Positions 1 to 64,000 of a stretch of 64,000 nucleotides of DNA are shown here, piece by piece (position 1 is the first letter of the stretch; every line of letters begins with the position of its first letter). Source of the DNA: Gillisia hiemivivida (GTDB lineage Bacteria; Bacteroidota; Bacteroidia; Flavobacteriales; Flavobacteriaceae); NCBI RefSeq assembly GCF_007997295.1, contig NZ_VORY01000001.1, forward strand, positions 248,001-312,000, in the 5' to 3' direction. The position numbers and the translations under genes were made by a program. The notes beneath the pieces were generated by a model. It was not told the DNA's origin. It made no database searches and saw nothing but the letters and a program-made list of their open reading frames with translations.

Positions 1-895
1 AATTATAGATAGCCTGAAAAATGAGTAACAAGACCATAAAAAAGATCACATATCCCCAAACTCGGTGGGTTAAGATCCTATCTAATCTAATTCTAAGGTC
101 CGTTGCAGATTTTAGATCTACTTTTAAACCTTCTTTCAATAATCCATTTATAAACTGATACCTTAGAATGGTTTCTTTTTGCTGAAGCCTTTTAAGGTCA
201 CTATTGCTTTTAGTGTGAAAGCTATTACCATTATCTAAAGAATGTCTGTTTACATTCCCAAAATTTACATCTTGTGTGATAACTAACCAGAGTTTGTATA
301 AAGACTGATTTGGAAATGCCTTTCTTAATCTTCCAAAATACTCAGGGTCCATAATGGAGGCATGCAAGCAAGGTTCAGTAGAAATTTGGCGGTAATTAAG
401 GATCATTTCTTTTAGTTCCTCTATTCCGGTATTTTTTCTGGCACTTACAAGTGCGATCTTTGTATTTAATTTAGCTTCTAAAATGCCAATATCCAATGAT
501 ATTCCTTTACGCACCATTCTATCTGCCATATTGATAACAAGAATGGTAGGTATTTCAAGGTCTTTTATTTGGGTAAATAGAAGTAGATTTCTTTTAAGGT
601 TTTCTACATCGCTTATTACGACTGCAACGTCTGGGAAGTCCCTATCGTTTTTATTCAATAAGAGTTCTATAACCACATTCTCATCTAAGGAAGATGCATT
701 TAAACTGTAGGTTCCGGGGAGATCTAAAATATGTGCTTTTAAGCCTCGGGGAAGTTTACAGACTCCCGATTTTTTCTCTACCGTAATTCCCGGGTAGTTC
801 CCAACTTGCTGGTTTAAACCAGTAAGTTGATTGAAAACAGAAGTTTTACCAGTATTTGGGTTTCCAATTAACGAAACATTAATCTGTTTCCCCAT
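1..895 (-). CDS. feoB: Ferrous iron transporter FeoB, N-terminal part (C-terminus outside window)
   Basis: FeoB imports Fe(II) across the inner membrane; its cytosolic N-terminus is a GTPase. About 298 residues are visible, translated from the ATG at 893-895. The G1 loop GNPNTGKT is at residues 11-18, a G3 motif DLPG follows in LDLPGTYSLNA, and a G4-like INMAD is present. The visible part ends in the first membrane helix (WGYVIFFMVLLLIF). The reading frame is open to the window edge, so the permease part is missing only because of the cut. It starts 4 bp after the feoA stop, so the two form an operon. The family call is clear from the GTPase motifs together with the feoA neighbour. Confidence 0.95.
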   Translation of the reverse strand, partial: MGKQINVSLIGNPNTGKTSVFNQLTGLNQQVGNYPGITVEKKSGVCKLPRGLKAHILDLPGTYSLNASSLDENVVIELLLNKNDRDFPDVAVVISDVENLKRNLLLFTQIKDLEIPTILVINMADRMVRKGISLDIGILEAKLNTKIALVSARKNTGIEELKEMILNYRQISTEPCLHASIMDPEYFGRLRKAFPNQSLYKLWLVITQDVNFGNVNRHSLDNGNSFHTKSNSDLKRLQQKETILRYQFINGLLKEGLKVDLKSATDLRIRLDRILTHRVWGYVIFFMVLLLIFQAIYN

Positions 896-899
896 AGTA

Positions 900-1127
900 T
901 TATATTAATTCTATTTCTATAAGCAACGCAGTCTCTTTGCGAATTGCCAAATGGCTCCCGTTAATGTTCAAATACATAGGATCTCTAAAAGGGGCGGTTT
1001 GCACCAACTCTACTAAATTTCCTGGTAAGCAGCCCATTTCTAAGAGTTTCAAAGGAATTTTATCTACGATAAATTCTTTGATGATCCCTCGTTGACCACG
1101 CTGTAAATGAGCAACAGTTAGCTTCAT
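900..1127 (-). CDS. feoA: FeoA, small SH3-like partner of FeoB
   Basis: This 75-residue protein has the size and pattern of FeoA: a basic beta-strand opening (LQRGQRGIIKEF), the conserved LLEMGCLPGNLVELV segment in the middle, and a C-terminal HLAIRKETALLIEI strand. FeoA proteins have an SH3-like fold and act in the cytosol with FeoB in ferrous iron uptake. The gene lies directly upstream of feoB on the same strand with 4 bp between them, as expected for a two-gene feoAB operon. No separate feoC is visible. Identification is firm from family pattern plus context. Confidence 0.93.
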   Translation of the reverse strand: MKLTVAHLQRGQRGIIKEFIVDKIPLKLLEMGCLPGNLVELVQTAPFRDPMYLNINGSHLAIRKETALLIEIELI

Positions 1128-1154
1128 TATTATTTAGATTGATTTTAAACAAGG

Positions 1155-1162
1155 CAAAAATA
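1155..1162 (-). promoter_or_regulatory. Possible -7 element for feoAB
   Basis: On the minus strand the sequence reads TATTTTTG, matching the Bacteroidota -7 consensus TAnnTTTG, about 28 bp upstream of the feoA start. I see no good TTTG -33 element at the usual spacing, so this is tentative. Confidence 0.35.
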
Positions 1163-1209
1163 ACTTAAAAAAAAGTCTTAGAAAAGTTTAGGAAGAAAAA
1201 GTATAATCG

Positions 1210-1878
1210 CTAGTATTCAGCTTTTAAAATTTCAATATCATCCAAGAGATCATCTATAGCTTCTGCATTGGTGCCATCATAAAAACCACGGATTCTTTTC
1301 TCTTTGTCTACCAGGATAAAGTTTTCGGTATGTATCATATCGTAAGGGCCGCCATCCCCATCACTTTTAGTGGCTAGATAAGACTTTCTTGCCAATTCAT
1401 AGATCTGCTTTTTATCCCCCGTAACTAAATTCCATTTAGCATCATTCACTCCTTTTTCCAAGGCATACTTTTTAAGCTGAGGCACACTGTCTGCCACTGG
1501 AATTACAGTGTGAGAAAGCAATAGCACATCTGGATCGTCTTTTAAACGTTCCTGAATATCTAGCATATGCCCAGTCATGATTGGGCAAATTGTAAGGCAG
1601 GTTGTAAAGAAGAAATCTGCTACGTAAATTTTGTCCTTATAAGTGTCTTGCGTGATTGTTTCTCCATTCTGATTCTGTAGATTGAAGTCGGCAATCTTGT
1701 GATATTTCCTCACAAACTGAACCGTAGTATCTACTAATTCTGAATTCACCATATCTGGTTGAAAGACAGGTAATTTTTTCTCCGGTTTCAGCAAAGTATA
1801 AATGCTAGAAATAATTATAATTGAAAGAATTGCCATCACTATGGCAAGGGGCTTGTATTTAGAGAAAAACTGAAGCAT
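1210..1878 (-). CDS. SCO1/SenC family copper chaperone/thioredoxin-like protein
   Basis: This 222-residue protein has one N-terminal membrane anchor (residues 10-30) and a thioredoxin-fold domain facing the periplasm. The copper-binding motif is FFTTCLTICPI, with CxxxC cysteines at residues 94 and 98, and the third ligand His is in YDMIHTENFILVD. SCO proteins deliver copper to the CuA site of cytochrome oxidase or act as thiol reductases. No cytochrome oxidase gene is visible here; the neighbours are feoA (same strand, downstream) and rseP (divergent). All metal ligands are present, so it should be functional. The exact client cannot be told from this sequence. Confidence 0.9.
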   Translation of the reverse strand: MLQFFSKYKPLAIVMAILSIIIISSIYTLLKPEKKLPVFQPDMVNSELVDTTVQFVRKYHKIADFNLQNQNGETITQDTYKDKIYVADFFFTTCLTICPIMTGHMLDIQERLKDDPDVLLLSHTVIPVADSVPQLKKYALEKGVNDAKWNLVTGDKKQIYELARKSYLATKSDGDGGPYDMIHTENFILVDKEKRIRGFYDGTNAEAIDDLLDDIEILKAEY

Positions 1879-1998
1879 TAGAAATGATTTAATACAAAAT
1901 TAAAGCCTTCTAACTAAATACGTGCAAGGGAAGTACTAAAATTTTTTAGGCGGACATTTCAGTAGCTATTTATACTTTTTTAGGAGCTATTAAAAGGT

Positions 1999-2006
1999 TA
2001 CTTTTG
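1999..2006 (+). promoter_or_regulatory. Likely -7 element for rseP
   Basis: TACTTTTG matches TAnnTTTG and ends 27 bp before the ATG at 2034. Because this element overlaps the upstream TTG codon at 2004, it argues that translation begins at 2034, not at that TTG. A clear -33 TTTG is not seen. Confidence 0.45.
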
Positions 2007-2033
2007 TGCGATTTCAAATTTGAAGCAGAGAGA

Positions 2034-3350
2034 ATGGATCCATTTTTAATAAAAGCAATACAGTTACTTCTTAGTTTATCCTTATTAATCGTTTTACACG
2101 AGTTTGGACACTTTATACCAGCCAAGTTATTTAAAACCAGAGTAGAGAAATTCTACTTGTTTTTCGATGTGAAGTTTGCGCTTTTCAAGAAAAAAATAGG
2201 TGGAACCGAATATGGATTAGGTTGGTTACCACTTGGTGGATATGTAAAAATATCCGGAATGATAGATGAGAGTATGGACAAGGAGCAAATGGCGCTTCCT
2301 CCAAAGCCTTGGGAATTTAGAAGTAAGCCGGCTTGGCAACGTTTAATTATTATGTTGGGTGGAGTTACTGTTAACTTGGTTCTTGGTTTCCTTATTTATA
2401 TGATGGTATTATTTGTTTGGGGAAGCTCTTTTGTAGGTCCAGACGATATGCCACAAGGATTTGCTGTTGCAGACGAGTTCAAGGAATTTGGATTTGAAGA
2501 TGGAGATAGAATACTTTCTGTTAACGGAGAGGAATTCCAAAACAGTGTAGAGGTAAACAGATTCCTGTTTATGCGTGATGTCAAAAATATCACCGTAATT
2601 CATCAATCGGGAGAAGAAGAAACAATTTCTATTCCTGAAGATATAGGTTCTAAAATGTTTCAAGAAGGGGTGATGCAACCTTTCGTGCCTATTCAAAATG
2701 CAGTTTTGGATACGGTTGTTGCAGACCTTGCAGCATCTAAAGCAGGATTGAAGAAAGGAGATAGTTTGATCTCTATAAATAAGCAGGAAATTGGATACTG
2801 GCACGAATTAGCGCCAATCACTGCTGAAAACAAAGAAAAAGAAGTAGAAGTTGTCTTTAAAAGAGATGGAGATATTATGAGCGTAATGGTAACTCCAGAT
2901 GAAGATGGAATGCTTGGCGTTTCTTCAAGGCGTGATTTTAATGTACAAACCAGAGAATATGATTTTGGTGAAAGTATTGAAGAAGGCTTTAGTTATGGGT
3001 ATTGGACACTTCATGACTATGTAGCACAATTTAAATATGTATTTACTGCTAAAGGGGCAACTCAGGTTGGTGGTTTTGGGGCAATTGGAGGCTTGTTCCC
3101 GGATGCTTGGGACTGGAAAGGCTTCTGGTTGGCAACGGCTTTAATTTCTATCATATTAGCGTTCATGAATATCTTGCCAATTCCAGCATTAGATGGTGGA
3201 CATGTGGTGTTCTTGCTTTATGAGATTATTTCAGGAAAAACTCCGAATGAGAAATTCATGGAATATGCTCAAATGTTTGGGTTCTTTTTATTGATCGCAT
3301 TGGTATTGTTTGCTAATGGAAACGATTTATATCGCTGGTTGTTCGAATAA
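2034..3350 (+). CDS. rseP: RseP-like site-2 zinc metalloprotease with two PDZ domains
   Basis: This inner-membrane S2P protease cleaves membrane-bound anti-sigma factors within the bilayer. The zinc motif HEFGH lies in the first helix (residues 22-26), and the third ligand is in the late NILPIPALDGGHV segment (LDG motif). Two PDZ regions are visible in between (around GFEDGDRILSVNGEEF and AASKAGLKKGDSLISINKQE). I chose the ATG at 2034 (438 aa); a TTG ten codons earlier lies inside a promoter-like element. The sequence is complete and of normal family length. The gene stands alone, divergent from the SCO gene and followed by tRNA-Asn. Confidence 0.93.
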   Translation: MDPFLIKAIQLLLSLSLLIVLHEFGHFIPAKLFKTRVEKFYLFFDVKFALFKKKIGGTEYGLGWLPLGGYVKISGMIDESMDKEQMALPPKPWEFRSKPAWQRLIIMLGGVTVNLVLGFLIYMMVLFVWGSSFVGPDDMPQGFAVADEFKEFGFEDGDRILSVNGEEFQNSVEVNRFLFMRDVKNITVIHQSGEEETISIPEDIGSKMFQEGVMQPFVPIQNAVLDTVVADLAASKAGLKKGDSLISINKQEIGYWHELAPITAENKEKEVEVVFKRDGDIMSVMVTPDEDGMLGVSSRRDFNVQTREYDFGESIEEGFSYGYWTLHDYVAQFKYVFTAKGATQVGGFGAIGGLFPDAWDWKGFWLATALISIILAFMNILPIPALDGGHVVFLLYEIISGKTPNEKFMEYAQMFGFFLLIALVLFANGNDLYRWLFE

Positions 3351-3411
3351 TAGCTATCTAGTAAAAAGTAGCCAAAAATTTTTATCAAAAATTAGCAAAA
3401 AAAAGTCGTTT

Positions 3412-3448
3412 TTTGTTTTGTAGGCATTTAAAAATTGATTTATATTTG
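3412..3448 (+). promoter_or_regulatory. Bacteroidota promoter for tRNA-Asn
   Basis: A TTTG -33 element (3417-3420, another at 3412-3415) lies 20 bp before TATATTTG (3441-3448), a very good match to the TTTG/TAnnTTTG promoter. The tRNA-Asn starts about 100 bp downstream. Confidence 0.7.
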
Positions 3449-3549
3449 CAACCGCAAAAGAGAAATATTTAAGTCTCTACTGCAGGTCCAGATTAAGAGT
3501 TAGGATCTTTAAAAAGAAAAACGTTCTTAAAGAATTATAAAGTACAGTT

Positions 3550-3623
3550 TCCTCCTTAGCTCAGTTGGTTAGAGCATCTGACTGTTAATCAGAGGGTCCT
3601 TGGTTCGAGCCCAAGAGGAGGAG
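3550..3623 (+). tRNA. tRNA-Asn (anticodon GTT)
   Basis: A full 74-nt cloverleaf can be drawn: acceptor TCCTCCT pairs with AGGAGGA, D arm GCTC/GAGC, anticodon stem TCTGA/TCAGA with loop CTGTTAA (anticodon GTT), and T stem CTTGG/CCAAG around TTCGAGC. The discriminator is G and CCA is not encoded. The 3' part from 3598 is the attachment site of the integrative element that follows; the element supplies the same sequence, so the tRNA stays intact. Confidence 0.97.
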
Positions 3624-3624
3624 C
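3598..3624 (+). repeat. attL: left 27-bp attachment repeat at the tRNA-Asn 3' end
   Basis: A 27-bp sequence covering the T arm and 3' acceptor strand of tRNA-Asn is repeated perfectly at 23095-23121 in the same orientation. Bases differ immediately outside both copies. With a tyrosine integrase starting 228 bp away, this is the left end of an integrated element. Confidence 0.95.
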
Positions 3625-3633
3625 AAATTAAGT

Positions 3634-3664
3634 AAACCAGTCTTTAACGAGGCTGGTTTTTTTG
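3634..3664 (+). terminator. Terminator downstream of tRNA-Asn (element-derived)
   Basis: AAACCAG (3634-3640) pairs with CTGGTTT (3653-3659), extended by T-G and C-G pairs, and is followed by a run of T. It lies inside the element. The original chromosomal terminator appears to be the one after attR at 23133. Confidence 0.75.
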
Positions 3665-3738
3665 CTTTATAGCCACCGCTATAACAGGATCTATAACATT
3701 TTTCCTGTTTTGTATAAAAAACTAAAAATATCAGATTT

Positions 3739-3800
3739 GGGTTCCTATACCCAAAATAAGGTGTAGAAAAAGGTTCCCACTTTTAAAATCTGGGTTCCCA
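3739..3800 (+). repeat. Direct repeats resembling integrase arm-type sites
   Basis: Three related blocks, GGGTTCCTATACCC (3739), GGTTCCCACTTTT (3772) and GGGTTCCCATTTTTT (3792), lie between attL and the integrase start. Repeated short blocks in this position are typical arm-binding sites of tyrosine integrases; that role is inferred. The spacing between starts is about 33 and 20 bp. Confidence 0.45.
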
Positions 3801-3851
3801 TTTTTTCATATCCGAGAGTATGCCAATTGTTTAACTTAAAAACCAATTGGT

Positions 3852-5051
3852 ATGAATCAATCAAAACTATCAATTTTATTTGTTGCCAATCTGGCAAAGC
3901 TAAACCGTAAAGGTCTATGCCCATTAAAATGTAGAATTACATTTGATAAGAAACGTAAAGAATTTGCATCTGGTTTTATGGTAGACCCAAAGAAGTGGAA
4001 TTCTAAATTACAATTGCAGAAAGACTCCTCATTACTAAATTCCAATATAGAGGTAATTCGCAGTAAACTTCAAAAATCATATATCTCAGTACAGCTAGAA
4101 AACGACATTTTTACTGTGGAGGATATTGCTCTAAAATATTTTAATAAACCTGAGCAGAATAAAGTTTACTTAATTTCATTTTATAACATCTATTTAAAGA
4201 AATTAAATTCCTTAATTGGTAAGGAGTTAAAGGAGTCCACTTACAAAAAGTTTGAATACATTAGAAATGATCTTAAAAAGTTTATTCGTGCTAAATTTCA
4301 AAAGAATGATATTTTACTAGAAGAATTAAAACTTCATTTTTTAGAAGATTTTGATCATTACTTAAAAATTGAGAAGGGACATAAGCAAATAACTATTAAT
4401 AAGGCTTTACAACGTCTCAGAAGGGTAGTTAGAGTAGCTTTTGCGGAAGGTTTAATCACTTCTGATCCTTTCATGCTTCATAAGTCAAAAAGGGCTAAAA
4501 AGGAGCTGACATTTCTTAGTGAATTGGAATTGGAAAAATTAGAAACTTATGAGTTTCAACTACCTCGCTTGGAGTTAGTACGAGATCTTTTTATTTTTTG
4601 TTGCTATACTGGGTTAGCCTACCGTGAAATGAAAGAATTACATAAAATTAATATCATCAAAAATTTCGATGGTGAATTATGGATAAAGATTAAACGGGAA
4701 AAAACAGGGAAGATGATATCAGTACCTCTTTTAGTAAAACCTAAAAAAATCATTAAAAAATATTCTAGTGACAAAGAGTTGATATTTCCCTCATACAGCA
4801 ATCAAAAGATTAATGCATATTTGAAGGAGATTGCCGTAATTATAGGGATCGAACTTAATCTGACTCACCATGTTGCGAGAAGAACCTTTGCTACAACCGT
4901 TCTACTATTTAATGATGTGTCTATCGAAATAGTTAGTGAATTGTTAGGGCATTCTAGTATTCAAATAACTCAAGATTATTATGGAAAGATTTTACAAAAA
5001 AAAGTAGGAATGGAAATGAGTAAGCTTTCTGTAAAATTGGATAAAAATTAA
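3852..5051 (+). CDS. int: Tyrosine recombinase (IntDOT-like integrase) of the tRNA-Asn element
   Basis: This 399-residue integrase has the layout of Bacteroidota mobile-element recombinases: an N-terminal arm-binding region (residues 1-60, MNQSKLSILF...RKGLCPLKCRI), a SAM-like core-binding domain (about 100-210) and a catalytic domain. The catalytic domain shows KREKTGK, HHVARRTF (HxxR), LLGHSSIQITQ and the nucleophile region QDYYGKI. The place of the first catalytic Arg reads TGLAYREMKEL, a variant common in IntDOT-type enzymes. It should catalyse integration and excision at the tRNA-Asn 3' end, consistent with its position beside attL. No excisionase is recognisable nearby. Confidence 0.93.
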   Translation: MNQSKLSILFVANLAKLNRKGLCPLKCRITFDKKRKEFASGFMVDPKKWNSKLQLQKDSSLLNSNIEVIRSKLQKSYISVQLENDIFTVEDIALKYFNKPEQNKVYLISFYNIYLKKLNSLIGKELKESTYKKFEYIRNDLKKFIRAKFQKNDILLEELKLHFLEDFDHYLKIEKGHKQITINKALQRLRRVVRVAFAEGLITSDPFMLHKSKRAKKELTFLSELELEKLETYEFQLPRLELVRDLFIFCCYTGLAYREMKELHKINIIKNFDGELWIKIKREKTGKMISVPLLVKPKKIIKKYSSDKELIFPSYSNQKINAYLKEIAVIIGIELNLTHHVARRTFATTVLLFNDVSIEIVSELLGHSSIQITQDYYGKILQKKVGMEMSKLSVKLDKN

Positions 5052-5058
5052 ATGAGAC

Positions 5059-5083
5059 GTCCAGTTTTATATTGGACTTTTTA
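5059..5083. terminator. Terminator between integrase and XRE gene
   Basis: GTCCA (5059-5063) pairs with TGGAC (5073-5077), followed by TTTTT. The position between convergent genes fits a terminator for the integrase. The stem is short. Confidence 0.5.
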
Positions 5084-5098
5084 TTAATTTACCTATAT

Positions 5099-5332
5099 TT
5101 AGTTTTTAATTAGGTTAAATAATTCCTGAATATCTACCCGTAATGCTCTAGAGATAGCATTTACATTCCCTACAGATGTGTTTATTATCCCTCTTTCAAT
5201 TCTACTGATTTGAGAGATTTCTATGCCAATATCGTTGGCTAATTGCGATTGGGTAAATCCTTTGGATTTTCTAGCCTTTCTAAGGTTTTTACCAAATGCT
5301 ATTAAAAACTCTTTTTCATTTAAATATTCCAC
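5099..5332 (-). CDS. XRE-family HTH transcriptional regulator
   Basis: This 77-residue, single-domain protein has a classic Cro/C1-type helix-turn-helix: FGKNLRKARKSKGFTQSQLANDIGIEISQISRIERG, roughly residues 13-47. It is probably a DNA-binding repressor of the mobile element. It is divergent from the 152-aa gene at 5411, and the 78-bp gap holds a perfect palindrome (5367-5382) that is a good candidate operator. Such small XRE proteins often control lysogeny-like switches or toxin modules; which applies here is not visible. It is convergent with the integrase gene. Confidence 0.88.
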   Translation of the reverse strand: MEYLNEKEFLIAFGKNLRKARKSKGFTQSQLANDIGIEISQISRIERGIINTSVGNVNAISRALRVDIQELFNLIKN

Positions 5333-5366
5333 AAATTAAAAGTCGTGGAGCTGCACCTTTATATTA

Positions 5367-5382
5367 TAGGCATATTTGCCTA
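5367..5382. promoter_or_regulatory. Palindromic operator candidate for the XRE regulator
   Basis: TAGGCA TATT TGCCTA is a perfect 6-bp inverted repeat with a 4-bp spacer, in the gap between the divergent XRE gene and the 5411 gene. This is the expected geometry for an XRE dimer site controlling both directions. Confidence 0.55.
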
Positions 5383-5410
5383 TTTTTAACTAATTAATCA
5401 ATCTTAATAC

Positions 5411-5869
5411 ATGGAATTAAAAAAAGCATACCCCAATTACGTCCAAGCTATGAATCAAATGAAGGACACTACAGATTTAACTCAGTGTAAAAGCTCTTCT
5501 AATGTTCTCTCACATGGTATGTCCTACGTTGTTTACGGTAATAAATTAGGAGATATTTACATAGACCTCAATAAACATGAAGATTTTGTATATGTTTCAT
5601 TTGCAACATTTAAAGGGCTAATTGAAAAAGCTAAAACAACTGGCGATAAAATCTATGAAGATTTAGATGTCAGCGAATGGAAGAGTGTAATCGCAGGAGT
5701 TATGAATAAACACAATGCTAATCCTAAACATGCCCAACTTGTAATGGATTTTACCAGAAAAAAAGTTAATACCCCAAGAAAGAATTTTCAAAGCAAAAAG
5801 TCTGGTTGTATTCTAACACTAATTATTTTAATAATACCTATTCTCACCTATTCAAAAATCAATTTATAA
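5411..5869 (+). CDS. Hypothetical tail-anchored protein
   Basis: I do not recognise this 152-residue protein. Its first 120 or so residues look soluble and mixed alpha/beta (YVVYGNKLGDIYIDLNKHEDFVYVSFATFKGLIEKA). A basic stretch (FTRKKVNTPRKNFQSKKSG) is followed by one hydrophobic helix at the extreme C-terminus (CILTLIILIIPILTYSKINL), so it is probably a tail-anchored inner-membrane protein with a cytosolic head. It is the first gene right of the XRE operator and is followed after 10 bp by the 275-aa membrane protein, so the two are likely one transcript and may form a membrane pair. A cargo, regulatory or immunity role is possible; nothing here decides. Confidence 0.6.
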   Translation: MELKKAYPNYVQAMNQMKDTTDLTQCKSSSNVLSHGMSYVVYGNKLGDIYIDLNKHEDFVYVSFATFKGLIEKAKTTGDKIYEDLDVSEWKSVIAGVMNKHNANPKHAQLVMDFTRKKVNTPRKNFQSKKSGCILTLIILIIPILTYSKINL

Positions 5870-5879
5870 ATAATCAAAT

Positions 5880-6707
5880 ATGAAAGTAGCAAATTACTCA
5901 TGGTGGATTGGCGCCATTATTTCTCCAATATTAACTGTTGCTTTAACAGGAGGCTCCAATGATGACGATATTGGAATGTTAATTTTAGTAGGAGTTGTAA
6001 ATGGAGTTTTTTGGGGTTGGCTAATAGGCTTTTTGATTGATAAAGCTAGAGGAAACCCAAAAGAGACAAAACCTACACCCACTACAAAAAAGACTTACCA
6101 AACCCCTCCAATAACTAAAGAGGTTGAAATTAATAAATCAAATTCTGAAACTGATAGAAATGAATTTGCAGAAATTCTCTATGAATTTAGCATGAATCAA
6201 AAAGCTCTAGGATCTTTAGAGAAGATTAAAAGCGCTGACACTACTCTATATTTTAACGAGTTCTTGAAGTTGCTGAAGGAGTTTGTGAGTTCTAAAACAG
6301 GTGTTAATCTTATAATAGAGGATTATACTTGTATCTTTAAATCTCTTACCACTTCATTAAAACCAATTACTGTTGAACTTGATAAAAATAGAGGTAAGCT
6401 ATTATTTATTTCTAATAATTTGGGAGATGTTTTCAAAAATCATGAAGGGAGTGTGATTTGTAGTAACAATTTTATAATTCTGGGTATTGAAGAGGATAGT
6501 TTATCAAGATGGCTATTTATGCATCTGTCTGGAAGAATTCATGAGCCCAAACTGTTTATACTGACAGACAATGATATTTTAGATTGTGGTACGTTACCAG
6601 ATGCTAGTTTTCAAACAGTATTTAATGAATTAGATAGACGATTAGAAAGAACGCCTTCTAATGCAGATTGGGATAACTTGATGGACGAATTTTATAACAA
6701 AATATAG
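5880..6707 (+). CDS. Hypothetical protein with two N-terminal membrane helices
   Basis: This 275-residue protein has two hydrophobic helices near its start (WWIGAIISPILTVAL and GMLILVGVVNGVFWGWLIGFLI). A proline/threonine/lysine-rich linker (about residues 60-85) and a soluble domain of roughly 180 residues ending in DNLMDEFYNKI follow. I recognise no family. The spacing of 10 bp to the upstream tail-anchored protein implies joint expression under the XRE-linked promoter. The soluble domain would face the cytosol if the two helices form a hairpin. A strong hairpin with a T run follows the stop. Confidence 0.6.
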   Translation: MKVANYSWWIGAIISPILTVALTGGSNDDDIGMLILVGVVNGVFWGWLIGFLIDKARGNPKETKPTPTTKKTYQTPPITKEVEINKSNSETDRNEFAEILYEFSMNQKALGSLEKIKSADTTLYFNEFLKLLKEFVSSKTGVNLIIEDYTCIFKSLTTSLKPITVELDKNRGKLLFISNNLGDVFKNHEGSVICSNNFIILGIEEDSLSRWLFMHLSGRIHEPKLFILTDNDILDCGTLPDASFQTVFNELDRRLERTPSNADWDNLMDEFYNKI

Positions 6708-6715
6708 AACTTATA

Positions 6716-6750
6716 CTCTCCCATATATTTATATGTATGGGGGATTTTTT
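6716..6750 (+). terminator. Terminator after the 5411-6707 gene pair
   Basis: CTCCCATA (6718-6725, with one T-G pair) pairs with TATGGGGG (6736-6743), followed by ATTTTTT. It ends the putative two-gene unit. Confidence 0.65.
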
Positions 6751-6761
6751 GACTTAAAGAG

Positions 6762-6779
6762 CTAACGTCAACTTGTCAA
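6762..6779 (-). repeat. Element-specific 18-bp repeat, copy A (inverted)
   Basis: On the minus strand this reads TTGACAAGTTGACGTTAG, matching the 18-bp consensus TTGACANNTTGACGTYAR. It lies between the 275-aa gene and the secreted-protein gene at 6841, 61 bp upstream of that start. Confidence 0.7.
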
Positions 6780-6840
6780 GTTTTTTTACAATAATTAATT
6801 GCTTAACCTTTCAAATAAGCTAAAATTTTAATCCATCATT

Positions 6841-7335
6841 ATGAAAAAAATATTATTACTTGGAATTTTATTTCCTTTTATTGCCATTAGTCAAACTGAT
6901 AATAAAATAGAAGGACTAACTATTAATACACCTTGTGAGCTAGAATATACACGTAATTTGGGAAATCAAAATAATTACAGTTGTGTATTACAAAATATTG
7001 ATGAAACAATATTTCAATATTCTGTAACAGTTCAAAACTTATTTGAAGAAATGAATAATTTTCAAGGAAAACAGTTGCAGAGCTTTAAGAATAGCTTTTT
7101 ACAAGCTGCAAAGCAGAATGCTATTTCAAATGGAGAAAGTACGGAATCAATAATCTTAGCAAATGGTCAAAAGGCATTAAAAATTAAATCCTATTTAACC
7201 TACTCAGGAAATAAGTTTAATAATACTTCAATTGTATTCCTTTATAAGCAAAAAAGTTTTATAGTTAATTTAACCACTAATGACTTAAATAGTGTAGAAT
7301 TAAAACAACTTAATAATAGAATAAAAATCAAATAG
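6841..7335 (+). CDS. Hypothetical secreted protein
   Basis: This 164-residue protein has a typical signal peptide (MKKILLLGILFPFIAISQ, cleavage probably after ISQ). The mature part carries two cysteines (CELEYTRNLGNQNNYSC), which could form a disulfide. I do not recognise the family. The body is polar and beta-rich in appearance, with no enzymatic motif. It sits alone between copies A and B of the 18-bp repeat and has its own terminator, so it behaves as an independent cargo unit of the element. Its location is periplasmic or extracellular by inference. Confidence 0.6.
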   Translation: MKKILLLGILFPFIAISQTDNKIEGLTINTPCELEYTRNLGNQNNYSCVLQNIDETIFQYSVTVQNLFEEMNNFQGKQLQSFKNSFLQAAKQNAISNGESTESIILANGQKALKIKSYLTYSGNKFNNTSIVFLYKQKSFIVNLTTNDLNSVELKQLNNRIKIK

Positions 7336-7362
7336 ATTATATTAAAAAATCAGAAATATTAA

Positions 7363-7394
7363 ACCCTCTATTATTTTGTAGAGGGTATTTTTTT
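7363..7394. terminator. Terminator after the secreted-protein gene
   Basis: ACCCTCTA (7363-7370) pairs perfectly with TAGAGGGT (7379-7386), followed by ATTTTTTTT. It lies in a convergent gap. Confidence 0.85.
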
Positions 7395-7404
7395 GACTTT
7401 TAAT

Positions 7405-7422
7405 TTGACATCTTGACGTCAG
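7405..7422 (+). repeat. Element-specific 18-bp repeat, copy B
   Basis: This reads TTGACATCTTGACGTCAG. It lies in the convergent gap between the secreted-protein gene and the PLD gene, so unlike copies A, C and D it is not upstream of any gene. Confidence 0.7.
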
Positions 7423-7544
7423 GTTTTCTATTATAAAATTAGTGATAAAAGTATTTTTTAATGTTGCCACTTTTTCTTTGATGACTAAAATAGGACATTT
7501 CCTCAAATTGTACGCTATTTGCTTCTAATTGATGTTGGCTGAAC

Positions 7545-8561
7545 TTAATTGTACAAATCTAATATGATGCGATCATTTAAAAATGGCATGAAATTATTGG
7601 CCCATATATAATCCTCTTTAATTAAATCAATATTGTCGTTTATTATCTTTTCTAATTCTGATTTAGAAAATGTTTGTTCAAATTTTCTTTTGTAAAATAA
7701 CTTAATAGCAATTTCATTTTTTAAAGCATCATCCGAATATTGATCGTAATCAATGTCAACCTCATGGTAAAGGGAGTATTCATTTAGTATTGAAAGGTTG
7801 AAATTGTTTATCTCATTAGTTTGGAAATTAATTATTGTTTCCTTCTTTACAGGGAGTGAAAATTCTTGAGAAAAGTTAGAATCAATATCTTTCATAGAAA
7901 TTTTATATTTCTTTTGATTCTTCAACTCGTTATGATGAATATATTTTGGGTTAAAAATTAACCCTGGCCGATAATATATTTCATCATATATACCATTGGG
8001 GTAAGTATAGCAAGCTCCAATTTCAATTTTATCTTTTATCTTATTTAAAGTTTTTTTGTTAAAAGGGTAATATGTCGAAATAATTCTATTTGCAAACTCA
8101 AAATTCTCAAATAGTATTTCAATATTTTGGTCTATATAATTGTCAACTGTAAAAAATTTAAATATTCTTGTAAAGTATGATGCAATTTCTTTACTCTCGA
8201 GAATTACTATTGTTTCTTTATTTTTAGATGCTCTTTTGGTATAATTATATGATCCAATTATAATTTTTTGATTATCAATTATTGAAAACTTATTATGGTT
8301 GAAGCCCTTAAATTTTTGTTTCCTAACCTTGATTCCTTCTTTATATAATATTGCTGAAAATCTTTCAAAAAAGTATTTTTCATTTGTGAAATTATCATCT
8401 ACTAAAATCTCTATTTCAATATTTTTATATCTTTTTATATCAATTAGGGAATTAATAATCATTGGACTAGTAAACCAGGCAACAACAATTATAATTGATT
8501 CTTTAGCAGAATCAAATTTATCAATTATTACGTTTTCAATATTTTCAGAAAATGCTAACAT
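7545..8561 (-). CDS. Phospholipase D-like (HKD) nuclease-family protein
   Basis: The 338-residue protein has one PLD-type catalytic motif: H89, K91 and D96 in NHNKFSIID, followed by the conserved IIGSYNYT (G103, S104, N106). PLD proteins with a single HKD usually work as dimers and in bacteria are often endonucleases, including defence nucleases. Residues 1-130 cover the PLD domain; the C-terminal 200 residues are not recognised. It lies alone between repeat copies B and C, downstream of the defence operon and on the same strand but separated by 148 bp. A DNA-cleaving cargo role is inferred from fold and neighbourhood; lipid or RNA hydrolysis cannot be excluded. Confidence 0.78.
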   Translation of the reverse strand: MLAFSENIENVIIDKFDSAKESIIIVVAWFTSPMIINSLIDIKRYKNIEIEILVDDNFTNEKYFFERFSAILYKEGIKVRKQKFKGFNHNKFSIIDNQKIIIGSYNYTKRASKNKETIVILESKEIASYFTRIFKFFTVDNYIDQNIEILFENFEFANRIISTYYPFNKKTLNKIKDKIEIGACYTYPNGIYDEIYYRPGLIFNPKYIHHNELKNQKKYKISMKDIDSNFSQEFSLPVKKETIINFQTNEINNFNLSILNEYSLYHEVDIDYDQYSDDALKNEIAIKLFYKRKFEQTFSKSELEKIINDNIDLIKEDYIWANNFMPFLNDRIILDLYN

Positions 8562-8650
8562 TAAATTGAGGGAATTGTTAAATAGCTACTAATAAAAACA
8601 AAAATTTATCTTTTTAGATAAATATAGGTTATCTATTAATAGATTTGTGC

Positions 8651-8690
8651 TTGACAGGAAAAACTTGACAACTTGACAACTTGACGTCAA
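8651..8690 (+). repeat. Element-specific 18-bp repeat, copy C, with extra TTGACA units
   Basis: The full 18-bp copy TTGACAACTTGACGTCAA is at 8673-8690. Additional TTGACA units begin at 8651 and 8665, giving a short tandem array. It lies between the ATPase stop (8710) and the PLD gene start (8561). Confidence 0.75.
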
Positions 8691-8709
8691 CTTTTAAATA
8701 TTTTTCCTT

Positions 8710-10449
8710 CTAATCAGTTTCAATAAGAAGATCAAAGGTTTCATTTAGATATTCATCAAACTTGCTTTCATGATCGCTAAGAAAAGCTCTTTCAAGTTTA
8801 TTATTACCAATACAAATTAAATTAGCTTTTCCATTAAAGTACTTTGTATTATAATCGTTAACTGAGATTTTATTTTTCTTGGAATCTGCTATGGAAACAA
8901 AGAGTTGTGTATCTGTAGGTTTATATTTACCTATAAACTTGAGTATAATATCTTTACTATCAGCTTCTAAATCTCCTTCGAAAATGGCATCCAACAAAAA
9001 TGGAAACCTGTGAATTCCTTCAGTATCTTTTATTAAATTATTAAATGCGAAATTATAAGCTAGAAGTGTTTTCAATAATTCCACTCCTTGCCGAGGAAAG
9101 GCAGGAATTTCATAGAGTCTTAAAAACCTATGATCGTCAAATTCTTTAACCTTCAGTTCTTTTAAATTCCTCTTGAATAAAGTACGGAAAACTGAACTAT
9201 TTAATTTTCTTTCATCTTCAATTTCATCATCAGTTTTAAATATTTCTAATTTTTTTTCTATTTCCTTTAACTCTATTGTTTTCTCACCGATTTTAGAAGT
9301 TACATTGCTTGAAAATTGAATGTTTACTTTATTCTCGATCCAGGTATTAAGTGATAAATCGTTTAGGTTATAGTTTTCTAAAGTAGCGTAATCTTTGGCA
9401 ATAATCTCCTTATACTTTGCAATATCTCTATTCAGTGAATTGATTTTGCCAGATGTGGTTTTGAGCTTATTTATCACTCGTTTATTCTCTTCAATTTGAT
9501 CCTCTGTATCTAAATAATCTTGATGATATTCATAAATTTTTTCTAAACTTTCAGGTAATTCCTGATGACAAGTTGGACAATCATCTTCGATTGGATCTTG
9601 ATTTTTAAGTGCCTTTCTCACTCTAAAAAGAACATTTTTTCTATTTTCAAGCAATGCTAGCTTATTGTGGGTTATGAGATAATCTTTTTCTAATACAATA
9701 AGAGCTTCTTTATTTTCTTTGTAAATCTTCAAATAATCTAAAGACTTAGTTACATATTTTTCATCTTTAAGTTTTGACAACTTAATTTCAAGATCTTGGC
9801 TTTCAATATTGGTTAGAAATTCAATTTCATTTTTAAGTTTTTCTTTAGCTTTATCTAATTCATTTTTTTGGTTTCTATCGTAGTCGTTTACAATTCCTAA
9901 GTAGTAATCAAAAAAGTCTCTTTTGAAATTTTTGATAAAATCTAGTCCTCTAAAAGATTTATGACGATAAACCCATCCCACATCCTGAGCGATATAATAT
10001 GGAAGAAACATAGCTTCGATTGGTGCCTGTTGATACTTCCCAGAACTCTCCAAATGGAGATTAAAATCAAATATTTCTCCTAAATAATGTTTTAAAGATT
10101 TATGTTCTTCGGATCTATTACCGCTAATTCCAATAAATTTCTTCCTGGGTTTATTTTCTCTTGAAATTATAATGGTCTCATCTTCTCTTACTATAGTAAT
10201 ATTTTCAGCTGTATTTGAATGTAGTATGATATCAATTCTGAATATCACATTCTCCTTTAATAGATCCGAAAGTTTTCCTTTCTCGTCATTAATTCCGAAG
10301 GTGTAAAGCAAAGCATGAATTAAAGTACTTTTTCCAGAAGTGTTCTTTCCATAAATTATGTTGCTTCCATTTATGAATTCTGTATAAAAAGATTTATGTT
10401 TTTCTTCTGAATAAGCGAAAAATCTTTTAAACTCTAATTTATTGTTCAT
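8710..10449 (-). CDS. Rad50/SMC-like ABC ATPase (Lamassu LmuB / ABC-3C type)
   Basis: This is a 579-residue ATPase. Walker A is GKNTSGKS at residues 35-42. Coiled-coil regions run at roughly 195-280 and 300-410, with a zinc-hook-like CPTC at 291-294 between them. The ATPase fold resumes near 440, with a Walker B-like FPFLLD (D487) followed by AIFEGDLEAD. A canonical LSGGQ signature is absent; the equivalent place reads PRQGVELLKTLLAYNF. Its start overlaps the end of the upstream nuclease gene by 11 bp, so the products are probably made together. SMC-like ATPases paired with DUF4297-type nucleases form Lamassu defence systems, where the ATPase senses foreign DNA ends or plasmids. That assignment is inferred from architecture. 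Confidence 0.75.
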   Translation of the reverse strand: MNNKLEFKRFFAYSEEKHKSFYTEFINGSNIIYGKNTSGKSTLIHALLYTFGINDEKGKLSDLLKENVIFRIDIILHSNTAENITIVREDETIIISRENKPRKKFIGISGNRSEEHKSLKHYLGEIFDFNLHLESSGKYQQAPIEAMFLPYYIAQDVGWVYRHKSFRGLDFIKNFKRDFFDYYLGIVNDYDRNQKNELDKAKEKLKNEIEFLTNIESQDLEIKLSKLKDEKYVTKSLDYLKIYKENKEALIVLEKDYLITHNKLALLENRKNVLFRVRKALKNQDPIEDDCPTCHQELPESLEKIYEYHQDYLDTEDQIEENKRVINKLKTTSGKINSLNRDIAKYKEIIAKDYATLENYNLNDLSLNTWIENKVNIQFSSNVTSKIGEKTIELKEIEKKLEIFKTDDEIEDERKLNSSVFRTLFKRNLKELKVKEFDDHRFLRLYEIPAFPRQGVELLKTLLAYNFAFNNLIKDTEGIHRFPFLLDAIFEGDLEADSKDIILKFIGKYKPTDTQLFVSIADSKKNKISVNDYNTKYFNGKANLICIGNNKLERAFLSDHESKFDEYLNETFDLLIETD

Positions 10450-11536
10450 TATTCTTTTGTTTATGAATTGCTTCGAAATATGCAGCGTAAATAGTTGCCT
10501 TCAGATTAAGATCATCAAAAGGAATAGACGTCTCAGATCTTATCATATCAAACAATTCCTTTACATTTTCTTCTTCTTGCGTTGTAATACATTTGAGATA
10601 ATTTTCTTTCACAAATTTTAAAACTCTTTGATGTTGGACTTGTTCCAAACTTTTGAACAAGTCGAATGCTGATTCAAAACTCATCTTAAATTGATCCCTT
10701 TCAAAGGGTTTAATGTTTAAAATCCGTGAAATAGATTTTGATTCATCTCTCCAAAAGTCAAATGCCTTAGATTGTGTAGTTATCAGACTGAAAACTTTAT
10801 TAATATCATCACTATGAACCCTTTTTGATTTATCTAATAGTTTCGCAGTGTTACCTTGGTTGTAAATTGTTTCAATGTTTCTAAATAGATGTAAAATTGT
10901 TATTAGGGCAGCTCTTGGATTAGAAACTGAATCTTCAAAAACTTCTTCTATCTTTCCTATCAGCTGATTTTGTTGTTCTTTGTCTGTACGAGTGAGAACA
11001 ATATAATGAAAATGTAAATTATGTAATTCACCTTCCAACTCTGTTGTAAAATTACCACTAAGATCTTCTTTAAGTTTAGATCTAATTTTATCTTTTAACT
11101 TGTCATCAAGGCTCTTATAAGCAACAGAAAGACTCTCCTCATCAATCGAAATATTAATCGCTCCTTCCTTTAATTTAATGGAGGAATTTGATGAAAAAAA
11201 TAAACAGTGGGAATAATCTTCAGATTTGGGAATAGAGTCATTTATTAGATTTACTCCCGTGCTTAAAAGCTTCCCAATAATAGCAGACATTTCTTGGTTT
11301 ATTGTCCACTTATCAGGTGACTTTTTCTTGGATTGGTAAGCCTCAATGTAAGCCACATCTTCTTTGTCATCAAGGAAAACGAAAAGAAAATCATCGTGGT
11401 GTTCCAAGCATATAAAAAATTTTTCATCTCTAAATTTAGAATGGTAGTTTTCCATTAAAAGATACAAGGCTGAATTTCGTTGTAGTGCAAAGCCATTTTC
11501 GGCTCTTGGTCCTGCATTGAGAGATGGATCTTTCAA
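10439..11536 (-). CDS. DUF4297/Cap4-like DNA nuclease (Lamassu LmuA-like)
   Basis: The 365-residue protein begins with a restriction-like nuclease domain. GFALQRNSALYLLMENY is followed by LEHHDDFLFVF (E45, D48/D49) and YIEAYQSKKK (Q68, K70), the E-D-QxK arrangement seen in dsDNA nucleases of the DUF4297 family (Cap4, LmuA). The remaining 270 residues are helical and not recognised; no SAVED sensor domain is evident. It is 13 bp downstream of the Type ISP enzyme and overlaps the SMC-like ATPase by 11 bp, so all three are one operon. I infer that it is the DNA-degrading effector controlled by the ATPase. Catalysis is plausible since the motif residues are present. Confidence 0.68.
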   Translation of the reverse strand: MKDPSLNAGPRAENGFALQRNSALYLLMENYHSKFRDEKFFICLEHHDDFLFVFLDDKEDVAYIEAYQSKKKSPDKWTINQEMSAIIGKLLSTGVNLINDSIPKSEDYSHCLFFSSNSSIKLKEGAINISIDEESLSVAYKSLDDKLKDKIRSKLKEDLSGNFTTELEGELHNLHFHYIVLTRTDKEQQNQLIGKIEEVFEDSVSNPRAALITILHLFRNIETIYNQGNTAKLLDKSKRVHSDDINKVFSLITTQSKAFDFWRDESKSISRILNIKPFERDQFKMSFESAFDLFKSLEQVQHQRVLKFVKENYLKCITTQEEENVKELFDMIRSETSIPFDDLNLKATIYAAYFEAIHKQKNNEQ

Positions 11537-11549
11537 AGTCTGGTGATTT

Positions 11550-14500
11550 TTAGTTAGAGTTAAGTGTTTCTATTTTGCTTTCTTCTTCCACTTCTTCTTC
11601 CTCAAACTTCAATGCTGGTAACGCATTAACAATATCCACAGTTTGCACACTTACATTAATAACACTTAAAATAAGATCAAGTATATATCTTGGATTTTCT
11701 ACCTCTTTGCTCCAGTCATTAGGATCATTTTTAATTCCAGACTTTTTATCAATTTTTACTTGATATCTATCCATTATCCAATCTATTGCACTTTTACCAT
11801 TTACAATATAATCATAAGCCTTCTCTGGAATATTACTAATCTTAATTCTGCTATTGTAGAGAATAGTTCCTTTTTGGTCTTTTTTAGGAAAACGTAGTTT
11901 AGTTACTTTATACAATTCATAATCATCTATTTGTAATTGGTCTTTTGGCATTTCCACTTCTAGACCTTGGTATGGTTCCACATCCTCATAATTGATGTGC
12001 AAATCTGCTAATTGGCGACCAGCTTTACTAAATGACCAAAAATCTTTTGGTTTATCTACCAAGGGGATACGAGGTAGCATTTTTTTAAGATCGTTAGAAA
12101 AGGTTTCTTTATAATCTTGACTATGTAAAATCCCATATACATAATAGAAAATATCCGCTTTTTCTACTGATTTTCCATATTGTTTAATAGCACGCTCTAA
12201 AATAAAATCACTTACTCCATCTCTACGAATGTATTTAGACTCACTTGATGCATCAAATAAACTGCCCTGTACTTGTTCTTTTTCTTCGTAATAATATAAT
12301 GGGAAACATTGTGTACCAGCATCTAAACAATTCAAATCTGTTATGGTATTGCTCATTATTGCCGTATTTGTTTTATTACCGCCTATACCTGAAACACAAA
12401 TTGTTAAGTTTTCAATATTTGACTCTGGGAAAAGTTTTAAATTTTGATATAACATTGCGTTCAAGTCTTTTTCAAAATATAAATTAGACTTTACATAAGG
12501 TCTATACTGACCTTGATAAACCCGATTTTGATTAAATGTATGTTTATATGTTTTTTTTAAGTCATTTTTCAGATTCCTATTCCAGCTGATTTTTTTTAAA
12601 TTAGTAACTATATAGTCCTCATAATTAGTTTTGTTATTTGATTTTTGTGAAAACACAAATTCATCTACTACGCTGTTGTAATGATTAATATGCTTTTTGA
12701 TTTGTTTTCCTAAATTTAAATATGAGAAATTATAAACCCAAACATCGCGTCCTGTAGCTAGCCCTAAAGAATAATTAACAAAGTAAGATTTTGAGGATGA
12801 ATCCATTTTCTTCTCTGGTGCAATTTCTATAAACTCTTCAAACGATTCATTTCTTTGATTAACCCAATCTCCTTGTTCATTTGGTATTAACTCTTTCCAT
12901 TTTATATTATTTATTGATTTATAATCTGAAACTATTTTTAATTTTTCTTCTCTATTCAAATAATCACCAATATCGTGATAGTAGATTTTCGCCTTTTTAG
13001 CGCTATGAGGATTTTTAATTAATAAGGTTATTGAAATAGGCGTACGTGACCCAGATCCAAATATTTTACCTCCTTCTTTACGAGATAACTCACCAGAGGT
13101 ACGTTGATTACCTCTTAAATTAAATATGTAAATAGACGAGAACTCTTTCTCTAATGATTTACGAAAACCATCGGTACTATTTCCATCTAACCAAGTTCCA
13201 TTACTAATAAATGCTATTATTCCTCCATTTATAGGATCTAATCTATCGGTACTCCACCTAAATGCTTTTAAATAAGAATCATAAACAGCATTGCTGTTTG
13301 TCGCTTCTGATAGAGCTACATAAGTTTTTGCGATTTTATTATCTAAAAATGTGTAGGATTGATTTTGAGCATTATCATTAGAAGATTTTTGACCTTTTGA
13401 ATAAGGCGGATTTCCAATAATTACTCTTAACGGAGCTTTTTGCTGTGCTTGTACCCGTTTTGAATTTTGAGGAAACATTTCTGAAAACAATTTTTCACTC
13501 TCATTGGTTTCACCTAATTGAAAAGTGTCTGTTAATACAATACCATCAAAAGGTGTGTATTCAGTCTCCTCTTGTTCTATTTGATCGTGGTAAGCATTTT
13601 CAATATTTACAGCTGCAATGTAATAGGCTAATAATACAATTTCATTAGCGTGCAATTCTTGGGTATACTTTCTTTTGAGGTCTTCCTTCTTTATTAACCC
13701 ACTTTGTAATAAACGTGTAATAAAGGTACCTGTTCCAGTAAATGGATCAAGAATGTGAACATTTTCATCTGAAATTGAGCGATCAAATTCCTTTTGTAAT
13801 ACATCGTTAACTGAGTGAATAATAAAATCTACAACTTCTACAGGGGTATATACAATTCCCAGTTGTTCCACCATTTTTGGGAAAGCTGTTTTAAAGAATT
13901 TATCGTATAGCTCTATAATAATACGTTGTTTTCCTTCTGCATTATCTATTCCTTCTGCACGTTTCTTAACAGATTGGTAGAATTTATCTAGCGTTTCTGT
14001 GTCTTTATCTAAAGATTGATCTTCTAATACATCCAGCATGGATTGCATAGATGTGGAGATAGCATTATTTTTTACAAAAGAATATCCATCGAATAATGCT
14101 TCAAATACTGGTTTGGTAATAATATGCTGTGATAGCATATCAATTGCTTGTTCTTTTGAAATCGAAGGATTTATGTTTTTTCTTAGACCTGTTAGAAACT
14201 TTTCAAATGCTTCTTCATGCTCAGGAGAATTTTCTATAAGTACTCTAATTCGTGCGACTTGATTCTCAGCAATTTTTGCTACATCTTTCGCCCATTTTTC
14301 CCAATAAACTCTGTCACCAACTTTTTGAACCATTTTAGCATAAACGATAGATTGCAATTGTTCAAATTGTATAGCTAATTGGTCATTAACATCGCCATAT
14401 TTTTCATTTGGTTCATTAACAACATTCCCATCTACATCTAACCTAGGAACTCCACCAATTAATATATTGTTAGGTTTCTTTTTGTTTAAATCGATCTTAT

Positions 14501-16469
14501 TTACTGTAGCATTAAATCTATCATCATGAGCACGTAATGCATTTAGAACAGACCAAACAACTCTAAATCTATCGTTATCATCTAATGCTTTTGAAGGTTC
14601 TACATCTGATGGTACAACTACAGGAATAATAATATAACCATATTTCTTTCCTGGAGCTTTACGCATTACTCTTCCAACAGATTGAACTACATCTACCTGA
14701 GAATTACGTGCGGAGAGGAATAATACAGCATCTAATGATGGTACATCTACGCCTTCACTTAAACAGCGTACATTGGTTAAAACCCTGCATTCATTGGAAT
14801 CTGCAGATTGTGATTTTAGCCAACCTAATAATTGATCACGTTGAGGAGCGTTCATACTTCCATCTATATGATTTGATGAAACACGTACTAACTTCTCCCT
14901 TTGCTTTGGAGCAACAGAATCTAAATAAACATCTGAAGTATCATTAAATGTGCTAGTTATTTTTTTTGAAATCTTAATATTTTGGCAGAATGCGACTGCC
15001 CTTTTCATTGGTTCCGGATCACTATCTTTTATTAACCCATTGTCGCCTAGCACCTGTTTAGATAATGCATTTAAGCATCCAATTAATTTAGAAGCATCAT
15101 CAGAGTTAATTTCATTTTCTGAATTAGACACCATTTTTTGAACTGCTGGTGGTATATCATTTTCACTTAATGTTAGAACCAAAACCTTATAATCAGCTAA
15201 TAAACCTCTCTCTACAGCTTCGCCAAAACCAATACGATACATCTCCTCACCGTATTTTTCAGGATCATCCATTGAACAAATGGTAGCGTCATTCTGATCT
15301 GCTTTGGATTTAGAATCATCACTAAATAGACGAGGAGTAGCAGTCATGTAAATCCTCTTATTAGCTTGCAAGAATTCATTATCATGGACTTTAACAAATG
15401 AAGATTCATCATTGCCAGCTAATGTAACTCCTGTAGTTCTGTGAGCTTCATCACATATGATTAAGTCAAAAATAGCATTGTTATTCTTTTCGTTTAATAA
15501 ATGACGTTGGGCATTAGCAATTACATCTATAGATTGATATGTTGAAAAGACAACTGTCATTCCTTTTTTTGATGTTCTATCTATGCCTTTAAATTGCTTT
15601 ATTACGCTCTTTACATCTGTAGAAGCAGGAAAAGCTAAATCTACTACACTAAAATCATCGTCATCATTATTACCACTTTGTCTGGTAATCCTAGAATCTG
15701 AACAAATACAAATAGGTTTAATAGGTTCATTAGCGTCGGAAGACCATTCACGTAGTGTTTGTCCTAATAATGCGATAGATGGAACTAAAAACAACACTAA
15801 GCCACTATTATTTGTTTCATTTTCTGCAATACGCAAGGAAGTAAAAGTTTTACCCGTACCACAAGCCATTATTAATTTTCCTCTATCATTTTCTAAAAAA
15901 TGATCATGAGTTTTATTAAGAGCATCCGTTTGATGTTGCCTTAAAATCTTCTTAGTAGTTCTTGCTAGATCACCTGTAATACCTTTTTCAAGTGTTCCCC
16001 AGTCAACTGGAGCTTGTTCTAAATCTGTAAGATTAATTCTTGTAACTGGGGGATTTTGGTTTCTTATTGTTTCTTCGGCATTACTACTCCAATTATTAGT
16101 AGTAGAAACCCAAATTCTTTTTTCAAACCCAATAGTTTGTAACTGGTCATTTTTAAAATGCCTGCTTGATGTGGAAAGAAAAGAATCTACTTCTGCTTTA
16201 TCAATTCGCCCAGTCTCTTTATAGCACTTGCATTGTATAGCCCAATAATCACCATCTATAGTTAAGGCAACTAAATCTATCCCTGTGTCCTTTCCTCCAA
16301 AATCTTTCTTTCCAGGGAACTCATTCCACATCCAAACATATTTTAAGGTATTTGAGTATGTGGGATCTGTTTGCAGATATGCTTGAATTAAACGTTCAAA
16401 CCTATCACCTTTATCTCGCTCTGAAAATGAAAATTCACGATACTTATCTAGTACTTTTTGGAAGGACAT
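11550..16469 (-). CDS. Type ISP-like single-polypeptide restriction-modification enzyme
   Basis: This 1639-residue protein fuses all parts of an R-M system. An N-terminal Mrr-like PD-(D/E)XK nuclease has D65 and QCKC (Q79, K81). An SF2 helicase follows, with Walker A ACGTGKT at 202-208 and DEAH at 340-343. After a helical coupler comes an N6-adenine methyltransferase with motif I DPFTGTGTF near 910 and motif IV NPPYS near 1018. A C-terminal target-recognition region follows. This order and size match LlaGI/LlaBIII-type Type ISP enzymes, which translocate on DNA and cut after head-on meeting. The frame is intact over 4.9 kb. It leads the operon with the nuclease/ATPase pair. Its target sequence cannot be predicted. 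Confidence 0.9.
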   Translation of the reverse strand: MSFQKVLDKYREFSFSERDKGDRFERLIQAYLQTDPTYSNTLKYVWMWNEFPGKKDFGGKDTGIDLVALTIDGDYWAIQCKCYKETGRIDKAEVDSFLSTSSRHFKNDQLQTIGFEKRIWVSTTNNWSSNAEETIRNQNPPVTRINLTDLEQAPVDWGTLEKGITGDLARTTKKILRQHQTDALNKTHDHFLENDRGKLIMACGTGKTFTSLRIAENETNNSGLVLFLVPSIALLGQTLREWSSDANEPIKPICICSDSRITRQSGNNDDDDFSVVDLAFPASTDVKSVIKQFKGIDRTSKKGMTVVFSTYQSIDVIANAQRHLLNEKNNNAIFDLIICDEAHRTTGVTLAGNDESSFVKVHDNEFLQANKRIYMTATPRLFSDDSKSKADQNDATICSMDDPEKYGEEMYRIGFGEAVERGLLADYKVLVLTLSENDIPPAVQKMVSNSENEINSDDASKLIGCLNALSKQVLGDNGLIKDSDPEPMKRAVAFCQNIKISKKITSTFNDTSDVYLDSVAPKQREKLVRVSSNHIDGSMNAPQRDQLLGWLKSQSADSNECRVLTNVRCLSEGVDVPSLDAVLFLSARNSQVDVVQSVGRVMRKAPGKKYGYIIIPVVVPSDVEPSKALDDNDRFRVVWSVLNALRAHDDRFNATVNKIDLNKKKPNNILIGGVPRLDVDGNVVNEPNEKYGDVNDQLAIQFEQLQSIVYAKMVQKVGDRVYWEKWAKDVAKIAENQVARIRVLIENSPEHEEAFEKFLTGLRKNINPSISKEQAIDMLSQHIITKPVFEALFDGYSFVKNNAISTSMQSMLDVLEDQSLDKDTETLDKFYQSVKKRAEGIDNAEGKQRIIIELYDKFFKTAFPKMVEQLGIVYTPVEVVDFIIHSVNDVLQKEFDRSISDENVHILDPFTGTGTFITRLLQSGLIKKEDLKRKYTQELHANEIVLLAYYIAAVNIENAYHDQIEQEETEYTPFDGIVLTDTFQLGETNESEKLFSEMFPQNSKRVQAQQKAPLRVIIGNPPYSKGQKSSNDNAQNQSYTFLDNKIAKTYVALSEATNSNAVYDSYLKAFRWSTDRLDPINGGIIAFISNGTWLDGNSTDGFRKSLEKEFSSIYIFNLRGNQRTSGELSRKEGGKIFGSGSRTPISITLLIKNPHSAKKAKIYYHDIGDYLNREEKLKIVSDYKSINNIKWKELIPNEQGDWVNQRNESFEEFIEIAPEKKMDSSSKSYFVNYSLGLATGRDVWVYNFSYLNLGKQIKKHINHYNSVVDEFVFSQKSNNKTNYEDYIVTNLKKISWNRNLKNDLKKTYKHTFNQNRVYQGQYRPYVKSNLYFEKDLNAMLYQNLKLFPESNIENLTICVSGIGGNKTNTAIMSNTITDLNCLDAGTQCFPLYYYEEKEQVQGSLFDASSESKYIRRDGVSDFILERAIKQYGKSVEKADIFYYVYGILHSQDYKETFSNDLKKMLPRIPLVDKPKDFWSFSKAGRQLADLHINYEDVEPYQGLEVEMPKDQLQIDDYELYKVTKLRFPKKDQKGTILYNSRIKISNIPEKAYDYIVNGKSAIDWIMDRYQVKIDKKSGIKNDPNDWSKEVENPRYILDLILSVINVSVQTVDIVNALPALKFEEEEVEEESKIETLNSN

Positions 16470-16610
16470 TTATTGTTGGGTGTTTATTAATTATATGAAG
16501 GAATTACAGAGTAGTAGGGGAGAATGAATTCCATATACAATTTTAACGCTTCTTTTTGTCTTATCCAATCTCTCCTGTTAAAATAGAGTGAAAGAAATCA
16601 ACAATAAAAG

Positions 16611-16628
16611 TTGACAATTTGACGTCAA
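16611..16628 (+). repeat. Element-specific 18-bp repeat, copy D
   Basis: This reads TTGACAATTTGACGTCAA. It lies 142 bp upstream of the Type ISP gene start, in the same orientation relative to the gene as copies A and C have to theirs. Confidence 0.75.
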
Positions 16629-16694
16629 GTTTAAATTGAAAATTTTGTTCCTAAATTTTTTATAAAATTTTTATGGAAGATTTCAGTGAGAATG

Positions 16695-16880
16695 CGCTAT
16701 AATCTAAAACATACCCCCCTATCCTCCTTTTAAACTGGACATACCCGCGCCACCGCCAATTCATTTAAGGTAAATTATTTTCTCCTTCCAAAGTTTTTTA
16801 TAAAAGAATCTAAACCGCCCTATGGGCTGTCAACCCCTACTCAGTTAGAGCCTTGGGAGGATAGTCTCTCGTTTAATATT
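16695..16880. other. GC-rich structured noncoding region (possible origin or leader RNA)
   Basis: The 430-bp gap 16470-16899 has no gene. Its right half is unusually GC-rich for the element (tracts such as CATACCCCCC and CCCGCGCCACCGCC). CTATCCTCC (16719-16727) is perfectly complementary to GGAGGATAG (16856-16864), and a local hairpin GCCC TAT GGGC lies near 16818-16828. It precedes the replication module. It could be a replication or transfer origin, or a structured leader of the 114-aa gene; no family was recognised. Confidence 0.4.
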
Positions 16881-16899
16881 AATTTAAATCGATAAAACC

Positions 16900-17244
16900 A
16901 TGGTTACGATTATCAATTACAAGTCTTATGAAAAAGAAGACGGAGGGAACTTTAATGCATTAATTGTACAAGGTGGATTGGAGACTGTTAAAAGTAAAGA
17001 AACAGGACAAATCTATTTTACAGCAAAAACAGCTCAAGTATCAAGCACATTTGATGAAGCTACTTGTAAGTCATTAGTAGGAACAAGCATCCCAGGAACT
17101 ATTAAAAAGGTACAAGTTGATCCCTACGAGTACACAAATACAAAAACTGGGGAAATTACCACATACTCAGAGAGAAATGTATTTGTAACTCCAGAAGAAG
17201 AAATCCTTGAAAGTAATGTTGAGGAAGAAAGAATGGTAATCTAA
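16900..17244 (+). CDS. Conserved hypothetical protein of Bacteroidota mobile elements
   Basis: The 114-residue acidic protein begins MVTIINYKSYEKEDGGNFNALIVQGGLE and contains SKETGQIYFTAKTA and a PYEYTNTKTGEITTYSERNVFV segment. I recall similar small proteins upstream of recombination or replication genes in Bacteroidota phages and plasmids, but I know no assigned function. The beta-rich pattern with paired aromatic residues could fit an OB-type nucleic-acid-binding fold; this is speculation. It is the first gene of the element's replication/recombination module and has its own terminator, 119 bp before the Sak4-like ATPase. Confidence 0.65.
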   Translation: MVTIINYKSYEKEDGGNFNALIVQGGLETVKSKETGQIYFTAKTAQVSSTFDEATCKSLVGTSIPGTIKKVQVDPYEYTNTKTGEITTYSERNVFVTPEEEILESNVEEERMVI

Positions 17245-17270
17245 CTCTTCAGTTTAAAGTTAAAATATAA

Positions 17271-17302
17271 GAAGAGCTTCCAATTAGGAGGCTCTTTTTT
17301 AT
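17271..17302 (+). terminator. Terminator after the 114-aa gene
   Basis: AAGAGC pairs with GCTCTT around a short, partly paired TTCCAATTAGGAG segment, followed by TTTTTT. Confidence 0.65.
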
Positions 17303-17363
17303 TGTCTAATCCCGTCATGTAGATTTAATAATAATCTTGATGACAACTAATAATTAATATTTT

Positions 17364-18230
17364 ATGAAACTACAACAAGCACAGCGAAGCCAAGTGAAAT
17401 TAAGAATTGGCTTAAGCGGACCAAGTGGCTATGGCAAGACATATTCTGCCCTTTTATTAGCATTTGGAATTACTAACGATTGGAGTAAAATAGCAGTAAT
17501 AGATACTGAAAATAATTCCGCATCATTATACTCTCATCTAGGCGATTTTAACGTGTTAAGTCTAGAAGAACCTTATTCACCACAAAGATATGTTGAAGCT
17601 CTTAAAACCTGCGAAATGGCTGATATGGAGGTTATTATTGTGGACTCTATATCTCACGAATGGCAGGGTAAAGGTGGTTGCCTAGAGATGCACGAAAAGC
17701 TTGGAGGGAGATTCCAAGATTGGGCAAAAATCACTCCTTATCATAATTCATTTGTAGATGGGATATTACAATCTAAATGTCACGTGATCACATCAACCCG
17801 CAGAAAAGTGGATTATTCCTTAGATAGGGATATGAATGGTAAAACTAAGGTTATGAAGCTGGGTACAAAAGAGATAACAAGAGAGGGTTTTGAATATGAA
17901 CTCACTGTCAATTTTGAGCTTATTAATGATAACCATCTAGTAAAAGCTTCAAAGGATAGAACTGGATTATTTATGAATAAGCCAGAGTTTATAATTAATC
18001 AATCTACTGGAAAGAAGCTTAAAGAGTGGTGTACAGATGGAGTTTCAATAGAAAAGATTAAGAAAGAAATTTCACTATGCCACCATCTTGCAGGGCTCAA
18101 ACATATTTATGATAAATATTCTTCCGTACAGAAGGAAATATACCCGTTAATAATTGAACGTAAGAACCTTATTGAGGATAGCAATTCGCAGTTAATTGAA
18201 GAAAATAATGTAGAACAACCAAAAAATTAA
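17364..18230 (+). CDS. Sak4-like RecA-fold AAA ATPase (phage-type recombination protein)
   Basis: The 288-residue ATPase has Walker A GPSGYGKT (residues 19-26), a following strand KIAVIDTEN, and Walker B VIIVD (90-94) within VIIVDSISHEW. The pattern matches the AAA_24/Sak4 family, RecA-like ATPases encoded by phages and mobile elements that act with single-strand binding or annealing proteins. Later it shows HVITSTRRKVDYS and a KASKDRTGLF segment typical of this group. It is followed after 4 bp by the DUF3871 gene, so they are co-expressed. The likely role is recombination or replication support for the mobile element, in the cytosol. Confidence 0.83.
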   Translation: MKLQQAQRSQVKLRIGLSGPSGYGKTYSALLLAFGITNDWSKIAVIDTENNSASLYSHLGDFNVLSLEEPYSPQRYVEALKTCEMADMEVIIVDSISHEWQGKGGCLEMHEKLGGRFQDWAKITPYHNSFVDGILQSKCHVITSTRRKVDYSLDRDMNGKTKVMKLGTKEITREGFEYELTVNFELINDNHLVKASKDRTGLFMNKPEFIINQSTGKKLKEWCTDGVSIEKIKKEISLCHHLAGLKHIYDKYSSVQKEIYPLIIERKNLIEDSNSQLIEENNVEQPKN

Positions 18231-18234
18231 AATT

Positions 18235-19218
18235 ATGGAAATAATAGAAAGATCCCTTATACAAAATCAAATGGTGGAAGAGAGGGAAGTGGTAACATCC
18301 ACAAATCGAAGTTTTATTGAAGCCAATACGACCCAAGTAAATTTATCTCATCTAAAAAATGAATGTATAATTCCAGTTTTTTCCAAGGACAATGAGAGTA
18401 CGATTAGTCACTACGAATTTGTACATAAAACCAGACAGGTAGTGAAAGACCTATTTCCAGAATTTAATGTAGCTGAGCCAAATATTAGGACATCACATAT
18501 GATTAAAGGGAGAATTCCATCTGCTATAGGTAAGCCTGCAAAAGATCTTAAGGATTTTGAGAAAACATTGTACTATGAACGTTGTGCTTTCATTATAGAA
18601 ATTCCTGAGGTTACTGAGATTGTAAATGGAAATGCATTAGCCCTTAGCGTGGGTGGCGTACGTGCCTATAATCAGGAAAACTTGTATAGCAAGAAAAGTC
18701 CTGAAAAGTTCAAATTATTTGTTGGGTTTAAAAACATGGTGTGTACCAACTTGTGCATATCAACAGATGGTTTGGCAGATCAGGTTAGAGTTACTTCTGT
18801 TAACCAACTATCTGAAGCAGTTGAGGGATTGTTAAGGGCATATAATCGTGAGGATCATTTAAGTGTGATGAAAAGAATGGCTGATTATAATCTTACTGAA
18901 TCTCAATTCGCCCATTTAATTGGGAAATTAAGAATGTACCAGTTTATGGATAAATACGATCAACAGCAGCATTTCTCTATTTCGCTAAATGACAGTCAGA
19001 TAAACACCGTAGTGAAAAACTATTATCAATGCCCTAATTTTAAATGTAAAGGGGATGGCACAATTAATCTGTGGAAGCTTTACAATCTTTTTACGGAAGC
19101 CAACAAATCCTCCTACATAGATAATAATTTTGAACGCAATGTTCACGCGTACGACTTAATCAATCACCTAGTGAATTCACTACATAGTGGAAGTCCTAAT
19201 TGGTTCTTGCAACATTAA
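18235..19218 (+). CDS. DUF3871 family protein
   Basis: The 327-residue protein matches the DUF3871 family as I remember it: IRTSHMIKGRIPSAIGKPAKDL, YERCAFIIEIP, LALSVGGVRAYNQENLY and FKLFVGFKNMVCTNLC. Proteins of this family occur in Bacteroidota phages and mobile elements, commonly beside an AAA ATPase, and resemble phage DUF932-type proteins; the function is unknown. Here it starts 4 bp after the Sak4-like ATPase. Conserved cysteines (NMVCTNLCIS, YQCPNFKCKG) are visible and could bind metal or be structural. A role in replication or recombination of the element is inferred from context only. Confidence 0.75.
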   Translation: MEIIERSLIQNQMVEEREVVTSTNRSFIEANTTQVNLSHLKNECIIPVFSKDNESTISHYEFVHKTRQVVKDLFPEFNVAEPNIRTSHMIKGRIPSAIGKPAKDLKDFEKTLYYERCAFIIEIPEVTEIVNGNALALSVGGVRAYNQENLYSKKSPEKFKLFVGFKNMVCTNLCISTDGLADQVRVTSVNQLSEAVEGLLRAYNREDHLSVMKRMADYNLTESQFAHLIGKLRMYQFMDKYDQQQHFSISLNDSQINTVVKNYYQCPNFKCKGDGTINLWKLYNLFTEANKSSYIDNNFERNVHAYDLINHLVNSLHSGSPNWFLQH

Positions 19219-19236
19219 TTATATAGCGTTTATGCA

Positions 19237-19485
19237 ATGAGCGATGAAGAATTAATAGAAACATTAAAGTATAGCTCTCCTAAAATTTTATACATAGTTA
19301 CTTGGAATAATCTTCTTAAAAAACTCTTCTGTCCTTTTCAGGTGATGGTAAAACATCAAATTGGGGAACTTGAAAAAGGGGAGAAGATTTGGGTAGAAAA
19401 TGTAAAAGTTACAGTCAAATTAAAAACTGTTTATATAATTAAAGGGAGAGCTTATTATTATGATCATTTTGAAATTTTAAATTAA
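19237..19485 (+). CDS. Small hypothetical protein
   Basis: This is an 82-residue protein starting MSDEELIETLKYSSPKILYIVTWNNLL. The second half (LEKGEKIWVENVKVTVKLKTVYIIKGRAYYYDHFEIL) looks like a small beta-barrel or SH3-like domain ending in a typical YYYDHFEI strand. No family is recognised. It follows the DUF3871 gene by 18 bp on the same strand, so it probably belongs to the same transcript in the replication module. Confidence 0.55.
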   Translation: MSDEELIETLKYSSPKILYIVTWNNLLKKLFCPFQVMVKHQIGELEKGEKIWVENVKVTVKLKTVYIIKGRAYYYDHFEILN

Positions 19486-19672
19486 AGTAAAGATTGAAAA
19501 TTCCTCATATTATTAGTAAGGGGTAGGAGTTAAGCTGTATTTTGGATAACCAAGCTTTTGAGACTGTTTCTCCTTTATCAAAAAACTCCTGAAAAAGAAA
19601 TCTGGATTATTATATTTGCTGGCACAGCATCAATATTGTTGCTGTGTTGGTTAATATTTAATTTAGAGTTAC

Positions 19673-20536
19673 ATGAAATCCTTAGAGCTAATTGATGAAA
19701 TAGAAGATGTTTTTTCAGAATCCTTTTTTTTAGTGATTAAAGATAGATTTTGGTATAGTTATACTATAATATTTAATTCTCCAAAGGAATGGGACGGTAG
19801 GAGCAGATATTCTATAAGTTTAACGCCGAGCTTTGAATCTGATATAAATAAATTTGATTTAAATGAAGATTTACAGAATGAAATTTCTGATAAATTCGAG
19901 AGATTAAGAATTACACTCCATGAAGATTTAATCCAGTTAGATAATGAAAGGAAGGAGAACCGTTTTGTGATGCTCATAAATAAGAGATTATCTAAAGCAT
20001 CTGATAACGCTGCAAATTTTAATACTCCCAAACCCTTTGAAACGGTCATAAAAACTCAATTCCATAAATGTTTATTAGACTTTCAAAAAGAGTTTATCAG
20101 TGAAAAAGATAATAAAAAGTCAAGAATCAATTATGGGATTCAATTCCTAAATATGGAAAGTCCTTCAGGATGGAGTAGTTTTAATGAATTTTGTAAAGCT
20201 TTAAGAAAAAGTTCCTTAATTCCATCAGAAACTAATAAAATGGATCTTAAGATTGTTTTTTCAAAAGGTATAATATCAAAAAAGATAATATGGTTGGGCT
20301 CTCATCCCGAAGCTGATCATTTTTTTAAAGGTTTAAAAGAGAAGAAACATTTAATAAAAATTAACCCCATCTGGCTATCTGTAAACCAAAATTTCGCAAT
20401 ATTAGATAAAGAAGGCATCCCTATGCCAAGTGATAAGCTAAACTCACTTGGAGTATTAGATAAAAAGATACTATCGGATAAAGATTCTATGCGAGAGATC
20501 AATAGTATAATTGACTTATTAGAAACCGAGAAGTAA
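19673..20536 (+). CDS. Hypothetical protein of the replication module
   Basis: I do not recognise this 287-residue protein with certainty. It is mainly helical, rich in charged residues, and has no signal peptide or membrane helix. The C-terminal part contains KIIWLGSHPEADHFFKGLKEKKHLIKI, which recalls the WxGs..el..L...L...L. pattern in a variety of Bacteroidota mobile-element proteins, followed by NQNFAILDKEG. A 7-bp inverted repeat (CACAGCA/TGCTGTG, 19623-19646) lies just before its start. It sits between the Sak4/DUF3871 genes and the primase-helicase, so a role in element replication or regulation is reasonable but unproven. Confidence 0.55.
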   Translation: MKSLELIDEIEDVFSESFFLVIKDRFWYSYTIIFNSPKEWDGRSRYSISLTPSFESDINKFDLNEDLQNEISDKFERLRITLHEDLIQLDNERKENRFVMLINKRLSKASDNAANFNTPKPFETVIKTQFHKCLLDFQKEFISEKDNKKSRINYGIQFLNMESPSGWSSFNEFCKALRKSSLIPSETNKMDLKIVFSKGIISKKIIWLGSHPEADHFFKGLKEKKHLIKINPIWLSVNQNFAILDKEGIPMPSDKLNSLGVLDKKILSDKDSMREINSIIDLLETEK

Positions 20537-20724
20537 TCTGCATTTATCTGCTTCCCATTATAAAATTTTTAATTGGTAACCAGTTTAAGTGGTTGTATTC
20601 TAGTTATTTGTATTAGCGTATTATCTGTTTCTAATTAAAACTTTCCATTTACAGATAAATTTCTTATAAATATTTGTTCTCAGAAAGCGGCGAAATTTCT
20701 CTGCTAATTAAAAATTTGAAACAA

Positions 20725-22134
20725 ATGACTAAAGAAGTTATCGAAGAACCTATATCATTTTATTTACGTGATGATAATGGTGCAATTAAAATTATACAAG
20801 CCAAACTTATTGATTTTTTAGAATTGAATGGGTTTTTAAATGTCCGCATGGGGGATGAGGTTATGCTCGTTAGAAATGATAGGAACATTTTATATCGTAT
20901 AAAGATTTTAGATTTGGTCGCATTTATTCGAAATACTCTAGATAACGAAGCTAATAGAGAGATATATGATGTTTTCGCAAGAAGCCCTGGTACTTACATA
21001 GGTGTAAATAAACTTCAGTTATTAAAGTCAATAGAGATTATTGATGATCTAGATGAATTAAATTCTTCAAAATTTTATTTTCAAAATTGCGTATGTGAGG
21101 TTTACTCAGATAGAATAGAGGTTATTGAAAATGAAAATTTAGAAAAACCTATATGGCAGAATAGGATATTACAAATAGAATATAACCCTCCTTCTCTAGA
21201 TGTTGTTGGACAATTTGAAACTTTTTGTAAAAGAATTACTGGAGGTAAAGATCAAAGGTTTCAAGCATTGAAATGTCTTATAGGTTATTTGTTGCATCGC
21301 AATAAAGAGAAAGGAGAACAAAAGGCGGTTATTTTGTATGATGAAAAAATGGGTGTTGGAGACAAAGCCAATGGAAGAACTGGAAAAACTGTTATCGCCA
21401 CAGCATTAAGTAAATGTCGAGAAGTGGAACTTTTTGATGGTAAGAGCATGAAAAATGAAAGCTATTTCAAGAATCAACGCATAAATCTTACTACCGACCT
21501 TTTGGTATACGATGATATTTCTAAAAATTTAAAATTCGATATTTTTTATTCTATTCTAACTACTGGAGTGGAAGTAGAAAAAAAAGGAAAACAATCATTC
21601 TATATTCCTGATTCAAAATCTCCTAAGCTGTTAATTACCTCTAATTATTATGTAAATGGGGATGGGGGTGACTCTGATTTAGGAAGACGATATGAATTTG
21701 AAATAGCAAACCACTATAGTAAAAAACTCAAACCTGAACATGAATTTGGAAATAGATTTTTTGGCAATTTTTGGCCTATGGAGGAATGGAATAAATTTTA
21801 TTTTTTTATGTCTACATGTGTACAAGATTATTTGGCTAATGGTTTAATAGATTTACCATCCTTAAATTTGCAAATTTCAAAAATAACGGACAATACAAGT
21901 TCTGATTTTGTGGAATTTGCAGAGGTATATATTAAGAAAGATTTTAAGTTTGATAAGCGACATTTTCTGTCTGATTTTATCTCCTTATATCCCAAATATC
22001 AAGATTTGTCTCCTCATCAATTTACTAAATGGTTACAACTTTATGCAGATCATCTGAACTGCAGCTACGAAGATAAATCTTCAGGTGGGGAATATTATTT
22101 TTGGATTCATTCTAAAGCAGATAGTAATGAATAG
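20725..22134 (+). CDS. Primase-helicase-type protein with SF3-like ATPase
   Basis: The C-terminal half is an SF3/DUF5906-like helicase. Walker A is GRTGKT (residues 217-222), preceded by KMGVGDKAN. Walker B-like LLVYDDIS and a sensor region PKLLITSNYYVNGDGGDSDLGRRYEFE follow. The N-terminal 200 residues are not clearly a primase. I use the ATG at 20725 (469 aa); the longer frame begins at a TTG 17 codons earlier with an unlike sequence. This helicase is probably the replication initiator or helicase of the integrative element. Its stop overlaps the start of the next gene by 8 bp. Satellite and IME elements commonly carry such a protein. Confidence 0.82.
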   Translation: MTKEVIEEPISFYLRDDNGAIKIIQAKLIDFLELNGFLNVRMGDEVMLVRNDRNILYRIKILDLVAFIRNTLDNEANREIYDVFARSPGTYIGVNKLQLLKSIEIIDDLDELNSSKFYFQNCVCEVYSDRIEVIENENLEKPIWQNRILQIEYNPPSLDVVGQFETFCKRITGGKDQRFQALKCLIGYLLHRNKEKGEQKAVILYDEKMGVGDKANGRTGKTVIATALSKCREVELFDGKSMKNESYFKNQRINLTTDLLVYDDISKNLKFDIFYSILTTGVEVEKKGKQSFYIPDSKSPKLLITSNYYVNGDGGDSDLGRRYEFEIANHYSKKLKPEHEFGNRFFGNFWPMEEWNKFYFFMSTCVQDYLANGLIDLPSLNLQISKITDNTSSDFVEFAEVYIKKDFKFDKRHFLSDFISLYPKYQDLSPHQFTKWLQLYADHLNCSYEDKSSGGEYYFWIHSKADSNE

Positions 22135-22789
22135 ATTAGGAAAAATATATAAAGCAATCAATAAAATCACAAAAGAAGTTTATATAGGTGTGACCTTTAA
22201 TCTTTTGAAAGATAGACGAAACGACCATCTACAAAAAGCTAAAAAAAATGTCGGTGGAAAATTTCAGCAAGCTATTAGAACCTATGGATCTGAAGCATTT
22301 GAATGGGTGCAGATAGATACAGCAAATTCAAGTAACGAATTAGCAGAAAAAGAAAAGGAATATGTGATAAAATATAATGCTAAAGAAAATGGTTACAATG
22401 CAGATAGTGGAGGAGGTTTTAAAAAGACTATTTTTAAGTATAATCTAGAAACTAAGGAGTTAATTCAAGATTATACTTGTTTAAATAGTGCAGCCATTTC
22501 GGTTAATGCAACTAAACAGGATATTTCCAGAGCATGTTTAAGCGCCAATGGCTTATTAAATGGATACCTATGGAGTTACAGTTGTTCTAAGGTATTTACT
22601 TCCAATGGTGATTCTAGGAAAAAAGGAGTAATTCAGTTGGATTTAAATGCCAATATAATTGATGAATTTGATTCAGTTGCAGAAGCTACTCAAAAAACAG
22701 GATTGAGTAAAACTTGTATTTCAAGAGTATGCCGAGGAGAAAGAGATTCTTCAGGAGGATATATATGGAGATACACCAATCAATTATGA
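22127..22789 (+). CDS. GIY-YIG endonuclease with NUMOD-type DNA-binding repeats
   Basis: The 220-residue protein starts with a GIY-YIG nuclease domain: GKIYKAINKITKEVYIGVTF (KIY in place of GIY at residues 6-8, YIG at 19-21), then RRNDH and an EKEKEYVIKYNAKENGYN segment with the metal-binding Glu. Two C-terminal NUMOD1-like modules follow (IFKYNLETKELIQDYTCLNSAA and VIQLDLNANIIDEFDSVAEATQKTG), each with a helix-turn-helix-like tail. This is the layout of phage homing endonucleases. Start chosen at 22127: the frame opens 14 codons earlier inside the primase gene, but the GIY domain begins here, with an 8-bp overlap. It may be a selfish gene attached to the helicase gene. Confidence 0.88.
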   Translation: MNRLGKIYKAINKITKEVYIGVTFNLLKDRRNDHLQKAKKNVGGKFQQAIRTYGSEAFEWVQIDTANSSNELAEKEKEYVIKYNAKENGYNADSGGGFKKTIFKYNLETKELIQDYTCLNSAAISVNATKQDISRACLSANGLLNGYLWSYSCSKVFTSNGDSRKKGVIQLDLNANIIDEFDSVAEATQKTGLSKTCISRVCRGERDSSGGYIWRYTNQL

Positions 22790-22869
22790 AAGGAGTAAGA
22801 AATCGATGCCTTCTATATTTGTATAAGGAGAAGATTTGCTTTTTTGATAATCTAAAAAGTAATAGGTAA
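22786..22869 (+). CDS. Possible 27-residue ORF coupled to the GIY-YIG gene
   Basis: An ATGA overlap links the GIY-YIG stop to a 27-codon frame, MKGVRNRCLLYLYKEKICFF and on to a TAA. It is short, basic and unrecognised. The overlap is the only support, so it may be noise. Confidence 0.2.
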   Translation: MKGVRNRCLLYLYKEKICFFDNLKSNR

Positions 22870-23094
22870 TTTTAAACGAGCTCTACCTAATATTTTAACG
22901 AGTAAATTTTTAATTTATTGAATAGATATTCATTCCAGCTATAATAAAAAAACATCTCTATTTTATTATTATAGTTATAACTAGATGCATTAATTATATT
23001 AAATTTGAATATTAACATTATTAAAAAGGCATACTTTTCGGATACCCATTAAATGATAACCTTTGGAAAGGACTGATATACTTAAGATGTTGCC
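22870..23094. other. AT-rich right end of the element, no gene seen
   Basis: About 225 bp of very AT-rich DNA between the last gene and attR. I see no ORF and no recognisable excisionase. A GGATACCC stretch near 23039 weakly resembles the integrase arm-like repeats at the left end. Confidence 0.4.
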
Positions 23095-23121
23095 CCTTGG
23101 TTCGAGCCCAAGAGGAGGAGC
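23095..23121 (+). repeat. attR: right 27-bp attachment repeat
   Basis: A perfect direct copy of tRNA-Asn positions 3598-3624 (T arm and 3' acceptor strand). The 5' tRNA half is absent, so this is a fragment marking the right boundary of the element, not a second tRNA gene. Confidence 0.95.
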
Positions 23122-23132
23122 TCAATGAAGAC

Positions 23133-23168
23133 AAGCCATTCAAGAAATTGAGTGGCTTTCTTTTTTTA
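23133..23168 (+). terminator. Original chromosomal terminator of tRNA-Asn
   Basis: AAGCCATTCAA (23133-23143) pairs with TTGAGTGGCTT (23148-23158, one G-T pair), followed by a long T run. It sits right after attR, as expected if it terminated the tRNA before integration. Confidence 0.8.
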
Positions 23169-23469
23169 TATAGGTCTAACATAGGTCAAACATTCTTATT
23201 AAATTTGAGAATGAATTCTTATAAATCATCCACTAGTAAGCAGTCCATCCTTTTTTTTGAAACTTTTCTTAATAAAGAAAGTTTAGCTGTATATAAAGAC
23301 AATTTTTACAATTATTATATTAATCCCTCTTAGAAGAAAAATCTCAGTCAGGGATATATATTATATTCAAGTGGCGATCTGGATAATTTTTCGAGTATAA
23401 TTATAATAAAAGAGACTGCTTTTTTGGAGCCGCCTCTATTAAATTAGTTTTCAGAACGTTTGCTGGAGC
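23169..23469. other. Intergenic stretch with possible gene remnant
   Basis: No convincing gene. A short + frame from the ATG at 23211 to 23333 contains KSSTSKQSILFF and LNKESLAVY, which weakly recalls the start of Bacteroidota tyrosine integrases. It may be a scar of an older insertion at the same tRNA, or chance. Confidence 0.25.
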
Positions 23470-23952
23470 TTACTTCTGTGCTATTATCTGCTCGAGCATC
23501 ATAGAATGATCTTTTTCCATCTGTTCATGTTCTACCCGCATAGCCTCGTGTTCTGCCATCAACTTGTTATGGCCCTCCTGCATTTCAACGATCTGGGCTT
23601 CCATTTCGGTAAGGTTGAGTTTAGAGAAGCCTTCCCGAAGACTTTCGTGAGCTTCGATGTTTGCCTCGTGACCCATCATTATTGCCTCATGCTTTTTAAA
23701 TAAAACTTCGTGCTGCGCAAGTTTTTCCCTAAGATCAGGATCGGTTATTTCTTTGGCTTCCACCTGCTCCTTCATTTGAGCATGTGTATCTTTCATTTGT
23801 TGATGAGTCCGTTGGAATTGCATATTGACCTGCCTCAGGCTGTCATTCTCTGTGAGAAGCTGGTCATGTATCTCGATAAGCGTTTTGTTCTCGTCCCCGC
23901 AACTGGTAAGTGCAATGGAGATTACACTTAGTATTAAAAAAAAATATCTCAT
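23470..23952 (-). CDS. Coiled-coil lipoprotein rich in His, Met and Glu
   Basis: The 160-residue precursor has a lipoprotein signal (FFLILSVISIALTSCGD, lipobox Cys at residue 18). The mature part is almost entirely a charged coiled coil with many repeats of an H-E-A/M motif (KKHEAIMMGHEANIEAHESL, AEHEAMRVEHEQMEKDHSMM). It is likely anchored in the outer or inner membrane and extended in the periplasm. The regular His and Met suggest possible metal binding, but no family is known to me. It stands alone just right of the mobile element and points back towards it. Confidence 0.7.
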   Translation of the reverse strand: MRYFFLILSVISIALTSCGDENKTLIEIHDQLLTENDSLRQVNMQFQRTHQQMKDTHAQMKEQVEAKEITDPDLREKLAQHEVLFKKHEAIMMGHEANIEAHESLREGFSKLNLTEMEAQIVEMQEGHNKLMAEHEAMRVEHEQMEKDHSMMLEQIIAQK

Positions 23953-24560
23953 AATAGTAAAGTTTACTTTTTTAGATTGTTCTTTTTAAATTACAAAAAA
24001 CGGCGTTATTTTCCTGCAATTTTATGTTAAAAGCTGTTAGTGTACTGTGTGATAAGCATGTTTTATAAAAGAAAGTGGAGAATGCTTGATGTTGGAGGAA
24101 TGGAATATTTTGCGCTGAAATCCTCGATATCATTGGATGCACTCATTTCGTTGCGTTTCGTTTAAGAGTTTGTCATATCGGTGAAATCTTCTGTTTTACT
24201 GTCTTTACTATACATTGCTGTCATATTTACAAAAGCTTTATAATTTTCCCTTTATACAGCATGCACATGATTTGGACAAGTCTATCTGGAATGGCAGTTG
24301 CTAAAATTATAAGATCATATCACTGGATTACAAATCTGCGATCAGGAATTGTAGATAGCCCGGCCTTATATCGCCTCTGAAATTGCAGTATTCATAATTA
24401 TAAACCAGCTGAATTTCACTATTCTAGGGATTATAAGTAGAAAGTTTAAACGTGTTTGGGCTTAAAAGGGTCATTGTAAGCGAATGTTCTATTTGTTCTC
24501 AAGGGTAGATCAATAAATGTTAGTACTTGTACTTGAAGATGTTCGGTATTTCTGGTTTTT
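23953..24560. other. Long intergenic stretch, no supported gene
   Basis: About 600 bp between the lipoprotein and miaE. Only short frames occur, the longest being a 39-codon + frame from 24261 (MHMIWTSLSGMAVAKIIRSY...), which I do not recognise. It may be decayed coding DNA. Confidence 0.4.
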
Positions 24561-25142
24561 TTAACCATGAATAGTTTCATGTTTACCATAGCTTTTTATT
24601 AATTCGCCTTCAAATTCTACAAGTTCCTTCCAACGCGAATCAACATCGATATCTTTTCCGTATTTACGAGCAAAGCCTATAAAAGTGGTATAATGACCAG
24701 CTTCACTTATCATTAAGTCGTGATAAAATTTAGATAATTCAGGATCGTTTATTTCTTTGGAAAGTAGTTTAAAGCGCTCACAACTTCTCGCCTCGATCAT
24801 TGCAGAAAACAGGAGCCTGTCTACCATAGAATTCAATCTGCTCCCGCCTTTGTTCATGAATTTATAAAGTTCATTAACATAGCTGTCTTTGCGTTCTCGC
24901 CCCAGTTTAAACCCTCTTTTTTTGATGATCTCGTGAACCATTTCAAAATGCTCTAACTCCTCTTTTGCCAGCTCCAATAATTCGGTTACCAGATCTGGAT
25001 ATTCCGAATTTAACGTGATAATTGTGATAGCATTTGTGGCTGCTTTCTGCTCACACCAAGCATGGTCAGTAAGGATTTCTTCTATATTGGATTCAACTAT
25101 GTTTACCCAACGTGGATCTGTTTCTAACTTAAGATGAAGCAT
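24561..25142 (-). CDS. miaE: tRNA-(ms2io6A)-hydroxylase MiaE-like di-iron protein
   Basis: The 193-residue ferritin-like helical protein has the di-iron ligand pattern of MiaE: E31 in WCEQKAATNA, ELEH (62-65) in AKEELEHFEMVH, a central Glu in IEARSCERFKLL, and a second ExxH in SEAGHYTTF. MiaE hydroxylates the isopentenyl side chain of ms2i6A37 in tRNAs reading U-starting codons, using O2 and iron. Length and motifs are normal. It is followed upstream by the VIT-type iron transporter on the same strand with an 83-bp gap, so no operon is certain. The family call is firm; the exact substrate is inferred. Confidence 0.88.
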   Translation of the reverse strand: MLHLKLETDPRWVNIVESNIEEILTDHAWCEQKAATNAITIITLNSEYPDLVTELLELAKEELEHFEMVHEIIKKRGFKLGRERKDSYVNELYKFMNKGGSRLNSMVDRLLFSAMIEARSCERFKLLSKEINDPELSKFYHDLMISEAGHYTTFIGFARKYGKDIDVDSRWKELVEFEGELIKSYGKHETIHG

Positions 25143-25225
25143 TATTTATTTTTTTCAAAGATACTTAAAGATAGGATTGTATTTATAATAATAGATTTGT
25201 GCTTCCCGAAAAACATCTAAAATTT

Positions 25226-25933
25226 TTATCCCACGTTGACACTAAATAAATACCCGACGAAAGCGGTTAACCCCATCGCTACTGTTCCCCAAAATGTAAT
25301 TCTTAGAATGGCAATTCCAATATTGGAACCTCCGGTTTTAGCAGCTAAGGCACCTAATATTATTAAAAATAAGGTTGCAAATCCGTATAAATAATACTCC
25401 ATAAATAAAAGAGGTAGAAATAACACAACCAAAAGAGGAAGTATCCCTCCAACGATAAAGGAGGCTCCTGAAGCCAATGCGGCTTGGATTGGATTGGCCT
25501 GACTCATTTCATTGATTCCTAACTCATCTCTTACATGAGCAGCAAGGACATCGTGCTCGGTTAATTCTATTGCCACAATTAAGGCAGTTTCTTTCTTTAA
25601 ACCTCTATTCTCATAAATCTCAGCTAGGCGCTGCAATTCTATTTCTGGGGTTTCTTCTAGTTCTATTTTTTCTCTTTCAATATCCGCTCTTTCAACATCG
25701 GTTTGAGAACTTACTGAGACGTATTCTCCAGCAGCCATAGATAAGGAACCGGCAACTAAACCAGCTAGAGTAGCCAAAATAATAGGTTCTCTCATATCGC
25801 TCGCGGCTGCGACACCAATTGCAAGACTTGCAGTAGATAAAATGCCATCATTAGCACCAAGCACTGCTGCTCTTAACCAATTACTTCTATGGATATAATG
25901 ATTATCTAAGTATTCATCTGGTTGATCACTCAT
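25226..25933 (-). CDS. VIT1/CCC1 family iron/manganese transporter
   Basis: The 235-residue membrane protein shows the VIT hallmark opening NWLRAAVLGANDGILSTASLAIGVA, followed by LAGLVAGSLSMAAGEYVSVSSQTDVE. A cytosolic Glu-rich helical region (IEREKIELEETPEIELQRLAEIYENRG...ELTEHDVLAAHVRDELG) would bind metal, and three more membrane helices close the protein. VIT/CCC1 proteins export Fe(II) or Mn(II) from the cytosol by proton exchange. All typical features are present. The neighbour miaE is a di-iron enzyme; a functional link is possible but not shown. Confidence 0.9.
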   Translation of the reverse strand: MSDQPDEYLDNHYIHRSNWLRAAVLGANDGILSTASLAIGVAAASDMREPIILATLAGLVAGSLSMAAGEYVSVSSQTDVERADIEREKIELEETPEIELQRLAEIYENRGLKKETALIVAIELTEHDVLAAHVRDELGINEMSQANPIQAALASGASFIVGGILPLLVVLFLPLLFMEYYLYGFATLFLIILGALAAKTGGSNIGIAILRITFWGTVAMGLTAFVGYLFSVNVG

Positions 25934-26042
25934 CTGTCGGGCTTTTTTGTTTATAATATTTTTCTCCTATTTTTAAAGGATTCATGCATCATTTTCAGAA
26001 GTTATGGACATGGCGGGAACTATAGAGTTTCTTTCATTTCTC

Positions 26043-27629
26043 CTATTCGTTTTTTCTGAACAAGGCCAGATGTTGAATAATAGTTCTGCTTTCTAATCCC
26101 CCTGCCAAGGCACCCGTGGTTACTCCAACTGTGCTTATAAAAACTGCGATCCTGATCTTATCTTCCAATAAAATTTCCGGTTTGCTTAAAGTTGGCCAAG
26201 TGCGCATAAGATCTTCTGGGAATACGTACAATTCTATTACCATCATCAATGCCCCTACCATGAGGAAAAGTCCAATGCAAGCAAGGAAAATGCTGAAATA
26301 GATAACTGTGTTGGCCACGGCAAGATGTTCAGTGATAATTCTTTTTTCTCTTTTCGGAAGAAACAGAGATTGTACCCGCACCAGATAAAAGCTTGCTAAC
26401 ATGATGCTTATAATCGCAAAAAATGCAGCAGTTCCATTGGTCATTCCTAAACCCACATCCCAGATCTCTGCGTTGAAAATTAAAATTATTGCGGGCGCTA
26501 CCGCGGCAGTAGCTAAACCCGGCAAGGAAAGCGGCAGTAATAATGCTTTATTCCTTATCAGTGGCCAAAAGAATTTACCAAGATGCCTAAAGGTCATCAG
26601 GATATGAAAAATGAAGGTTTCAAGATCATTTCCATTTCTCAACTCTCTGTCTGGAGCCTTTTTTGCTTTTTTCTTAAGTACTTTTTTTTCTTTTGAAGAA
26701 AAAGAGGGAACTTTTGATAAAGACCTGTCGAATTTTGTGGAACTCATAATTCCCGGTTCTGTTGCAGGGCTGTGGTTCAGGCCCAATATATGCCCTATTT
26801 GATGAAGGAAAAGAGAAGCAGAGTTGTACCGGACGAATGTGCTATTTAAATCAAGTCTTTCCCGGTTCTTTCCTGTGGACGTAGTTTGTCTTGTGGAAAG
26901 GGCCACAATGCGTGCAATGGATGAACTAAGGGCAGAAACCTGGACATTTCTCCTAGACATCAGTCCAATATCTGTTAGTACACAAACAAGGTCATAATTG
27001 CCCTCAGCCATACTCATGCTGGCTCTGTCAAGGAAAAAAGACGGATTTCTGGAGCGGTCATTGTCAAGTTTAAAAGTTTCTGAAATAACAAAATTCCATT
27101 TTATTCCTGTACTTTCTTCCAGCTCTGGTTTTACGTCTTCAGCAAGTTGATTTGCATACGCAATCATTTCTTTTTTTTCTTTCAGATTCTTAACTGCGAT
27201 CAGGAATCCTACATCCATCTCTGCATTTGGCTGTGGACCCTGTGCTTTATCTAATGCACCAAAAAACCTTTTTCCTGAAGTTATAGCCCGGATGATCTTT
27301 GTAGAATTTATAACCCTTAGCGTACGCAGTATTCTTAAAGCATTAAACATTCTAAAAACCCGAAGTGCAGGTATTATTAGTGATATTACGGTGATCCAAT
27401 TATGCTTTATGAACTGACTTCTTCGGGGTGCTATTATTATTTTAATCAAAAATTCGAGTATAAAGAGAATCCATATGAGGTATATGAGCTTTTCTTGAAA
27501 TGGGCTGAGCCCTCTAAAAATTTCTATAATAAAAAGAATTAACCACCCAATTGCCAGAAGAAACATTGGGACTTCAAGATGTTCCTCAAGCTTAAAAAAG
27601 ATTCTGTATCGTTTTCGGTTCTCTCTCAA
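26043..27629 (-). CDS. Voltage-sensor-like membrane protein fused to a degenerate metzincin-like domain
   Basis: The 528-residue protein has four N-terminal helices like an ion-channel voltage sensor: S2 with ILFILEFLIK, S3 HNWITVISLIIP, and an S4-like helix with Arg at 90, 93, 99, 102, 105 and 114. No pore helix or selectivity filter follows. A soluble domain (about 130-330) contains HQIGHILGLNH at 276-286 and a Met-turn-like EPGIM, which is the metzincin zinc motif HExxHxxGxxH with Gln for the catalytic Glu. Four more membrane helices end the protein. The start is a TTG; no ATG lies between it and the upstream in-frame stop. I know no named family with this order. Peptidase activity seems unlikely, but zinc binding is possible. 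Confidence 0.75.
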   Translation of the reverse strand: MRENRKRYRIFFKLEEHLEVPMFLLAIGWLILFIIEIFRGLSPFQEKLIYLIWILFILEFLIKIIIAPRRSQFIKHNWITVISLIIPALRVFRMFNALRILRTLRVINSTKIIRAITSGKRFFGALDKAQGPQPNAEMDVGFLIAVKNLKEKKEMIAYANQLAEDVKPELEESTGIKWNFVISETFKLDNDRSRNPSFFLDRASMSMAEGNYDLVCVLTDIGLMSRRNVQVSALSSSIARIVALSTRQTTSTGKNRERLDLNSTFVRYNSASLFLHQIGHILGLNHSPATEPGIMSSTKFDRSLSKVPSFSSKEKKVLKKKAKKAPDRELRNGNDLETFIFHILMTFRHLGKFFWPLIRNKALLLPLSLPGLATAAVAPAIILIFNAEIWDVGLGMTNGTAAFFAIISIMLASFYLVRVQSLFLPKREKRIITEHLAVANTVIYFSIFLACIGLFLMVGALMMVIELYVFPEDLMRTWPTLSKPEILLEDKIRIAVFISTVGVTTGALAGGLESRTIIQHLALFRKNE

Positions 27630-27970
27630 TTTCAGGAGTTTTTCGGATTTTGTATTAATACCAATGAATTGCGAAATCTTTCTAAATTAGGAAAATAAAT
27701 TAACTACTGCTATAGAAAAAGTAGTGTTCTAAGCCTAAAACTTCTGAAGGAAACAGAATTGGGATAACTCAGCAAGATTTTCTTCAGCAAAATATTTATT
27801 TTTTTCTGATTATTCTAGCTCGTAGTCTTTAACTAATTCAGTTAGATGATTTCCAAAATCCTGCGTATATGATTCGGGACAGGTGGACAATACTGGTTTT
27901 TAGCACAGTTCATGCTGTTCGGATAGCTAGCGGAATAATTTCAGAACCTAATTTATGTACTATTTTTTTA
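27630..27970. other. Intergenic stretch, nothing recognised
   Basis: About 340 bp between the voltage-sensor gene and a palindromic repeat. No coding frame or RNA was recognised. Confidence 0.4.
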
Positions 27971-27973
27971 AAG

Positions 27974-28025
27974 TCATCCCCTTTGGGGAGGATCTAGGAG
28001 GATTTAGGAGGGGATAAGGGGATGA
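27974..28025. repeat. GC-rich REP-like palindromic repeat
   Basis: TCATCCCCTT (27974-27983) and AAGGGGATGA (28016-28025) are perfect 10-bp inverted arms. Between them lies a G-rich tandem of GGAGGATCTA/GGAGGATTTA units. It looks like an intergenic REP-type element inserted into or next to a truncated gene. Confidence 0.6.
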
Positions 28026-28182
28026 TATTGTCCTCAAAACAATTTTAGAGGAGCTGGATGAGAAATCCCAAATCCAAAAGATTAAATTTGTGTTACATAG
28101 TGAGCAGGATCTCGATTATTATCTTAAAAAATTGAAGGTGATACAGGGATATCCCGCTTCACCAAAATTAATTAAATGCTAG
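28018..28182 (+). pseudogene. 3' remnant of a gene upstream of pncB (possibly macro-domain)
   Basis: After an in-frame stop at 28015 the frame opens for about 54 codons: DDIVLKTILEELDEKSQIQK, then KIKFVLHSEQDLDYYLKKL, ending KLIKC. It overlaps the pncB start by 7 bp, typical of a translationally coupled operon gene. The pattern recalls the C-terminus of macro-domain (ADP-ribose-processing) proteins, which would suit NAD salvage, but this is a weak resemblance. The 5' part is missing, replaced by the palindromic repeat. Confidence 0.45.
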
Positions 28183-29579
28183 ATTTTACTGCTACTTATA
28201 CAGATCAGTACCAGCTTTCCATGGCGCAAGTTTATTTTGAAAATGGGCAAAAAGAACACTCTGCAGTTTTCGACTACTACTTTAGAAAGCTTCCTTTTGA
28301 TGGGGGATATGCGATTTTCTCGGGTTTAGAAGATCTATTGGAAATTCTCGAAGAACTTAAATTTAATGAAGAAGACCTTGCTTATTTAAAAGATCAGAAC
28401 TATTCTGAAGAGTTTCTAGACTACCTAAAAACCTTCAAATTTTCTGGTACTATCATGGCTGCTAGAGAGGGTGATATTTTATTTCCTAATAGGCCGGTTC
28501 TTCAAGTAGAAGCCAATATTATAGAAGCTCAACTTATAGAAACTATCCTTCTGAATCTTTTAAATTTTCAAACCTTAATTGCCACTAAGGCAAGCAGAAT
28601 AAGATTGGTAGCAAAAAACAGCATATTACTTGAATTCGGTTTGCGAAGAGCCCATGGTCCTGGTGGATATTATGCCAGTAGAGCGGCAATAGTTGGAGGA
28701 TTTGATGGCACCAGCAATGTGGTGGCAGGCAAAAATTTTGATATCCCGGTTTCTGGGACTATGGCACACTCCTTTATTCAAAGTTATGACGACGAAATAA
28801 CGGCTTTTAGAGCCTTTTCCCAAAGCCGACCAAAAGACTGCGTGCTTCTTGTAGATACTTACGATACGCTTAAGAGCGGTATTCCAAATGCTATTAAGAT
28901 AGGAAAGGAAATGGAATCTAAGGGTCAAAAATTGATGGGAATTCGATTGGACAGTGGAGATTTGGCATATTTGGCGCAAGAAAGTAGAAAAATGCTTGAT
29001 AAGGCAGGTCTGGATTATGTGAAAATAGCGGCATCAAATCAGTTAGATGAATATGTGATCAAGAGTTTGTTAGAACAAAATGCCCCGATAGATATATTTG
29101 GAGTGGGTACTAATTTGGTGACTGGAGAACCAGATGGTGCATTAGATGGCGTTTATAAACTCTCTGTTTCTAATGGCATTCCAAGATTGAAGATTTCTGA
29201 AAGTCTTTCCAAAGTAACCATTCCCCATAAAAAACAGGTTTATAGATTGATGAATGCAAAAGGAGAACTTATAGGTGCCGATGCCATTACGATGAGAGAT
29301 GAGGAAGAGGTTTCAAGGATCTATGATCCGCAGGAAATTTTGAAATCTTTGCCTGTAAAAAACTGTAAGACTGAAGCCTTGCTTCATTTAGTGATGAAAA
29401 ATGGTAAAAAAACCCAAGAGACCAGGAGCTTAAAAGAGATAGCAGCATACTCCCGAGACCGATTAGAGGGTCTTCCTATGGAATATAAACGCTTTGATAA
29501 TCCGCATATTTATAAGGTAGGTATTAGTAAGGCACTTAAAAAGGAACGCGAAACCTTGTTAAAGAAATATAAGAAATAG
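28176..29579 (+). CDS. pncB: Nicotinate phosphoribosyltransferase
   Basis: The 467-residue enzyme converts nicotinate and PRPP to nicotinate mononucleotide in NAD salvage. Family features visible: the opening TATYTDQYQLSMAQVYFENG, FDYYFRKLPFDGGYAIFSGL, the active-site segment GLRRAHGPGGYYASRAAIVGGFDGTSNV, VDTYDTLKSGIPNA, IRLDSGDLAYLAQ and FGVGTNLVTGEPDGALDGVYKL. Length fits the family. It is followed by pncA with a 2-bp gap, so the pair makes nicotinate from nicotinamide and then recycles it to NAD. The start overlaps the end of a truncated upstream gene. Confidence 0.95.
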   Translation: MLDFTATYTDQYQLSMAQVYFENGQKEHSAVFDYYFRKLPFDGGYAIFSGLEDLLEILEELKFNEEDLAYLKDQNYSEEFLDYLKTFKFSGTIMAAREGDILFPNRPVLQVEANIIEAQLIETILLNLLNFQTLIATKASRIRLVAKNSILLEFGLRRAHGPGGYYASRAAIVGGFDGTSNVVAGKNFDIPVSGTMAHSFIQSYDDEITAFRAFSQSRPKDCVLLVDTYDTLKSGIPNAIKIGKEMESKGQKLMGIRLDSGDLAYLAQESRKMLDKAGLDYVKIAASNQLDEYVIKSLLEQNAPIDIFGVGTNLVTGEPDGALDGVYKLSVSNGIPRLKISESLSKVTIPHKKQVYRLMNAKGELIGADAITMRDEEEVSRIYDPQEILKSLPVKNCKTEALLHLVMKNGKKTQETRSLKEIAAYSRDRLEGLPMEYKRFDNPHIYKVGISKALKKERETLLKKYKK

Positions 29580-29581
29580 TG

Positions 29582-30190
29582 ATGAAAGCATTGGTAATAA
29601 TAGATTTGCAAAATGATTTTATTCCGGGAGGTTCTTTGGCTGTTCCCGGTGGCGACGAAATTGTTCCGTTAATTAATAAGCTTCAGCATAAATTTGATTT
29701 GGTAATAGCAACCCAGGATTGGCATCCTTTAGATCATTCTAGTTTTGCTGAAAATCATCCTGGAAAGAAGGAGTATGAAATCATCAAATTGAATGAAATG
29801 GATCAAATTTTATGGCCAGTTCATTGTGTACAAAATTCAAAAGGAGCAGAATTTAATTCTGAATTAAATTCAAAAAAAATTGAAGCTATTTTCAGAAAGG
29901 GAACCAATAAGGAAATAGATAGTTACAGCGGATTTTATGATAATGCGCATTTAAAATCTACTGGACTTTCGGGGTATTTAAAAGATAAAAGAGTTAGTAC
30001 TTTATATTTTTGTGGCCTTGCGGCAGAATACTGTGTCTATTTCTCCATCATAGATGCTCTAAAAGAAGGCTTTGAAGCCGTCTTGATAGAAGATGCCACC
30101 AGAGCTATTTCTCAGGATGATTTTGAAAATGCAAAAAAGTCCATCCTGCACGCTGGAGGAAAAATTATTGCTACATCAGAAGTTGAATAA
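29582..30190 (+). CDS. pncA: Nicotinamidase
   Basis: The 202-residue isochorismatase-fold hydrolase deaminates nicotinamide to nicotinate. The catalytic triad is visible: D8 in IIDLQNDF, Lys in IFRKGTNKE, and the nucleophile Cys in GLAAEYCVYF. The metal-binding segment TQDWHPLDHSSF is intact. I chose the ATG at 29582; a GTG directly before it overlaps the pncB stop. The gene is translationally close to pncB, and both form an NAD salvage operon. Some family members also deamidate pyrazinamide; the nicotinamidase role is strongly supported by the neighbour. Confidence 0.95.
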   Translation: MKALVIIDLQNDFIPGGSLAVPGGDEIVPLINKLQHKFDLVIATQDWHPLDHSSFAENHPGKKEYEIIKLNEMDQILWPVHCVQNSKGAEFNSELNSKKIEAIFRKGTNKEIDSYSGFYDNAHLKSTGLSGYLKDKRVSTLYFCGLAAEYCVYFSIIDALKEGFEAVLIEDATRAISQDDFENAKKSILHAGGKIIATSEVE

Positions 30191-30214
30191 TACTTTTAAA
30201 TATGCGAGTCACCC

Positions 30215-30253
30215 CGATAGCTTATGGGTTAAGAAACTAAACCCTCAATGAGG
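30215..30253. repeat. Member of a dispersed palindromic repeat family
   Basis: TAAACCCTCAATGAGG (30238-30253) is an exact inverted copy of 38788-38803. The adjacent CCCCGATAGCTTATGGG resembles the CCCCGA...TCGGGG palindromes near 36060. It fills the convergent gap after pncA. Confidence 0.5.
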
Positions 30254-30255
30254 AA

Positions 30256-31479
30256 TTAAAAGATCTCTTTAAAAGCCGCTATTAAATTCTGAACCTCCTC
30301 TATTGTATTATAATGTACTAAACTCACTCTAACTACACCTTCATATTGTTTCAGGTCCAGATCTTTAATTAGCTGTTTCGCATAAAAATCTCCATATCTA
30401 ATCCCAATGTGCTTTTTATCTATGAACTCAACAATTTCTGAACTTTTAAATTTGGGATGAATAAAGGAAATGGTTGGTACACGAAGAGAGGCATCGGCAC
30501 TCGAAGCGCCAATAATTTTAATGTCTTCAACAGATCTCAAATAACCTAAAAGCTCTTGTGCCAATTGAGCCTCATAATTAGCTATCAGCTCAAAACTAGC
30601 TTCCAGCTTTTCGTTTCTGTTAAACTTATTATCAGAAAAGTGATGATCATTTATCCCGATCATATATTCAGGAATAGCTTTTAAACTATAAGTAAGTTCA
30701 AAATTATAATTCCCCGGCTGAAATTTATAGGGCACATCTTCGGGTTTGAAGAATTGGTGATTAATTCCAGGCATATCAATAAGCAAAGGCAACTTTCCAT
30801 ACATCACTGCCAGATGCGGACCAAAAACTTTATACCAGCTAAAAACATAAAAATCTACATCCAATTCTTGCACATCCACTCTTCTATGGGGAGCAAAAGC
30901 GACGCCATCTACACAAATAAGTGCTCCGGCCTCATGTACAATTTTGGAGATCTCTTTAATGGGGTTAATGCTTCCCAAAACATTCGAACAATGTGTTACC
31001 GCCACTAATTTTGTCTTGTTGGAAAGTAAATTAGAAAGTTCATTTAATTCCAATTCAAAAGAACATGGATTCACTTTCCATACCTTAATCTTAATACCTT
31101 TGCTTTCTAAGTCTTTCCAGCAAGAAACATTGGCTTCATGATCTGTATTGGTTATAATAACCTCGTCCCCTGCTTTCCAGCTATCGCTAATACAAATACT
31201 CAGTATCCTTAACAGCATTGTAGAGGTAGGCCCAATAATTACTTCTTTAGGATTGGAAACATTTAGATATTCTGCAACCTTCTCCGTAGAATTTGAAAGT
31301 GCTTTCCCCGCATTGGCTGAAACTTCATAGGAGGCACCTAATTGTACATTATAGTTCAAAAAATATTCAGAAATATAGTTGATGCTATTACCCAAAATTT
31401 GCGAGCCTCCCGCATTATCCATAAATGTATAGCCCTTTTTAAGAGAAGGGAATTGTTCCCGTATAAATTCTAAATCCAT
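30256..31479 (-). CDS. Cysteine-desulfurase-like PLP enzyme (aminotransferase class V)
   Basis: The 407-residue fold-type I PLP enzyme has the N-terminal FMDNAGGSQILG, VIIGPTSTMLLRIL, ITNTDHEANVSCW, VAVTHCSNVLGSINPI, the cofactor Asp in ALICVDGVAFAPHRRVD and the PLP Lys in YVFSWYKVFGPH. This matches cysteine-desulfurase-like class V aminotransferases of the TIGR01976 type. The expected reaction would be release of sulfur or an amino group from a cysteine-like substrate, but no Fe-S or thiolation partner is next to it. I do not see a clear catalytic Cys loop of the SufS kind, so true desulfurase activity is uncertain. Confidence 0.8.
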   Translation of the reverse strand: MDLEFIREQFPSLKKGYTFMDNAGGSQILGNSINYISEYFLNYNVQLGASYEVSANAGKALSNSTEKVAEYLNVSNPKEVIIGPTSTMLLRILSICISDSWKAGDEVIITNTDHEANVSCWKDLESKGIKIKVWKVNPCSFELELNELSNLLSNKTKLVAVTHCSNVLGSINPIKEISKIVHEAGALICVDGVAFAPHRRVDVQELDVDFYVFSWYKVFGPHLAVMYGKLPLLIDMPGINHQFFKPEDVPYKFQPGNYNFELTYSLKAIPEYMIGINDHHFSDNKFNRNEKLEASFELIANYEAQLAQELLGYLRSVEDIKIIGASSADASLRVPTISFIHPKFKSSEIVEFIDKKHIGIRYGDFYAKQLIKDLDLKQYEGVVRVSLVHYNTIEEVQNLIAAFKEIF

Positions 31480-31575
31480 TATAAAGTTTTCTTAGTTACA
31501 GTTTCCTATAAATCAAAAATAGGAAGTTTAAAAATGTGATTTGTATTTTCTTGCGTATTATACACAAAATGTCAC

Positions 31576-31610
31576 TTTGAGAATTATTAATGCAAAAAAA
31601 GATATATTTG
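31576..31610 (+). promoter_or_regulatory. Bacteroidota promoter for the M28 peptidase gene
   Basis: TTTG (31576-31579) lies 23 bp before TATATTTG (31603-31610), matching the -33/-7 consensus, 31 bp upstream of the ATG. Confidence 0.7.
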
Positions 31611-31641
31611 AACAACTTAGAATTAATTAAACTCATTTTTT

Positions 31642-33189
31642 ATGAAAAGTAAATTTTTATTCATTGCATCCTTTTGTTTCTCGAGCATTCTTTTTGCTCA
31701 AGATCAGGATGTTGTTATTCAAAATATTGTAAAGGAAGCTTCAGAGAATTCTCAACTAGAAAAGTTAGGTCATGAGCTATTAGATGTTGTTGGACCAAGA
31801 TTAGTGGGTACTCCAGAAATGAAGCAAGCGCATGATTGGGCGGTGAATAAATATAAAGAATGGGATATTCCTGCAGAAAATCAGCAATGGGGAGAATGGC
31901 GAGGTTGGAAACGTGGAATTACCCATATAGACCTAATAGAACCTAGAGTAAGAACTCTTTCTGGAATGCAATTGGCTTGGAGCCCAAGCTCGGGTAAGAA
32001 ACCTATTGTTGCTGAAGTTGTTATTTTACCAGAAGCCAAAGATTCTACTAATTTTGCCAAATTATTATCTGGAGTTAAAGGGAAATTAGTAATGATTTCT
32101 ATGCCTCAAATGACTGGGAGACCAGATGAGAATTGGGAAGAATTTGCTACCGATTCTTCTTTCGCTAAAATGAAAGAGGACAGAAACGCGCAGTCTGAGG
32201 CATGGTCAGATAGAATGACCAAAACAGGATATACCAACAGAAACATTACTGAAGCTTTGGAAAAAGCAGGAGCTGCTGGAATTATTACCTTAAACTGGTC
32301 CAGAGGATTTGGAGCAAACAAGATATTTTCTGCTTCCACTAAAAAAATTCCAACTATAGAGCTTTCTTTAGAGGATTATGGAATGGTTTATAGGCTAGCT
32401 GAGTATGGAGATAAACCGAAATTGAGACTGGTTGCAGAATCTGAAGAATTGGGTGTAGTTCCTACCTTTAATACCATAGCAACCATTAAAGGAACAGAAA
32501 AACCTGAGGAATATGTAATCCTTTCAGCGCATTTCGATTCCTGGGATGGAGCAACAGGAGCGACAGATAATGGGACTGGTACTATGGTAATGATGGAAGC
32601 AATGAGAATTCTCAAAAAAATGTATCCAAATCCAAAGCGTACTATAATTGCAGGACATTGGGGCAGTGAGGAGCAAGGATTGAATGGGTCTAGAGCCTTT
32701 GTGAAGGATCATCCGGAAATCGTAGACAATGTTCAGGCATTATTTAATCAGGATAATGGAACCGGGAGAGTGGTAAATCTTTCAGGAGGAGGATTCTTGA
32801 ACTCTTACGATTATTTAGGTAGATGGTTGGAAGCAGTTCCAGAAGAAATTACAGATGAAATTGAAACGACCTTCCCTGGAATACCAAGTGGTGGTGGATC
32901 AGACTATGCTTCTTTTCTTGCGGCAGGAGTTCCAGCCTTTAGCTTGAGTTCTATAAGCTGGTCTTACTGGAATTATACTTGGCACACCAACTTGGATACT
33001 TATGATAAGATTGTGTTTGATGATGTTCGTAGCAACGTGATACTTACAGCAATTATGGCATATATGGCAAGTGAAGATCCAGAGAAAACCTCAAGAGAAA
33101 AAAGAGTTTTACCAATTAGCAAAAGATCTGGGGAGCAAATGACTTGGCCTGAGGCTAGAGATGCTACTCGAAAAGGTGGGTTGGATTAA
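31642..33189 (+). CDS. Secreted M28 family zinc peptidase with PA domain
   Basis: The 515-residue precursor has a signal peptide (KFLFIASFCFSSILFAQ). A protease-associated region is suggested around 140-270 (KLVMISMPQ...AGAAGIITLNW). The M28 catalytic domain shows the di-zinc ligands: His in ILSAHFDSWDG, Asp in ATDNGTGTM, the Glu pair in GHWGSEEQGLNG, Asp in FNQDNGTGRV, and His in YTWHTNLDTYDK. These peptidases release N-terminal residues or split dipeptides outside the cytoplasm. All ligands are present, so it should be active. It has its own promoter and converges with the DUF3095 gene. Confidence 0.92.
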   Translation: MKSKFLFIASFCFSSILFAQDQDVVIQNIVKEASENSQLEKLGHELLDVVGPRLVGTPEMKQAHDWAVNKYKEWDIPAENQQWGEWRGWKRGITHIDLIEPRVRTLSGMQLAWSPSSGKKPIVAEVVILPEAKDSTNFAKLLSGVKGKLVMISMPQMTGRPDENWEEFATDSSFAKMKEDRNAQSEAWSDRMTKTGYTNRNITEALEKAGAAGIITLNWSRGFGANKIFSASTKKIPTIELSLEDYGMVYRLAEYGDKPKLRLVAESEELGVVPTFNTIATIKGTEKPEEYVILSAHFDSWDGATGATDNGTGTMVMMEAMRILKKMYPNPKRTIIAGHWGSEEQGLNGSRAFVKDHPEIVDNVQALFNQDNGTGRVVNLSGGGFLNSYDYLGRWLEAVPEEITDEIETTFPGIPSGGGSDYASFLAAGVPAFSLSSISWSYWNYTWHTNLDTYDKIVFDDVRSNVILTAIMAYMASEDPEKTSREKRVLPISKRSGEQMTWPEARDATRKGGLD

Positions 33190-33220
33190 GTAAGAAGAAA
33201 TTTGAAATAATATTATTGCT

Positions 33221-33261
33221 GCAAACCAGGTAAAAGACTATTTGTTTTTTAGCTGGTTTGC
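33221..33261. terminator. Inverted repeat in the convergent gap (shared terminator candidate)
   Basis: GCAAACCAG (33221-33229) pairs with CTGGTTTGC (33253-33261). The right arm lies inside the last codons of the DUF3095 gene. T-rich stretches flank it on both strands. Confidence 0.4.
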
Positions 33262-34392
33262 TGCTTTTGTATAACCACCTCCAGCACCATCTACAAAGTG
33301 AATATGGTCATCTTTTTTCATGTCTCTAACATAACAGGACATCACACTTTGCTCACTTACATGAAGCCCATATTTTATCTTTCCTTTTTCTTCCAAATGA
33401 TTTAAGTAAGATGTTAGGGATTTACGCTGCTGTGGAGTACCTGTAATTACGGTATTTATTCTCCCGTCTATGGTTAGCGTATCTGTTAGCTCCACTAATT
33501 TCTGAAGATAGGTTTTTCCTGCGCTGGTGTTTTTTAAATAATATTTTCCAAATACAGTAGTAATCCAATTTTTTAAAAGATAGAAAGCGTCATATTTTCC
33601 AAGCTTAGAGCGCATCTCATCATTCAGTTTTTGCAAACTGGCCTTCAATTTTAATCGTTTTACTGAAATAGGTTTTCTACTGTTTAGGGAACCATAAATA
33701 GTATCGATATTTTGTAGGACCTTCGATAACACTTCTGAAGGATCTTCTTCTTTACAAGCAATTACTATTAAGCTTACAACTTCTTGATTTTTTTCTGGCG
33801 GACTTATTTTATCCCATTTACATTCCATACCCTCTAAATTTAAGAGATCTGGAATTTTGGTGCTCCCTTTATGCGAATCTTTAAAGTTGGCCTTTATTTG
33901 GTTTTCTGCATATTGTAGACCCTCACCAAGAACTACTGGTATAGTTAGGATATCACTAATTTTAACTTTTGAGATTTCCAACGAGATCTCTTTCTCATAG
34001 ATCTCTTTAATTGAAAGAGAACCTATTTTAAGTTCGAGCCCAAAATTTTCCAAGGTATTTATTCTATGCTGATTTAAAGCTGCCATTGCGCTATCAAGTA
34101 ATTCTGAAGGAATTAGCATCGTTGCACCATCTCCTCCAAAGAAAAAAGGGATAGTCATATTTTTTGAATAGGCTAAGTTTAAAATGGCAATTACACTTCC
34201 GGTCGCTACTAAATTAACCTGGTCATGATTTCCGTTTCTAACAGCTTCCGTAGAATTTTTGATATCTGCGGCAACTGCATGCCAGTCTTCTGGAACTTTA
34301 GAAAAAAGGGATTTATTAGCAACCAGATCACTAATAGAACTCGTTTGCAAGACGAGGCTGGAATAAAAGTTCAGACTGGTTGAGGTCGGCAT
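33238..34392 (-). CDS. DUF3095 family protein (nucleotide-cyclase-like palm domain)
   Basis: The 384-residue protein matches DUF3095 by its opening WHAVAADIKNSTEAVRNGNHDQVNLVATGSVIAILNLA and PFFFGGDGATMLIP (about residues 84-97). The D-I-K-N-S-T and GGDGA segments resemble the two metal-binding motifs of class III adenylate cyclase/GGDEF palm folds. The C-terminal region contains NTVITGTPQQRKSL and HFVDGAGGGYTKAAN. Function is not established; a nucleotidyl-cyclase-like role is inferred only from the fold-like motifs. It is cytosolic, with no signal peptide. It is 100 bp downstream of the small repeated lipoprotein gene. Confidence 0.78.
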   Translation of the reverse strand: MPTSTSLNFYSSLVLQTSSISDLVANKSLFSKVPEDWHAVAADIKNSTEAVRNGNHDQVNLVATGSVIAILNLAYSKNMTIPFFFGGDGATMLIPSELLDSAMAALNQHRINTLENFGLELKIGSLSIKEIYEKEISLEISKVKISDILTIPVVLGEGLQYAENQIKANFKDSHKGSTKIPDLLNLEGMECKWDKISPPEKNQEVVSLIVIACKEEDPSEVLSKVLQNIDTIYGSLNSRKPISVKRLKLKASLQKLNDEMRSKLGKYDAFYLLKNWITTVFGKYYLKNTSAGKTYLQKLVELTDTLTIDGRINTVITGTPQQRKSLTSYLNHLEEKGKIKYGLHVSEQSVMSCYVRDMKKDDHIHFVDGAGGGYTKAANQLKNK

Positions 34393-34492
34393 ATTTAATT
34401 TTAGAATTTTAGTCGATAGTGAAACTAAAAAATTTCCCCTTCAATAATTTTATTGAACGAATATAAAAGGGATGTTATAAACTTTCCTCAGT

Positions 34493-34858
34493 CTAATTTA
34501 GATCTGCTCCAACGGGTTTAGAGCAATCGTGTCCTGGTTGCCCATGAGCAGGGTTTTTGGCAGGGGTATCACCTCCGTCAACTCTCACTGGGGAAACATT
34601 TGAATTGAGAGTAGTGGTATTGGTTTGTTGAATACTTGTGCTAGCAGCTTGGTCTAGAGGTGCTCCCACGGGAAGATCACAACGATGTCCTGGCTGTCCA
34701 TGAACTGGGTTTAAAGCAGCAGTAGTTTTTGGATTATCTATAGTTTCCATTTCTGAATTAGCCGGAGATGCTTCAGTTTCTTTCTTTTCTTCTTTACATG
34801 CAATCATCACACTTAAACTTAAGGCAATGATGGTACTATTTAAGAGTCTCTTTTTCAT
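34493..34858 (-). CDS. Small lipoprotein with duplicated HGQPGHxC motif
   Basis: The 121-residue precursor has a lipoprotein signal ending in MIACKEE. The mature part carries two copies of one motif: LNPVHGQPGHRCDLPVGAPL and KNPAHGQPGHDCSKPVGADL, separated by a Thr/Asn/Ser-rich linker. Each copy has two His and one Cys, which suggests metal or haem-like binding, but I know no demonstrated function. I recall the motif as recurrent in Bacteroidota lipoproteins. It lies between the DUF1028 and DUF3095 genes on the same strand. Confidence 0.75.
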   Translation of the reverse strand: MKKRLLNSTIIALSLSVMIACKEEKKETEASPANSEMETIDNPKTTAALNPVHGQPGHRCDLPVGAPLDQAASTSIQQTNTTTLNSNVSPVRVDGGDTPAKNPAHGQPGHDCSKPVGADLN

Positions 34859-34897
34859 AATAAATTTTTTTAAATTCAGTAAAAATTAATTTCCTAT

Positions 34898-35896
34898 TTA
34901 ATTCACAATCTTATCTAATTCAGCTTCGGTTACATTCAAAAGGCCAGAAGATGGTAATCTCAAGGTCATCGTTCTCCAATTATCTTCTGCCTCAAATATA
35001 GCTTTAAATAGAGGAATCGCCTCTTCAAATCTCTTGCTATTTGCAAGTGCTACTGCTTTCCAATATCTCATTTCTAAGTTATCGGGGAATAGTTTTTCAG
35101 CACTGCTATACTGCTTTAGAGCTTCGTCTACATCTTCTGCTTCCATTGCAAGATCTCCTTTATTCATAAATTCATAAGCTCTTGCTACTTTCAAAAGTCT
35201 CGCTAGCTCCACTATAGGTTCTGCATTATCATCTACCCTAAGATCTATCTTTTTATCTTCCCAAGAGTTCTTTACCTTGTTGGCGCCTACCACGATCAAT
35301 GCAGCAGATTGCTTCCCGCGAATATCTCCGCCAGCATTTTGTGCCGCTTGTAAAACTTTAACAACTCTTTCTGCCAGAGGAAGATCAGAATGCTCTAAAA
35401 ACGCAGCTTTCATTGCGGGTACCACCTTATCATTAAGCATCATATTTGCTTGTACAGAGTAATTCTTCCCTGTATAATGAAAAGCAGATTCTACACAACT
35501 ACTGCCAGTATGTGCAGCTGTTCTTCCTGAAGAATCTAAAAAAGCAACCTGTCTATACTCTTCACCATCATCTTCAGCTATTAATTTTTCTAAAGCCTGA
35601 GAGGCAGATTTTCCTTCTTCCATTAATTTTAACCCGTTAGGGCCATAAGCCGGGTTAACAAAAGATTGAGTTGCTACCACTCCAACTCCAGATTTTCCCC
35701 AAGCCACCAATGGTCCTACAGAAAACCAATGACTTTGAACTCCCACCGCCATTTCTCCAGTTACAGAATCTCGGGCAACTATAGAAAAGGTATGTGCAAA
35801 GGGGTCTTTCATAATTGGATGGGTTTGGGCAATTATAGTCCCTGAAAACATCAAGCCTATTAGGAATATAATTGTGTGTTTATAATTTATGTTCAT
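34898..35896 (-). CDS. Secreted DUF1028 protein with C-terminal TPR-like helices
   Basis: The 332-residue precursor has a signal peptide (HTIIFLIGLMFSGTIIAQ). The DUF1028 domain follows from about residue 33: HTFSIVARDSVTGEMAVGVQSHWFSVGPLVAW, GVVATQSFVNPAYGPNGL and NYSVQANMMLNDKVVPAM. This is an Ntn-hydrolase-like fold of unknown reaction. The C-terminal 90 residues look like tetratricopeptide-type helices (AMEAEDVDEALKQYSSAEKLFPDN). It is probably periplasmic. Some family members carry a peptidoglycan-binding domain instead; here TPR-like helices take that place, suggesting a protein-interaction role. Confidence 0.85.
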   Translation of the reverse strand: MNINYKHTIIFLIGLMFSGTIIAQTHPIMKDPFAHTFSIVARDSVTGEMAVGVQSHWFSVGPLVAWGKSGVGVVATQSFVNPAYGPNGLKLMEEGKSASQALEKLIAEDDGEEYRQVAFLDSSGRTAAHTGSSCVESAFHYTGKNYSVQANMMLNDKVVPAMKAAFLEHSDLPLAERVVKVLQAAQNAGGDIRGKQSAALIVVGANKVKNSWEDKKIDLRVDDNAEPIVELARLLKVARAYEFMNKGDLAMEAEDVDEALKQYSSAEKLFPDNLEMRYWKAVALANSKRFEEAIPLFKAIFEAEDNWRTMTLRLPSSGLLNVTEAELDKIVN

Positions 35897-36030
35897 ATTT
35901 CGAATTTTACTTAAAAATAGGGAAATTCTAGCTATTTACTACTGTACCTGCTTTTACATAATTTTTAATGAATTGGAATAAGTTATAGCAAAACCTCTTA
36001 GAGGTTATAAATTTATGATCTTTAATTAAT

Positions 36031-36124
36031 CGTCTCGTAGTTCAACGGCTAGAATAGCCCCGAAGCGTCGGGGTCCTTAACTTTAGATCCAAGTTCCCCC
36101 GACGGCTCGGGCTTGGCGAGGTCA
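36031..36124 (+). pseudogene. Broken tRNA-Arg(CCT)-like gene with two GC-rich hairpin insertions
   Basis: The order of tRNA-Arg(CCT) pieces is kept: CTCGTAGTTCAACGGCTAGAAT (D arm, split here by position 36053), CCTTAACTTTAGAT (anticodon 3' side), CCAAG and CTTGG (T stem), CGAGGTCA (3' acceptor strand). CCCCGAAGCGTCGGGG replaces the 5' anticodon stem, and CCCCGACGGCTCGGG sits in the T loop. The 5' acceptor strand no longer pairs well. It cannot fold as a normal tRNA, so I call it a pseudogene. The identity is inferred from memory of the Bacteroidota tRNA. Confidence 0.6.
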
Positions 36125-36130
36125 CTTTTA
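36115..36130 (+). repeat. 16-bp direct repeat, left copy (tRNA 3' end)
   Basis: GGCGAGGTCACTTTTA is repeated exactly at 38681-38696. Both copies are tRNA-Arg-like 3' ends and enclose 2.55 kb with the SLC13 permease gene. Confidence 0.7.
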
Positions 36131-36174
36131 CAGTAATAATACCAATCAAACAAAATCATATTTTCGTTCCCTAT

Positions 36175-36220
36175 GCTGTTTTTATTTAACGATTAACTTC
36201 CCGTACGCTATAAAAACAGC
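36175..36220. repeat. Perfect 11-bp inverted repeat in the gap 35897-36381
   Basis: GCTGTTTTTAT (36175-36185) and ATAAAAACAGC (36210-36220) are perfectly complementary with a 24-nt loop. The rest of this 485-bp gap holds the tRNA-like pseudogene and no gene. Confidence 0.5.
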
Positions 36221-36381
36221 GCAGGATCCACGCGCAGATTAGTTATGGTAGATATGGGGCAATAAAATATTAATACTTTAATTTCAATTATGATGTCAAA
36301 TCACCTCTTAAAAACTGGTGGTGGTGACATTTTTAGTTGCAAAAGGAAAATATAAATGCAATTCAATAAAATAGCCCAACG

Positions 36382-38148
36382 TTAAACAGGCCACACATAG
36401 AGGATAAGTGGAATGCCGAATAACAATATTAGTATGGTTACAGGTAGTCCCATTTTCCAGTAATCGCTGAATTTATATCCTCCCGGTCCCATAACCAGGG
36501 TATTGGATTGGTGCCCAATTGGAGTAAGAAAGGCACAGGAGGCCCCCACAGCAATAGTCATAAGAAAAGGGTCTGTGGCTAATCCCAGACTTTCAGCAAC
36601 TTTTATGGCAATGGGAGCCATTAATACCACTGTGGCGGCGTTATTAATAATATTGGAGAGAACCAGAGTTATGGCCATAAGTAAACCCAAAAAGATCCAA
36701 ACAGGATAATCGTTGTCTAGTGTCAATATCAAACTGGTCACCGTCGCGGCTCCTCCGCTGGATTCAAAAGCCTCTCCCACCGGGATCATTGCAGCCAAGA
36801 GGATGATCACTGGCCAGTCAACACTTAGGTAAACTTCCTTCAAGGGTAGAATTTTACTTATCACCAGGATTACAGCAGCGAAAGAAAAAGCTATTTCTAC
36901 CCTCAAGAGTCCTGTTATCACTAGGATGATTGCTGCTGCAAAAATACTAAGCGCACCAATGACCCGGGTAGGTCTTCCAAGATGCAATTCCCTTTCAGCC
37001 AGAGGGAGGAAGTTCAAGGATTTCATGGCTTCCTTAAGGTTCTCTGGACGGCCCTGTAAAAGCAGCACATCCCCTTGTTTTATTATAGTTTGGGCAATTC
37101 GCTTTTTTATTTTCTTGTTTTCACGGGCAATTGCCAGCACATTTATATTGTATTGTGACCGCATTCTTATCTCTGTCACGCTGCTTCCCACACACAGGGA
37201 ATTAGCCATTACTACAGCTTCAGCGGTCTGGATTATATCAGATCCCCTTGCGCTATCACTTAGAAGTTTACCCTCTGCAAGAGTAGATCTTTTGGAGTCG
37301 GTAAATTTTTTGAGATCCTCGGTATCGGCCTCAAGGATAAGTATATCGCCTTCCAGTAATTCTTCCCAGGGCGAAGGTGCGTGTATGCGCACATTGTTCC
37401 TAATGATCCCCAAGATAATAACTTCCGTCTTCAGCAATTCATTTACTTTGAAAATGGTCACTCCAATTAGATCTGAATTTGGCAGAATGATCACTTCTGT
37501 AATATAATTTTCTATCTCAAATATATTGGGACTCTCGGCTGACTGCCTTTTGGGTAAGAACCGCCAACCCAGCAGGGTGATAAAAAGAAGTCCGACCACG
37601 GTTAAGGCAAGACCAACCGGAGCAAAATCAAACATCTCAAATCTACTACCTAAAGCTTCTTCCCTGAAAGTGGATATTATAATATTGGGAGGGGTTCCTA
37701 TAAGTGTAATCATCCCGCCAAGGATTGAAGCAAATGCCAGGGGCATAAGAAGAACTGAAGGTGAAAATTTATTTTTTCGTGAAAGGTGAATTGCCACGGG
37801 CATTATAATGGCTAGAGCACCAATGTTGTTGATGAAACCAGAAGCTAAGGCAACAATACCACAAAGTAATATAATCTGTATCCATAATTTCTCAGATATC
37901 CTGCTTATCCAGTCAACAATAACATCTACAAGTCCGGAATATTGAAGAGCCTTACTGATTATAAGCACAGCTGCTACCGTAATAACTGCAGGATGACTTA
38001 ATCCTTTAAAAGCTTCACTCGATGGAATTATTCCAAAAACAACTAATGTAAAAAGTGTAAGAAAAGCAACTATATCATAACGAACCTTATCCCAAATAAA
38101 AAGGATTAGGGCTAGAGCAAGGGTAATAAATACAATACTTTGATCCAT
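36382..38148 (-). CDS. SLC13-family permease with two RCK_C (TrkA-C) domains
   Basis: The 588-residue membrane protein has the ArsB/DASS ion-transporter layout: about five to six helices, a cytosolic insert with two TrkA-C-like domains (around residues 205-375, VIILPNSDLIGVTI...ILEADTEDLKKF and EAVVMANSLCVGSSVTEI...VLLLQGRPENLKEAM), then a second helical half. The helix-loop motifs GFINNIGALAIIMPVAI and SNIINNAATVVLMAPIAI, with GTPPNIIISTFREEAL, are the inverted-repeat SNT-type motifs of this family. The substrate may be a dicarboxylate, sulfate or a similar anion; it cannot be decided. It lies alone between two tRNA-like remnants, so it may have arrived by transfer. A palindrome (38229-38247) precedes it. 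Confidence 0.88.
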   Translation of the reverse strand: MDQSIVFITLALALILFIWDKVRYDIVAFLTLFTLVVFGIIPSSEAFKGLSHPAVITVAAVLIISKALQYSGLVDVIVDWISRISEKLWIQIILLCGIVALASGFINNIGALAIIMPVAIHLSRKNKFSPSVLLMPLAFASILGGMITLIGTPPNIIISTFREEALGSRFEMFDFAPVGLALTVVGLLFITLLGWRFLPKRQSAESPNIFEIENYITEVIILPNSDLIGVTIFKVNELLKTEVIILGIIRNNVRIHAPSPWEELLEGDILILEADTEDLKKFTDSKRSTLAEGKLLSDSARGSDIIQTAEAVVMANSLCVGSSVTEIRMRSQYNINVLAIARENKKIKKRIAQTIIKQGDVLLLQGRPENLKEAMKSLNFLPLAERELHLGRPTRVIGALSIFAAAIILVITGLLRVEIAFSFAAVILVISKILPLKEVYLSVDWPVIILLAAMIPVGEAFESSGGAATVTSLILTLDNDYPVWIFLGLLMAITLVLSNIINNAATVVLMAPIAIKVAESLGLATDPFLMTIAVGASCAFLTPIGHQSNTLVMGPGGYKFSDYWKMGLPVTILILLFGIPLILYVWPV

Positions 38149-38228
38149 ATTTTATTAGGCTATTAAGTAAAGAAAAGTCAATGTTTGAGCTAATATCTGT
38201 TTCTTTTCCATTTTAAGAACATTAATGT

Positions 38229-38247
38229 CCGGTTAATATATAACCGG
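38229..38247. promoter_or_regulatory. Palindromic operator candidate upstream of the SLC13 gene
   Basis: CCGGTTA ATATA TAACCGG is a perfect 7-bp inverted repeat, 81 bp upstream of the permease start. No cognate regulator is adjacent. Confidence 0.4.
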
Positions 38248-38635
38248 TTTGACTCATATAAATAGGCGATTATTTAATACAGAAAGCTTTATTTGCTTCT
38301 TCTCTTATAAAGTGATTGGTTCATTATAATGGTATTTATAGATGAATGTCTATATAATTGCTGAAGCATTTGAACAGGAATTTTATCACCCGCTATATTT
38401 CCAAAACTGTGACGAGTAATTTTCATACTTAATTTTTTAGTTATAACCGTTTTTTGCAATTTCAGTTAAATTCAATTTTCTATTAGCTCTTTTAAATCTA
38501 TCAAAAATATGGTTATCTCAGTAGGTGTTTTAGCTGTCTAATTTTTATTATTATATTTGATTATATTTTATAAGATGAATGTTCAAAATCACTTATAAAG
38601 GCTCACAGATCGTCAATATTTTTTTGTAGAATTGT
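38248..38635. other. AT-rich intergenic stretch, nothing recognised
   Basis: The left part of a 934-bp gap between the SLC13 and LacI genes. I see no coding frame or RNA in this piece. Confidence 0.35.
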
Positions 38636-38636
38636 T

Positions 38637-38690
38637 CAAGCCCCATAGAATAGGGCGTCAAGGGAATTGGTTCGATTCTGGGCGAGGTCA
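38637..38690 (+). pseudogene. Second tRNA-Arg-like remnant (3' half)
   Basis: TTGGTTCGATTCTGGGCGAG followed by GTCAC retains the T loop and 3' acceptor strand of the same tRNA type, while the 5' part is scrambled (GCCC CATAGAATA GGGC). The 16-bp sequence 38681-38696 is identical to 36115-36130. Confidence 0.5.
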
Positions 38691-38787
38691 CTTTTAAACA
38701 TATTCCCTAAACCTATGGTTTTTAATCATTTGTTTATCAGTAAAATAACATTGAATTAACAAATTTTAAATTTTTCCTTAATCAATC

Positions 38788-38908
38788 CCTCATTGAGGGT
38801 TTAATTCCCCGAGGCCTGGCCGATACGTTCAGGCGGGCTTGCCTCGAATTTTTAAAAGTATTTTCCTCCCGAACCATCGAGACATAACTCGTGGGCTTGC
38901 CCCGAGGT
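38788..38908. repeat. Cluster of dispersed GC-rich palindromic repeats
   Basis: CCTCATTGAGGGTTTA (38788-38803) is the inverted copy of 30238-30253. Two GC-rich units follow, both ending in GGGCTTGCC(T/C)CGA, of the same style as the hairpins in the tRNA-like pseudogene. They stand out in AT-rich surroundings. Confidence 0.5.
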
Positions 38909-38952
38909 TCTTGATTTTTATACTGTATTAAACATTATTAAAATAAAAGATG

Positions 38953-38986
38953 ATCCGGATTCTTATCTAGAACTCGGATTTTTTTA
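38953..38986 (+). terminator. Orphan plus-strand terminator
   Basis: ATCCGGATTCT pairs with AGAACTCGGAT (two imperfect positions, loop TATCT), followed by TTTTTTT. No + strand gene lies within 800 bp upstream, so it may have belonged to the lost tRNA-Arg or another lost gene. Confidence 0.6.
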
Positions 38987-39082
38987 TGTCTGAAACTGAA
39001 AAATCAGAATAATTTACAGCTTAAACAGGGTTTAATTAACATAACTTCTCTAAATTTAAATTTCAAGTAATTTATTAGGCTT

Positions 39083-40099
39083 ATGAGATCCAAGATCACA
39101 CTAAAAGAATTGGCTAAATTATTGAATGTTTCCGTTTCCACGGTCTCAAAATCATTGAATGGAAGCCCGGAGATAAGCAAGAATACGGTGAAAAGGGTAA
39201 AGGAATTAGCAGAATTACATAATTATAGCCCAAATCTTACCGCAGTTAATTTAAAGCGTAAGAGTACAGGAAATATCGCAGTGATAGTTCCCAATATTTC
39301 CAACACTTTTTTCGCAAAAGTACTAGGAGGAATTGAGAATGAGGCTAGAAAAAATGGTTATCAATTAATCACATATATTTCTAATGAGTCCTTAACTGTT
39401 GAAAAACAGATAATGGATTTGATCTCTAATGGATTGGCAGATGGGGTTTTAATGTCTGTTTCGGCAGAAACTCAAACTACTAAGAACTACGATCATATTT
39501 ATAGATTTACCGAGTATGAGATCCCTGTGGTTTTATTTGATCGAATCAATGTAGATGTAAAATTGGATAAAGTTGGGGTAGATGATATGCAAAGTATTTA
39601 TAATGCTGTTCGCTATCTGAAGTCTAAAGGACTTAATAGAATAGGATTGGTTTGTAGTATCGGAGATCTTGGACTTGCACAAGCTAGAATAGATGGATAT
39701 AAAGCGGCAATGAACGACCAAAACACAACATTTCAAAAGGAATTCTTGATTGTATCTAATGATCCTGAGGTATTAAGAAAACAGCTTGGTCTTGTTTTGG
39801 ATACCTATGAGATGGAAGCATTTGTGTCCTTGGATTATTTAAGTACGCTGTTAACTTCCCGAGTTGTTCAGGAAAAAAAACTAAATATTCCTGAAGACAT
39901 AAAGATCATAGGATATGTAAATGAAGATTTCGCACCATTTCTTTGGCCTTCAATTTCGTATATAGATCAGCACCCTTTGAGTATCGGAGAATCTGCCACT
40001 CAATTACTTATAGAAAGGATCAAAAAAATGCAACCGAAAGAATTTGACACTCAGATTTTAAACACTAAGATCGTGCATTTAGATTCTACGCTAATTTAA
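39083..40099 (+). CDS. LacI-family transcriptional regulator
   Basis: The 338-residue regulator has the LacI DNA-binding head ITLKELAKLLNVSVSTVSKSLNGSPEISKNTVKRV and the hinge-helix region PNLTAVNLKRKSTGNIAVIVPNISNTFF. A periplasmic-binding-protein-like sensor domain follows, to the end. It probably responds to a sugar or nucleoside. No sugar-metabolism gene is directly beside it; the nearest downstream gene encodes a SYLF lipoprotein, and a LacI-like palindrome (AAGCGCTT) lies between them. The beta-glucan locus is 10 kb away and has its own regulator, so a link is not evident. Confidence 0.9.
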   Translation: MRSKITLKELAKLLNVSVSTVSKSLNGSPEISKNTVKRVKELAELHNYSPNLTAVNLKRKSTGNIAVIVPNISNTFFAKVLGGIENEARKNGYQLITYISNESLTVEKQIMDLISNGLADGVLMSVSAETQTTKNYDHIYRFTEYEIPVVLFDRINVDVKLDKVGVDDMQSIYNAVRYLKSKGLNRIGLVCSIGDLGLAQARIDGYKAAMNDQNTTFQKEFLIVSNDPEVLRKQLGLVLDTYEMEAFVSLDYLSTLLTSRVVQEKKLNIPEDIKIIGYVNEDFAPFLWPSISYIDQHPLSIGESATQLLIERIKKMQPKEFDTQILNTKIVHLDSTLI

Positions 40100-40185
40100 T
40101 ATACAGCCAACTTGTAAAATTCATCTGAATTTTACCTTAAAAAATTAACAATATTAAGATTTTTGTGCTAATATTTAGTGAAATA

Positions 40186-40199
40186 ACAAGCGCTTAACA
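40186..40199. promoter_or_regulatory. Candidate LacI-type operator
   Basis: ACAAGCGCTTAA is a near-perfect palindrome centred on CG, the usual form of LacI/GalR-family operators. It lies between the lacI-type gene and the SYLF gene, about 60 bp upstream of the latter. Confidence 0.3.
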
Positions 40200-40255
40200 T
40201 TAATAGTTTTATGCTTCGTCTAATTTTATGGTATTAACCAAAAAAATAAGTTTAG

Positions 40256-40804
40256 ATGAAAACGATTAATAAAAAAGTTTTAATTCCAATGCTAATGTCT
40301 TTTATGGTTTTATTGTTGGTAAGTTGTGGATCAAGTCAGAACACATCTGGAGATATTATGGCCGATTCACGCGATGCTAAGGCAACTATAACTAAAAATC
40401 ATCCAAATATTTCAGAGCTTTTTGATAATTCTGTAGGCTACGCTATTTTTCCTAATGTTGGGAAAGGAGCCTATATAATTGGTGCGGCTTCAGGAAACGG
40501 GACTGTTTATGAAAATGGAACTTTAATAGGATATTCAAGTCTTAAACAGGTAGATGTAGGTTTACAGGTAGGTGGAAAAGCATATATAGAAGTGATCTTT
40601 TTTCAAACACAAGATGCTTTGAACCGTTTTAAAAGTGGTAGCTATGAATTATCCGGAAATGTATCTGCAGTTCTTTTAGAAGAAGGAGTTTCTAGAGACG
40701 TGGAGTTTAGAGATGGAGTAGGAGTAGTTACAAAACCAAAGGCAGGAGCCATGGCAGGAATTTCTGTTGGAGGTCAAAAATTTGAGTTTAATGCTATTCA
40801 GTAG
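40256..40804 (+). CDS. SYLF/YSC84-domain lipoprotein
   Basis: The 182-residue precursor has a lipoprotein signal (LIPMLMSFMVLLLVSCGSS). The mature domain shows the SYLF/YSC84 pattern: VGYAIFPNVGKGAYIIGAASGNGTVYENG, SSLKQVDVGLQVGGKAYIEVIFFQTQDALNRF and the C-terminal VVTKPKAGAMAGISVGGQKFEF. SYLF domains bind lipids, in eukaryotes phosphoinositides; the bacterial role is unclear, perhaps envelope maintenance. It ends in a strong terminator, so it is monocistronic. Confidence 0.88.
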   Translation: MKTINKKVLIPMLMSFMVLLLVSCGSSQNTSGDIMADSRDAKATITKNHPNISELFDNSVGYAIFPNVGKGAYIIGAASGNGTVYENGTLIGYSSLKQVDVGLQVGGKAYIEVIFFQTQDALNRFKSGSYELSGNVSAVLLEEGVSRDVEFRDGVGVVTKPKAGAMAGISVGGQKFEFNAIQ

Positions 40805-40822
40805 AATTTTTTAATACATACT

Positions 40823-40861
40823 AAAGCCGGTTTCTTATTGCTAGAAATCGGCTTTTTTTTG
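40823..40861 (+). terminator. Strong terminator after the SYLF gene
   Basis: AAAGCCGGTTTCT pairs with AGAAATCGGCTTT (one wobble-type position) around a short loop, followed by eight T. Confidence 0.88.
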
Positions 40862-40883
40862 TTATCAATATTATCTTCAATAG

Positions 40884-42317
40884 ATGATTAAAAATAAATA
40901 CGATCTAATTGTTATTGGTGCAGGATCTGGAGGTTTGGGAATTGCACTAGGCATGTTAGAAATGGGTTTTAAAGTGCTCATGGTAGATAAATCTGAAGAA
41001 AAAATAGGAGGAGAGTGTCTTAATACCGGATGCGTACCAAGCAAAGCTTTAATCCATGTGGCTAATATCATCCATCAATCTACTAAGGCATCAGATTTTG
41101 GAATAAAATCTTCAGGAGCTCCTAATATTCATAAAGTAAAAAAATATATAGAAAGCAAGCAAAATACTATTCGCAGGCATGAAAATGTTGACTATTTCAG
41201 AGAAAAGGGACTAGATGTAGTTATTGGGACGGCTCAGTTTTCTTCTAAAAACAGTTTAGAAATTAATAACGGAGAGTATTCAGCAAAAAACATAATCATT
41301 GCTACCGGGTCAAAGCCAAGACAAATTGAAATTGAAGGTTTAAAACCTGAGATCACTTTTACCAATGAAAGTATTTTTGAGATCGATTTTATTCCGAAGA
41401 ACTTTTTATTTATCGGTGCGGGGCCGGTTAGCATGGAGTTGGGACAAGCTTTTTCAAGGCTAGGCTCTAAAGTTTTTATAGTAGACAGAGGAGAAAGAAT
41501 CCTGAAGAAAGAAGACCCCGTTATTTCTGAAGTTTTATTTAAAAAATTAGAAGAAGAGAACATCACTTTTTATTTAAATGCGGAAGTTGAAAAAATCACT
41601 AATGATGGTCTAGCTGAAATAAAAAACAAACAAGGTGAGCTGGTTAGGCAACCTATAGATGCTGTTTTTATGGGGATTGGACGGGAATTGAATTTTGAAA
41701 GCCTGCAACTGGAGAAAGCCGAAATCAAAACAGTTGACGGAAAAATTGTGTTGAATAATAAGTTACAAACCAGCAATAAAAATGTTTTTGTAAGTGGCGA
41801 TGCCGCCGATAATTTTAAATTTTCTCATGCGGCAGAAATGCATAATATGTTACTGCTCAATAATTTTCTATCTCCTTTTAAAAAGAAGTTAGAAAAAGAT
41901 AAATTCCCTTGGGTTACGTTTACAAACCCAGAAGTGGCAACTTTTGGGTTGGGAGAAATTCAACTCATAAACAAAAGCATAAATTATGAGCGTTTAGAAA
42001 TAGATTTTTCCGAGAACGATCGTGGCACCACAGATGATTTTGAATACGGAAAACTGCTGCTGTTTATTGAAAAAAAAATGTTCTTAGCGGGTTCAGCAAA
42101 GATTTTAGGAGGAAGCTTAGTGGCTCCTAACGCAGGGGAAATTGCACAGGAACTTATTCTAGTAAACAGCGCGGGGATTGCAATTAAAAAAATCATGAAC
42201 AAGACTTATCCATATCCCACTGCTGCAGATCTGCACAAAAAAATAATTAGGGATAGGATGGTGAAGGACTTGAAACCTTGGATGAAAAAAGTAGCGCAAA
42301 TGTTATACAATATTTAA
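40884..42317 (+). CDS. MerA-like FAD/NAD(P) disulfide oxidoreductase
   Basis: The 477-residue class I pyridine-nucleotide disulfide oxidoreductase has the FAD-binding GAGSGGLG (residues 12-19), redox cysteines C45 and C50 in GGECLNTGCVPSKAL, a central NAD(P) motif FIGAGPVSMELGQAF, and FVSGDAADN. At the C-terminal active site YPYPTAADLHKK stands where lipoamide dehydrogenases have HxHPT, so it lacks that His, as in mercuric reductase-like proteins. No MerA metal-binding head or C-terminal Cys pair is present, so mercury reduction is not indicated. It is followed 3 bp later by a glycosyltransferase gene; the two are likely co-transcribed. Confidence 0.85.
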   Translation: MIKNKYDLIVIGAGSGGLGIALGMLEMGFKVLMVDKSEEKIGGECLNTGCVPSKALIHVANIIHQSTKASDFGIKSSGAPNIHKVKKYIESKQNTIRRHENVDYFREKGLDVVIGTAQFSSKNSLEINNGEYSAKNIIIATGSKPRQIEIEGLKPEITFTNESIFEIDFIPKNFLFIGAGPVSMELGQAFSRLGSKVFIVDRGERILKKEDPVISEVLFKKLEEENITFYLNAEVEKITNDGLAEIKNKQGELVRQPIDAVFMGIGRELNFESLQLEKAEIKTVDGKIVLNNKLQTSNKNVFVSGDAADNFKFSHAAEMHNMLLLNNFLSPFKKKLEKDKFPWVTFTNPEVATFGLGEIQLINKSINYERLEIDFSENDRGTTDDFEYGKLLLFIEKKMFLAGSAKILGGSLVAPNAGEIAQELILVNSAGIAIKKIMNKTYPYPTAADLHKKIIRDRMVKDLKPWMKKVAQMLYNI

Positions 42318-42320
42318 ATC

Positions 42321-42995
42321 ATGGTTTCTATTATTATTCCTTGCTATAACGAAGCGAATTATATTGAAGCCACACTAAAACAATGTTTTTCACAAATCGG
42401 GGATTTTGAGATTATTGTGGTAGATGGAGGTAGTACAGATTATACAACCAAAATTGTGGAGAATTATCCATCGGTCGTGCTTATTTCTTCAATTAAAGGT
42501 CGTTCAAATCAGTTAAATAAGGGCGCAGAAACTTCAAAAGGTAGCATTCTTCTTTTTCTACATGCAGATACTTTATTGCCTCCAAAAGCCATCGTTTCAA
42601 TTTCTAAAGCATTTAAAAATGAGCAAGTGGTTGGAGGAAGTTTTTATTTAGAGTTTGATAAATATCATGTTTTGTTATTCCTTTATAGTATGCTAAGTAA
42701 GATAAATCATTCTTTTTTTACTTATGGAGATCACGGAATTTTCATCAGTAAACAAGTGTTTTCTGAAATTGGAGGCTTCAAAAACGTTAGTTTTATGGAA
42801 GATGCAGAGATCCAGAAGTCCGCAAGAAAAAAAGGAAAATTTGTGAAATTAAATTTGGGGGTGGAAACTTCTGTAAGAAGATTCGAAAAGTCTGGCTATT
42901 ACAAACAATTCTTTCAAGATATGTTAATTGCAATTTTATTTAAACTTGGAGTAGATACAGAAAAATTGAAGCGATACTATCCGGATCATTCATAA
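42321..42995 (+). CDS. TIGR04283-type family 2 glycosyltransferase
   Basis: The 224-residue GT-A glycosyltransferase starts SIIIPCYNEANYIEATLKQCF and has VVDGGSTDYTTKIV, the family-typical GRSNQLNKGAETSKGSILLFLHADTLLPP (a DxD-like HAD in place) and GDHGIFISKQVF...GGFKNVSFMEDAEI. This is the family called arsenosugar biosynthesis glycosyltransferase in automated annotation (TIGR04283). None of the arsenic genes (ArsM, ArsS) is present in the window, so the arsenosugar role is not supported here. It sits in a short operon with the upstream flavin enzyme and perhaps the HAD gene 34 bp downstream. Confidence 0.83.
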   Translation: MVSIIIPCYNEANYIEATLKQCFSQIGDFEIIVVDGGSTDYTTKIVENYPSVVLISSIKGRSNQLNKGAETSKGSILLFLHADTLLPPKAIVSISKAFKNEQVVGGSFYLEFDKYHVLLFLYSMLSKINHSFFTYGDHGIFISKQVFSEIGGFKNVSFMEDAEIQKSARKKGKFVKLNLGVETSVRRFEKSGYYKQFFQDMLIAILFKLGVDTEKLKRYYPDHS

Positions 42996-43029
42996 ACGCC
43001 TTGATTATACAAATCTAAAATTAATATAA

Positions 43030-43701
43030 ATGATTAAGCCTAAATTACTGATCTTCGATATAAATGAAACATTACTGGACATGGAACCATTAAAGAAGTC
43101 CATAAATGAAGCCCTAAAAGAGGAAAGAGCCTTTGATATATGGTTCCCTACATTGCTTCAATATTCATTAGTAGAAACCCTGACTAAAAATTATAAGGAT
43201 TTTTCAGAAATCGCTGGTGCTACCCTAAAAATGACAGCTCAAAAATTGGATATAGATCTTACGGAAGTGCAGATAAAAAGTATTTTAAGCCCTATTACTA
43301 AATTATCTGCTTATCCAGAAGTTTCAAATGCCCTAAAAGTTTTAAAACAAAACGGATTTAAACTAGTTGCTCTTTCTAATGGGAAACCACAGGTGGTAAT
43401 TGATCAATTAAAATATGCCAGGATCCATCACTTTTTTGATAAAGTATTGAGCATAGAAGAGGTTAAAAATTATAAGCCGCATGCTTCTACGTACCATTGC
43501 GCGTATTCATTAATGAATGTCTTACCAGAGGACACTATGCTAATTGCAGCTCATGGTTGGGACATTGCAGGAGCGAAAAGAGCAGGTATTCAAGCTGCAT
43601 TTATAAGTAGACCTGGAAAATCACTTTACCCATTGGCCATAGAACCAGAAATTATTGGATCTAATTTAAAAGAGATTACCGAATCCTTATTGAGTTTTTA
43701 A
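43030..43701 (+). CDS. HAD-superfamily hydrolase, haloacid dehalogenase type II-like
   Basis: The 223-residue HAD protein has the nucleophile Asp in LLIFDINETLLDM, motif II LVALSNGKPQ, the motif III Lys in VKNYKPHASTY, and the late acidic loop AAHGWDIAGAKRAG. A four-helix cap region lies between (about residues 15-95). This matches haloacid dehalogenase type II proteins of Bacteroidota, which hydrolyse 2-haloacids or small phosphate-like esters; the true substrate is unknown. It follows the glycosyltransferase by 34 bp and its stop is 2 bp from that of the convergent flavin enzyme gene. Confidence 0.85.
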   Translation: MIKPKLLIFDINETLLDMEPLKKSINEALKEERAFDIWFPTLLQYSLVETLTKNYKDFSEIAGATLKMTAQKLDIDLTEVQIKSILSPITKLSAYPEVSNALKVLKQNGFKLVALSNGKPQVVIDQLKYARIHHFFDKVLSIEEVKNYKPHASTYHCAYSLMNVLPEDTMLIAAHGWDIAGAKRAGIQAAFISRPGKSLYPLAIEPEIIGSNLKEITESLLSF

Positions 43702-43703
43702 AA

Positions 43704-45080
43704 TTATTCCATTGGTTTTGGATTCTCAAGCATCGTAGGGATCAATTCACTCACTGTTGGGTGAATATGAACCGCATCTCTAATTACTGTATATGGAGCA
43801 TCGGCATACATTAGGTCTATAATGGTATGTATATACTCATCTGCTCCAGTTCCTAGAAAAGTAGCACCTAAAACTTTATCGGTTTTATCGTCGATTAAAA
43901 TTTTAAGCATGCCCTGCGTTTCCCCCATTTCCTTAGCTCTTGCAACTTTAGACATTGGACGAGTCGCTATTTTGGCTTTTATTCCTTTTTCTCTTATTTC
44001 CTTTTCATTCATTCCAACCCTTGCGATTGGAGGGTCTATAAAAGCAGCATAGCACAAAAATCTATCTGAGAGTTTTCTCTTTTTCTCCTGAAATAATTGC
44101 GAATTCACTATTTGAAAATCATTGTAAGCAGTATGGGTAAATGCACCTTCGCCGTTACAATCTCCTAATGCCCAAATATGATCAAGGTTTGTTTGAAGCT
44201 CATCATTCACTTTAATATAGCCTCTTTTATCTAATTTCACTTTTGTTTTATCCAGACCAAGATCATCTGTATTAGGGATTCTTCCTGCGGCAATCAAAAT
44301 ATGGGAACCTGTTAATGTTGGAGCTCCTTCAGTACATTCAATCTTTACTTCTATTTGATCTCCTTTTTTCTTAGCGCTGATGCATTCTGAATTTAATCTA
44401 ATATCTATTCCTTCTTTTTTGAAGATCGCTGCTATTTCTTCGGCAAATTCATCATCTTCACGTTTTAGCAATTTATCCCCACTTTCAAGAATTGTGACTT
44501 TGCTTCCAAATCGGCGGAACATCTGTCCAAATTCAAGACCTATATACCCTCCACCTACAATAATTAGATGTTCTGGAATTTCTTCGAGTTCTAGAATACT
44601 TATATTGGTTAAAAACGGAACATTTGAAAAGCCTTCAGGAATCCGTGCTCTCCCACCAACATTAATATAAATTTTTTCTGCGGAATAATTTTCGCCATTT
44701 ACACTAACAGTATGCTCATCTACAAATTTTGCAGTTCCTTTTATTAGGCTTATGTTTTCAGTTTCAGTAAGCATTTTATGAAGTCCATCTCTGGAATCCT
44801 GAATAATTTCATCCTTTCTAGCCTTTATAGTTTTAAGGTTGACCACTATTTCGCCTTTAACTTCTACTCCAAGAGGCTCACTGTTTTTAGCGATAAAAGC
44901 ACGTCTGGCACTTGCAACATAAGCCTTAGTTGGAGTACAACCTACATTGACGCAGGTTCCTCCTAAATTGCCTTTTTCTATAATTGCAGTTTTAATTCCA
45001 TTTTTCGCAAGGCTTGCTGCCAAGGGAGGACCTGCCTGTCCGGTTCCAATAATTATTACATCAAAATTTTTAGTAGCCAT
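43704..45080 (-). CDS. Lipoamide-dehydrogenase-like FAD disulfide oxidoreductase
   Basis: The 458-residue enzyme has an FAD motif IIGTGQAGPPLA, redox cysteines C43 and C48 in GGTCVNVGCTPTKA, the NAD motif VVGGGYIGLEFGQMFRRFG-like (IIVGGGYIGLEFG), WALGDCNG, and the C-terminal His-Glu active-site dyad HIHPTVSELIP. The CTPTK variant is typical of the mercuric-reductase-like subgroup, but no mercury-binding head is seen. It starts 2 bp downstream of a CMD/AhpD-like gene on the same strand, so the pair may form a peroxide or thiol-redox module in the cytosol. The substrate is unknown. Confidence 0.87.
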   Translation of the reverse strand: MATKNFDVIIIGTGQAGPPLAASLAKNGIKTAIIEKGNLGGTCVNVGCTPTKAYVASARRAFIAKNSEPLGVEVKGEIVVNLKTIKARKDEIIQDSRDGLHKMLTETENISLIKGTAKFVDEHTVSVNGENYSAEKIYINVGGRARIPEGFSNVPFLTNISILELEEIPEHLIIVGGGYIGLEFGQMFRRFGSKVTILESGDKLLKREDDEFAEEIAAIFKKEGIDIRLNSECISAKKKGDQIEVKIECTEGAPTLTGSHILIAAGRIPNTDDLGLDKTKVKLDKRGYIKVNDELQTNLDHIWALGDCNGEGAFTHTAYNDFQIVNSQLFQEKKRKLSDRFLCYAAFIDPPIARVGMNEKEIREKGIKAKIATRPMSKVARAKEMGETQGMLKILIDDKTDKVLGATFLGTGADEYIHTIIDLMYADAPYTVIRDAVHIHPTVSELIPTMLENPKPME

Positions 45081-45082
45081 AA

Positions 45083-45643
45083 TTAATATTTATAGTTTTT
45101 TCCTTCATCTTTTTCCAGCTCTACGCCTAAAGTAAGTACCATTCGGTTTACAAAATTGAAATAAGATACAACAAGTGTTGCATCTAAAACTGCAGCATCA
45201 CTCCAGCCAAGTTTTCTTAAATTCTCGGTAAGATCGCTCTTATTGTTAGCTTCTGGATTTAAGGTTATAAGAGAAGCAAAATCACATAATGCCATTTCTT
45301 TTTCAGGAAGGTCTAATACAGGGTAATCGGTTTTTAATAGCTTTAGTTTTTCTTCATCTTTCCAATAGTGCTGTAATGCGCTTCCATGATGAGTAGCACA
45401 ATAAGCACAATTATTAGCAACAGATACTATTACGGCAATCATTTCTCTTTGAGCTCTGGACAATTCAGATTTCGTAAACATGATCTCCATATAGAGATCT
45501 GCATGCTTTACGATGCTTTCCGGACGCAAACTTTGAATTTTTAAAACTTCGGCCAACTGACCACGACTTTCGACGATATCATCATAAATTTCCTTTAATC
45601 TACCTTCAGCAACTTCATGCTGAATCACTTTAATTCTGCTCAT
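45083..45643 (-). CDS. Carboxymuconolactone decarboxylase/AhpD-like peroxidase-related protein
   Basis: The 186-residue helical protein carries the AhpD-type redox motif CAYCATHH (C79, C82, H86) and a typical SRAQREMIAVIVSVANN helix in front. It belongs to the peroxidase-related subgroup of the CMD family. AhpD-like proteins reduce peroxides or peroxiredoxin using a disulfide reductase partner. The next gene, 2 bp downstream, encodes exactly such a flavin disulfide reductase, so they are likely partners. This pairing is inferred from operon structure. Confidence 0.87.
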   Translation of the reverse strand: MSRIKVIQHEVAEGRLKEIYDDIVESRGQLAEVLKIQSLRPESIVKHADLYMEIMFTKSELSRAQREMIAVIVSVANNCAYCATHHGSALQHYWKDEEKLKLLKTDYPVLDLPEKEMALCDFASLITLNPEANNKSDLTENLRKLGWSDAAVLDATLVVSYFNFVNRMVLTLGVELEKDEGKNYKY

Positions 45644-45741
45644 GGTTTATCTTCCAAAATTTATTACAATAGTGAAGATAAGACAATATCTAAAACTATT
45701 TCAGGCTTAGGTAGTCTAAAAAATACAGTAGGCTTATCAAA

Positions 45742-45784
45742 AAAAAGCGAAGCCAGATCTAGGAAATCTGGCTTCGCTTTTTAA
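45742..45784. terminator. Strong terminator below the 1202-aa gene
   Basis: AAAAGCGAAGCCAGAT pairs perfectly with ATCTGGCTTCGCTTTT around a 7-nt loop, with T runs on both strands. It lies just after the stop of the 45802-49410 gene. Confidence 0.9.
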
Positions 45785-45801
45785 TTTTGAAACACTAAGT
45801 T

Positions 45802-48800
45802 TTAGAACTTGAATCCAAAAGTAAATACCACTCGATTATCTTCTTCACTGGTATAATAACCAACATTTGCTGTAAATGCACTAAATCCATTTATAAAAAC
45901 AGAACCTCCATAATTAGTATGCCATTTGTTGGAATCTTCATTTTGTAACCAGATTCTACCATAATCGAATCCTCCTGTTATCCCAAAACGCAAGGGCATA
46001 AAACTAGTCTGAACTTTTCCAAGTCCAAGTCTAAGATCTGTACTTTGATAAAAACTGCTCTTTCCATTGAAACGTTGGTTTCTAAAAGCTCTTAGGCTTT
46101 CATTACCTCCTAACATGGCACCGTGATAAAATTCATATTTATCACTAATTATCACTTCTCCTCCAATTTTAGTGGCAAGTACAATTACACCACTACTATG
46201 TATTGGGTAATCTACAGAGATGGATGGCTTCAAATACCCAAGCTCATTATCATGACCGTCTATATTTGTTTTATAACCAGCAGTAAGATCTAACTGTATT
46301 CCTAAGTTTGGATAGGCAGGGTTTTTTCTTTTATTCAAGAATTTGTAAATCACTTCCGCTCCACCATATAGTTGAGAATCAAACACATCGTTTGTACCTT
46401 GAAATCTATCTCCAATAAAACGATCTATATCTCTGGAGACTTCCAAAGATTGAACTAACACTCTAAATTGAAATTCACTCCCTCTGGCATTATTCCAAAT
46501 TAAGGATGGCGCAAAATGCCATTGTTCAATGTTTACTCTATTAAAATCTAAATCTACAGAGGCATCATAAAAAGTTTCATTCCCGCTTCCGAAGTAATTC
46601 AACGTGAAATTAGGACTTGTATAATACGCATCTATTCCTAAATTCCAGTTGTAAAAGACGTGTGCAAACTCTCCAAAATAACTAAGCTCGATACCTTTTG
46701 TGTCAAAATAGTAGTTTGCACCTACTGTATGTTGCGTAGTGAATGGGTTTTTTGCTAATCCATAAGTGGTATAAGTATCAGAGAGACCTAAATTAAATCC
46801 GGCATCGGAGGTAAATCCTATTGCTGGGAATAAACTATTATTGGAAGTTTTTCTTTTTAAATAATCGAAATTGTTAATGTCGTAAGAATCTACCAACCAT
46901 TTTTTACGCGCTTTTACTATGGTATTTTCTTTACTCTTATAATCATATAATTTGGCTCTTCTAGAATTTTCGAAATTGTAAATATCATTTTCTTCCCCAC
47001 CAAGCACCTTCAATTTAATAAGGTTATTTCCTTTTCCTTCGATTTTAAATTCATCATCTCCATCTAAGCCATAAATCCAAATTTCCTTAGTGTCTTCAGC
47101 CTTATAGCTATTTTCAAATACAATAGTGTCTTTTCTTGAAATTCGAATGTCTGTAACTCCATCTTTTTTACGGGTGATCAAGAATTTATCGTCTTCATCG
47201 GTACCTGTAACCACATGAAATTTATTTAAGTATTCATAATAGTCACGAGAAACCGACATTAAATTATCACGTCGAATTTTTAAATTCTTCTGAATATTGA
47301 TAATGCTTTCGTCTTGTACATCTTCTGGAAGATTTGCAAAAGCTTTTTCAATCTTAGCATCGGTTAGGTTTGATTGAATGAATTTCACCTGTTTTTCCCA
47401 ATCTTCCCAGGTTGAAGTTTGAATAATCATTTTATCCATTGCATAGCCAGCGGTATTAAACCATTTTACATTCTTGATATCAGAATTATAGGATTGCATG
47501 GCTCTAAATGGAGGGAACCCTAATTTTAGAAGGGAGATTATAGGTCCATCATATTTGGAAAATGCCTGGTCCCTATCTCTTGGAATTGGGCGGTAAACCT
47601 TTTTATCATCACCTTTTTCGAATTCTGCCCATCTCCATTGGTCATCGTGTCTATCCCAATCTCCAACCAGCATATCAAAAATTCGTGCTTTAATATATTC
47701 TTCTTCGTCAACACTTGCGTCTTTAGATTCAAGTAATTCTTCTCTAAGGTCTGTTGAACTTAAAATATCATCTGGAGAACCAAATATTTCCAAGTCTTTA
47801 TTCTCGTCCCCAACATGTTCTTCCAACATATAAAGTTCATCTCCATACTCATCATTAAAAACTCCTAAGGCTTCTTGTTTAGGTACAAAATAAATTTTGG
47901 GACTTACATGCAAAATATCAACATCATCCATTAAATCGTTCAGAGCAAAAGGAGCATAAGGATGCGCAGTGGTATAATAATCCATTACAATCCTTTCGGC
48001 AACAGTATTATCCACGATATCTGCCACATAATGCTCTTTCATGTTATTCTGAATAAAACGAATAGCGCTTTTTCTTAAAGCTCTTAATGTATATTCGTTC
48101 TCGTTATCATTAATCAATCTTAAAGATCTGGACTGATTTCCTCCACCTTCTGATATTGGTTTCACATTACCCGCCAAATTATCTAAAAACAATACAGGAG
48201 CATTAATTTGTTTACTATAAATATCACGGTAGTGTTCTCCCCACGCCCATTTATGTAAGCCGCTTTTATCAGTTTCCTCCATGGTGTATATTGAAGAAAC
48301 TGCAGTTTTGTCATAAGTTTCTTTAGGCTTATAAGAAACTTCATCTAGAGAAGTTCGTTTTCTCTTTATCTCCTTTTCGAATAGAAATTTAGAATCTGTA
48401 ACTGTAGTTTCATAAAACCGAACCAAAGAACTACCATCCTTGAATAAAATAAGTTTTGCATATCCATTTTTATCTGAAGCAAAATGGCCTTTCTTTTCAG
48501 CCCTCGCTTTTTGAGTTTTAGCGGCTGCTCCACTTATAATTTGTGGTACCTCATGATGATCTAAAAATTGTAGGTTTTGATCGTTCCCAGACACAAAGAT
48601 CACATCATCGAATGCACGAGCGGTAGCCTCCAAAATATTATGAAGTTTACTCTGCTCGGGATTTTGATAAGTTTGGTCTGAAAATCCAGCGACCTTTTTT
48701 ATAAAGCCGTATTTGGTGCTGCTCAATACAGGGTGATGTACCGCTACTATAACGGTTTTACCATAGTTGTCTTTCAATTCATCTTTAAACTCTGCAAAGA

Positions 48801-49410
48801 ACTGATCTCTGGTTTTGATATCACATTTATTATTGACGTAAGGATGTTTATCCCAATCTTCTAAATACCATTGAGAGTCAATCATGATAAGCGCTACATC
48901 CTCATTAATTTCTTTGCTTTCAATTGCACAACCATCATTTGGCCAAAATTCGGCTTTGCTGTTATCCTGTAAAAAAGATTCCAGATCGTCTATGCTTTTG
49001 TGACCTTTTTTATTCCATTCGTTTACGCCAGGCGTGAAGATCACTTTCCCATTAAATTTATCAATAGGGTTTAATAGTGAGTTTTGTAAATATGATTCTG
49101 TTTTTCTTTGAGCGTCTACTTTAGCTGGATATCCTTTTTCTTTAGTAATATTTCCAACAATTAACAAAGTAGCATCTTTATCTTCTTGACTAGATTTTAC
49201 AATCCCGTGTAATACTTCTTGAGAGGTCTTGTTGGTTTCATCCAAACCAGTATTCGCGGTGATATAAAAAGTATGAGCAATTTCTTTTCCTTGATCGGCA
49301 CTCTTGACTTGTGCAAAACTGGAAGAAAAAACACTGAAAACAATTAAAAGACTAAGGTTTGAGAAGTTGAAAATTCGTTGAAAACTTCTTATAGTAATAG
49401 ACTTGTGCAT
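45802..49410 (-). CDS. Outer membrane beta-barrel protein with degenerate metallophosphoesterase head
   Basis: The 1202-residue precursor has a signal peptide (to about residue 34). Residues 45-350 follow the calcineurin-like phosphoesterase pattern, but the metal ligands are replaced: TANTGLD (51-57), VGNITKEKG (85-93, family usual GDN), PGVNEW (127-132, usual GNHDW) and SGNDQN (274-279, usual GHxHN). Only the HHP at 225-227 remains. The middle (about 575-625) contains LVGDWDRHDDQWRWA and RDRDQAFSKYDG, recalling FAM20/HipA-type kinase active sites. The last 350 residues form a BamA-like barrel ending VVFTFGFKF. It is an outer-membrane protein, probably a pseudoenzyme, of unknown role. Confidence 0.78.
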   Translation of the reverse strand: MHKSITIRSFQRIFNFSNLSLLIVFSVFSSSFAQVKSADQGKEIAHTFYITANTGLDETNKTSQEVLHGIVKSSQEDKDATLLIVGNITKEKGYPAKVDAQRKTESYLQNSLLNPIDKFNGKVIFTPGVNEWNKKGHKSIDDLESFLQDNSKAEFWPNDGCAIESKEINEDVALIMIDSQWYLEDWDKHPYVNNKCDIKTRDQFFAEFKDELKDNYGKTVIVAVHHPVLSSTKYGFIKKVAGFSDQTYQNPEQSKLHNILEATARAFDDVIFVSGNDQNLQFLDHHEVPQIISGAAAKTQKARAEKKGHFASDKNGYAKLILFKDGSSLVRFYETTVTDSKFLFEKEIKRKRTSLDEVSYKPKETYDKTAVSSIYTMEETDKSGLHKWAWGEHYRDIYSKQINAPVLFLDNLAGNVKPISEGGGNQSRSLRLINDNENEYTLRALRKSAIRFIQNNMKEHYVADIVDNTVAERIVMDYYTTAHPYAPFALNDLMDDVDILHVSPKIYFVPKQEALGVFNDEYGDELYMLEEHVGDENKDLEIFGSPDDILSSTDLREELLESKDASVDEEEYIKARIFDMLVGDWDRHDDQWRWAEFEKGDDKKVYRPIPRDRDQAFSKYDGPIISLLKLGFPPFRAMQSYNSDIKNVKWFNTAGYAMDKMIIQTSTWEDWEKQVKFIQSNLTDAKIEKAFANLPEDVQDESIINIQKNLKIRRDNLMSVSRDYYEYLNKFHVVTGTDEDDKFLITRKKDGVTDIRISRKDTIVFENSYKAEDTKEIWIYGLDGDDEFKIEGKGNNLIKLKVLGGEENDIYNFENSRRAKLYDYKSKENTIVKARKKWLVDSYDINNFDYLKRKTSNNSLFPAIGFTSDAGFNLGLSDTYTTYGLAKNPFTTQHTVGANYYFDTKGIELSYFGEFAHVFYNWNLGIDAYYTSPNFTLNYFGSGNETFYDASVDLDFNRVNIEQWHFAPSLIWNNARGSEFQFRVLVQSLEVSRDIDRFIGDRFQGTNDVFDSQLYGGAEVIYKFLNKRKNPAYPNLGIQLDLTAGYKTNIDGHDNELGYLKPSISVDYPIHSSGVIVLATKIGGEVIISDKYEFYHGAMLGGNESLRAFRNQRFNGKSSFYQSTDLRLGLGKVQTSFMPLRFGITGGFDYGRIWLQNEDSNKWHTNYGGSVFINGFSAFTANVGYYTSEEDNRVVFTFGFKF

Positions 49411-49729
49411 ATTATAGTAGTTGTTAAGGTCTTATTTTAGGTAGCTTTATCAATATGGGGAAAACCGCTAAAAGCAGGCAAGTTTCAAAAAAAAAAACAT
49501 ATGTAGATTAAATTTAACGTTCTATAACATTTTTTAAATCTTCTATAAAACTATCACCTCTTTTGAATTTAATTTTAAAGGAAAATAATCCAATAATTAT
49601 TAAGGATCTTACTTGTTATATATAAAAAAAACCTGTTCTTGGTAATAAGGTCAATTTTTGTGTATAGCTTTTCTAATTTCCTCTACATTATTGTGGAATA
49701 AAATTTAAATTAGCTTCAAAACTATATTC
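49411..49729. other. Divergent intergenic gap before the beta-glucan locus
   Basis: A 319-bp AT-rich gap between the divergent barrel-protein and regulator genes. It must hold both promoters, but I found no clean TTTG/TAnnTTTG pair. Confidence 0.4.
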
Positions 49730-52510
49730 TTGAGATTATTCTTCTTTCTAGCTTTTTTGTCTTCATTTTCTGGATTTTCACAGGAACTACCACCTGTAAT
49801 TAATTATAGCCCTATAACCTACGATGCCGGGAACCAAAATTGGATGATCTCACAAGCAGAGAATAAAAACATTTATATAGCCAATGGGACAGGACTACTA
49901 GAATTTAATGGGGCAGAATGGAATCTATATCCAATACCCAACAATACAATTGTGAGATCTGTAAAAGCAGTAGGTAAAAAGATCTTCACTGGGGCATATA
50001 TGGAAGTTGGTTATTGGGAGGAAAATAAATATGGAACTTTAGATTATACCAGTTTGTTAGATAAATTTCCAGAAGCAGTAAAAGATGGGGAACAATTCTG
50101 GCATATAGAGAACAGCGAAGATATTGTGATCTTTCAAAGTTTTGAAAAATTATATTTATATAATCTGAGCACTAATGAGATTACTAATGTTAAAACCATA
50201 GCTTCATCTGCAATTACTAATCTCTTTAAGGTTGAAGAAAATATTTACTATCAGCAGGAAGGGCAGGGAGTTTTCTTAATTAAGAATGGGAAACCAGAAT
50301 TATTGATACCTGCTGAGGTTATTAATGACTTAGAATTTATTCATATTTCTATAAAAGACAAACAGCTTCAGATAATTTGTAAATCTGGAGATTTTTATAC
50401 GTGGAATGGTTCAGAATTAGAGGCTTTTAATCAAGAATTGTCCAAAGCGATCAGTGGCTTAAGTGTTTTTTATGCACTGGATTTAGTAGATAATTCTTTC
50501 GTCCTGGGTACTGTTGAAAATGGTGTTTATCATGTGAACTCTAATGGAGAGCTATTAGAAAATTTCAATCAGACGAATGGACTTTTAAACAATACCGTTC
50601 TAAGTTTGTTTGAAGATGTGGATAATAATCTTTGGGCAGGACTAGATAATGGCATTGGGGTTATCAATCTTAATTCTGCATTTGAAATATTTCAAGATAA
50701 GAATGGTAAAATTGGTTCGGTTTATACTTCAATTAAAGAGAAGGATTATTTATATCTGGGAACTAATCAAGGTTTGTACTACAAAAAAGATGGAGAAAAG
50801 GCATATACTCTTATCCCTGGCACCAACGGGCAAGTATGGAGTTTGCAGAAAATAGATGATATTCTCTTCTGTGGTCATAATATGGGGACTTTTATAATTA
50901 AAGATGCTATAGCCCAGAAAATTGCAGACAGGTCGGGTACCTGGAAAGTTATAAAACTTGAGTATTATCCCGGTTTTTATTTACAAGGGCATTATAACGG
51001 TTTAAGTGTGTTAAAACGAAATGGAGAAGAAATTGAGGCTTATCCAATGCTTAAAGACTTTCCTCATTCATCCAAGTCCATAGTATCTAATAAAAATGGA
51101 GATATCTGGATTGGGAACGAGCATAAAGGTGTTTTTAAAATAAGATTGGATGATTCCTTAACTAATATAAGTGCCACTAAAAATTATCCATTTAAGGATG
51201 TTTCTGGAATAACTTCAAGTATTTTTAAGTTCAATGACACTTTATATTATGCTACAAAATCAGATTTCTTCCAATACTTACCAAGTTCAAATAAATTCAG
51301 TTCGAAAAATGAGTTATCTAAGATCACAACTAATTTTAAAAGAATTTCAGGGACTGTTGTAAATGACGGCTCAGATAAGATCTGGGGTTTTACTGAAAAT
51401 TCTATTTTTAATGTGGATCTTTCCCAATTGAGCTCGGGCTATAATTTGACGCCTATTTACTTACCCAAAGAGGTTAGGAATATTACTATTGGACATGAGA
51501 ATATTACTGCGCTAGGTAATGGTAAATACATAATTGGAGTTTCCGATGGTTATTTGATCTATAATCAAATGGAACTAGAAGATCTTAAGCATGAGATAAA
51601 AATAAATAAGATAACCAGTGCAACAGTAGAGAATAATGCCATTTTGGTTCCCCTAAATGAGGAGTCGGTATTTGCTTATAAATCGAATAACATCAATATA
51701 AATTATAGTGTCGCTGAATATGAAAAATTTATTTCTCCGGAGTACAGCTATAGACTTATAGGGTTAAATTCCAAGTGGAGCAAGTGGCAAAAAGCACCAA
51801 TGGCTTCTTTCAAAAACCTGTCTTTTGGAGATTATGAGTTTCAGGTAAAAGGAAAAATTGGAGCCAACACTACAGAAACGCTTTCCTACTTTTTTACAAT
51901 ATCAAGACCTTGGTATTTAAGCTGGATTGCGATTGCATGCTATGTCTTGTTGTTTTTAAGTATTCTGCTGCTAATTCACAGAACCAATTTAAGACATCAC
52001 CGGAAGATCAACGAGGAAAAAGAGAAGGAGCTTAAAATGAAGAATCTTGAAGCAGAACAAAAGATTATAAAGCTACAGAATGAGCAGTTGGGGAAAGATA
52101 TGACAAGTAAGAATAAAGAACTTGCCGCTTCTACAATGAGTTTAATTAAAAAGAATGAGTTCCTTAACAACATCAAGGACCAATTAAAAGAATCTGAATC
52201 TTCCAAAGTTAAATTGGTTATCAAGACGATTGATAAGGATATAAATGAAGAATACAACTGGAATTTATTTAAGGATGCATTTAATAATGCAGATAAAGAA
52301 TTCTTTAAAAAGATAAAATCGAAGCATCCTGATCTTACTTCCAACGATCTTAAGCTTTGCGCTTATTTAAGGTTAAATCTTTCATCGAAAGAGATCGCTC
52401 CTCTTCTTAATATTTCGGTAAAAAGTGTTGAAATAAAGCGATATCGTTTGCGTAAAAAAATGCTTTTACCAAGAGAAGTGAATCTTACAGAGTATATTCT
52501 TGATGTTTGA
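49730..52510 (+). CDS. Membrane sensor-regulator: beta-propeller, Y_Y_Y domain and LuxR-type HTH
   Basis: The 926-residue protein has a signal peptide (RLFFFLAFLSSFSGFSQ), a long periplasmic beta-propeller (repeats such as VDNNLWAGLDNGIGVINL and NGDIWIGNEHKGVFKI), a triple-tyrosine (Y_Y_Y) domain (about 640-735) and one membrane helix (WIAIACYVLLFLSILLLIH). A coiled coil and a C-terminal HTH (LTSNDLKLCAYLRLNLSSKEIAPLLNISVKSVEIKRYRLRKKM) follow. There is no histidine kinase domain. It is predicted to sense glycan fragments and control the adjacent SusCD locus. The start is TTG; no in-frame ATG fits the signal peptide better. Confidence 0.87.
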   Translation: MRLFFFLAFLSSFSGFSQELPPVINYSPITYDAGNQNWMISQAENKNIYIANGTGLLEFNGAEWNLYPIPNNTIVRSVKAVGKKIFTGAYMEVGYWEENKYGTLDYTSLLDKFPEAVKDGEQFWHIENSEDIVIFQSFEKLYLYNLSTNEITNVKTIASSAITNLFKVEENIYYQQEGQGVFLIKNGKPELLIPAEVINDLEFIHISIKDKQLQIICKSGDFYTWNGSELEAFNQELSKAISGLSVFYALDLVDNSFVLGTVENGVYHVNSNGELLENFNQTNGLLNNTVLSLFEDVDNNLWAGLDNGIGVINLNSAFEIFQDKNGKIGSVYTSIKEKDYLYLGTNQGLYYKKDGEKAYTLIPGTNGQVWSLQKIDDILFCGHNMGTFIIKDAIAQKIADRSGTWKVIKLEYYPGFYLQGHYNGLSVLKRNGEEIEAYPMLKDFPHSSKSIVSNKNGDIWIGNEHKGVFKIRLDDSLTNISATKNYPFKDVSGITSSIFKFNDTLYYATKSDFFQYLPSSNKFSSKNELSKITTNFKRISGTVVNDGSDKIWGFTENSIFNVDLSQLSSGYNLTPIYLPKEVRNITIGHENITALGNGKYIIGVSDGYLIYNQMELEDLKHEIKINKITSATVENNAILVPLNEESVFAYKSNNININYSVAEYEKFISPEYSYRLIGLNSKWSKWQKAPMASFKNLSFGDYEFQVKGKIGANTTETLSYFFTISRPWYLSWIAIACYVLLFLSILLLIHRTNLRHHRKINEEKEKELKMKNLEAEQKIIKLQNEQLGKDMTSKNKELAASTMSLIKKNEFLNNIKDQLKESESSKVKLVIKTIDKDINEEYNWNLFKDAFNNADKEFFKKIKSKHPDLTSNDLKLCAYLRLNLSSKEIAPLLNISVKSVEIKRYRLRKKMLLPREVNLTEYILDV

Positions 52511-52751
52511 ACCTATACATTGTTGTTTAAAAACTATACATAAACTCTACATATAGTAGTTTTAACACTAATTTTCCAAAGATTGTAACTATCTTTTGAC
52601 TAGTGTTTTGCATTATAATACCTAGGTAATAGAGGCTTGTGGGTTTTCCCTACATTTAATATTGCCATTGTATATGTTTTGTAAAGGTGAATTTTCTTGC
52701 TTCTTAACACTCTATTAATATATTGCCAATGCAATTTAAACAAACTTACAA

Positions 52752-55700
52752 ATGAAGAGATTTACATGTTTATTAATTGTCCTTTTTGGGGGAGTTATTT
52801 CTATGTATTCGCAATCGATTTCGGTCCAGGGGACCGTTTTAGATGAGAATAATGTTCCGCTATTAGGGGTAAATGTTTTAGTGAAGAATCAATCGCGTGG
52901 GACAACCACCGATTTTGATGGTAATTTTATAATAGAGAGTATAAACGTAGGCGATGTGCTTCAGTTCTCTTATATAGGATTTTTACCAAAAGAGATAACA
53001 GTCTCTTCTAACCAAACTTTAAAAATCGTTTTACAAACCGATTCTGAATCATTAGACGAGGTTGTTGTAATTGGATATGGTACTCAACAGAAAAAGGAAA
53101 TAACAGGAGCTGTTAGCGTTGTTGATTCCAAAACTATTGAAGAGCTTAATCCGGTTAGGGTGGAACAGGCACTTCAAGGAAGAGTTGCTGGAGTAAATAT
53201 TACTTCGACTTCTGGTTCTCCGGGTAGTGCTTCTAATATAAGTATAAGAGGTATTTCTACCAATGGGGATTCTAGACCTTTAATCCTGGTTGATGGAGCG
53301 GTTATAGAAGATTTAAGTGTAATTAACCCAAATGATATAGAAAGTATTAGTGTTCTTAAGGATGCTACTGCTGGTATATATGGAGTAAGAGCAGCAAATG
53401 GGGTTATTTTAATCACCACCAAAGGAGGTAAGAAAAACACAGACCTTAGAGTGGAACTGGATACTTATACTGGAATTCAGGAAACGAGTAGAAAGTTACC
53501 TGTTCTGAATGCTACTGAATACGCTGTAATAATTAATGAAGCTTTTGCAGCAGGTGGTGAGAATCCACCATTTAATGATTTTAGTGTTTTAGGTGAGGGA
53601 ACAGATTATCAGGATGAGATTTTTAGAGAAGCTTTTATATCAGATGTTAACGTTAGCGTTTATGGAGGTGGAGAAAAATCCACGTATTCTGCAGGAGCTG
53701 GTTATCTAGATCAAGATGGTATCGTTGGTGGTTCTAAGTCTAATTTTGAACGTATTACTGGAAGAGGAAGTTTTAACTATGATATTCTTGATAATTTAAA
53801 ATTATCTACAACAGCTATTTATACACATTCTAACAGAAGCACGCTTCCTGAGAACACATTGGGATCTGTTTTGTTTAATGCTATTAATATGGCTCCAACA
53901 ATCCCTGTTTTCGATGCAAATGGAGAATTTAGTCTAGCAGAAGGTTTAGGGAATGAGGTGATTAACCCGGTTGCACAAGTAGCTAACACTTATAATAATT
54001 CACAAGTAGATAAGATCACTGGAACAGCTGGTCTTGCCTATGACTTTTTTGATCATTTCAAGGCGGAAGCAAGATACCAGTTTAACTATTCTGAAGTAAA
54101 AGGAATTAGTTTCTTTCCGGAAGTCTTTTATGGTTCGGGAAAGGTTTTCAATATAAGCGAGGATAGAAATGTTGTAAATGAAAGCACAAACTTTTTTAGA
54201 GATTATACTTTTGATGCTTTTGTTTCTTACACAAATTCTTTTAATGATGTACATAATGTAACTGCCCTACTAGGGACTTCCGTTTTCAAATCTACAGGAG
54301 ATTTTTATGGATTTACAGGATTTAATATCCCAGGTAACTCGTTTGATAATGCAAGTATAGAGAATGCTTCAGATGTAGTAGATAATTACATAAATGTAAG
54401 CAATAGAATTTTTGACTCTAGATTATTATCTTACTTTGCTAGACTTCAATATAACTATGATCAGAAATATTTAATATCTGCAGTTATAAGGCGTGATGGT
54501 TCTTCTAATTTTGGACCAAAGAATAAATTCGGTTATTTCCCATCGGCATCAGCTGGTTGGGTGTTGAGTGAGGAGAAGTTTTTTGAAAACAATATTGTAA
54601 ACTTCTTTAAAATCAGAACTAGTTTCGGGATTTTAGGTAATGATCGTATTGGTGCTTTTGGTTACACCTCTCTTTTAAACGGGGAAGGAACCTATGTTTT
54701 TGACAACGAATTATTCTTTGGAGTTGCTGCTGGTAGACTTTCTAATCCAGAATTACAATGGGAAGAGCAAACAGCTTTCGATATTGGTATAGATGCAAGA
54801 TTATTTGGGTCTAAATTGGACCTTACGGTAGATTATTTCCAAAGAAGAACAGACGAGCTATTGTTGGTGCCTCAGGTTTCAGGAATCCTGGGAGTTGGAG
54901 CTCCGGGGGCTGGTGCCCCAATCGTAAATGCAGGTTCTGTAGAAAATAAAGGATGGGAATTCTCTTTTACCTACAAACAATTAGTAACAGACGATTTTGA
55001 TTTTAATGTGAGCTTCAACCTTACCACTTTAGAAAATGAAGTACTTTCTGTAGCTAACGAAAATGGGTTTGTTCCAGGAGGATTTTTTGCCGTAGGTCAA
55101 GGAGAAGCACCATCGAGAATGGAAGCTGGGCAACCAATCGGGTATTTTTATGGATTGAAATCTGACGGGATCTTTCAAAATGCTTCAGATATAGCTTCTG
55201 CTGCTACTCAATCTAATGCAAATGTAGGTGATCTTCGCTATGTAGATCAGAATGGAGATGGACTTATCGATTCAGATGATCGTGTTAATATTGGAGATCC
55301 AATTCCAGATCTTACAATGGGACTTAACATTGGATTCAACTACAAGAATTTCGACTTCATTGCTTATGCATTTGCTTCAGTAGGAAACGATATGGTAAGA
55401 GCATACGATAGAAATGAAATACGTACCAACAAAACTTCTTTTGTCTTGAATCGATGGACAGGGCCAGGTACTACAGATATATATCCTAGAGTGAATATTG
55501 GACCTAATTCCAATAACCAATTCTCAGATTTCTATGTAGAAGATGCTTCTTATGTAAGATTGCAAAATGTACAAGTAGGGTATAGTTTAAATAACGCCAC
55601 CACAGATCAGCTGGGGATTAGAAAACTGAGGTTCTACGTATCTGTGAACAATGCATTCACCTTGACAGAATATAACGGTTACGACCCTTCTGCTTCTACA

Positions 55701-55784
55701 GGAGACCCAATTGGAGCTGGAATAGATCAAGGATTTTACCCCGTACCTAGAGTTTATTCAGCAGGTTTAAACTTTAAATTTTAA
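52752..55784 (+). CDS. susC: SusC/RagA-type TonB-dependent glycan transporter
   Basis: The 1010-residue outer membrane protein has a signal peptide (LLIVLFGGVISMYSQ), a CarboxypepD_reg-like domain (VQGTVLDENNVPLLGVNVLVKNQSRGT), the TonB box/plug junction (SLDEVVVIGYGTQQKKEITGAVSVV), a plug with NPVRVEQALQGRVAGVNITS and the SusC-typical GDSRPLILVDGA and VLKDATAGIYGVRAANGVILITTK. The 22-strand barrel ends in AGLNFKF. It imports oligosaccharides with the adjacent SusD lid, powered by TonB. It is the first gene of a + strand run through GH3. The predicted substrate is beta-glucan, from the enzymes downstream. Confidence 0.95.
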   Translation: MKRFTCLLIVLFGGVISMYSQSISVQGTVLDENNVPLLGVNVLVKNQSRGTTTDFDGNFIIESINVGDVLQFSYIGFLPKEITVSSNQTLKIVLQTDSESLDEVVVIGYGTQQKKEITGAVSVVDSKTIEELNPVRVEQALQGRVAGVNITSTSGSPGSASNISIRGISTNGDSRPLILVDGAVIEDLSVINPNDIESISVLKDATAGIYGVRAANGVILITTKGGKKNTDLRVELDTYTGIQETSRKLPVLNATEYAVIINEAFAAGGENPPFNDFSVLGEGTDYQDEIFREAFISDVNVSVYGGGEKSTYSAGAGYLDQDGIVGGSKSNFERITGRGSFNYDILDNLKLSTTAIYTHSNRSTLPENTLGSVLFNAINMAPTIPVFDANGEFSLAEGLGNEVINPVAQVANTYNNSQVDKITGTAGLAYDFFDHFKAEARYQFNYSEVKGISFFPEVFYGSGKVFNISEDRNVVNESTNFFRDYTFDAFVSYTNSFNDVHNVTALLGTSVFKSTGDFYGFTGFNIPGNSFDNASIENASDVVDNYINVSNRIFDSRLLSYFARLQYNYDQKYLISAVIRRDGSSNFGPKNKFGYFPSASAGWVLSEEKFFENNIVNFFKIRTSFGILGNDRIGAFGYTSLLNGEGTYVFDNELFFGVAAGRLSNPELQWEEQTAFDIGIDARLFGSKLDLTVDYFQRRTDELLLVPQVSGILGVGAPGAGAPIVNAGSVENKGWEFSFTYKQLVTDDFDFNVSFNLTTLENEVLSVANENGFVPGGFFAVGQGEAPSRMEAGQPIGYFYGLKSDGIFQNASDIASAATQSNANVGDLRYVDQNGDGLIDSDDRVNIGDPIPDLTMGLNIGFNYKNFDFIAYAFASVGNDMVRAYDRNEIRTNKTSFVLNRWTGPGTTDIYPRVNIGPNSNNQFSDFYVEDASYVRLQNVQVGYSLNNATTDQLGIRKLRFYVSVNNAFTLTEYNGYDPSASTGDPIGAGIDQGFYPVPRVYSAGLNFKF

Positions 55785-55788
55785 AAAA

Positions 55789-57258
55789 ATGAAGATGAAA
55801 ATAAACACACTCAAAAAACGAATTATCTTCACTTTAGTAGCTTTTATCGCTATTTCTTGTAGTGACGATTTCGTGGATGTAACTTCTGAAAATGAAAGTG
55901 CAGATAACTATTTCAACTCTGAAGAGGAGTACCAACAAGCATTAATTGGAGCTTACGATCTTTTGCAAGCAACCTATTTGAATGTTATGATTGGTGAAAT
56001 TGCATCAGATAATACCTTAGCTGGAGGTGAAAGTGCCAATGATGTAATTGGATTTCAACAAATTGATAAGATGAGCCACACTCCTGTAAATCAACAGTTG
56101 CGGGATGTGTGGAATTGGATGTTTGCAGGAGTGAATCGTGCAAATTATATTCTTCAATTTCAGGATAAGACAGATTTTGAAGGAAGAAGCGAAGTGATAG
56201 CTCAAGCAAGATTTTTAAGAGCATATTATTATTTTGAACTGGTTAAATTCTTCGGAGATGTGCCGTTGTTTATAGATAAACCTTTGGAATTTGGAGAACA
56301 GTTTGATATAGTACGTACTCCACGAGCTGAGGTTTATGACCAAATTGAAGCAGATCTTATTTTTGCTGCAGAAAACTTACCTGCGACCCAAGCACAGACA
56401 GGACGTATTACTTCTGGTGCTGCAAATGCACTTTTAGGAAAAGCTTATTTATACCAAGAACAATTTACAGAAGCAGCTGCATCATTTGAAAAAGTGATTA
56501 GTGGACCTTATACGTTGGCGCAAGACTATGAGAGTATATTTGAACCAGAAGGAGAGAATGGACCAGGGTCTGTTTTTGAAATTCAATATACAGACAAAGA
56601 AGGTGCTGGTTTTGGTTGTCTTCAGTGTAGCGAAGGAAATGTAGCTGTTGGATTCAACGGAATTAGAAATTTCACCGGGCCAATATTTGGTTCTGGATTC
56701 AGTTTCAATCTTCCTGTTCAGGATGTGGTAGACGCTTTTTCTGAAAATGATATTAGAAAGGATGTTGCCATTTTAGATATAGATGCTTTTGCAAATGCTA
56801 CTGGTGCAACATTCATTGAGGGTTTTGAACATACAGGGTATTACAACCGTAAATATCTTGCTAGACAGGGCGATCTTAATACTGGGGATGCTAACCTTAC
56901 CAATCCTAATAATTATAGATCTATTCGTTTTGCAGACGTGTTATTAATGGCTGCAGAAGCCAACTTTAAGAAATCGCCGCCAGATGAAGGAAAGGCTAGG
57001 GAGTATTTAAACCGAGTTAGAGTGAGAGCTCAATTAGATCCGGTTGATTTTGTAGGAAGTATATTATTAGATCAAATATATATAGACCGAAGGTTAGAGT
57101 TAGTTGGTGAAGGTCATCGATTCTTTGACCTTGTACGTACCGGAAGAGCTGCCAGTGAAATTGATGGCTTTGTTGCAGGGAAACACGAATTATTTCCAAT
57201 TCCGGCAATAGAAATTGAACTAGCCGGTAATAACTGGGAGCAAAATCCAAATTATTAA
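55789..57258 (+). CDS. susD: SusD/RagB-type surface glycan-binding lipoprotein
   Basis: The 489-residue lipoprotein has a signal ending in FIAISCSDDF (lipobox Cys). SusD features are visible: NYFNSEEEYQQALIGAYDLLQ, WNWMFAGVNRANYILQ, ARFLRAYYYFELVKFFGDVPLF, a TPR-like GAANALLGKAYLYQEQF, and the C-terminal YRSIRFADVLLMAAEANFK and RRLELVGEGHRFFDLVRTGRA segment. It forms the lid over SusC on the cell surface and helps capture glycans. It begins 4 bp after the susC stop, so they are co-expressed. Confidence 0.95.
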   Translation: MKMKINTLKKRIIFTLVAFIAISCSDDFVDVTSENESADNYFNSEEEYQQALIGAYDLLQATYLNVMIGEIASDNTLAGGESANDVIGFQQIDKMSHTPVNQQLRDVWNWMFAGVNRANYILQFQDKTDFEGRSEVIAQARFLRAYYYFELVKFFGDVPLFIDKPLEFGEQFDIVRTPRAEVYDQIEADLIFAAENLPATQAQTGRITSGAANALLGKAYLYQEQFTEAAASFEKVISGPYTLAQDYESIFEPEGENGPGSVFEIQYTDKEGAGFGCLQCSEGNVAVGFNGIRNFTGPIFGSGFSFNLPVQDVVDAFSENDIRKDVAILDIDAFANATGATFIEGFEHTGYYNRKYLARQGDLNTGDANLTNPNNYRSIRFADVLLMAAEANFKKSPPDEGKAREYLNRVRVRAQLDPVDFVGSILLDQIYIDRRLELVGEGHRFFDLVRTGRAASEIDGFVAGKHELFPIPAIEIELAGNNWEQNPNY

Positions 57259-57280
57259 AAACTAAACTAAACGAATAAAG

Positions 57281-59977
57281 ATGAAAATATTCCAATTCTT
57301 AGCAATGCTTACAATCTCGGTCCTTTTATTTACAGGATGTGAGAAAGAAGAGATCACGAATTATGCATTTCAAGAAATCTCTGCACCTACAAGTGTAACA
57401 GCCAATTTTGATGTGGCTCAAGATGATTCAGGAGATGTCTCAATAACACCAAGCGGTGAAGGAGCACAGGTTTTCCAAGTTTATTTTGGAGATGGTAATG
57501 ATACGCCAGTAGAGGTTGCTCCAGGAGAGACAGTTTCTTATACTTATGGAGAAGGTGAATACCTGGTAAGAGTAATAGCTGTTGGTTCCACTGGTCTAAC
57601 TAGTGAATTTAACCAGAGGTTATTAATCTCCTTTAAGGCTCCAGAAAATTTGGTAGTAAATGTAGATCAGCCAGCTAATAATCCTGCAACGATTAGCGTT
57701 AGTGCATCGGCAGATTTTGCTGCTTCATTCGATGTTTACTTTGGAGATGCAGAAGATGAAGAACCAACTCAATTAATGCCTGATGCATCTATAGAACACA
57801 CATATGCCAGTCCGGGTACTTATACAATTCGTGTAGTTGCTAAAGGTGCTGGTGTTGCTACCACTGAAACTACTGTAGAAGTTGTTATTCCTGAGGCGAA
57901 CGATCCGGTAAAATTACCGATCACCTATGATATACCAACTGTTAATTATGCACTTGTAACTTTTAATGATGCTTCATTTGAAGTTGTTACTAATCCATTT
58001 TTATCAGGAGCAAATCCTGAGGAGTCAATGGTAGGAGCAATCACGAATTCGGGTGCTAACTTTGAAGGTGGGGCTTATAATTTGGGAGAGCCTGTAGATT
58101 TCAGCGGGGATAATAAAACTATATCAATGAAGTTTTATTCAGAAACGCCAGTATCGGTACTTGTGAAATTTGAAGGAGGTACTAACGACGATCGACCTAA
58201 CGAAGTTTCGGCCGATCATGGTGGAACAGGCTGGGAAGTTTTAACTTTCGATTTCGGTTCAGATGCTGTTAAGAGTTTCTTAGAAGGAGCTGATGATAAT
58301 GGTCAAGCTTTTGTACCAACTGGAAAATATAGCACTTTAGTTTTATTTGTTGAAATTGGTGAAACCACTGCAGGTACTTTCTATTTCGATGATATTATGC
58401 AGGAAGCCTCAACAGCAAATTGCGTTGCAGAAACGGAAGAAAATATAGATCCCGCGAATGGTCCTATTAACTGGACATTTAAGACAGATGATCCGGCATT
58501 TGCTTTCGAAGGATTTGGAAATGTTGAGGCTTCTATAGCCAGTAACCCGGCGACAGATGGAATTAACGCCAGCTGTAACGTAGGAAAAGTGGTTAAAAAC
58601 AATCCATGTGAATCTTGGGCTGGATTAGGTAAAGGACTCCAGACATCTATAGATTTCGCTACCACCGATAAAAAGGTTTTCACATTGAAAGTTCTTGCCG
58701 AAAATCAGGCTACAGATGTGACCTTAAGATTAGAATTTGAACCTCATCCTAATGTAGATCCAGCTGAAGAAAGGGTAGCTCAGGTTACTGAAGTTGGAGT
58801 ATGGCAGGAACTAACATTTGATTTCTCAGATGTAAATGACAAAACCTTCAAAAGTATCATACTTTATTTCGAAAGAGGCGCAGCTTGTGATGGCGATGTT
58901 TATTATTTCGATGATCTTAAACAAACAGATGGAGTAGCAGGTGGTGGAACAGCAAGCACAAAAACAAGCTTTCCTGTAGATTTCGAATCTGCTGCAAATG
59001 GTGGAGCCGCCGCAAACTGGTCGGTTTTTGAAAATGTAGATAATCCTCCATTAGAGATTATAAATAACCCTGATATGGCTGGTAATACTTCTGCAACAGT
59101 AGCAAAGTTTACCGCAAGACAAGCAGGGGCACCTTTTGCTGGTACCATTACACAATTACAAACTCCTTTTACATTGAGCGCATCAAACAGCACTGTAAAG
59201 GTTATGGTATGGAAAACGGTAATAAGCGATGTGGGTATTAAATTCGAAAATGCTGCAGGTGGATCTACAGGAGAGATTAAAGTTGCAAATACTAAGACCA
59301 ATGAATGGGAAGAACTTACTTTCGATTTCTCAGGGGCAGTTGGCGATCCTAACAATACTGATATTACAGGGCTTGTTGTGTTCCCAGATTTTAATGATAG
59401 CAGAACCCAAGACAATGTTGTTTATTTTGATAACGTTACTCTAAATGCCGCAGGAAGTGGTGGTGGATCAAGTGGAGGAACAGATCCAACTGCTGCTGCG
59501 CCAACACCAACTTTGGCTGCTGCAAATGTTATTTCCTTGTTTAGCGAAGCTTATACAGATGTTGCAGTAGATACGTGGAGAACAAGTTGGTCTTCTGTAG
59601 ACTATACTGAAACGACAGTTGATGGGAACGACGTGAAACTTTACAGTAACCTAGACTTTGTTGGAATTGAAACAGTTTCCTCTCAGATTGACGCATCAGG
59701 TATGACTCATTTTCATGTAGATTACTGGACAGGAAATGCGACAGTTTTTAGAATCAAATTAGTTGATTTTGGTGCTGACGGAGGTTTTCAAGGCGGGGAC
59801 GATACTGAACATCAAATTGAATTTAATGTAACTCCTAATCAATGGGTTAGTCTTGATATACCTTTAGCAGACTTTACTGGACTTACAACTACAGAAAATA
59901 TCGCGCAATATATATTTTCTGCAGCTACTGCAGGAGAAGCGAATGTTTATATAGATAATGTATACTTCCATAACTAG
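57281..59977 (+). CDS. PKD/CBM-like multidomain surface lipoprotein (surface glycan-binding protein)
   Basis: The 898-residue lipoprotein has a signal ending in LLFTGCEKEE. Two PKD-like domains follow (about residues 35-115 and 120-205; QVYFGDGNDTPVEVAPGETVSYTYGEGEYLVRV). Then come four beta-sandwich modules that end in similar strands (TFYFDDIMQE, DVYYFDDLKQ, VVYFDNVTLN, NVYIDNVYFH), the style of carbohydrate-binding modules. Gly/Ser/Thr linkers join the last ones. Its place after susCD is that of a SusE/F-like glycan-binding protein. No catalytic motif is seen. It probably binds laminarin-like beta-glucan at the surface; this is inferred from the neighbours. Confidence 0.83.
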   Translation: MKIFQFLAMLTISVLLFTGCEKEEITNYAFQEISAPTSVTANFDVAQDDSGDVSITPSGEGAQVFQVYFGDGNDTPVEVAPGETVSYTYGEGEYLVRVIAVGSTGLTSEFNQRLLISFKAPENLVVNVDQPANNPATISVSASADFAASFDVYFGDAEDEEPTQLMPDASIEHTYASPGTYTIRVVAKGAGVATTETTVEVVIPEANDPVKLPITYDIPTVNYALVTFNDASFEVVTNPFLSGANPEESMVGAITNSGANFEGGAYNLGEPVDFSGDNKTISMKFYSETPVSVLVKFEGGTNDDRPNEVSADHGGTGWEVLTFDFGSDAVKSFLEGADDNGQAFVPTGKYSTLVLFVEIGETTAGTFYFDDIMQEASTANCVAETEENIDPANGPINWTFKTDDPAFAFEGFGNVEASIASNPATDGINASCNVGKVVKNNPCESWAGLGKGLQTSIDFATTDKKVFTLKVLAENQATDVTLRLEFEPHPNVDPAEERVAQVTEVGVWQELTFDFSDVNDKTFKSIILYFERGAACDGDVYYFDDLKQTDGVAGGGTASTKTSFPVDFESAANGGAAANWSVFENVDNPPLEIINNPDMAGNTSATVAKFTARQAGAPFAGTITQLQTPFTLSASNSTVKVMVWKTVISDVGIKFENAAGGSTGEIKVANTKTNEWEELTFDFSGAVGDPNNTDITGLVVFPDFNDSRTQDNVVYFDNVTLNAAGSGGGSSGGTDPTAAAPTPTLAAANVISLFSEAYTDVAVDTWRTSWSSVDYTETTVDGNDVKLYSNLDFVGIETVSSQIDASGMTHFHVDYWTGNATVFRIKLVDFGADGGFQGGDDTEHQIEFNVTPNQWVSLDIPLADFTGLTTTENIAQYIFSAATAGEANVYIDNVYFHN

Positions 59978-59991
59978 GAAAAAAGAAAACT

Positions 59992-61626
59992 ATGAAATAT
60001 TTTAAAATAATTTTTAGCTTATTGGCAATTGCCCTGCTGTTTTCAAGCTGCCAGGACGATGATCTAGGGTTGGATACGATATTAGTGCCTTCCAATCTTC
60101 AGGTTACAACAGAGATTAGTGATGATGGTTCTGGAGAAGTTAGTTTTCAAGCTAGTGCTAATGATGCACTGAGCTATAAGTATATTTATAGCGACGGGAC
60201 CTCCGCAGTTTCTTTAGGAGGCGATATTACTAAGCGTTTTACAAGTGTAGGTTTAAACACTTATTTAGTTACCGTAGTAGCTTATGGCAAAGGTGGTGTA
60301 AGTAGCTCAAAATCTATAGAAGTTGAAGTTAGAAGTGATTTTAATGATCCTGAAACTAAGCAATTACTTACTGGAGGTAGTTCTAAAACTTGGTACATAG
60401 CTTCAGCAGTTCCAGGTCATTTAGGAGTTGGACAGAATGTAAATGATGACGGACCTATAGTAGACGGAGGTGGATTCTTCTCTGGCCCACCTAATTTTGG
60501 ACCAGAATGTTTTTACGATGATGAGATGACTTTTAGTTTGAATGAAAATGATGGAATTTTATATGAGTATAAAAATTTTGGAGTAACCTTCTTTAACTGG
60601 CAATTCACCTTACAGTTTGGTGGTAATGGAGAAGAATTTGTAGATGAATGTTTAGACTTCACATCAACAGAGACAGTGCCATTATCTTTAGTACCTGCAT
60701 CTTCAGGAATAGATGAGCAGCGTTCAACCGGAACAGTTCTTAGTATTGCCGATGATGGATTTATAAGCTATTATATTGGTCAAAGTCAATACGAAGTTTT
60801 ATCAATCACAGAAAACAAAATGAGTCTCCGTGCTGTACAGGGTAACGATAATTTCCTAGTATGGTATCTTATTCTTACCACTTCTCCAGATGGAACCGTT
60901 GGAGATGGAGGCGAAGAGGAGGAAGCTTTTGTTTCTGAATTTACAAATCTTGTTTTTTCAGATGAGTTTGACGGTGATGATTTAGATACCGATATCTGGA
61001 ATTATGAAATAGGTAATGGAACCAACGGTTGGGGGAATGGAGAAGCGCAATTCTATACCGAAGATAATGTAAAAGTCCAAGATGGAAACCTTGTAATCAC
61101 TGCCAGGCGAGAAGCCGAAAGCGGATTTGATTTTACTTCTGGAAGAATTACTACTCAGGATAATTATGATTTTACATTTGGAAGAGTTGAAGCTCGTGCT
61201 AAATTGCCTGAAGGCGGAGGTACGTGGCCTGCAATATGGATGTTGGGTGCTAATTTTGATGTAGTAGGCTGGCCTGAAACAGGTGAAATTGACATTATGG
61301 AATGGATAGGTAACAATCCAGATGAAATCTCATCTGCACTTCACTTTCCAGGCAATTCTGGAGGTAATCCAGTGTACGGTACAACTCCAGTCCAAAATGC
61401 AACTTCAGTATTTCATACCTATGCTGTAGAATGGACTCAGGATAATATTATCTTCTTACTGGATGGAGACGAGTTTTTCACTTTTACCAACGATGCCTCT
61501 CTGCCTTTCAATAAAGATTTTTTCTTAATAATGAATGTGGCCATGGGTGGCGTATTCGGTGGAGATATAGATCTTGCATTTCAGGAATCATCTATGGAAG
61601 TAGACTATATAAGAGTATACCAATAA
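59992..61626 (+). CDS. GH16 family endo-beta-glucanase lipoprotein (laminarinase-like)
   Basis: The 544-residue lipoprotein (lipobox in LLFSSCQDD) has a PKD-like domain (about 35-115), a middle beta domain (about 120-300) and a C-terminal GH16 domain. The catalytic motif is GEIDIME with nucleophile E432, D434 and acid/base E437. Around it are LPEGGGTWPAIWMLG, FTFGRVEARAKL, FHTYAVEWTQDNIIFLLDG and IMNVAMGG. This pattern is typical of bacterial beta-1,3(4)-glucanases. It would cut the glucan at the cell surface for SusCD uptake. A strong hairpin separates it from the GH3 gene. Confidence 0.92.
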   Translation: MKYFKIIFSLLAIALLFSSCQDDDLGLDTILVPSNLQVTTEISDDGSGEVSFQASANDALSYKYIYSDGTSAVSLGGDITKRFTSVGLNTYLVTVVAYGKGGVSSSKSIEVEVRSDFNDPETKQLLTGGSSKTWYIASAVPGHLGVGQNVNDDGPIVDGGGFFSGPPNFGPECFYDDEMTFSLNENDGILYEYKNFGVTFFNWQFTLQFGGNGEEFVDECLDFTSTETVPLSLVPASSGIDEQRSTGTVLSIADDGFISYYIGQSQYEVLSITENKMSLRAVQGNDNFLVWYLILTTSPDGTVGDGGEEEEAFVSEFTNLVFSDEFDGDDLDTDIWNYEIGNGTNGWGNGEAQFYTEDNVKVQDGNLVITARREAESGFDFTSGRITTQDNYDFTFGRVEARAKLPEGGGTWPAIWMLGANFDVVGWPETGEIDIMEWIGNNPDEISSALHFPGNSGGNPVYGTTPVQNATSVFHTYAVEWTQDNIIFLLDGDEFFTFTNDASLPFNKDFFLIMNVAMGGVFGGDIDLAFQESSMEVDYIRVYQ

Positions 61627-61647
61627 TTTTTTAAGATTAGCCAAACT

Positions 61648-61676
61648 TACCTGGAGGAAATCACTTCCTCCAGGTA
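61648..61676 (+). terminator. Perfect 12-bp hairpin between the GH16 and GH3 genes
   Basis: TACCTGGAGGAA (61648-61659) and TTCCTCCAGGTA (61665-61676) pair perfectly, followed by TTTATTTAT. It may be a terminator or attenuator that lowers GH3 expression, or an mRNA-stabilising 3' end. Confidence 0.6.
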
Positions 61677-61690
61677 TTTATTTATCAAAA

Positions 61691-63970
61691 ATGAAAAAAC
61701 TAACATTATATAGTAGTATCCTTTTACTAAGTTGCTTAACGGCATTTAGTCAGAATTCTAAAATTCCTAGTTCTATTGAAAACATAGAAGTGAAAATAGA
61801 TTCTGTACTGTCTTTAATGACTTTGGAAGAAAAAGTTGGACAGTTGGTGCAATACAACGGAAGTTGGGATCTAACAGGTCCGGCATCAGAACTTGGCAGT
61901 AAACAAAAGGAAGATAATCTCAAAAATGGTCTGGTAGGTTCTATGTTAAATGTGCTTTCTGTAGAAGCTACTCGTGAGGCGCAAAAGCTAATCATGGAAA
62001 ACTCCAGAATGAAGATCCCGTTGATCTTTGGTTATGATGTAATTCATGGCTATAAAACTATTTTTCCTGTACCACTTGGCGAAACCGCCAGTTGGGATCT
62101 GGAAGCTATGGAATTGTCTGCTAGAATTGCAGCTAGAGAATCTGTTGCAGAAGGAATTAACTGGACTTTCTCACCAATGATAGATGTTTCCAGAGATGCC
62201 CGATGGGGACGTATTATGGAAGGTTCTGGTGAAGATCCTTATCTAACTTCTTTAGTTGGGGTTGCCAAAATTAAAGGATATCAAGGAGACGATCTCGCAG
62301 GAGATCTTACCATTGCTGCCACCGCTAAACATTTTGCGGGATACGGATTTGCGGAAGCGGGAAGAGATTATAATACGGTACATTTAGGGGAGAATGAACT
62401 CCACAATACAGTACTTCCTCCATTTAAAGCTGCGGCTGAAGCAGGAGTGGCCACTTTTATGAACTCTTTTAATGAGATAGATGGAATTCCATCTACGGGT
62501 AACAAATATCTACAAAGAGACATTTTAAAAGGTGATTGGGACTGGAAAGGTTTCATGGTTTCAGATTGGGGTTCTATTACTGAAATGATCTACCATGGAT
62601 TTGCTAAAGATAAAAAACAGGCTTCGCAGATTGCCATTAATGCAGGAAGCGATATGGATATGGAAGGTGGTGCTTACGAGTCCAGTCTTGCTGAATTAGT
62701 TAATGAAGGAACTGTTGATCTTGCTTTAGTTGACGACGCTGTTAGACGAGTGCTTCGAGTAAAGTTTAAATTAGGACTTTTTGATGATCCTTATAAATAC
62801 TCCAACCCAGAGGTCAAAAAAAAAATATCTTATGAAGACCATAGAAAAGTAGCAAGAACAATTGCTGCAAAATCGATAGTACTTCTTAAGAATGAAAAAG
62901 AACTGTTACCAATTAAGCCTAAGGTAAAATCTATTGCGGTTATAGGTCCGTTGGCAAATGATAAGGATGCGCCAATAGGAAACTGGAGAGCACAGGGAGA
63001 AGCAAACTCTGCTGTCTCTGTAGTAGAAGGAATTAAAAATGCAGTGGGGAAAGATGTCAAGGTGAAATATTCCTTAGGAACCACTTTAGGAACAAGCGAA
63101 CGCGGATTCTTATTGCCTTTGGAGATCAATAAAACTGACAGGTCTGGATTTAAAGACGCTATCGAGTTAGCTAAGAATTCAGAATTGGTTGTAATGGTCT
63201 TAGGGGAAGATGCATTTCAGGCAGGGGAAGGTAGAAGTCAGGCAAAGATTAGTTTGGCAGGTCTTCAGCAAGAACTTTTAGAAGAAATTAAAAAAGTTAA
63301 TAGCAACATAGTTTTAGTGCTCATTAACGGTCGCCCGATGGAGATCTCTTGGGCTTCAGAGAACATTCCTGCTATTGTTGTAGCTTGGCAATTAGGAACA
63401 GAAAGCGGAAATGCGATTGCAGATGTACTGTTTGGAAAATATAATCCTTCAGGAAAATTACCGGTTTCATTTCCTAGATTGGTAGGGCAGGAGCCTTTGT
63501 ATTACAATCAGAAAAATACAGGAAGACCTTCGAATGATCAGCATGTTACTTATTCCCATTATACCGATGTGAAAAAAGATGCCCTTTATCCTTTCGGATA
63601 TGGATTGAGCTATACACAATTTGAATATGGTGAAGTACAGCTTTCTGGTTCTGAGATGAGTTCAGAAAAAAACATAGAAGCGCAGATCACTATAAAAAAT
63701 ACTGGAAAAGTAAAAGGGAAAGAAGTGGTACAATTGTATCTTCAGGACATTATTGCAAGCAGAACAAGACCTATAAAGGAATTGAAGGGCTTTCAGTTAG
63801 TAGAGCTTGAACCAGGAGAAAGCAAAACTGTAACATTCCCGATCACTAAAAAAATGTTGGAATTCTATACTGCAAATAGAGTTTGGGAAGCGGAAGATGG
63901 AGATTTTAATATATTTGTGGGAGGTAATTCCAGAGATCTAAAGTCTTCTGAATTTACGTTTAAGAATTAA
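61691..63970 (+). CDS. bglX: GH3 family beta-glucosidase (BglX-like), periplasmic
   Basis: The 759-residue precursor has a signal peptide (LYSSILLLSCLTAFSQ). The GH3 N-terminal barrel includes DVIHGYKTIFPVPLGE, SPMIDVSRDARWGRIMEGSGEDP, AKHFAGYG and the nucleophile Asp292 in GFMVSDWGS. The C-terminal alpha/beta domain (VVMVLGEDAFQAGEGRSQ) and a fibronectin-III-like end domain (VQLYLQDIIASRTRPIKELKGFQ) are complete. It releases glucose from imported beta-gluco-oligosaccharides in the periplasm, finishing the pathway begun by GH16. The length equals that of E. coli BglX-type enzymes. Confidence 0.94.
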   Translation: MKKLTLYSSILLLSCLTAFSQNSKIPSSIENIEVKIDSVLSLMTLEEKVGQLVQYNGSWDLTGPASELGSKQKEDNLKNGLVGSMLNVLSVEATREAQKLIMENSRMKIPLIFGYDVIHGYKTIFPVPLGETASWDLEAMELSARIAARESVAEGINWTFSPMIDVSRDARWGRIMEGSGEDPYLTSLVGVAKIKGYQGDDLAGDLTIAATAKHFAGYGFAEAGRDYNTVHLGENELHNTVLPPFKAAAEAGVATFMNSFNEIDGIPSTGNKYLQRDILKGDWDWKGFMVSDWGSITEMIYHGFAKDKKQASQIAINAGSDMDMEGGAYESSLAELVNEGTVDLALVDDAVRRVLRVKFKLGLFDDPYKYSNPEVKKKISYEDHRKVARTIAAKSIVLLKNEKELLPIKPKVKSIAVIGPLANDKDAPIGNWRAQGEANSAVSVVEGIKNAVGKDVKVKYSLGTTLGTSERGFLLPLEINKTDRSGFKDAIELAKNSELVVMVLGEDAFQAGEGRSQAKISLAGLQQELLEEIKKVNSNIVLVLINGRPMEISWASENIPAIVVAWQLGTESGNAIADVLFGKYNPSGKLPVSFPRLVGQEPLYYNQKNTGRPSNDQHVTYSHYTDVKKDALYPFGYGLSYTQFEYGEVQLSGSEMSSEKNIEAQITIKNTGKVKGKEVVQLYLQDIIASRTRPIKELKGFQLVELEPGESKTVTFPITKKMLEFYTANRVWEAEDGDFNIFVGGNSRDLKSSEFTFKN

Positions 63971-64000
63971 TAAATAACATCATTTCATGAATTACAAAGT

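Follow-up and report, generated by a model that had tools for sequence, protein, structure and literature searches.

Integron cassette arrays consist of independent units with a site near the 3' end, and have attI and attC sites. In phage genomes short conserved sequences, called boundary or linker sequences, are found at the borders between modules. The pdif sites have two arms around a short spacer, a layout similar to that of the border site presented here. We know of no repeated internal border sequence between the systems in the defence hotspots of satellites, ICEs, and Tn7-like transposons, and whole-unit gain and shuffling of defence systems are mostly deduced from hotspots in which no joint is known. 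The pdif/dif modules of Acinetobacter plasmids are described, in outline, as gene modules flanked by XerCD sites (PMC6449649, PMC12907356).

The DNA analyzed here (the window) is a 64-kb stretch of the Gillisia hiemivivida genome, which includes a 19.5-kb tRNA-Asn element. In this element an 18-mer, TTGACANNTTGACGTYAR, occurs exactly at 6762-6779 (reverse strand), 7405-7422, 8673-8690, and 16611-16628 (all forward), in the following called copies A-D. The original prediction had reported these four copies and no fifth one in the window, and an exact-match search gave the same result. The gene content agreed as well: consecutive copies bracket a secreted protein, a PLD nuclease, and LmuB-LmuA (Lamassu) together with a type ISP enzyme, copy B is situated in a convergent gap, and additional TTGACA units are found at copy C (8651 and 8665). 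The repeat had been read either as marking exchangeable cassettes or as an operator. On balance, sequence comparison makes us lean towards the former, that the repeat is the border sequence of a cassette array whose units would be exchanged by recombination at or beside the site. The features of the element are:

3598-3624, forward: attL, a 27-bp direct repeat, tRNA-Asn 3' end
6717-6744, forward: terminator hairpin immediately preceding site A (terminator scan)
6759-6782, reverse: border site A, 24-bp core, inverted, between the gene for a 275-aa protein and the secreted-protein gene
6841-7335, forward: unit 1, secreted 164-aa protein
7363-7386, forward: terminator hairpin immediately preceding site B, component of the left-border type
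7402-7425, forward: border site B, 24-bp core, in the convergent gap between the secreted-protein and PLD genes
7545-8561, reverse: unit 2, PLD-like nuclease
8670-8693, forward: border site C, 24-bp core, internal type C..C
8710-16469, reverse: unit 3, LmuB, LmuA, and type ISP enzyme
8710-10449, reverse: LmuB (Lamassu)
10439-11536, reverse: LmuA (Lamassu)
11550-16469, reverse: type ISP restriction-modification enzyme
16608-16631, forward: border site D, 24-bp core, G..G (right-border) type, separating the type ISP enzyme from the replication core
16900-22789, forward: conserved core to the right of the array
23095-23121, forward: attR, where the 27-bp repeat recurs, giving the element length of 19.5 kb

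The core encodes a 114-aa protein, an AAA_24/Sak4-like protein, a DUF3871 protein, an 82-aa and a 287-aa protein, a DUF5906-like protein, and a GIY-YIG/NUMOD protein. The integrase of the element has the domains Arm-DNA-bind_5, Phage_int_SAM_5, and Phage_integrase, and repeats of the TGGGTTCC type were seen by eye beside attL. When up to three mismatches are allowed, the window contains seven matches to the 18-mer, while the mean for shuffled sequences is 2.21 and 2 of 100 shuffles reach seven. The three extra matches, with two or three mismatches, are two that overlap B and C on the opposite strand and one within lmuB (9774). The four exact copies are confined to the element, as none was found beyond A-D in the whole genome (3.73 Mb); the rest of the genome has one copy with one mismatch and one with two.

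The same site is found in four related elements, from two other Gillisia, a Salegentibacter, and a Christiangramia. Comparison across the elements redefines it as AASTTGAC-N8-GTCAASTT, that is, 8-bp inverted arms with an 8-bp spacer between them, the spacer usually being a third copy of the arm. The conserved unit is wider than the 18-mer and palindromic, with 24-bp cores in the window; in site A the 18-mer is exact, yet three of the 16 arm bases deviate. In the site alignment the arms are almost invariant, part of which follows from the search, since the motif itself served to find the sites, and spacer positions 7-10 are variable. Over the five elements 14 sites were counted, all at unit borders, with one more match inside a gene. 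Sites b and c of Gillisia mitskevichiae DSM 19839 have the same orientation, as direct repeats. The units between them include Lamassu with the type ISP enzyme, type I and type III restriction systems, Pycsar, a TIR and short-Argonaute pair, and an SpbK-like TIR protein. The same border types are seen in different genera: G..G at five right-border sites and C..C at four internal sites, while the left-border type has the order terminator, TTTTGAC, short T-rich spacer, and site. With profiles that leave out one element at a time, 13 of the 14 sites score 20.7-39.1 bits and other places at most 14.4 bits, with the exception of one 24.0-bit match (CHR 33447). The 14th site, SAL_a, scores 14.0 bits and is not separated from the background; it was accepted at five mismatches because of its border position, and the profile separates every site in three elements, not four. 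In 107 kb of host flanks the full profile found nothing at or above 16 bits.

Like an integron, the element contains an array of independent units, most of which have a site close to their 3' end, with distinct border types at the ends, but here the units are whole operons and the sites are 24-bp duplex palindromes. An integron integrase was not identified; the integrase of the element has other domains, and a tRNA repeat bounds the element. The linkers between phage modules are similar in being short conserved border sequences in mosaic mobile genomes, and a phage-type annealing protein is present here too, whereas in this case a single palindromic sequence is found at most joints of one element and is common to five elements. 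Variable defence cargo and conserved ends are shared with the defence hotspots. The arms are presumably unlike the dif arms of the E. coli type. Host dif was not identified, as a pattern search in eight genomes gave 79-124 matches per genome, in all cases fewer than the reversed-pattern control. As outlined for pdif, short sites separate unrelated adaptive gene modules (PMC6449649, PMC12907356), but the Gillisia element is tRNA-integrated and its modules are anti-phage systems.

When the flanks of the sites were compared in 91 pairs, two pairs had only the left flank in common, three only the right, one both, and 85 neither, the last number being partly a consequence of the motif-based site finding. 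The strongest one-sided pairs are WIN_C/LH_a, where LmuB is common on the right only, and WIN_B/CHR_b, where the secreted-protein gene is common on the left only; the Christiangramia relative of the 164-aa protein, to the left of CHR_b, is 67% identical. Since five pairs have one flank only in common, two of them strongly, the sites coincide with mosaic breakpoints there. A near-identical pair of elements differing by one clean cassette gain or loss was not found. As to the cassette idea, neither of the findings named as refuting it in the original prediction was made: apart from the one match inside a gene, the sites of the relatives are at cargo borders and not scattered, and they are not abundant on the host chromosome; recombination itself is what we infer from this.

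Several observations count against the site being such a joint. The full site is limited to five elements in three genera, seven of the 21 borders (by our own division) have no site, and the 24.0-bit match lies inside a coding gene. Furthermore, site A is inverted, and no annotated gene ends ahead of D or CHR_d. Intergenic repeats were scored blindly in 34 of 45 elements, four being skipped by length and seven having no anchor gene, and the best score was compared with the maximum of 20 shuffles. The window (20 against 19), G401 (31 against 17), and LH (25 against 15) came out above the maximum, but the Salegentibacter (16 against 17) and Christiangramia (16 against 23) elements did not, which is also a point against a border joint.

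The position of the sites could alternatively reflect a bidirectional terminator or insulator, in which case every unit would close, at its 3' end, with an A-run, a weak stem, and a T-run. Site C is located about 20 bp past the LmuB stop codon, and 12 of the 14 sites coincide with the 3' end of an ORF of the same relative orientation or follow it by no more than about 170 bp, two of these ORFs being small (61 and 67 aa). In RNA the arms can pair into a weak hairpin (nine of the 14 sites were folded, with z between +0.2 and -4.7), and in an unrelated genome (G364) a gene is followed by AAGTTGAC-N8-GTCAACTT and then a T-run. However, in 10 of 13 aligned sites the two bases adjoining the arms are identical (G/G or C/C), which breaks the stem, and in only two are they complementary (G/C). 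A terminator scan of the window element found hairpins beside A and B but no G+C-rich stem with a T-run at the four sites. Terminators of unrelated operons normally have no common sequence, and a terminator or insulator, though kept as a rival reading, seems quite improbable.

The original prediction also suggested an operator, and A, C, and D are indeed upstream of genes. One regulator, XRE or another protein encoded by the element or the host, would then bind the sites and control all cargo operons jointly. The inverted arms would suit a dimeric regulator, and eight of the 14 sites (A, C, D, 401b, 401c, LH_b, CHR_c, and CHR_d) precede a gene of the same relative orientation by up to about 210 bp; the sequence from site to first gene is similar in WIN_D and CHR_d, and more weakly in WIN_D and 401_c. 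The remaining six are, in contrast, found in convergent gaps with no adjoining gene start, and no site precedes the homologous type ISP operon in Gillisia LH_M84. XRE was rejected as the binding protein because xre has its own conserved palindrome, TAGGCATATTTGCCTA, which differs from the border site, in six elements, and because the Gillisia mitskevichiae element (G401) has sites while both xre and its palindrome are absent (best E 1.3 for xre in the 60-kb G401 stretch). Conversely, L065-L067 have xre at 81% identity and no site; the LH contig begins inside the element, so its xre status is not covered. A host transcription-factor regulon was likewise rejected, as neither the 3.73-Mb genome, with no further exact copy, nor the 107 kb of host flanks gave any sign of one. 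This weakens the operator idea to the point where we find it hard to credit.

If cassettes are exchanged at the site, the mechanism might involve homology only, the sites being mere short homologies for a Sak4-like annealing protein without specific protein recognition. The core gene at 17364-18230 gave a match to AAA_24 and a weak one to the Sak4-like family phrog_124 (E 0.0003). A link between Rad52-like phage recombinases and relaxed homologous recombination, outlined in PMC3945230, counts in favor of such an anchor. Palindromic conservation with a variable center points instead to protein recognition, and the Sak4-like core gene is present in all of 40 stretches from other elements while the full site is found in none of them and a variant in one (L069). 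Annealing without recognition therefore appears unlikely. It also counts against the favored reading that the sites do not go together with any one recombinase; they are accompanied by either of two integrase types, which are about 45% identical, and L065-L067 carry one of these types without sites. The GIY-YIG protein is present in all four site-bearing elements with the right end covered and was not detected in L065-L067; it was rejected as the cutter since it also occurs in many site-less elements and shows no correlation. Integrase att or arm sites were rejected too, the att core being the 27-bp tRNA repeat, the repeats beside attL being of the TGGGTTCC type, and the site being accompanied by both integrase types.

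Searches were extended to other elements and to viral contigs. In the blind scan L065 (18 against 16), L071 (20 against 19), L082 (19 against 17), L077 (25 against 18), and the low-complexity L072 (25 against 21) also exceeded the shuffle maximum, and L087 equaled it (20). The L077 result led to an unrelated 20-bp border sequence in the genus g115, with four copies in three elements and no match at up to two mismatches elsewhere in five genomes. Judged from these sequences, a second lineage has its own, unrelated border sequence, which speaks for the cassette reading. All-against-all BLAST of intergenic DNA recovered several TTGAC-site pairs among the matches listed. The 18-mer was found in 26 viral stretches, in which tblastn with the element proteins gave no matches, and the arm pattern in 11, which were compared for motif and G+C only. 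Protein searches of viral contigs gave L226-L230, and the arm pattern is absent in four of these (L227 left out). A motif check of G406 (L124/L125) gave one copy with one mismatch. Among the titles and abstract openings searched, in some cases the best 10-15, no work was evidently on the element or the site.

In the favored reading, a tRNA-integrated mobile element would carry a cassette array in which the border site joins complete defence systems and other units of cargo. Units would pass between elements through recombination at or next to the site, and the arms would be recognized by a putative dimeric protein, either a recombinase or an endonuclease; in an enzyme-free variant the short sites would be annealed by the Sak4-like protein of the element itself. 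It is a tentative and more doubtful proposal that tRNA-integrated elements of the Flavobacteriaceae have, as a previously undescribed system, arrays of defence systems that are swapped by a dedicated putative recombinase or endonuclease at lineage-specific palindromic left, internal, and right sites. A joint between defence cassettes may be visible here. If the site works in recombination, it would provide a direct assay for the exchange of defence cassettes and a way to locate cassette ends. It would also point to new defence candidates, such as the PLD unit, the secreted protein, and the 1577-aa and 235-aa proteins adjoining the SpbK-like TIR protein.

The 18-bp repeat TTGACANNTTGACGTYAR occurs exactly at the four stated positions in the tRNA-Asn element (sites A to D, between about 6762 and 16628), with no further copy in the window. 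Nor is it abundant on the host chromosome: outside these four, the 3.73 Mb genome contains no exact copy, one copy with one mismatch and one with two. Among 397 genomes of the family, exact copies are found only in the window's genome and in G323 (one copy). The element is flanked by 27-bp repeats at 3598-3624 (the tRNA-Asn end) and 23095-23121. A GIY-YIG/NUMOD protein such as that encoded at 22130-22789 is found at the end of many elements of the kind.

With at most one mismatch, TTGACANNTTGACGTYAR has matches in nine of the 16 genomes of the genus, the window's included, and clusters of such copies are confined to three of them: the window's own, that of Gillisia mitskevichiae DSM 19839 and that of Gillisia sp. 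LH_M84. Exactly these three genomes carry the DUF3871 gene of the element (E 1e-40). The remaining genus matches are single or widely spaced, at a frequency not above that of a reversed control. Exact matches to TTGACANNTTGACGTCAA in the genome_contigs collection fell in 53 stretches, five of which belong to these elements: two from G. mitskevichiae and one each from LH_M84, Salegentibacter sp. 24 and Christiangramia echinicola. Of the other 48, examined over at most 8 kb each, a single one matched an element protein by tblastn, at 31% over 106 aa. No additional cluster was found at up to three mismatches in the genera of Salegentibacter sp. 24 (15 genomes) and C. echinicola (24 genomes), where single matches did not exceed the control level. 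DUF3871 (E 1e-20) was found in 42 of the 397 family genomes; 40 of the 48 places listed were taken as stretches of 12.6-19.9 kb, none of which contains the exact 18-mer, while one (L069) has it at one mismatch. A DUF3871 protein, 41% identical, is also encoded by a 15.5-kb plasmid of Bacteroides finegoldii (NZ_OY725960.1).

Order of units and sites (core, conserved element genes including DUF3871, Sak4-like and DUF5906-like; ISP, type ISP restriction-modification enzyme)
Window (WIN): 275-aa gene, site A, secreted protein, site B, PLD-like nuclease, site C, LmuB-LmuA-ISP, site D, core
G. mitskevichiae (401), left part: integrase, site a, SpbK-like TIR protein with 1577-aa and 235-aa proteins, site b
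G. mitskevichiae, right part, continuing from the same site b: type I restriction operon, site c, 61-aa ORF, core
LH_M84 (LH): core, site a, LmuB-LmuA-ISP with UDG-like and Mrr-like, site b, 192-aa protein, core
Salegentibacter (SAL): core and Pycsar with CapP, site a (variant), type III restriction with UDG-like, site b, 67-aa ORF, core
Christiangramia (CHR): core and secreted protein, site b, short Argonaute with TIR-domain partner (SPARTA-like), site c, HEC-06/Orf5-like with type ISP, site d, core

The three-gene operon of the window is a Lamassu system (LmuB, E 8.9e-215; LmuA, E 8.5e-120) with a type ISP enzyme, and the type I operon of G. mitskevichiae encodes, besides a WYL protein, two products that match HEC-06/Orf5 models. 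The SpbK-like TIR protein (L120 15243-16193, the unit running on into L121 to 1792) adjoins the 1577-aa and 235-aa proteins, which have no PADLOC match (1269 aa of the former searched); the three possibly form a new defence unit.

When gene content was compared across the related elements, all 14 counted sites lay at borders between units, as the original prediction of cassette borders had it. By the authors' own division, which treats systems fused into a single operon as one unit, sites are found at 14 of 21 borders and seven borders have none. SAL_a was picked for its border position from a list of 5-mismatch matches, the others not being at borders. That the joints between defence units share a border sequence is solidly established.

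In an alignment of 13 sites, excluding SAL_a, the left arm AA-S-TTGACA and the right arm A-C-GTCA...S-T are invariant or nearly so, part of this being built in because most sites were found by the same motif; the central positions 7-10 vary. The pattern AASTTGAC-N8-GTCAASTT is matched perfectly by eight sites (WIN_C, WIN_D, 401_a, LH_a, LH_b, SAL_b, CHR_b and CHR_c), with one mismatch by 401_b, 401_c and CHR_d, with two by WIN_B and with three by WIN_A. Since shuffles of the window element give on average 0.9 matches at three mismatches, WIN_A rests on the 18-mer, not on the arms. Across the 397 genomes the exact pattern is found at WIN_C, WIN_D and one place in each of two other genomes, one terminator-like and one within a gene. 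With leave-one-element-out profiles the true sites outrank every other place in the window, G. mitskevichiae and LH_M84; SAL_a is indistinct from background, and CHR_b ranks below a coding match. This match, inside the Christiangramia DUF5906-like gene (L190/L191, oriented about 33447), scores 24.0 bits leave-one-out and 22.5 with the full profile, and was kept out of the count of 14. On 40 other stretches (778 kb) the full profile gives four places of at least 16 bits, the highest in L069 (26.8).

Post hoc, the flanking letters divide the sites into a right-border class with G on both sides (WIN_D, 401_c, LH_b, SAL_b, CHR_d) and an internal class with C on both sides (WIN_C, 401_b, CHR_c, SAL_a). 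In a left-border class (WIN_B, 401_a, CHR_b) a terminator, TTTTGAC and a T-rich spacer of 7-8 bases precede the site.

The 14 sites give 91 pairings, same-element pairs included, and in each the 300-bp flanks, starting 12 bp beyond the core of the site, were compared. A flank was called shared when its local score was more than 1.25-fold the highest from 60 shuffles and z was greater than 6. Two pairs share the left flank only, three the right only, one both and 85 neither. WIN_C and LH_a are strongly alike on the right (310, shuffle maximum 30; left 19), WIN_B and CHR_b on the left (151, shuffle maximum 32; right 18), and in both alignments the similarity stops at the site. Weaker are SAL_b/CHR_d (right, 45 against 26), WIN_D/SAL_b (right, 33 against 25) and WIN_D/401_c (left, 39 against 27). 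WIN_D and CHR_d are alike on both flanks, each site lying between the type ISP gene and the core.

The likeliest reading is that cassettes are swapped at the border site, and we infer from these sequence comparisons that the site would be a cause of the mosaicism. The palindromic arms and variable centre suggest that a dimeric protein would bind the arms, much as a tyrosine recombinase does at its crossover site or an endonuclease at its own. No enzyme correlating with the sites was found among the elements compared, and the main alternative within the exchange reading is that the Sak4-like protein of the element anneals short homologies. The element integrase is an unlikely user, since integrases of two types, sharing about 45% identity, occur in the site-bearing elements, which sit at tRNA-Asn or tRNA-Asp.

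The original prediction also considered an operator, possibly bound by the XRE protein. Six elements (window, 5367-5382; Christiangramia; Salegentibacter; the related stretches L065-L067) have a conserved palindrome, TAGGCATATTTGCCTA, upstream of xre, which is probably the XRE operator; the border site was rejected for this role as xre has its own likely operator. Moreover, the G. mitskevichiae stretch has sites without xre, L065-L067 have xre without a site, and the type ISP operon of LH_M84 has no site upstream. A terminator is weakened as an explanation, because in 10 of 13 sites the arms are flanked by the same letter on both sides and not by complementary ones. Nine sites were folded as RNA, with weak to moderate results, two of them good (LH_a, -12.1; SAL_b, -13.5 kcal/mol); a terminator scan gave none at the window's four sites. 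Similar leaders around TACAATTTTAAC are found upstream of type ISP genes and of the WYL gene in the G. mitskevichiae type I operon (window 16470-16600; L121 about 17700-17810; L123 about 8850-8960). A GC-richer stretch upstream of the 114-aa gene (window 16700-16890) resembles, by eye, its counterparts in LH_M84, Salegentibacter and Christiangramia, and possibly represents an origin or a leader RNA.

In genus g115 another sequence, AATGCTTTTCTCTGGATTTT, unrelated to the TTGAC site, is present four times, spread over three members of the same element family (L077, oriented, 9940 and 11075; L080 9862; G453 C1:1249578), all in gaps between unlike genes, and none elsewhere in five genomes at up to two mismatches. 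It forms part of a longer segment that has AGCATTAA at its end. The first L077 copy and that of G453 have the right-hand gene in common (94%), while their left-hand neighbours differ. Between DUF3871 and an additional 248-aa gene, L069, from another genus, has a site-like cluster at 15590-15640 that follows a hairpin and whose arms are separated by some 20 bp. From the few copies of AATGCTTTTCTCTGGATTTT and the L069 cluster, elements of this family may regularly carry border sequences, the sequence itself differing by lineage.
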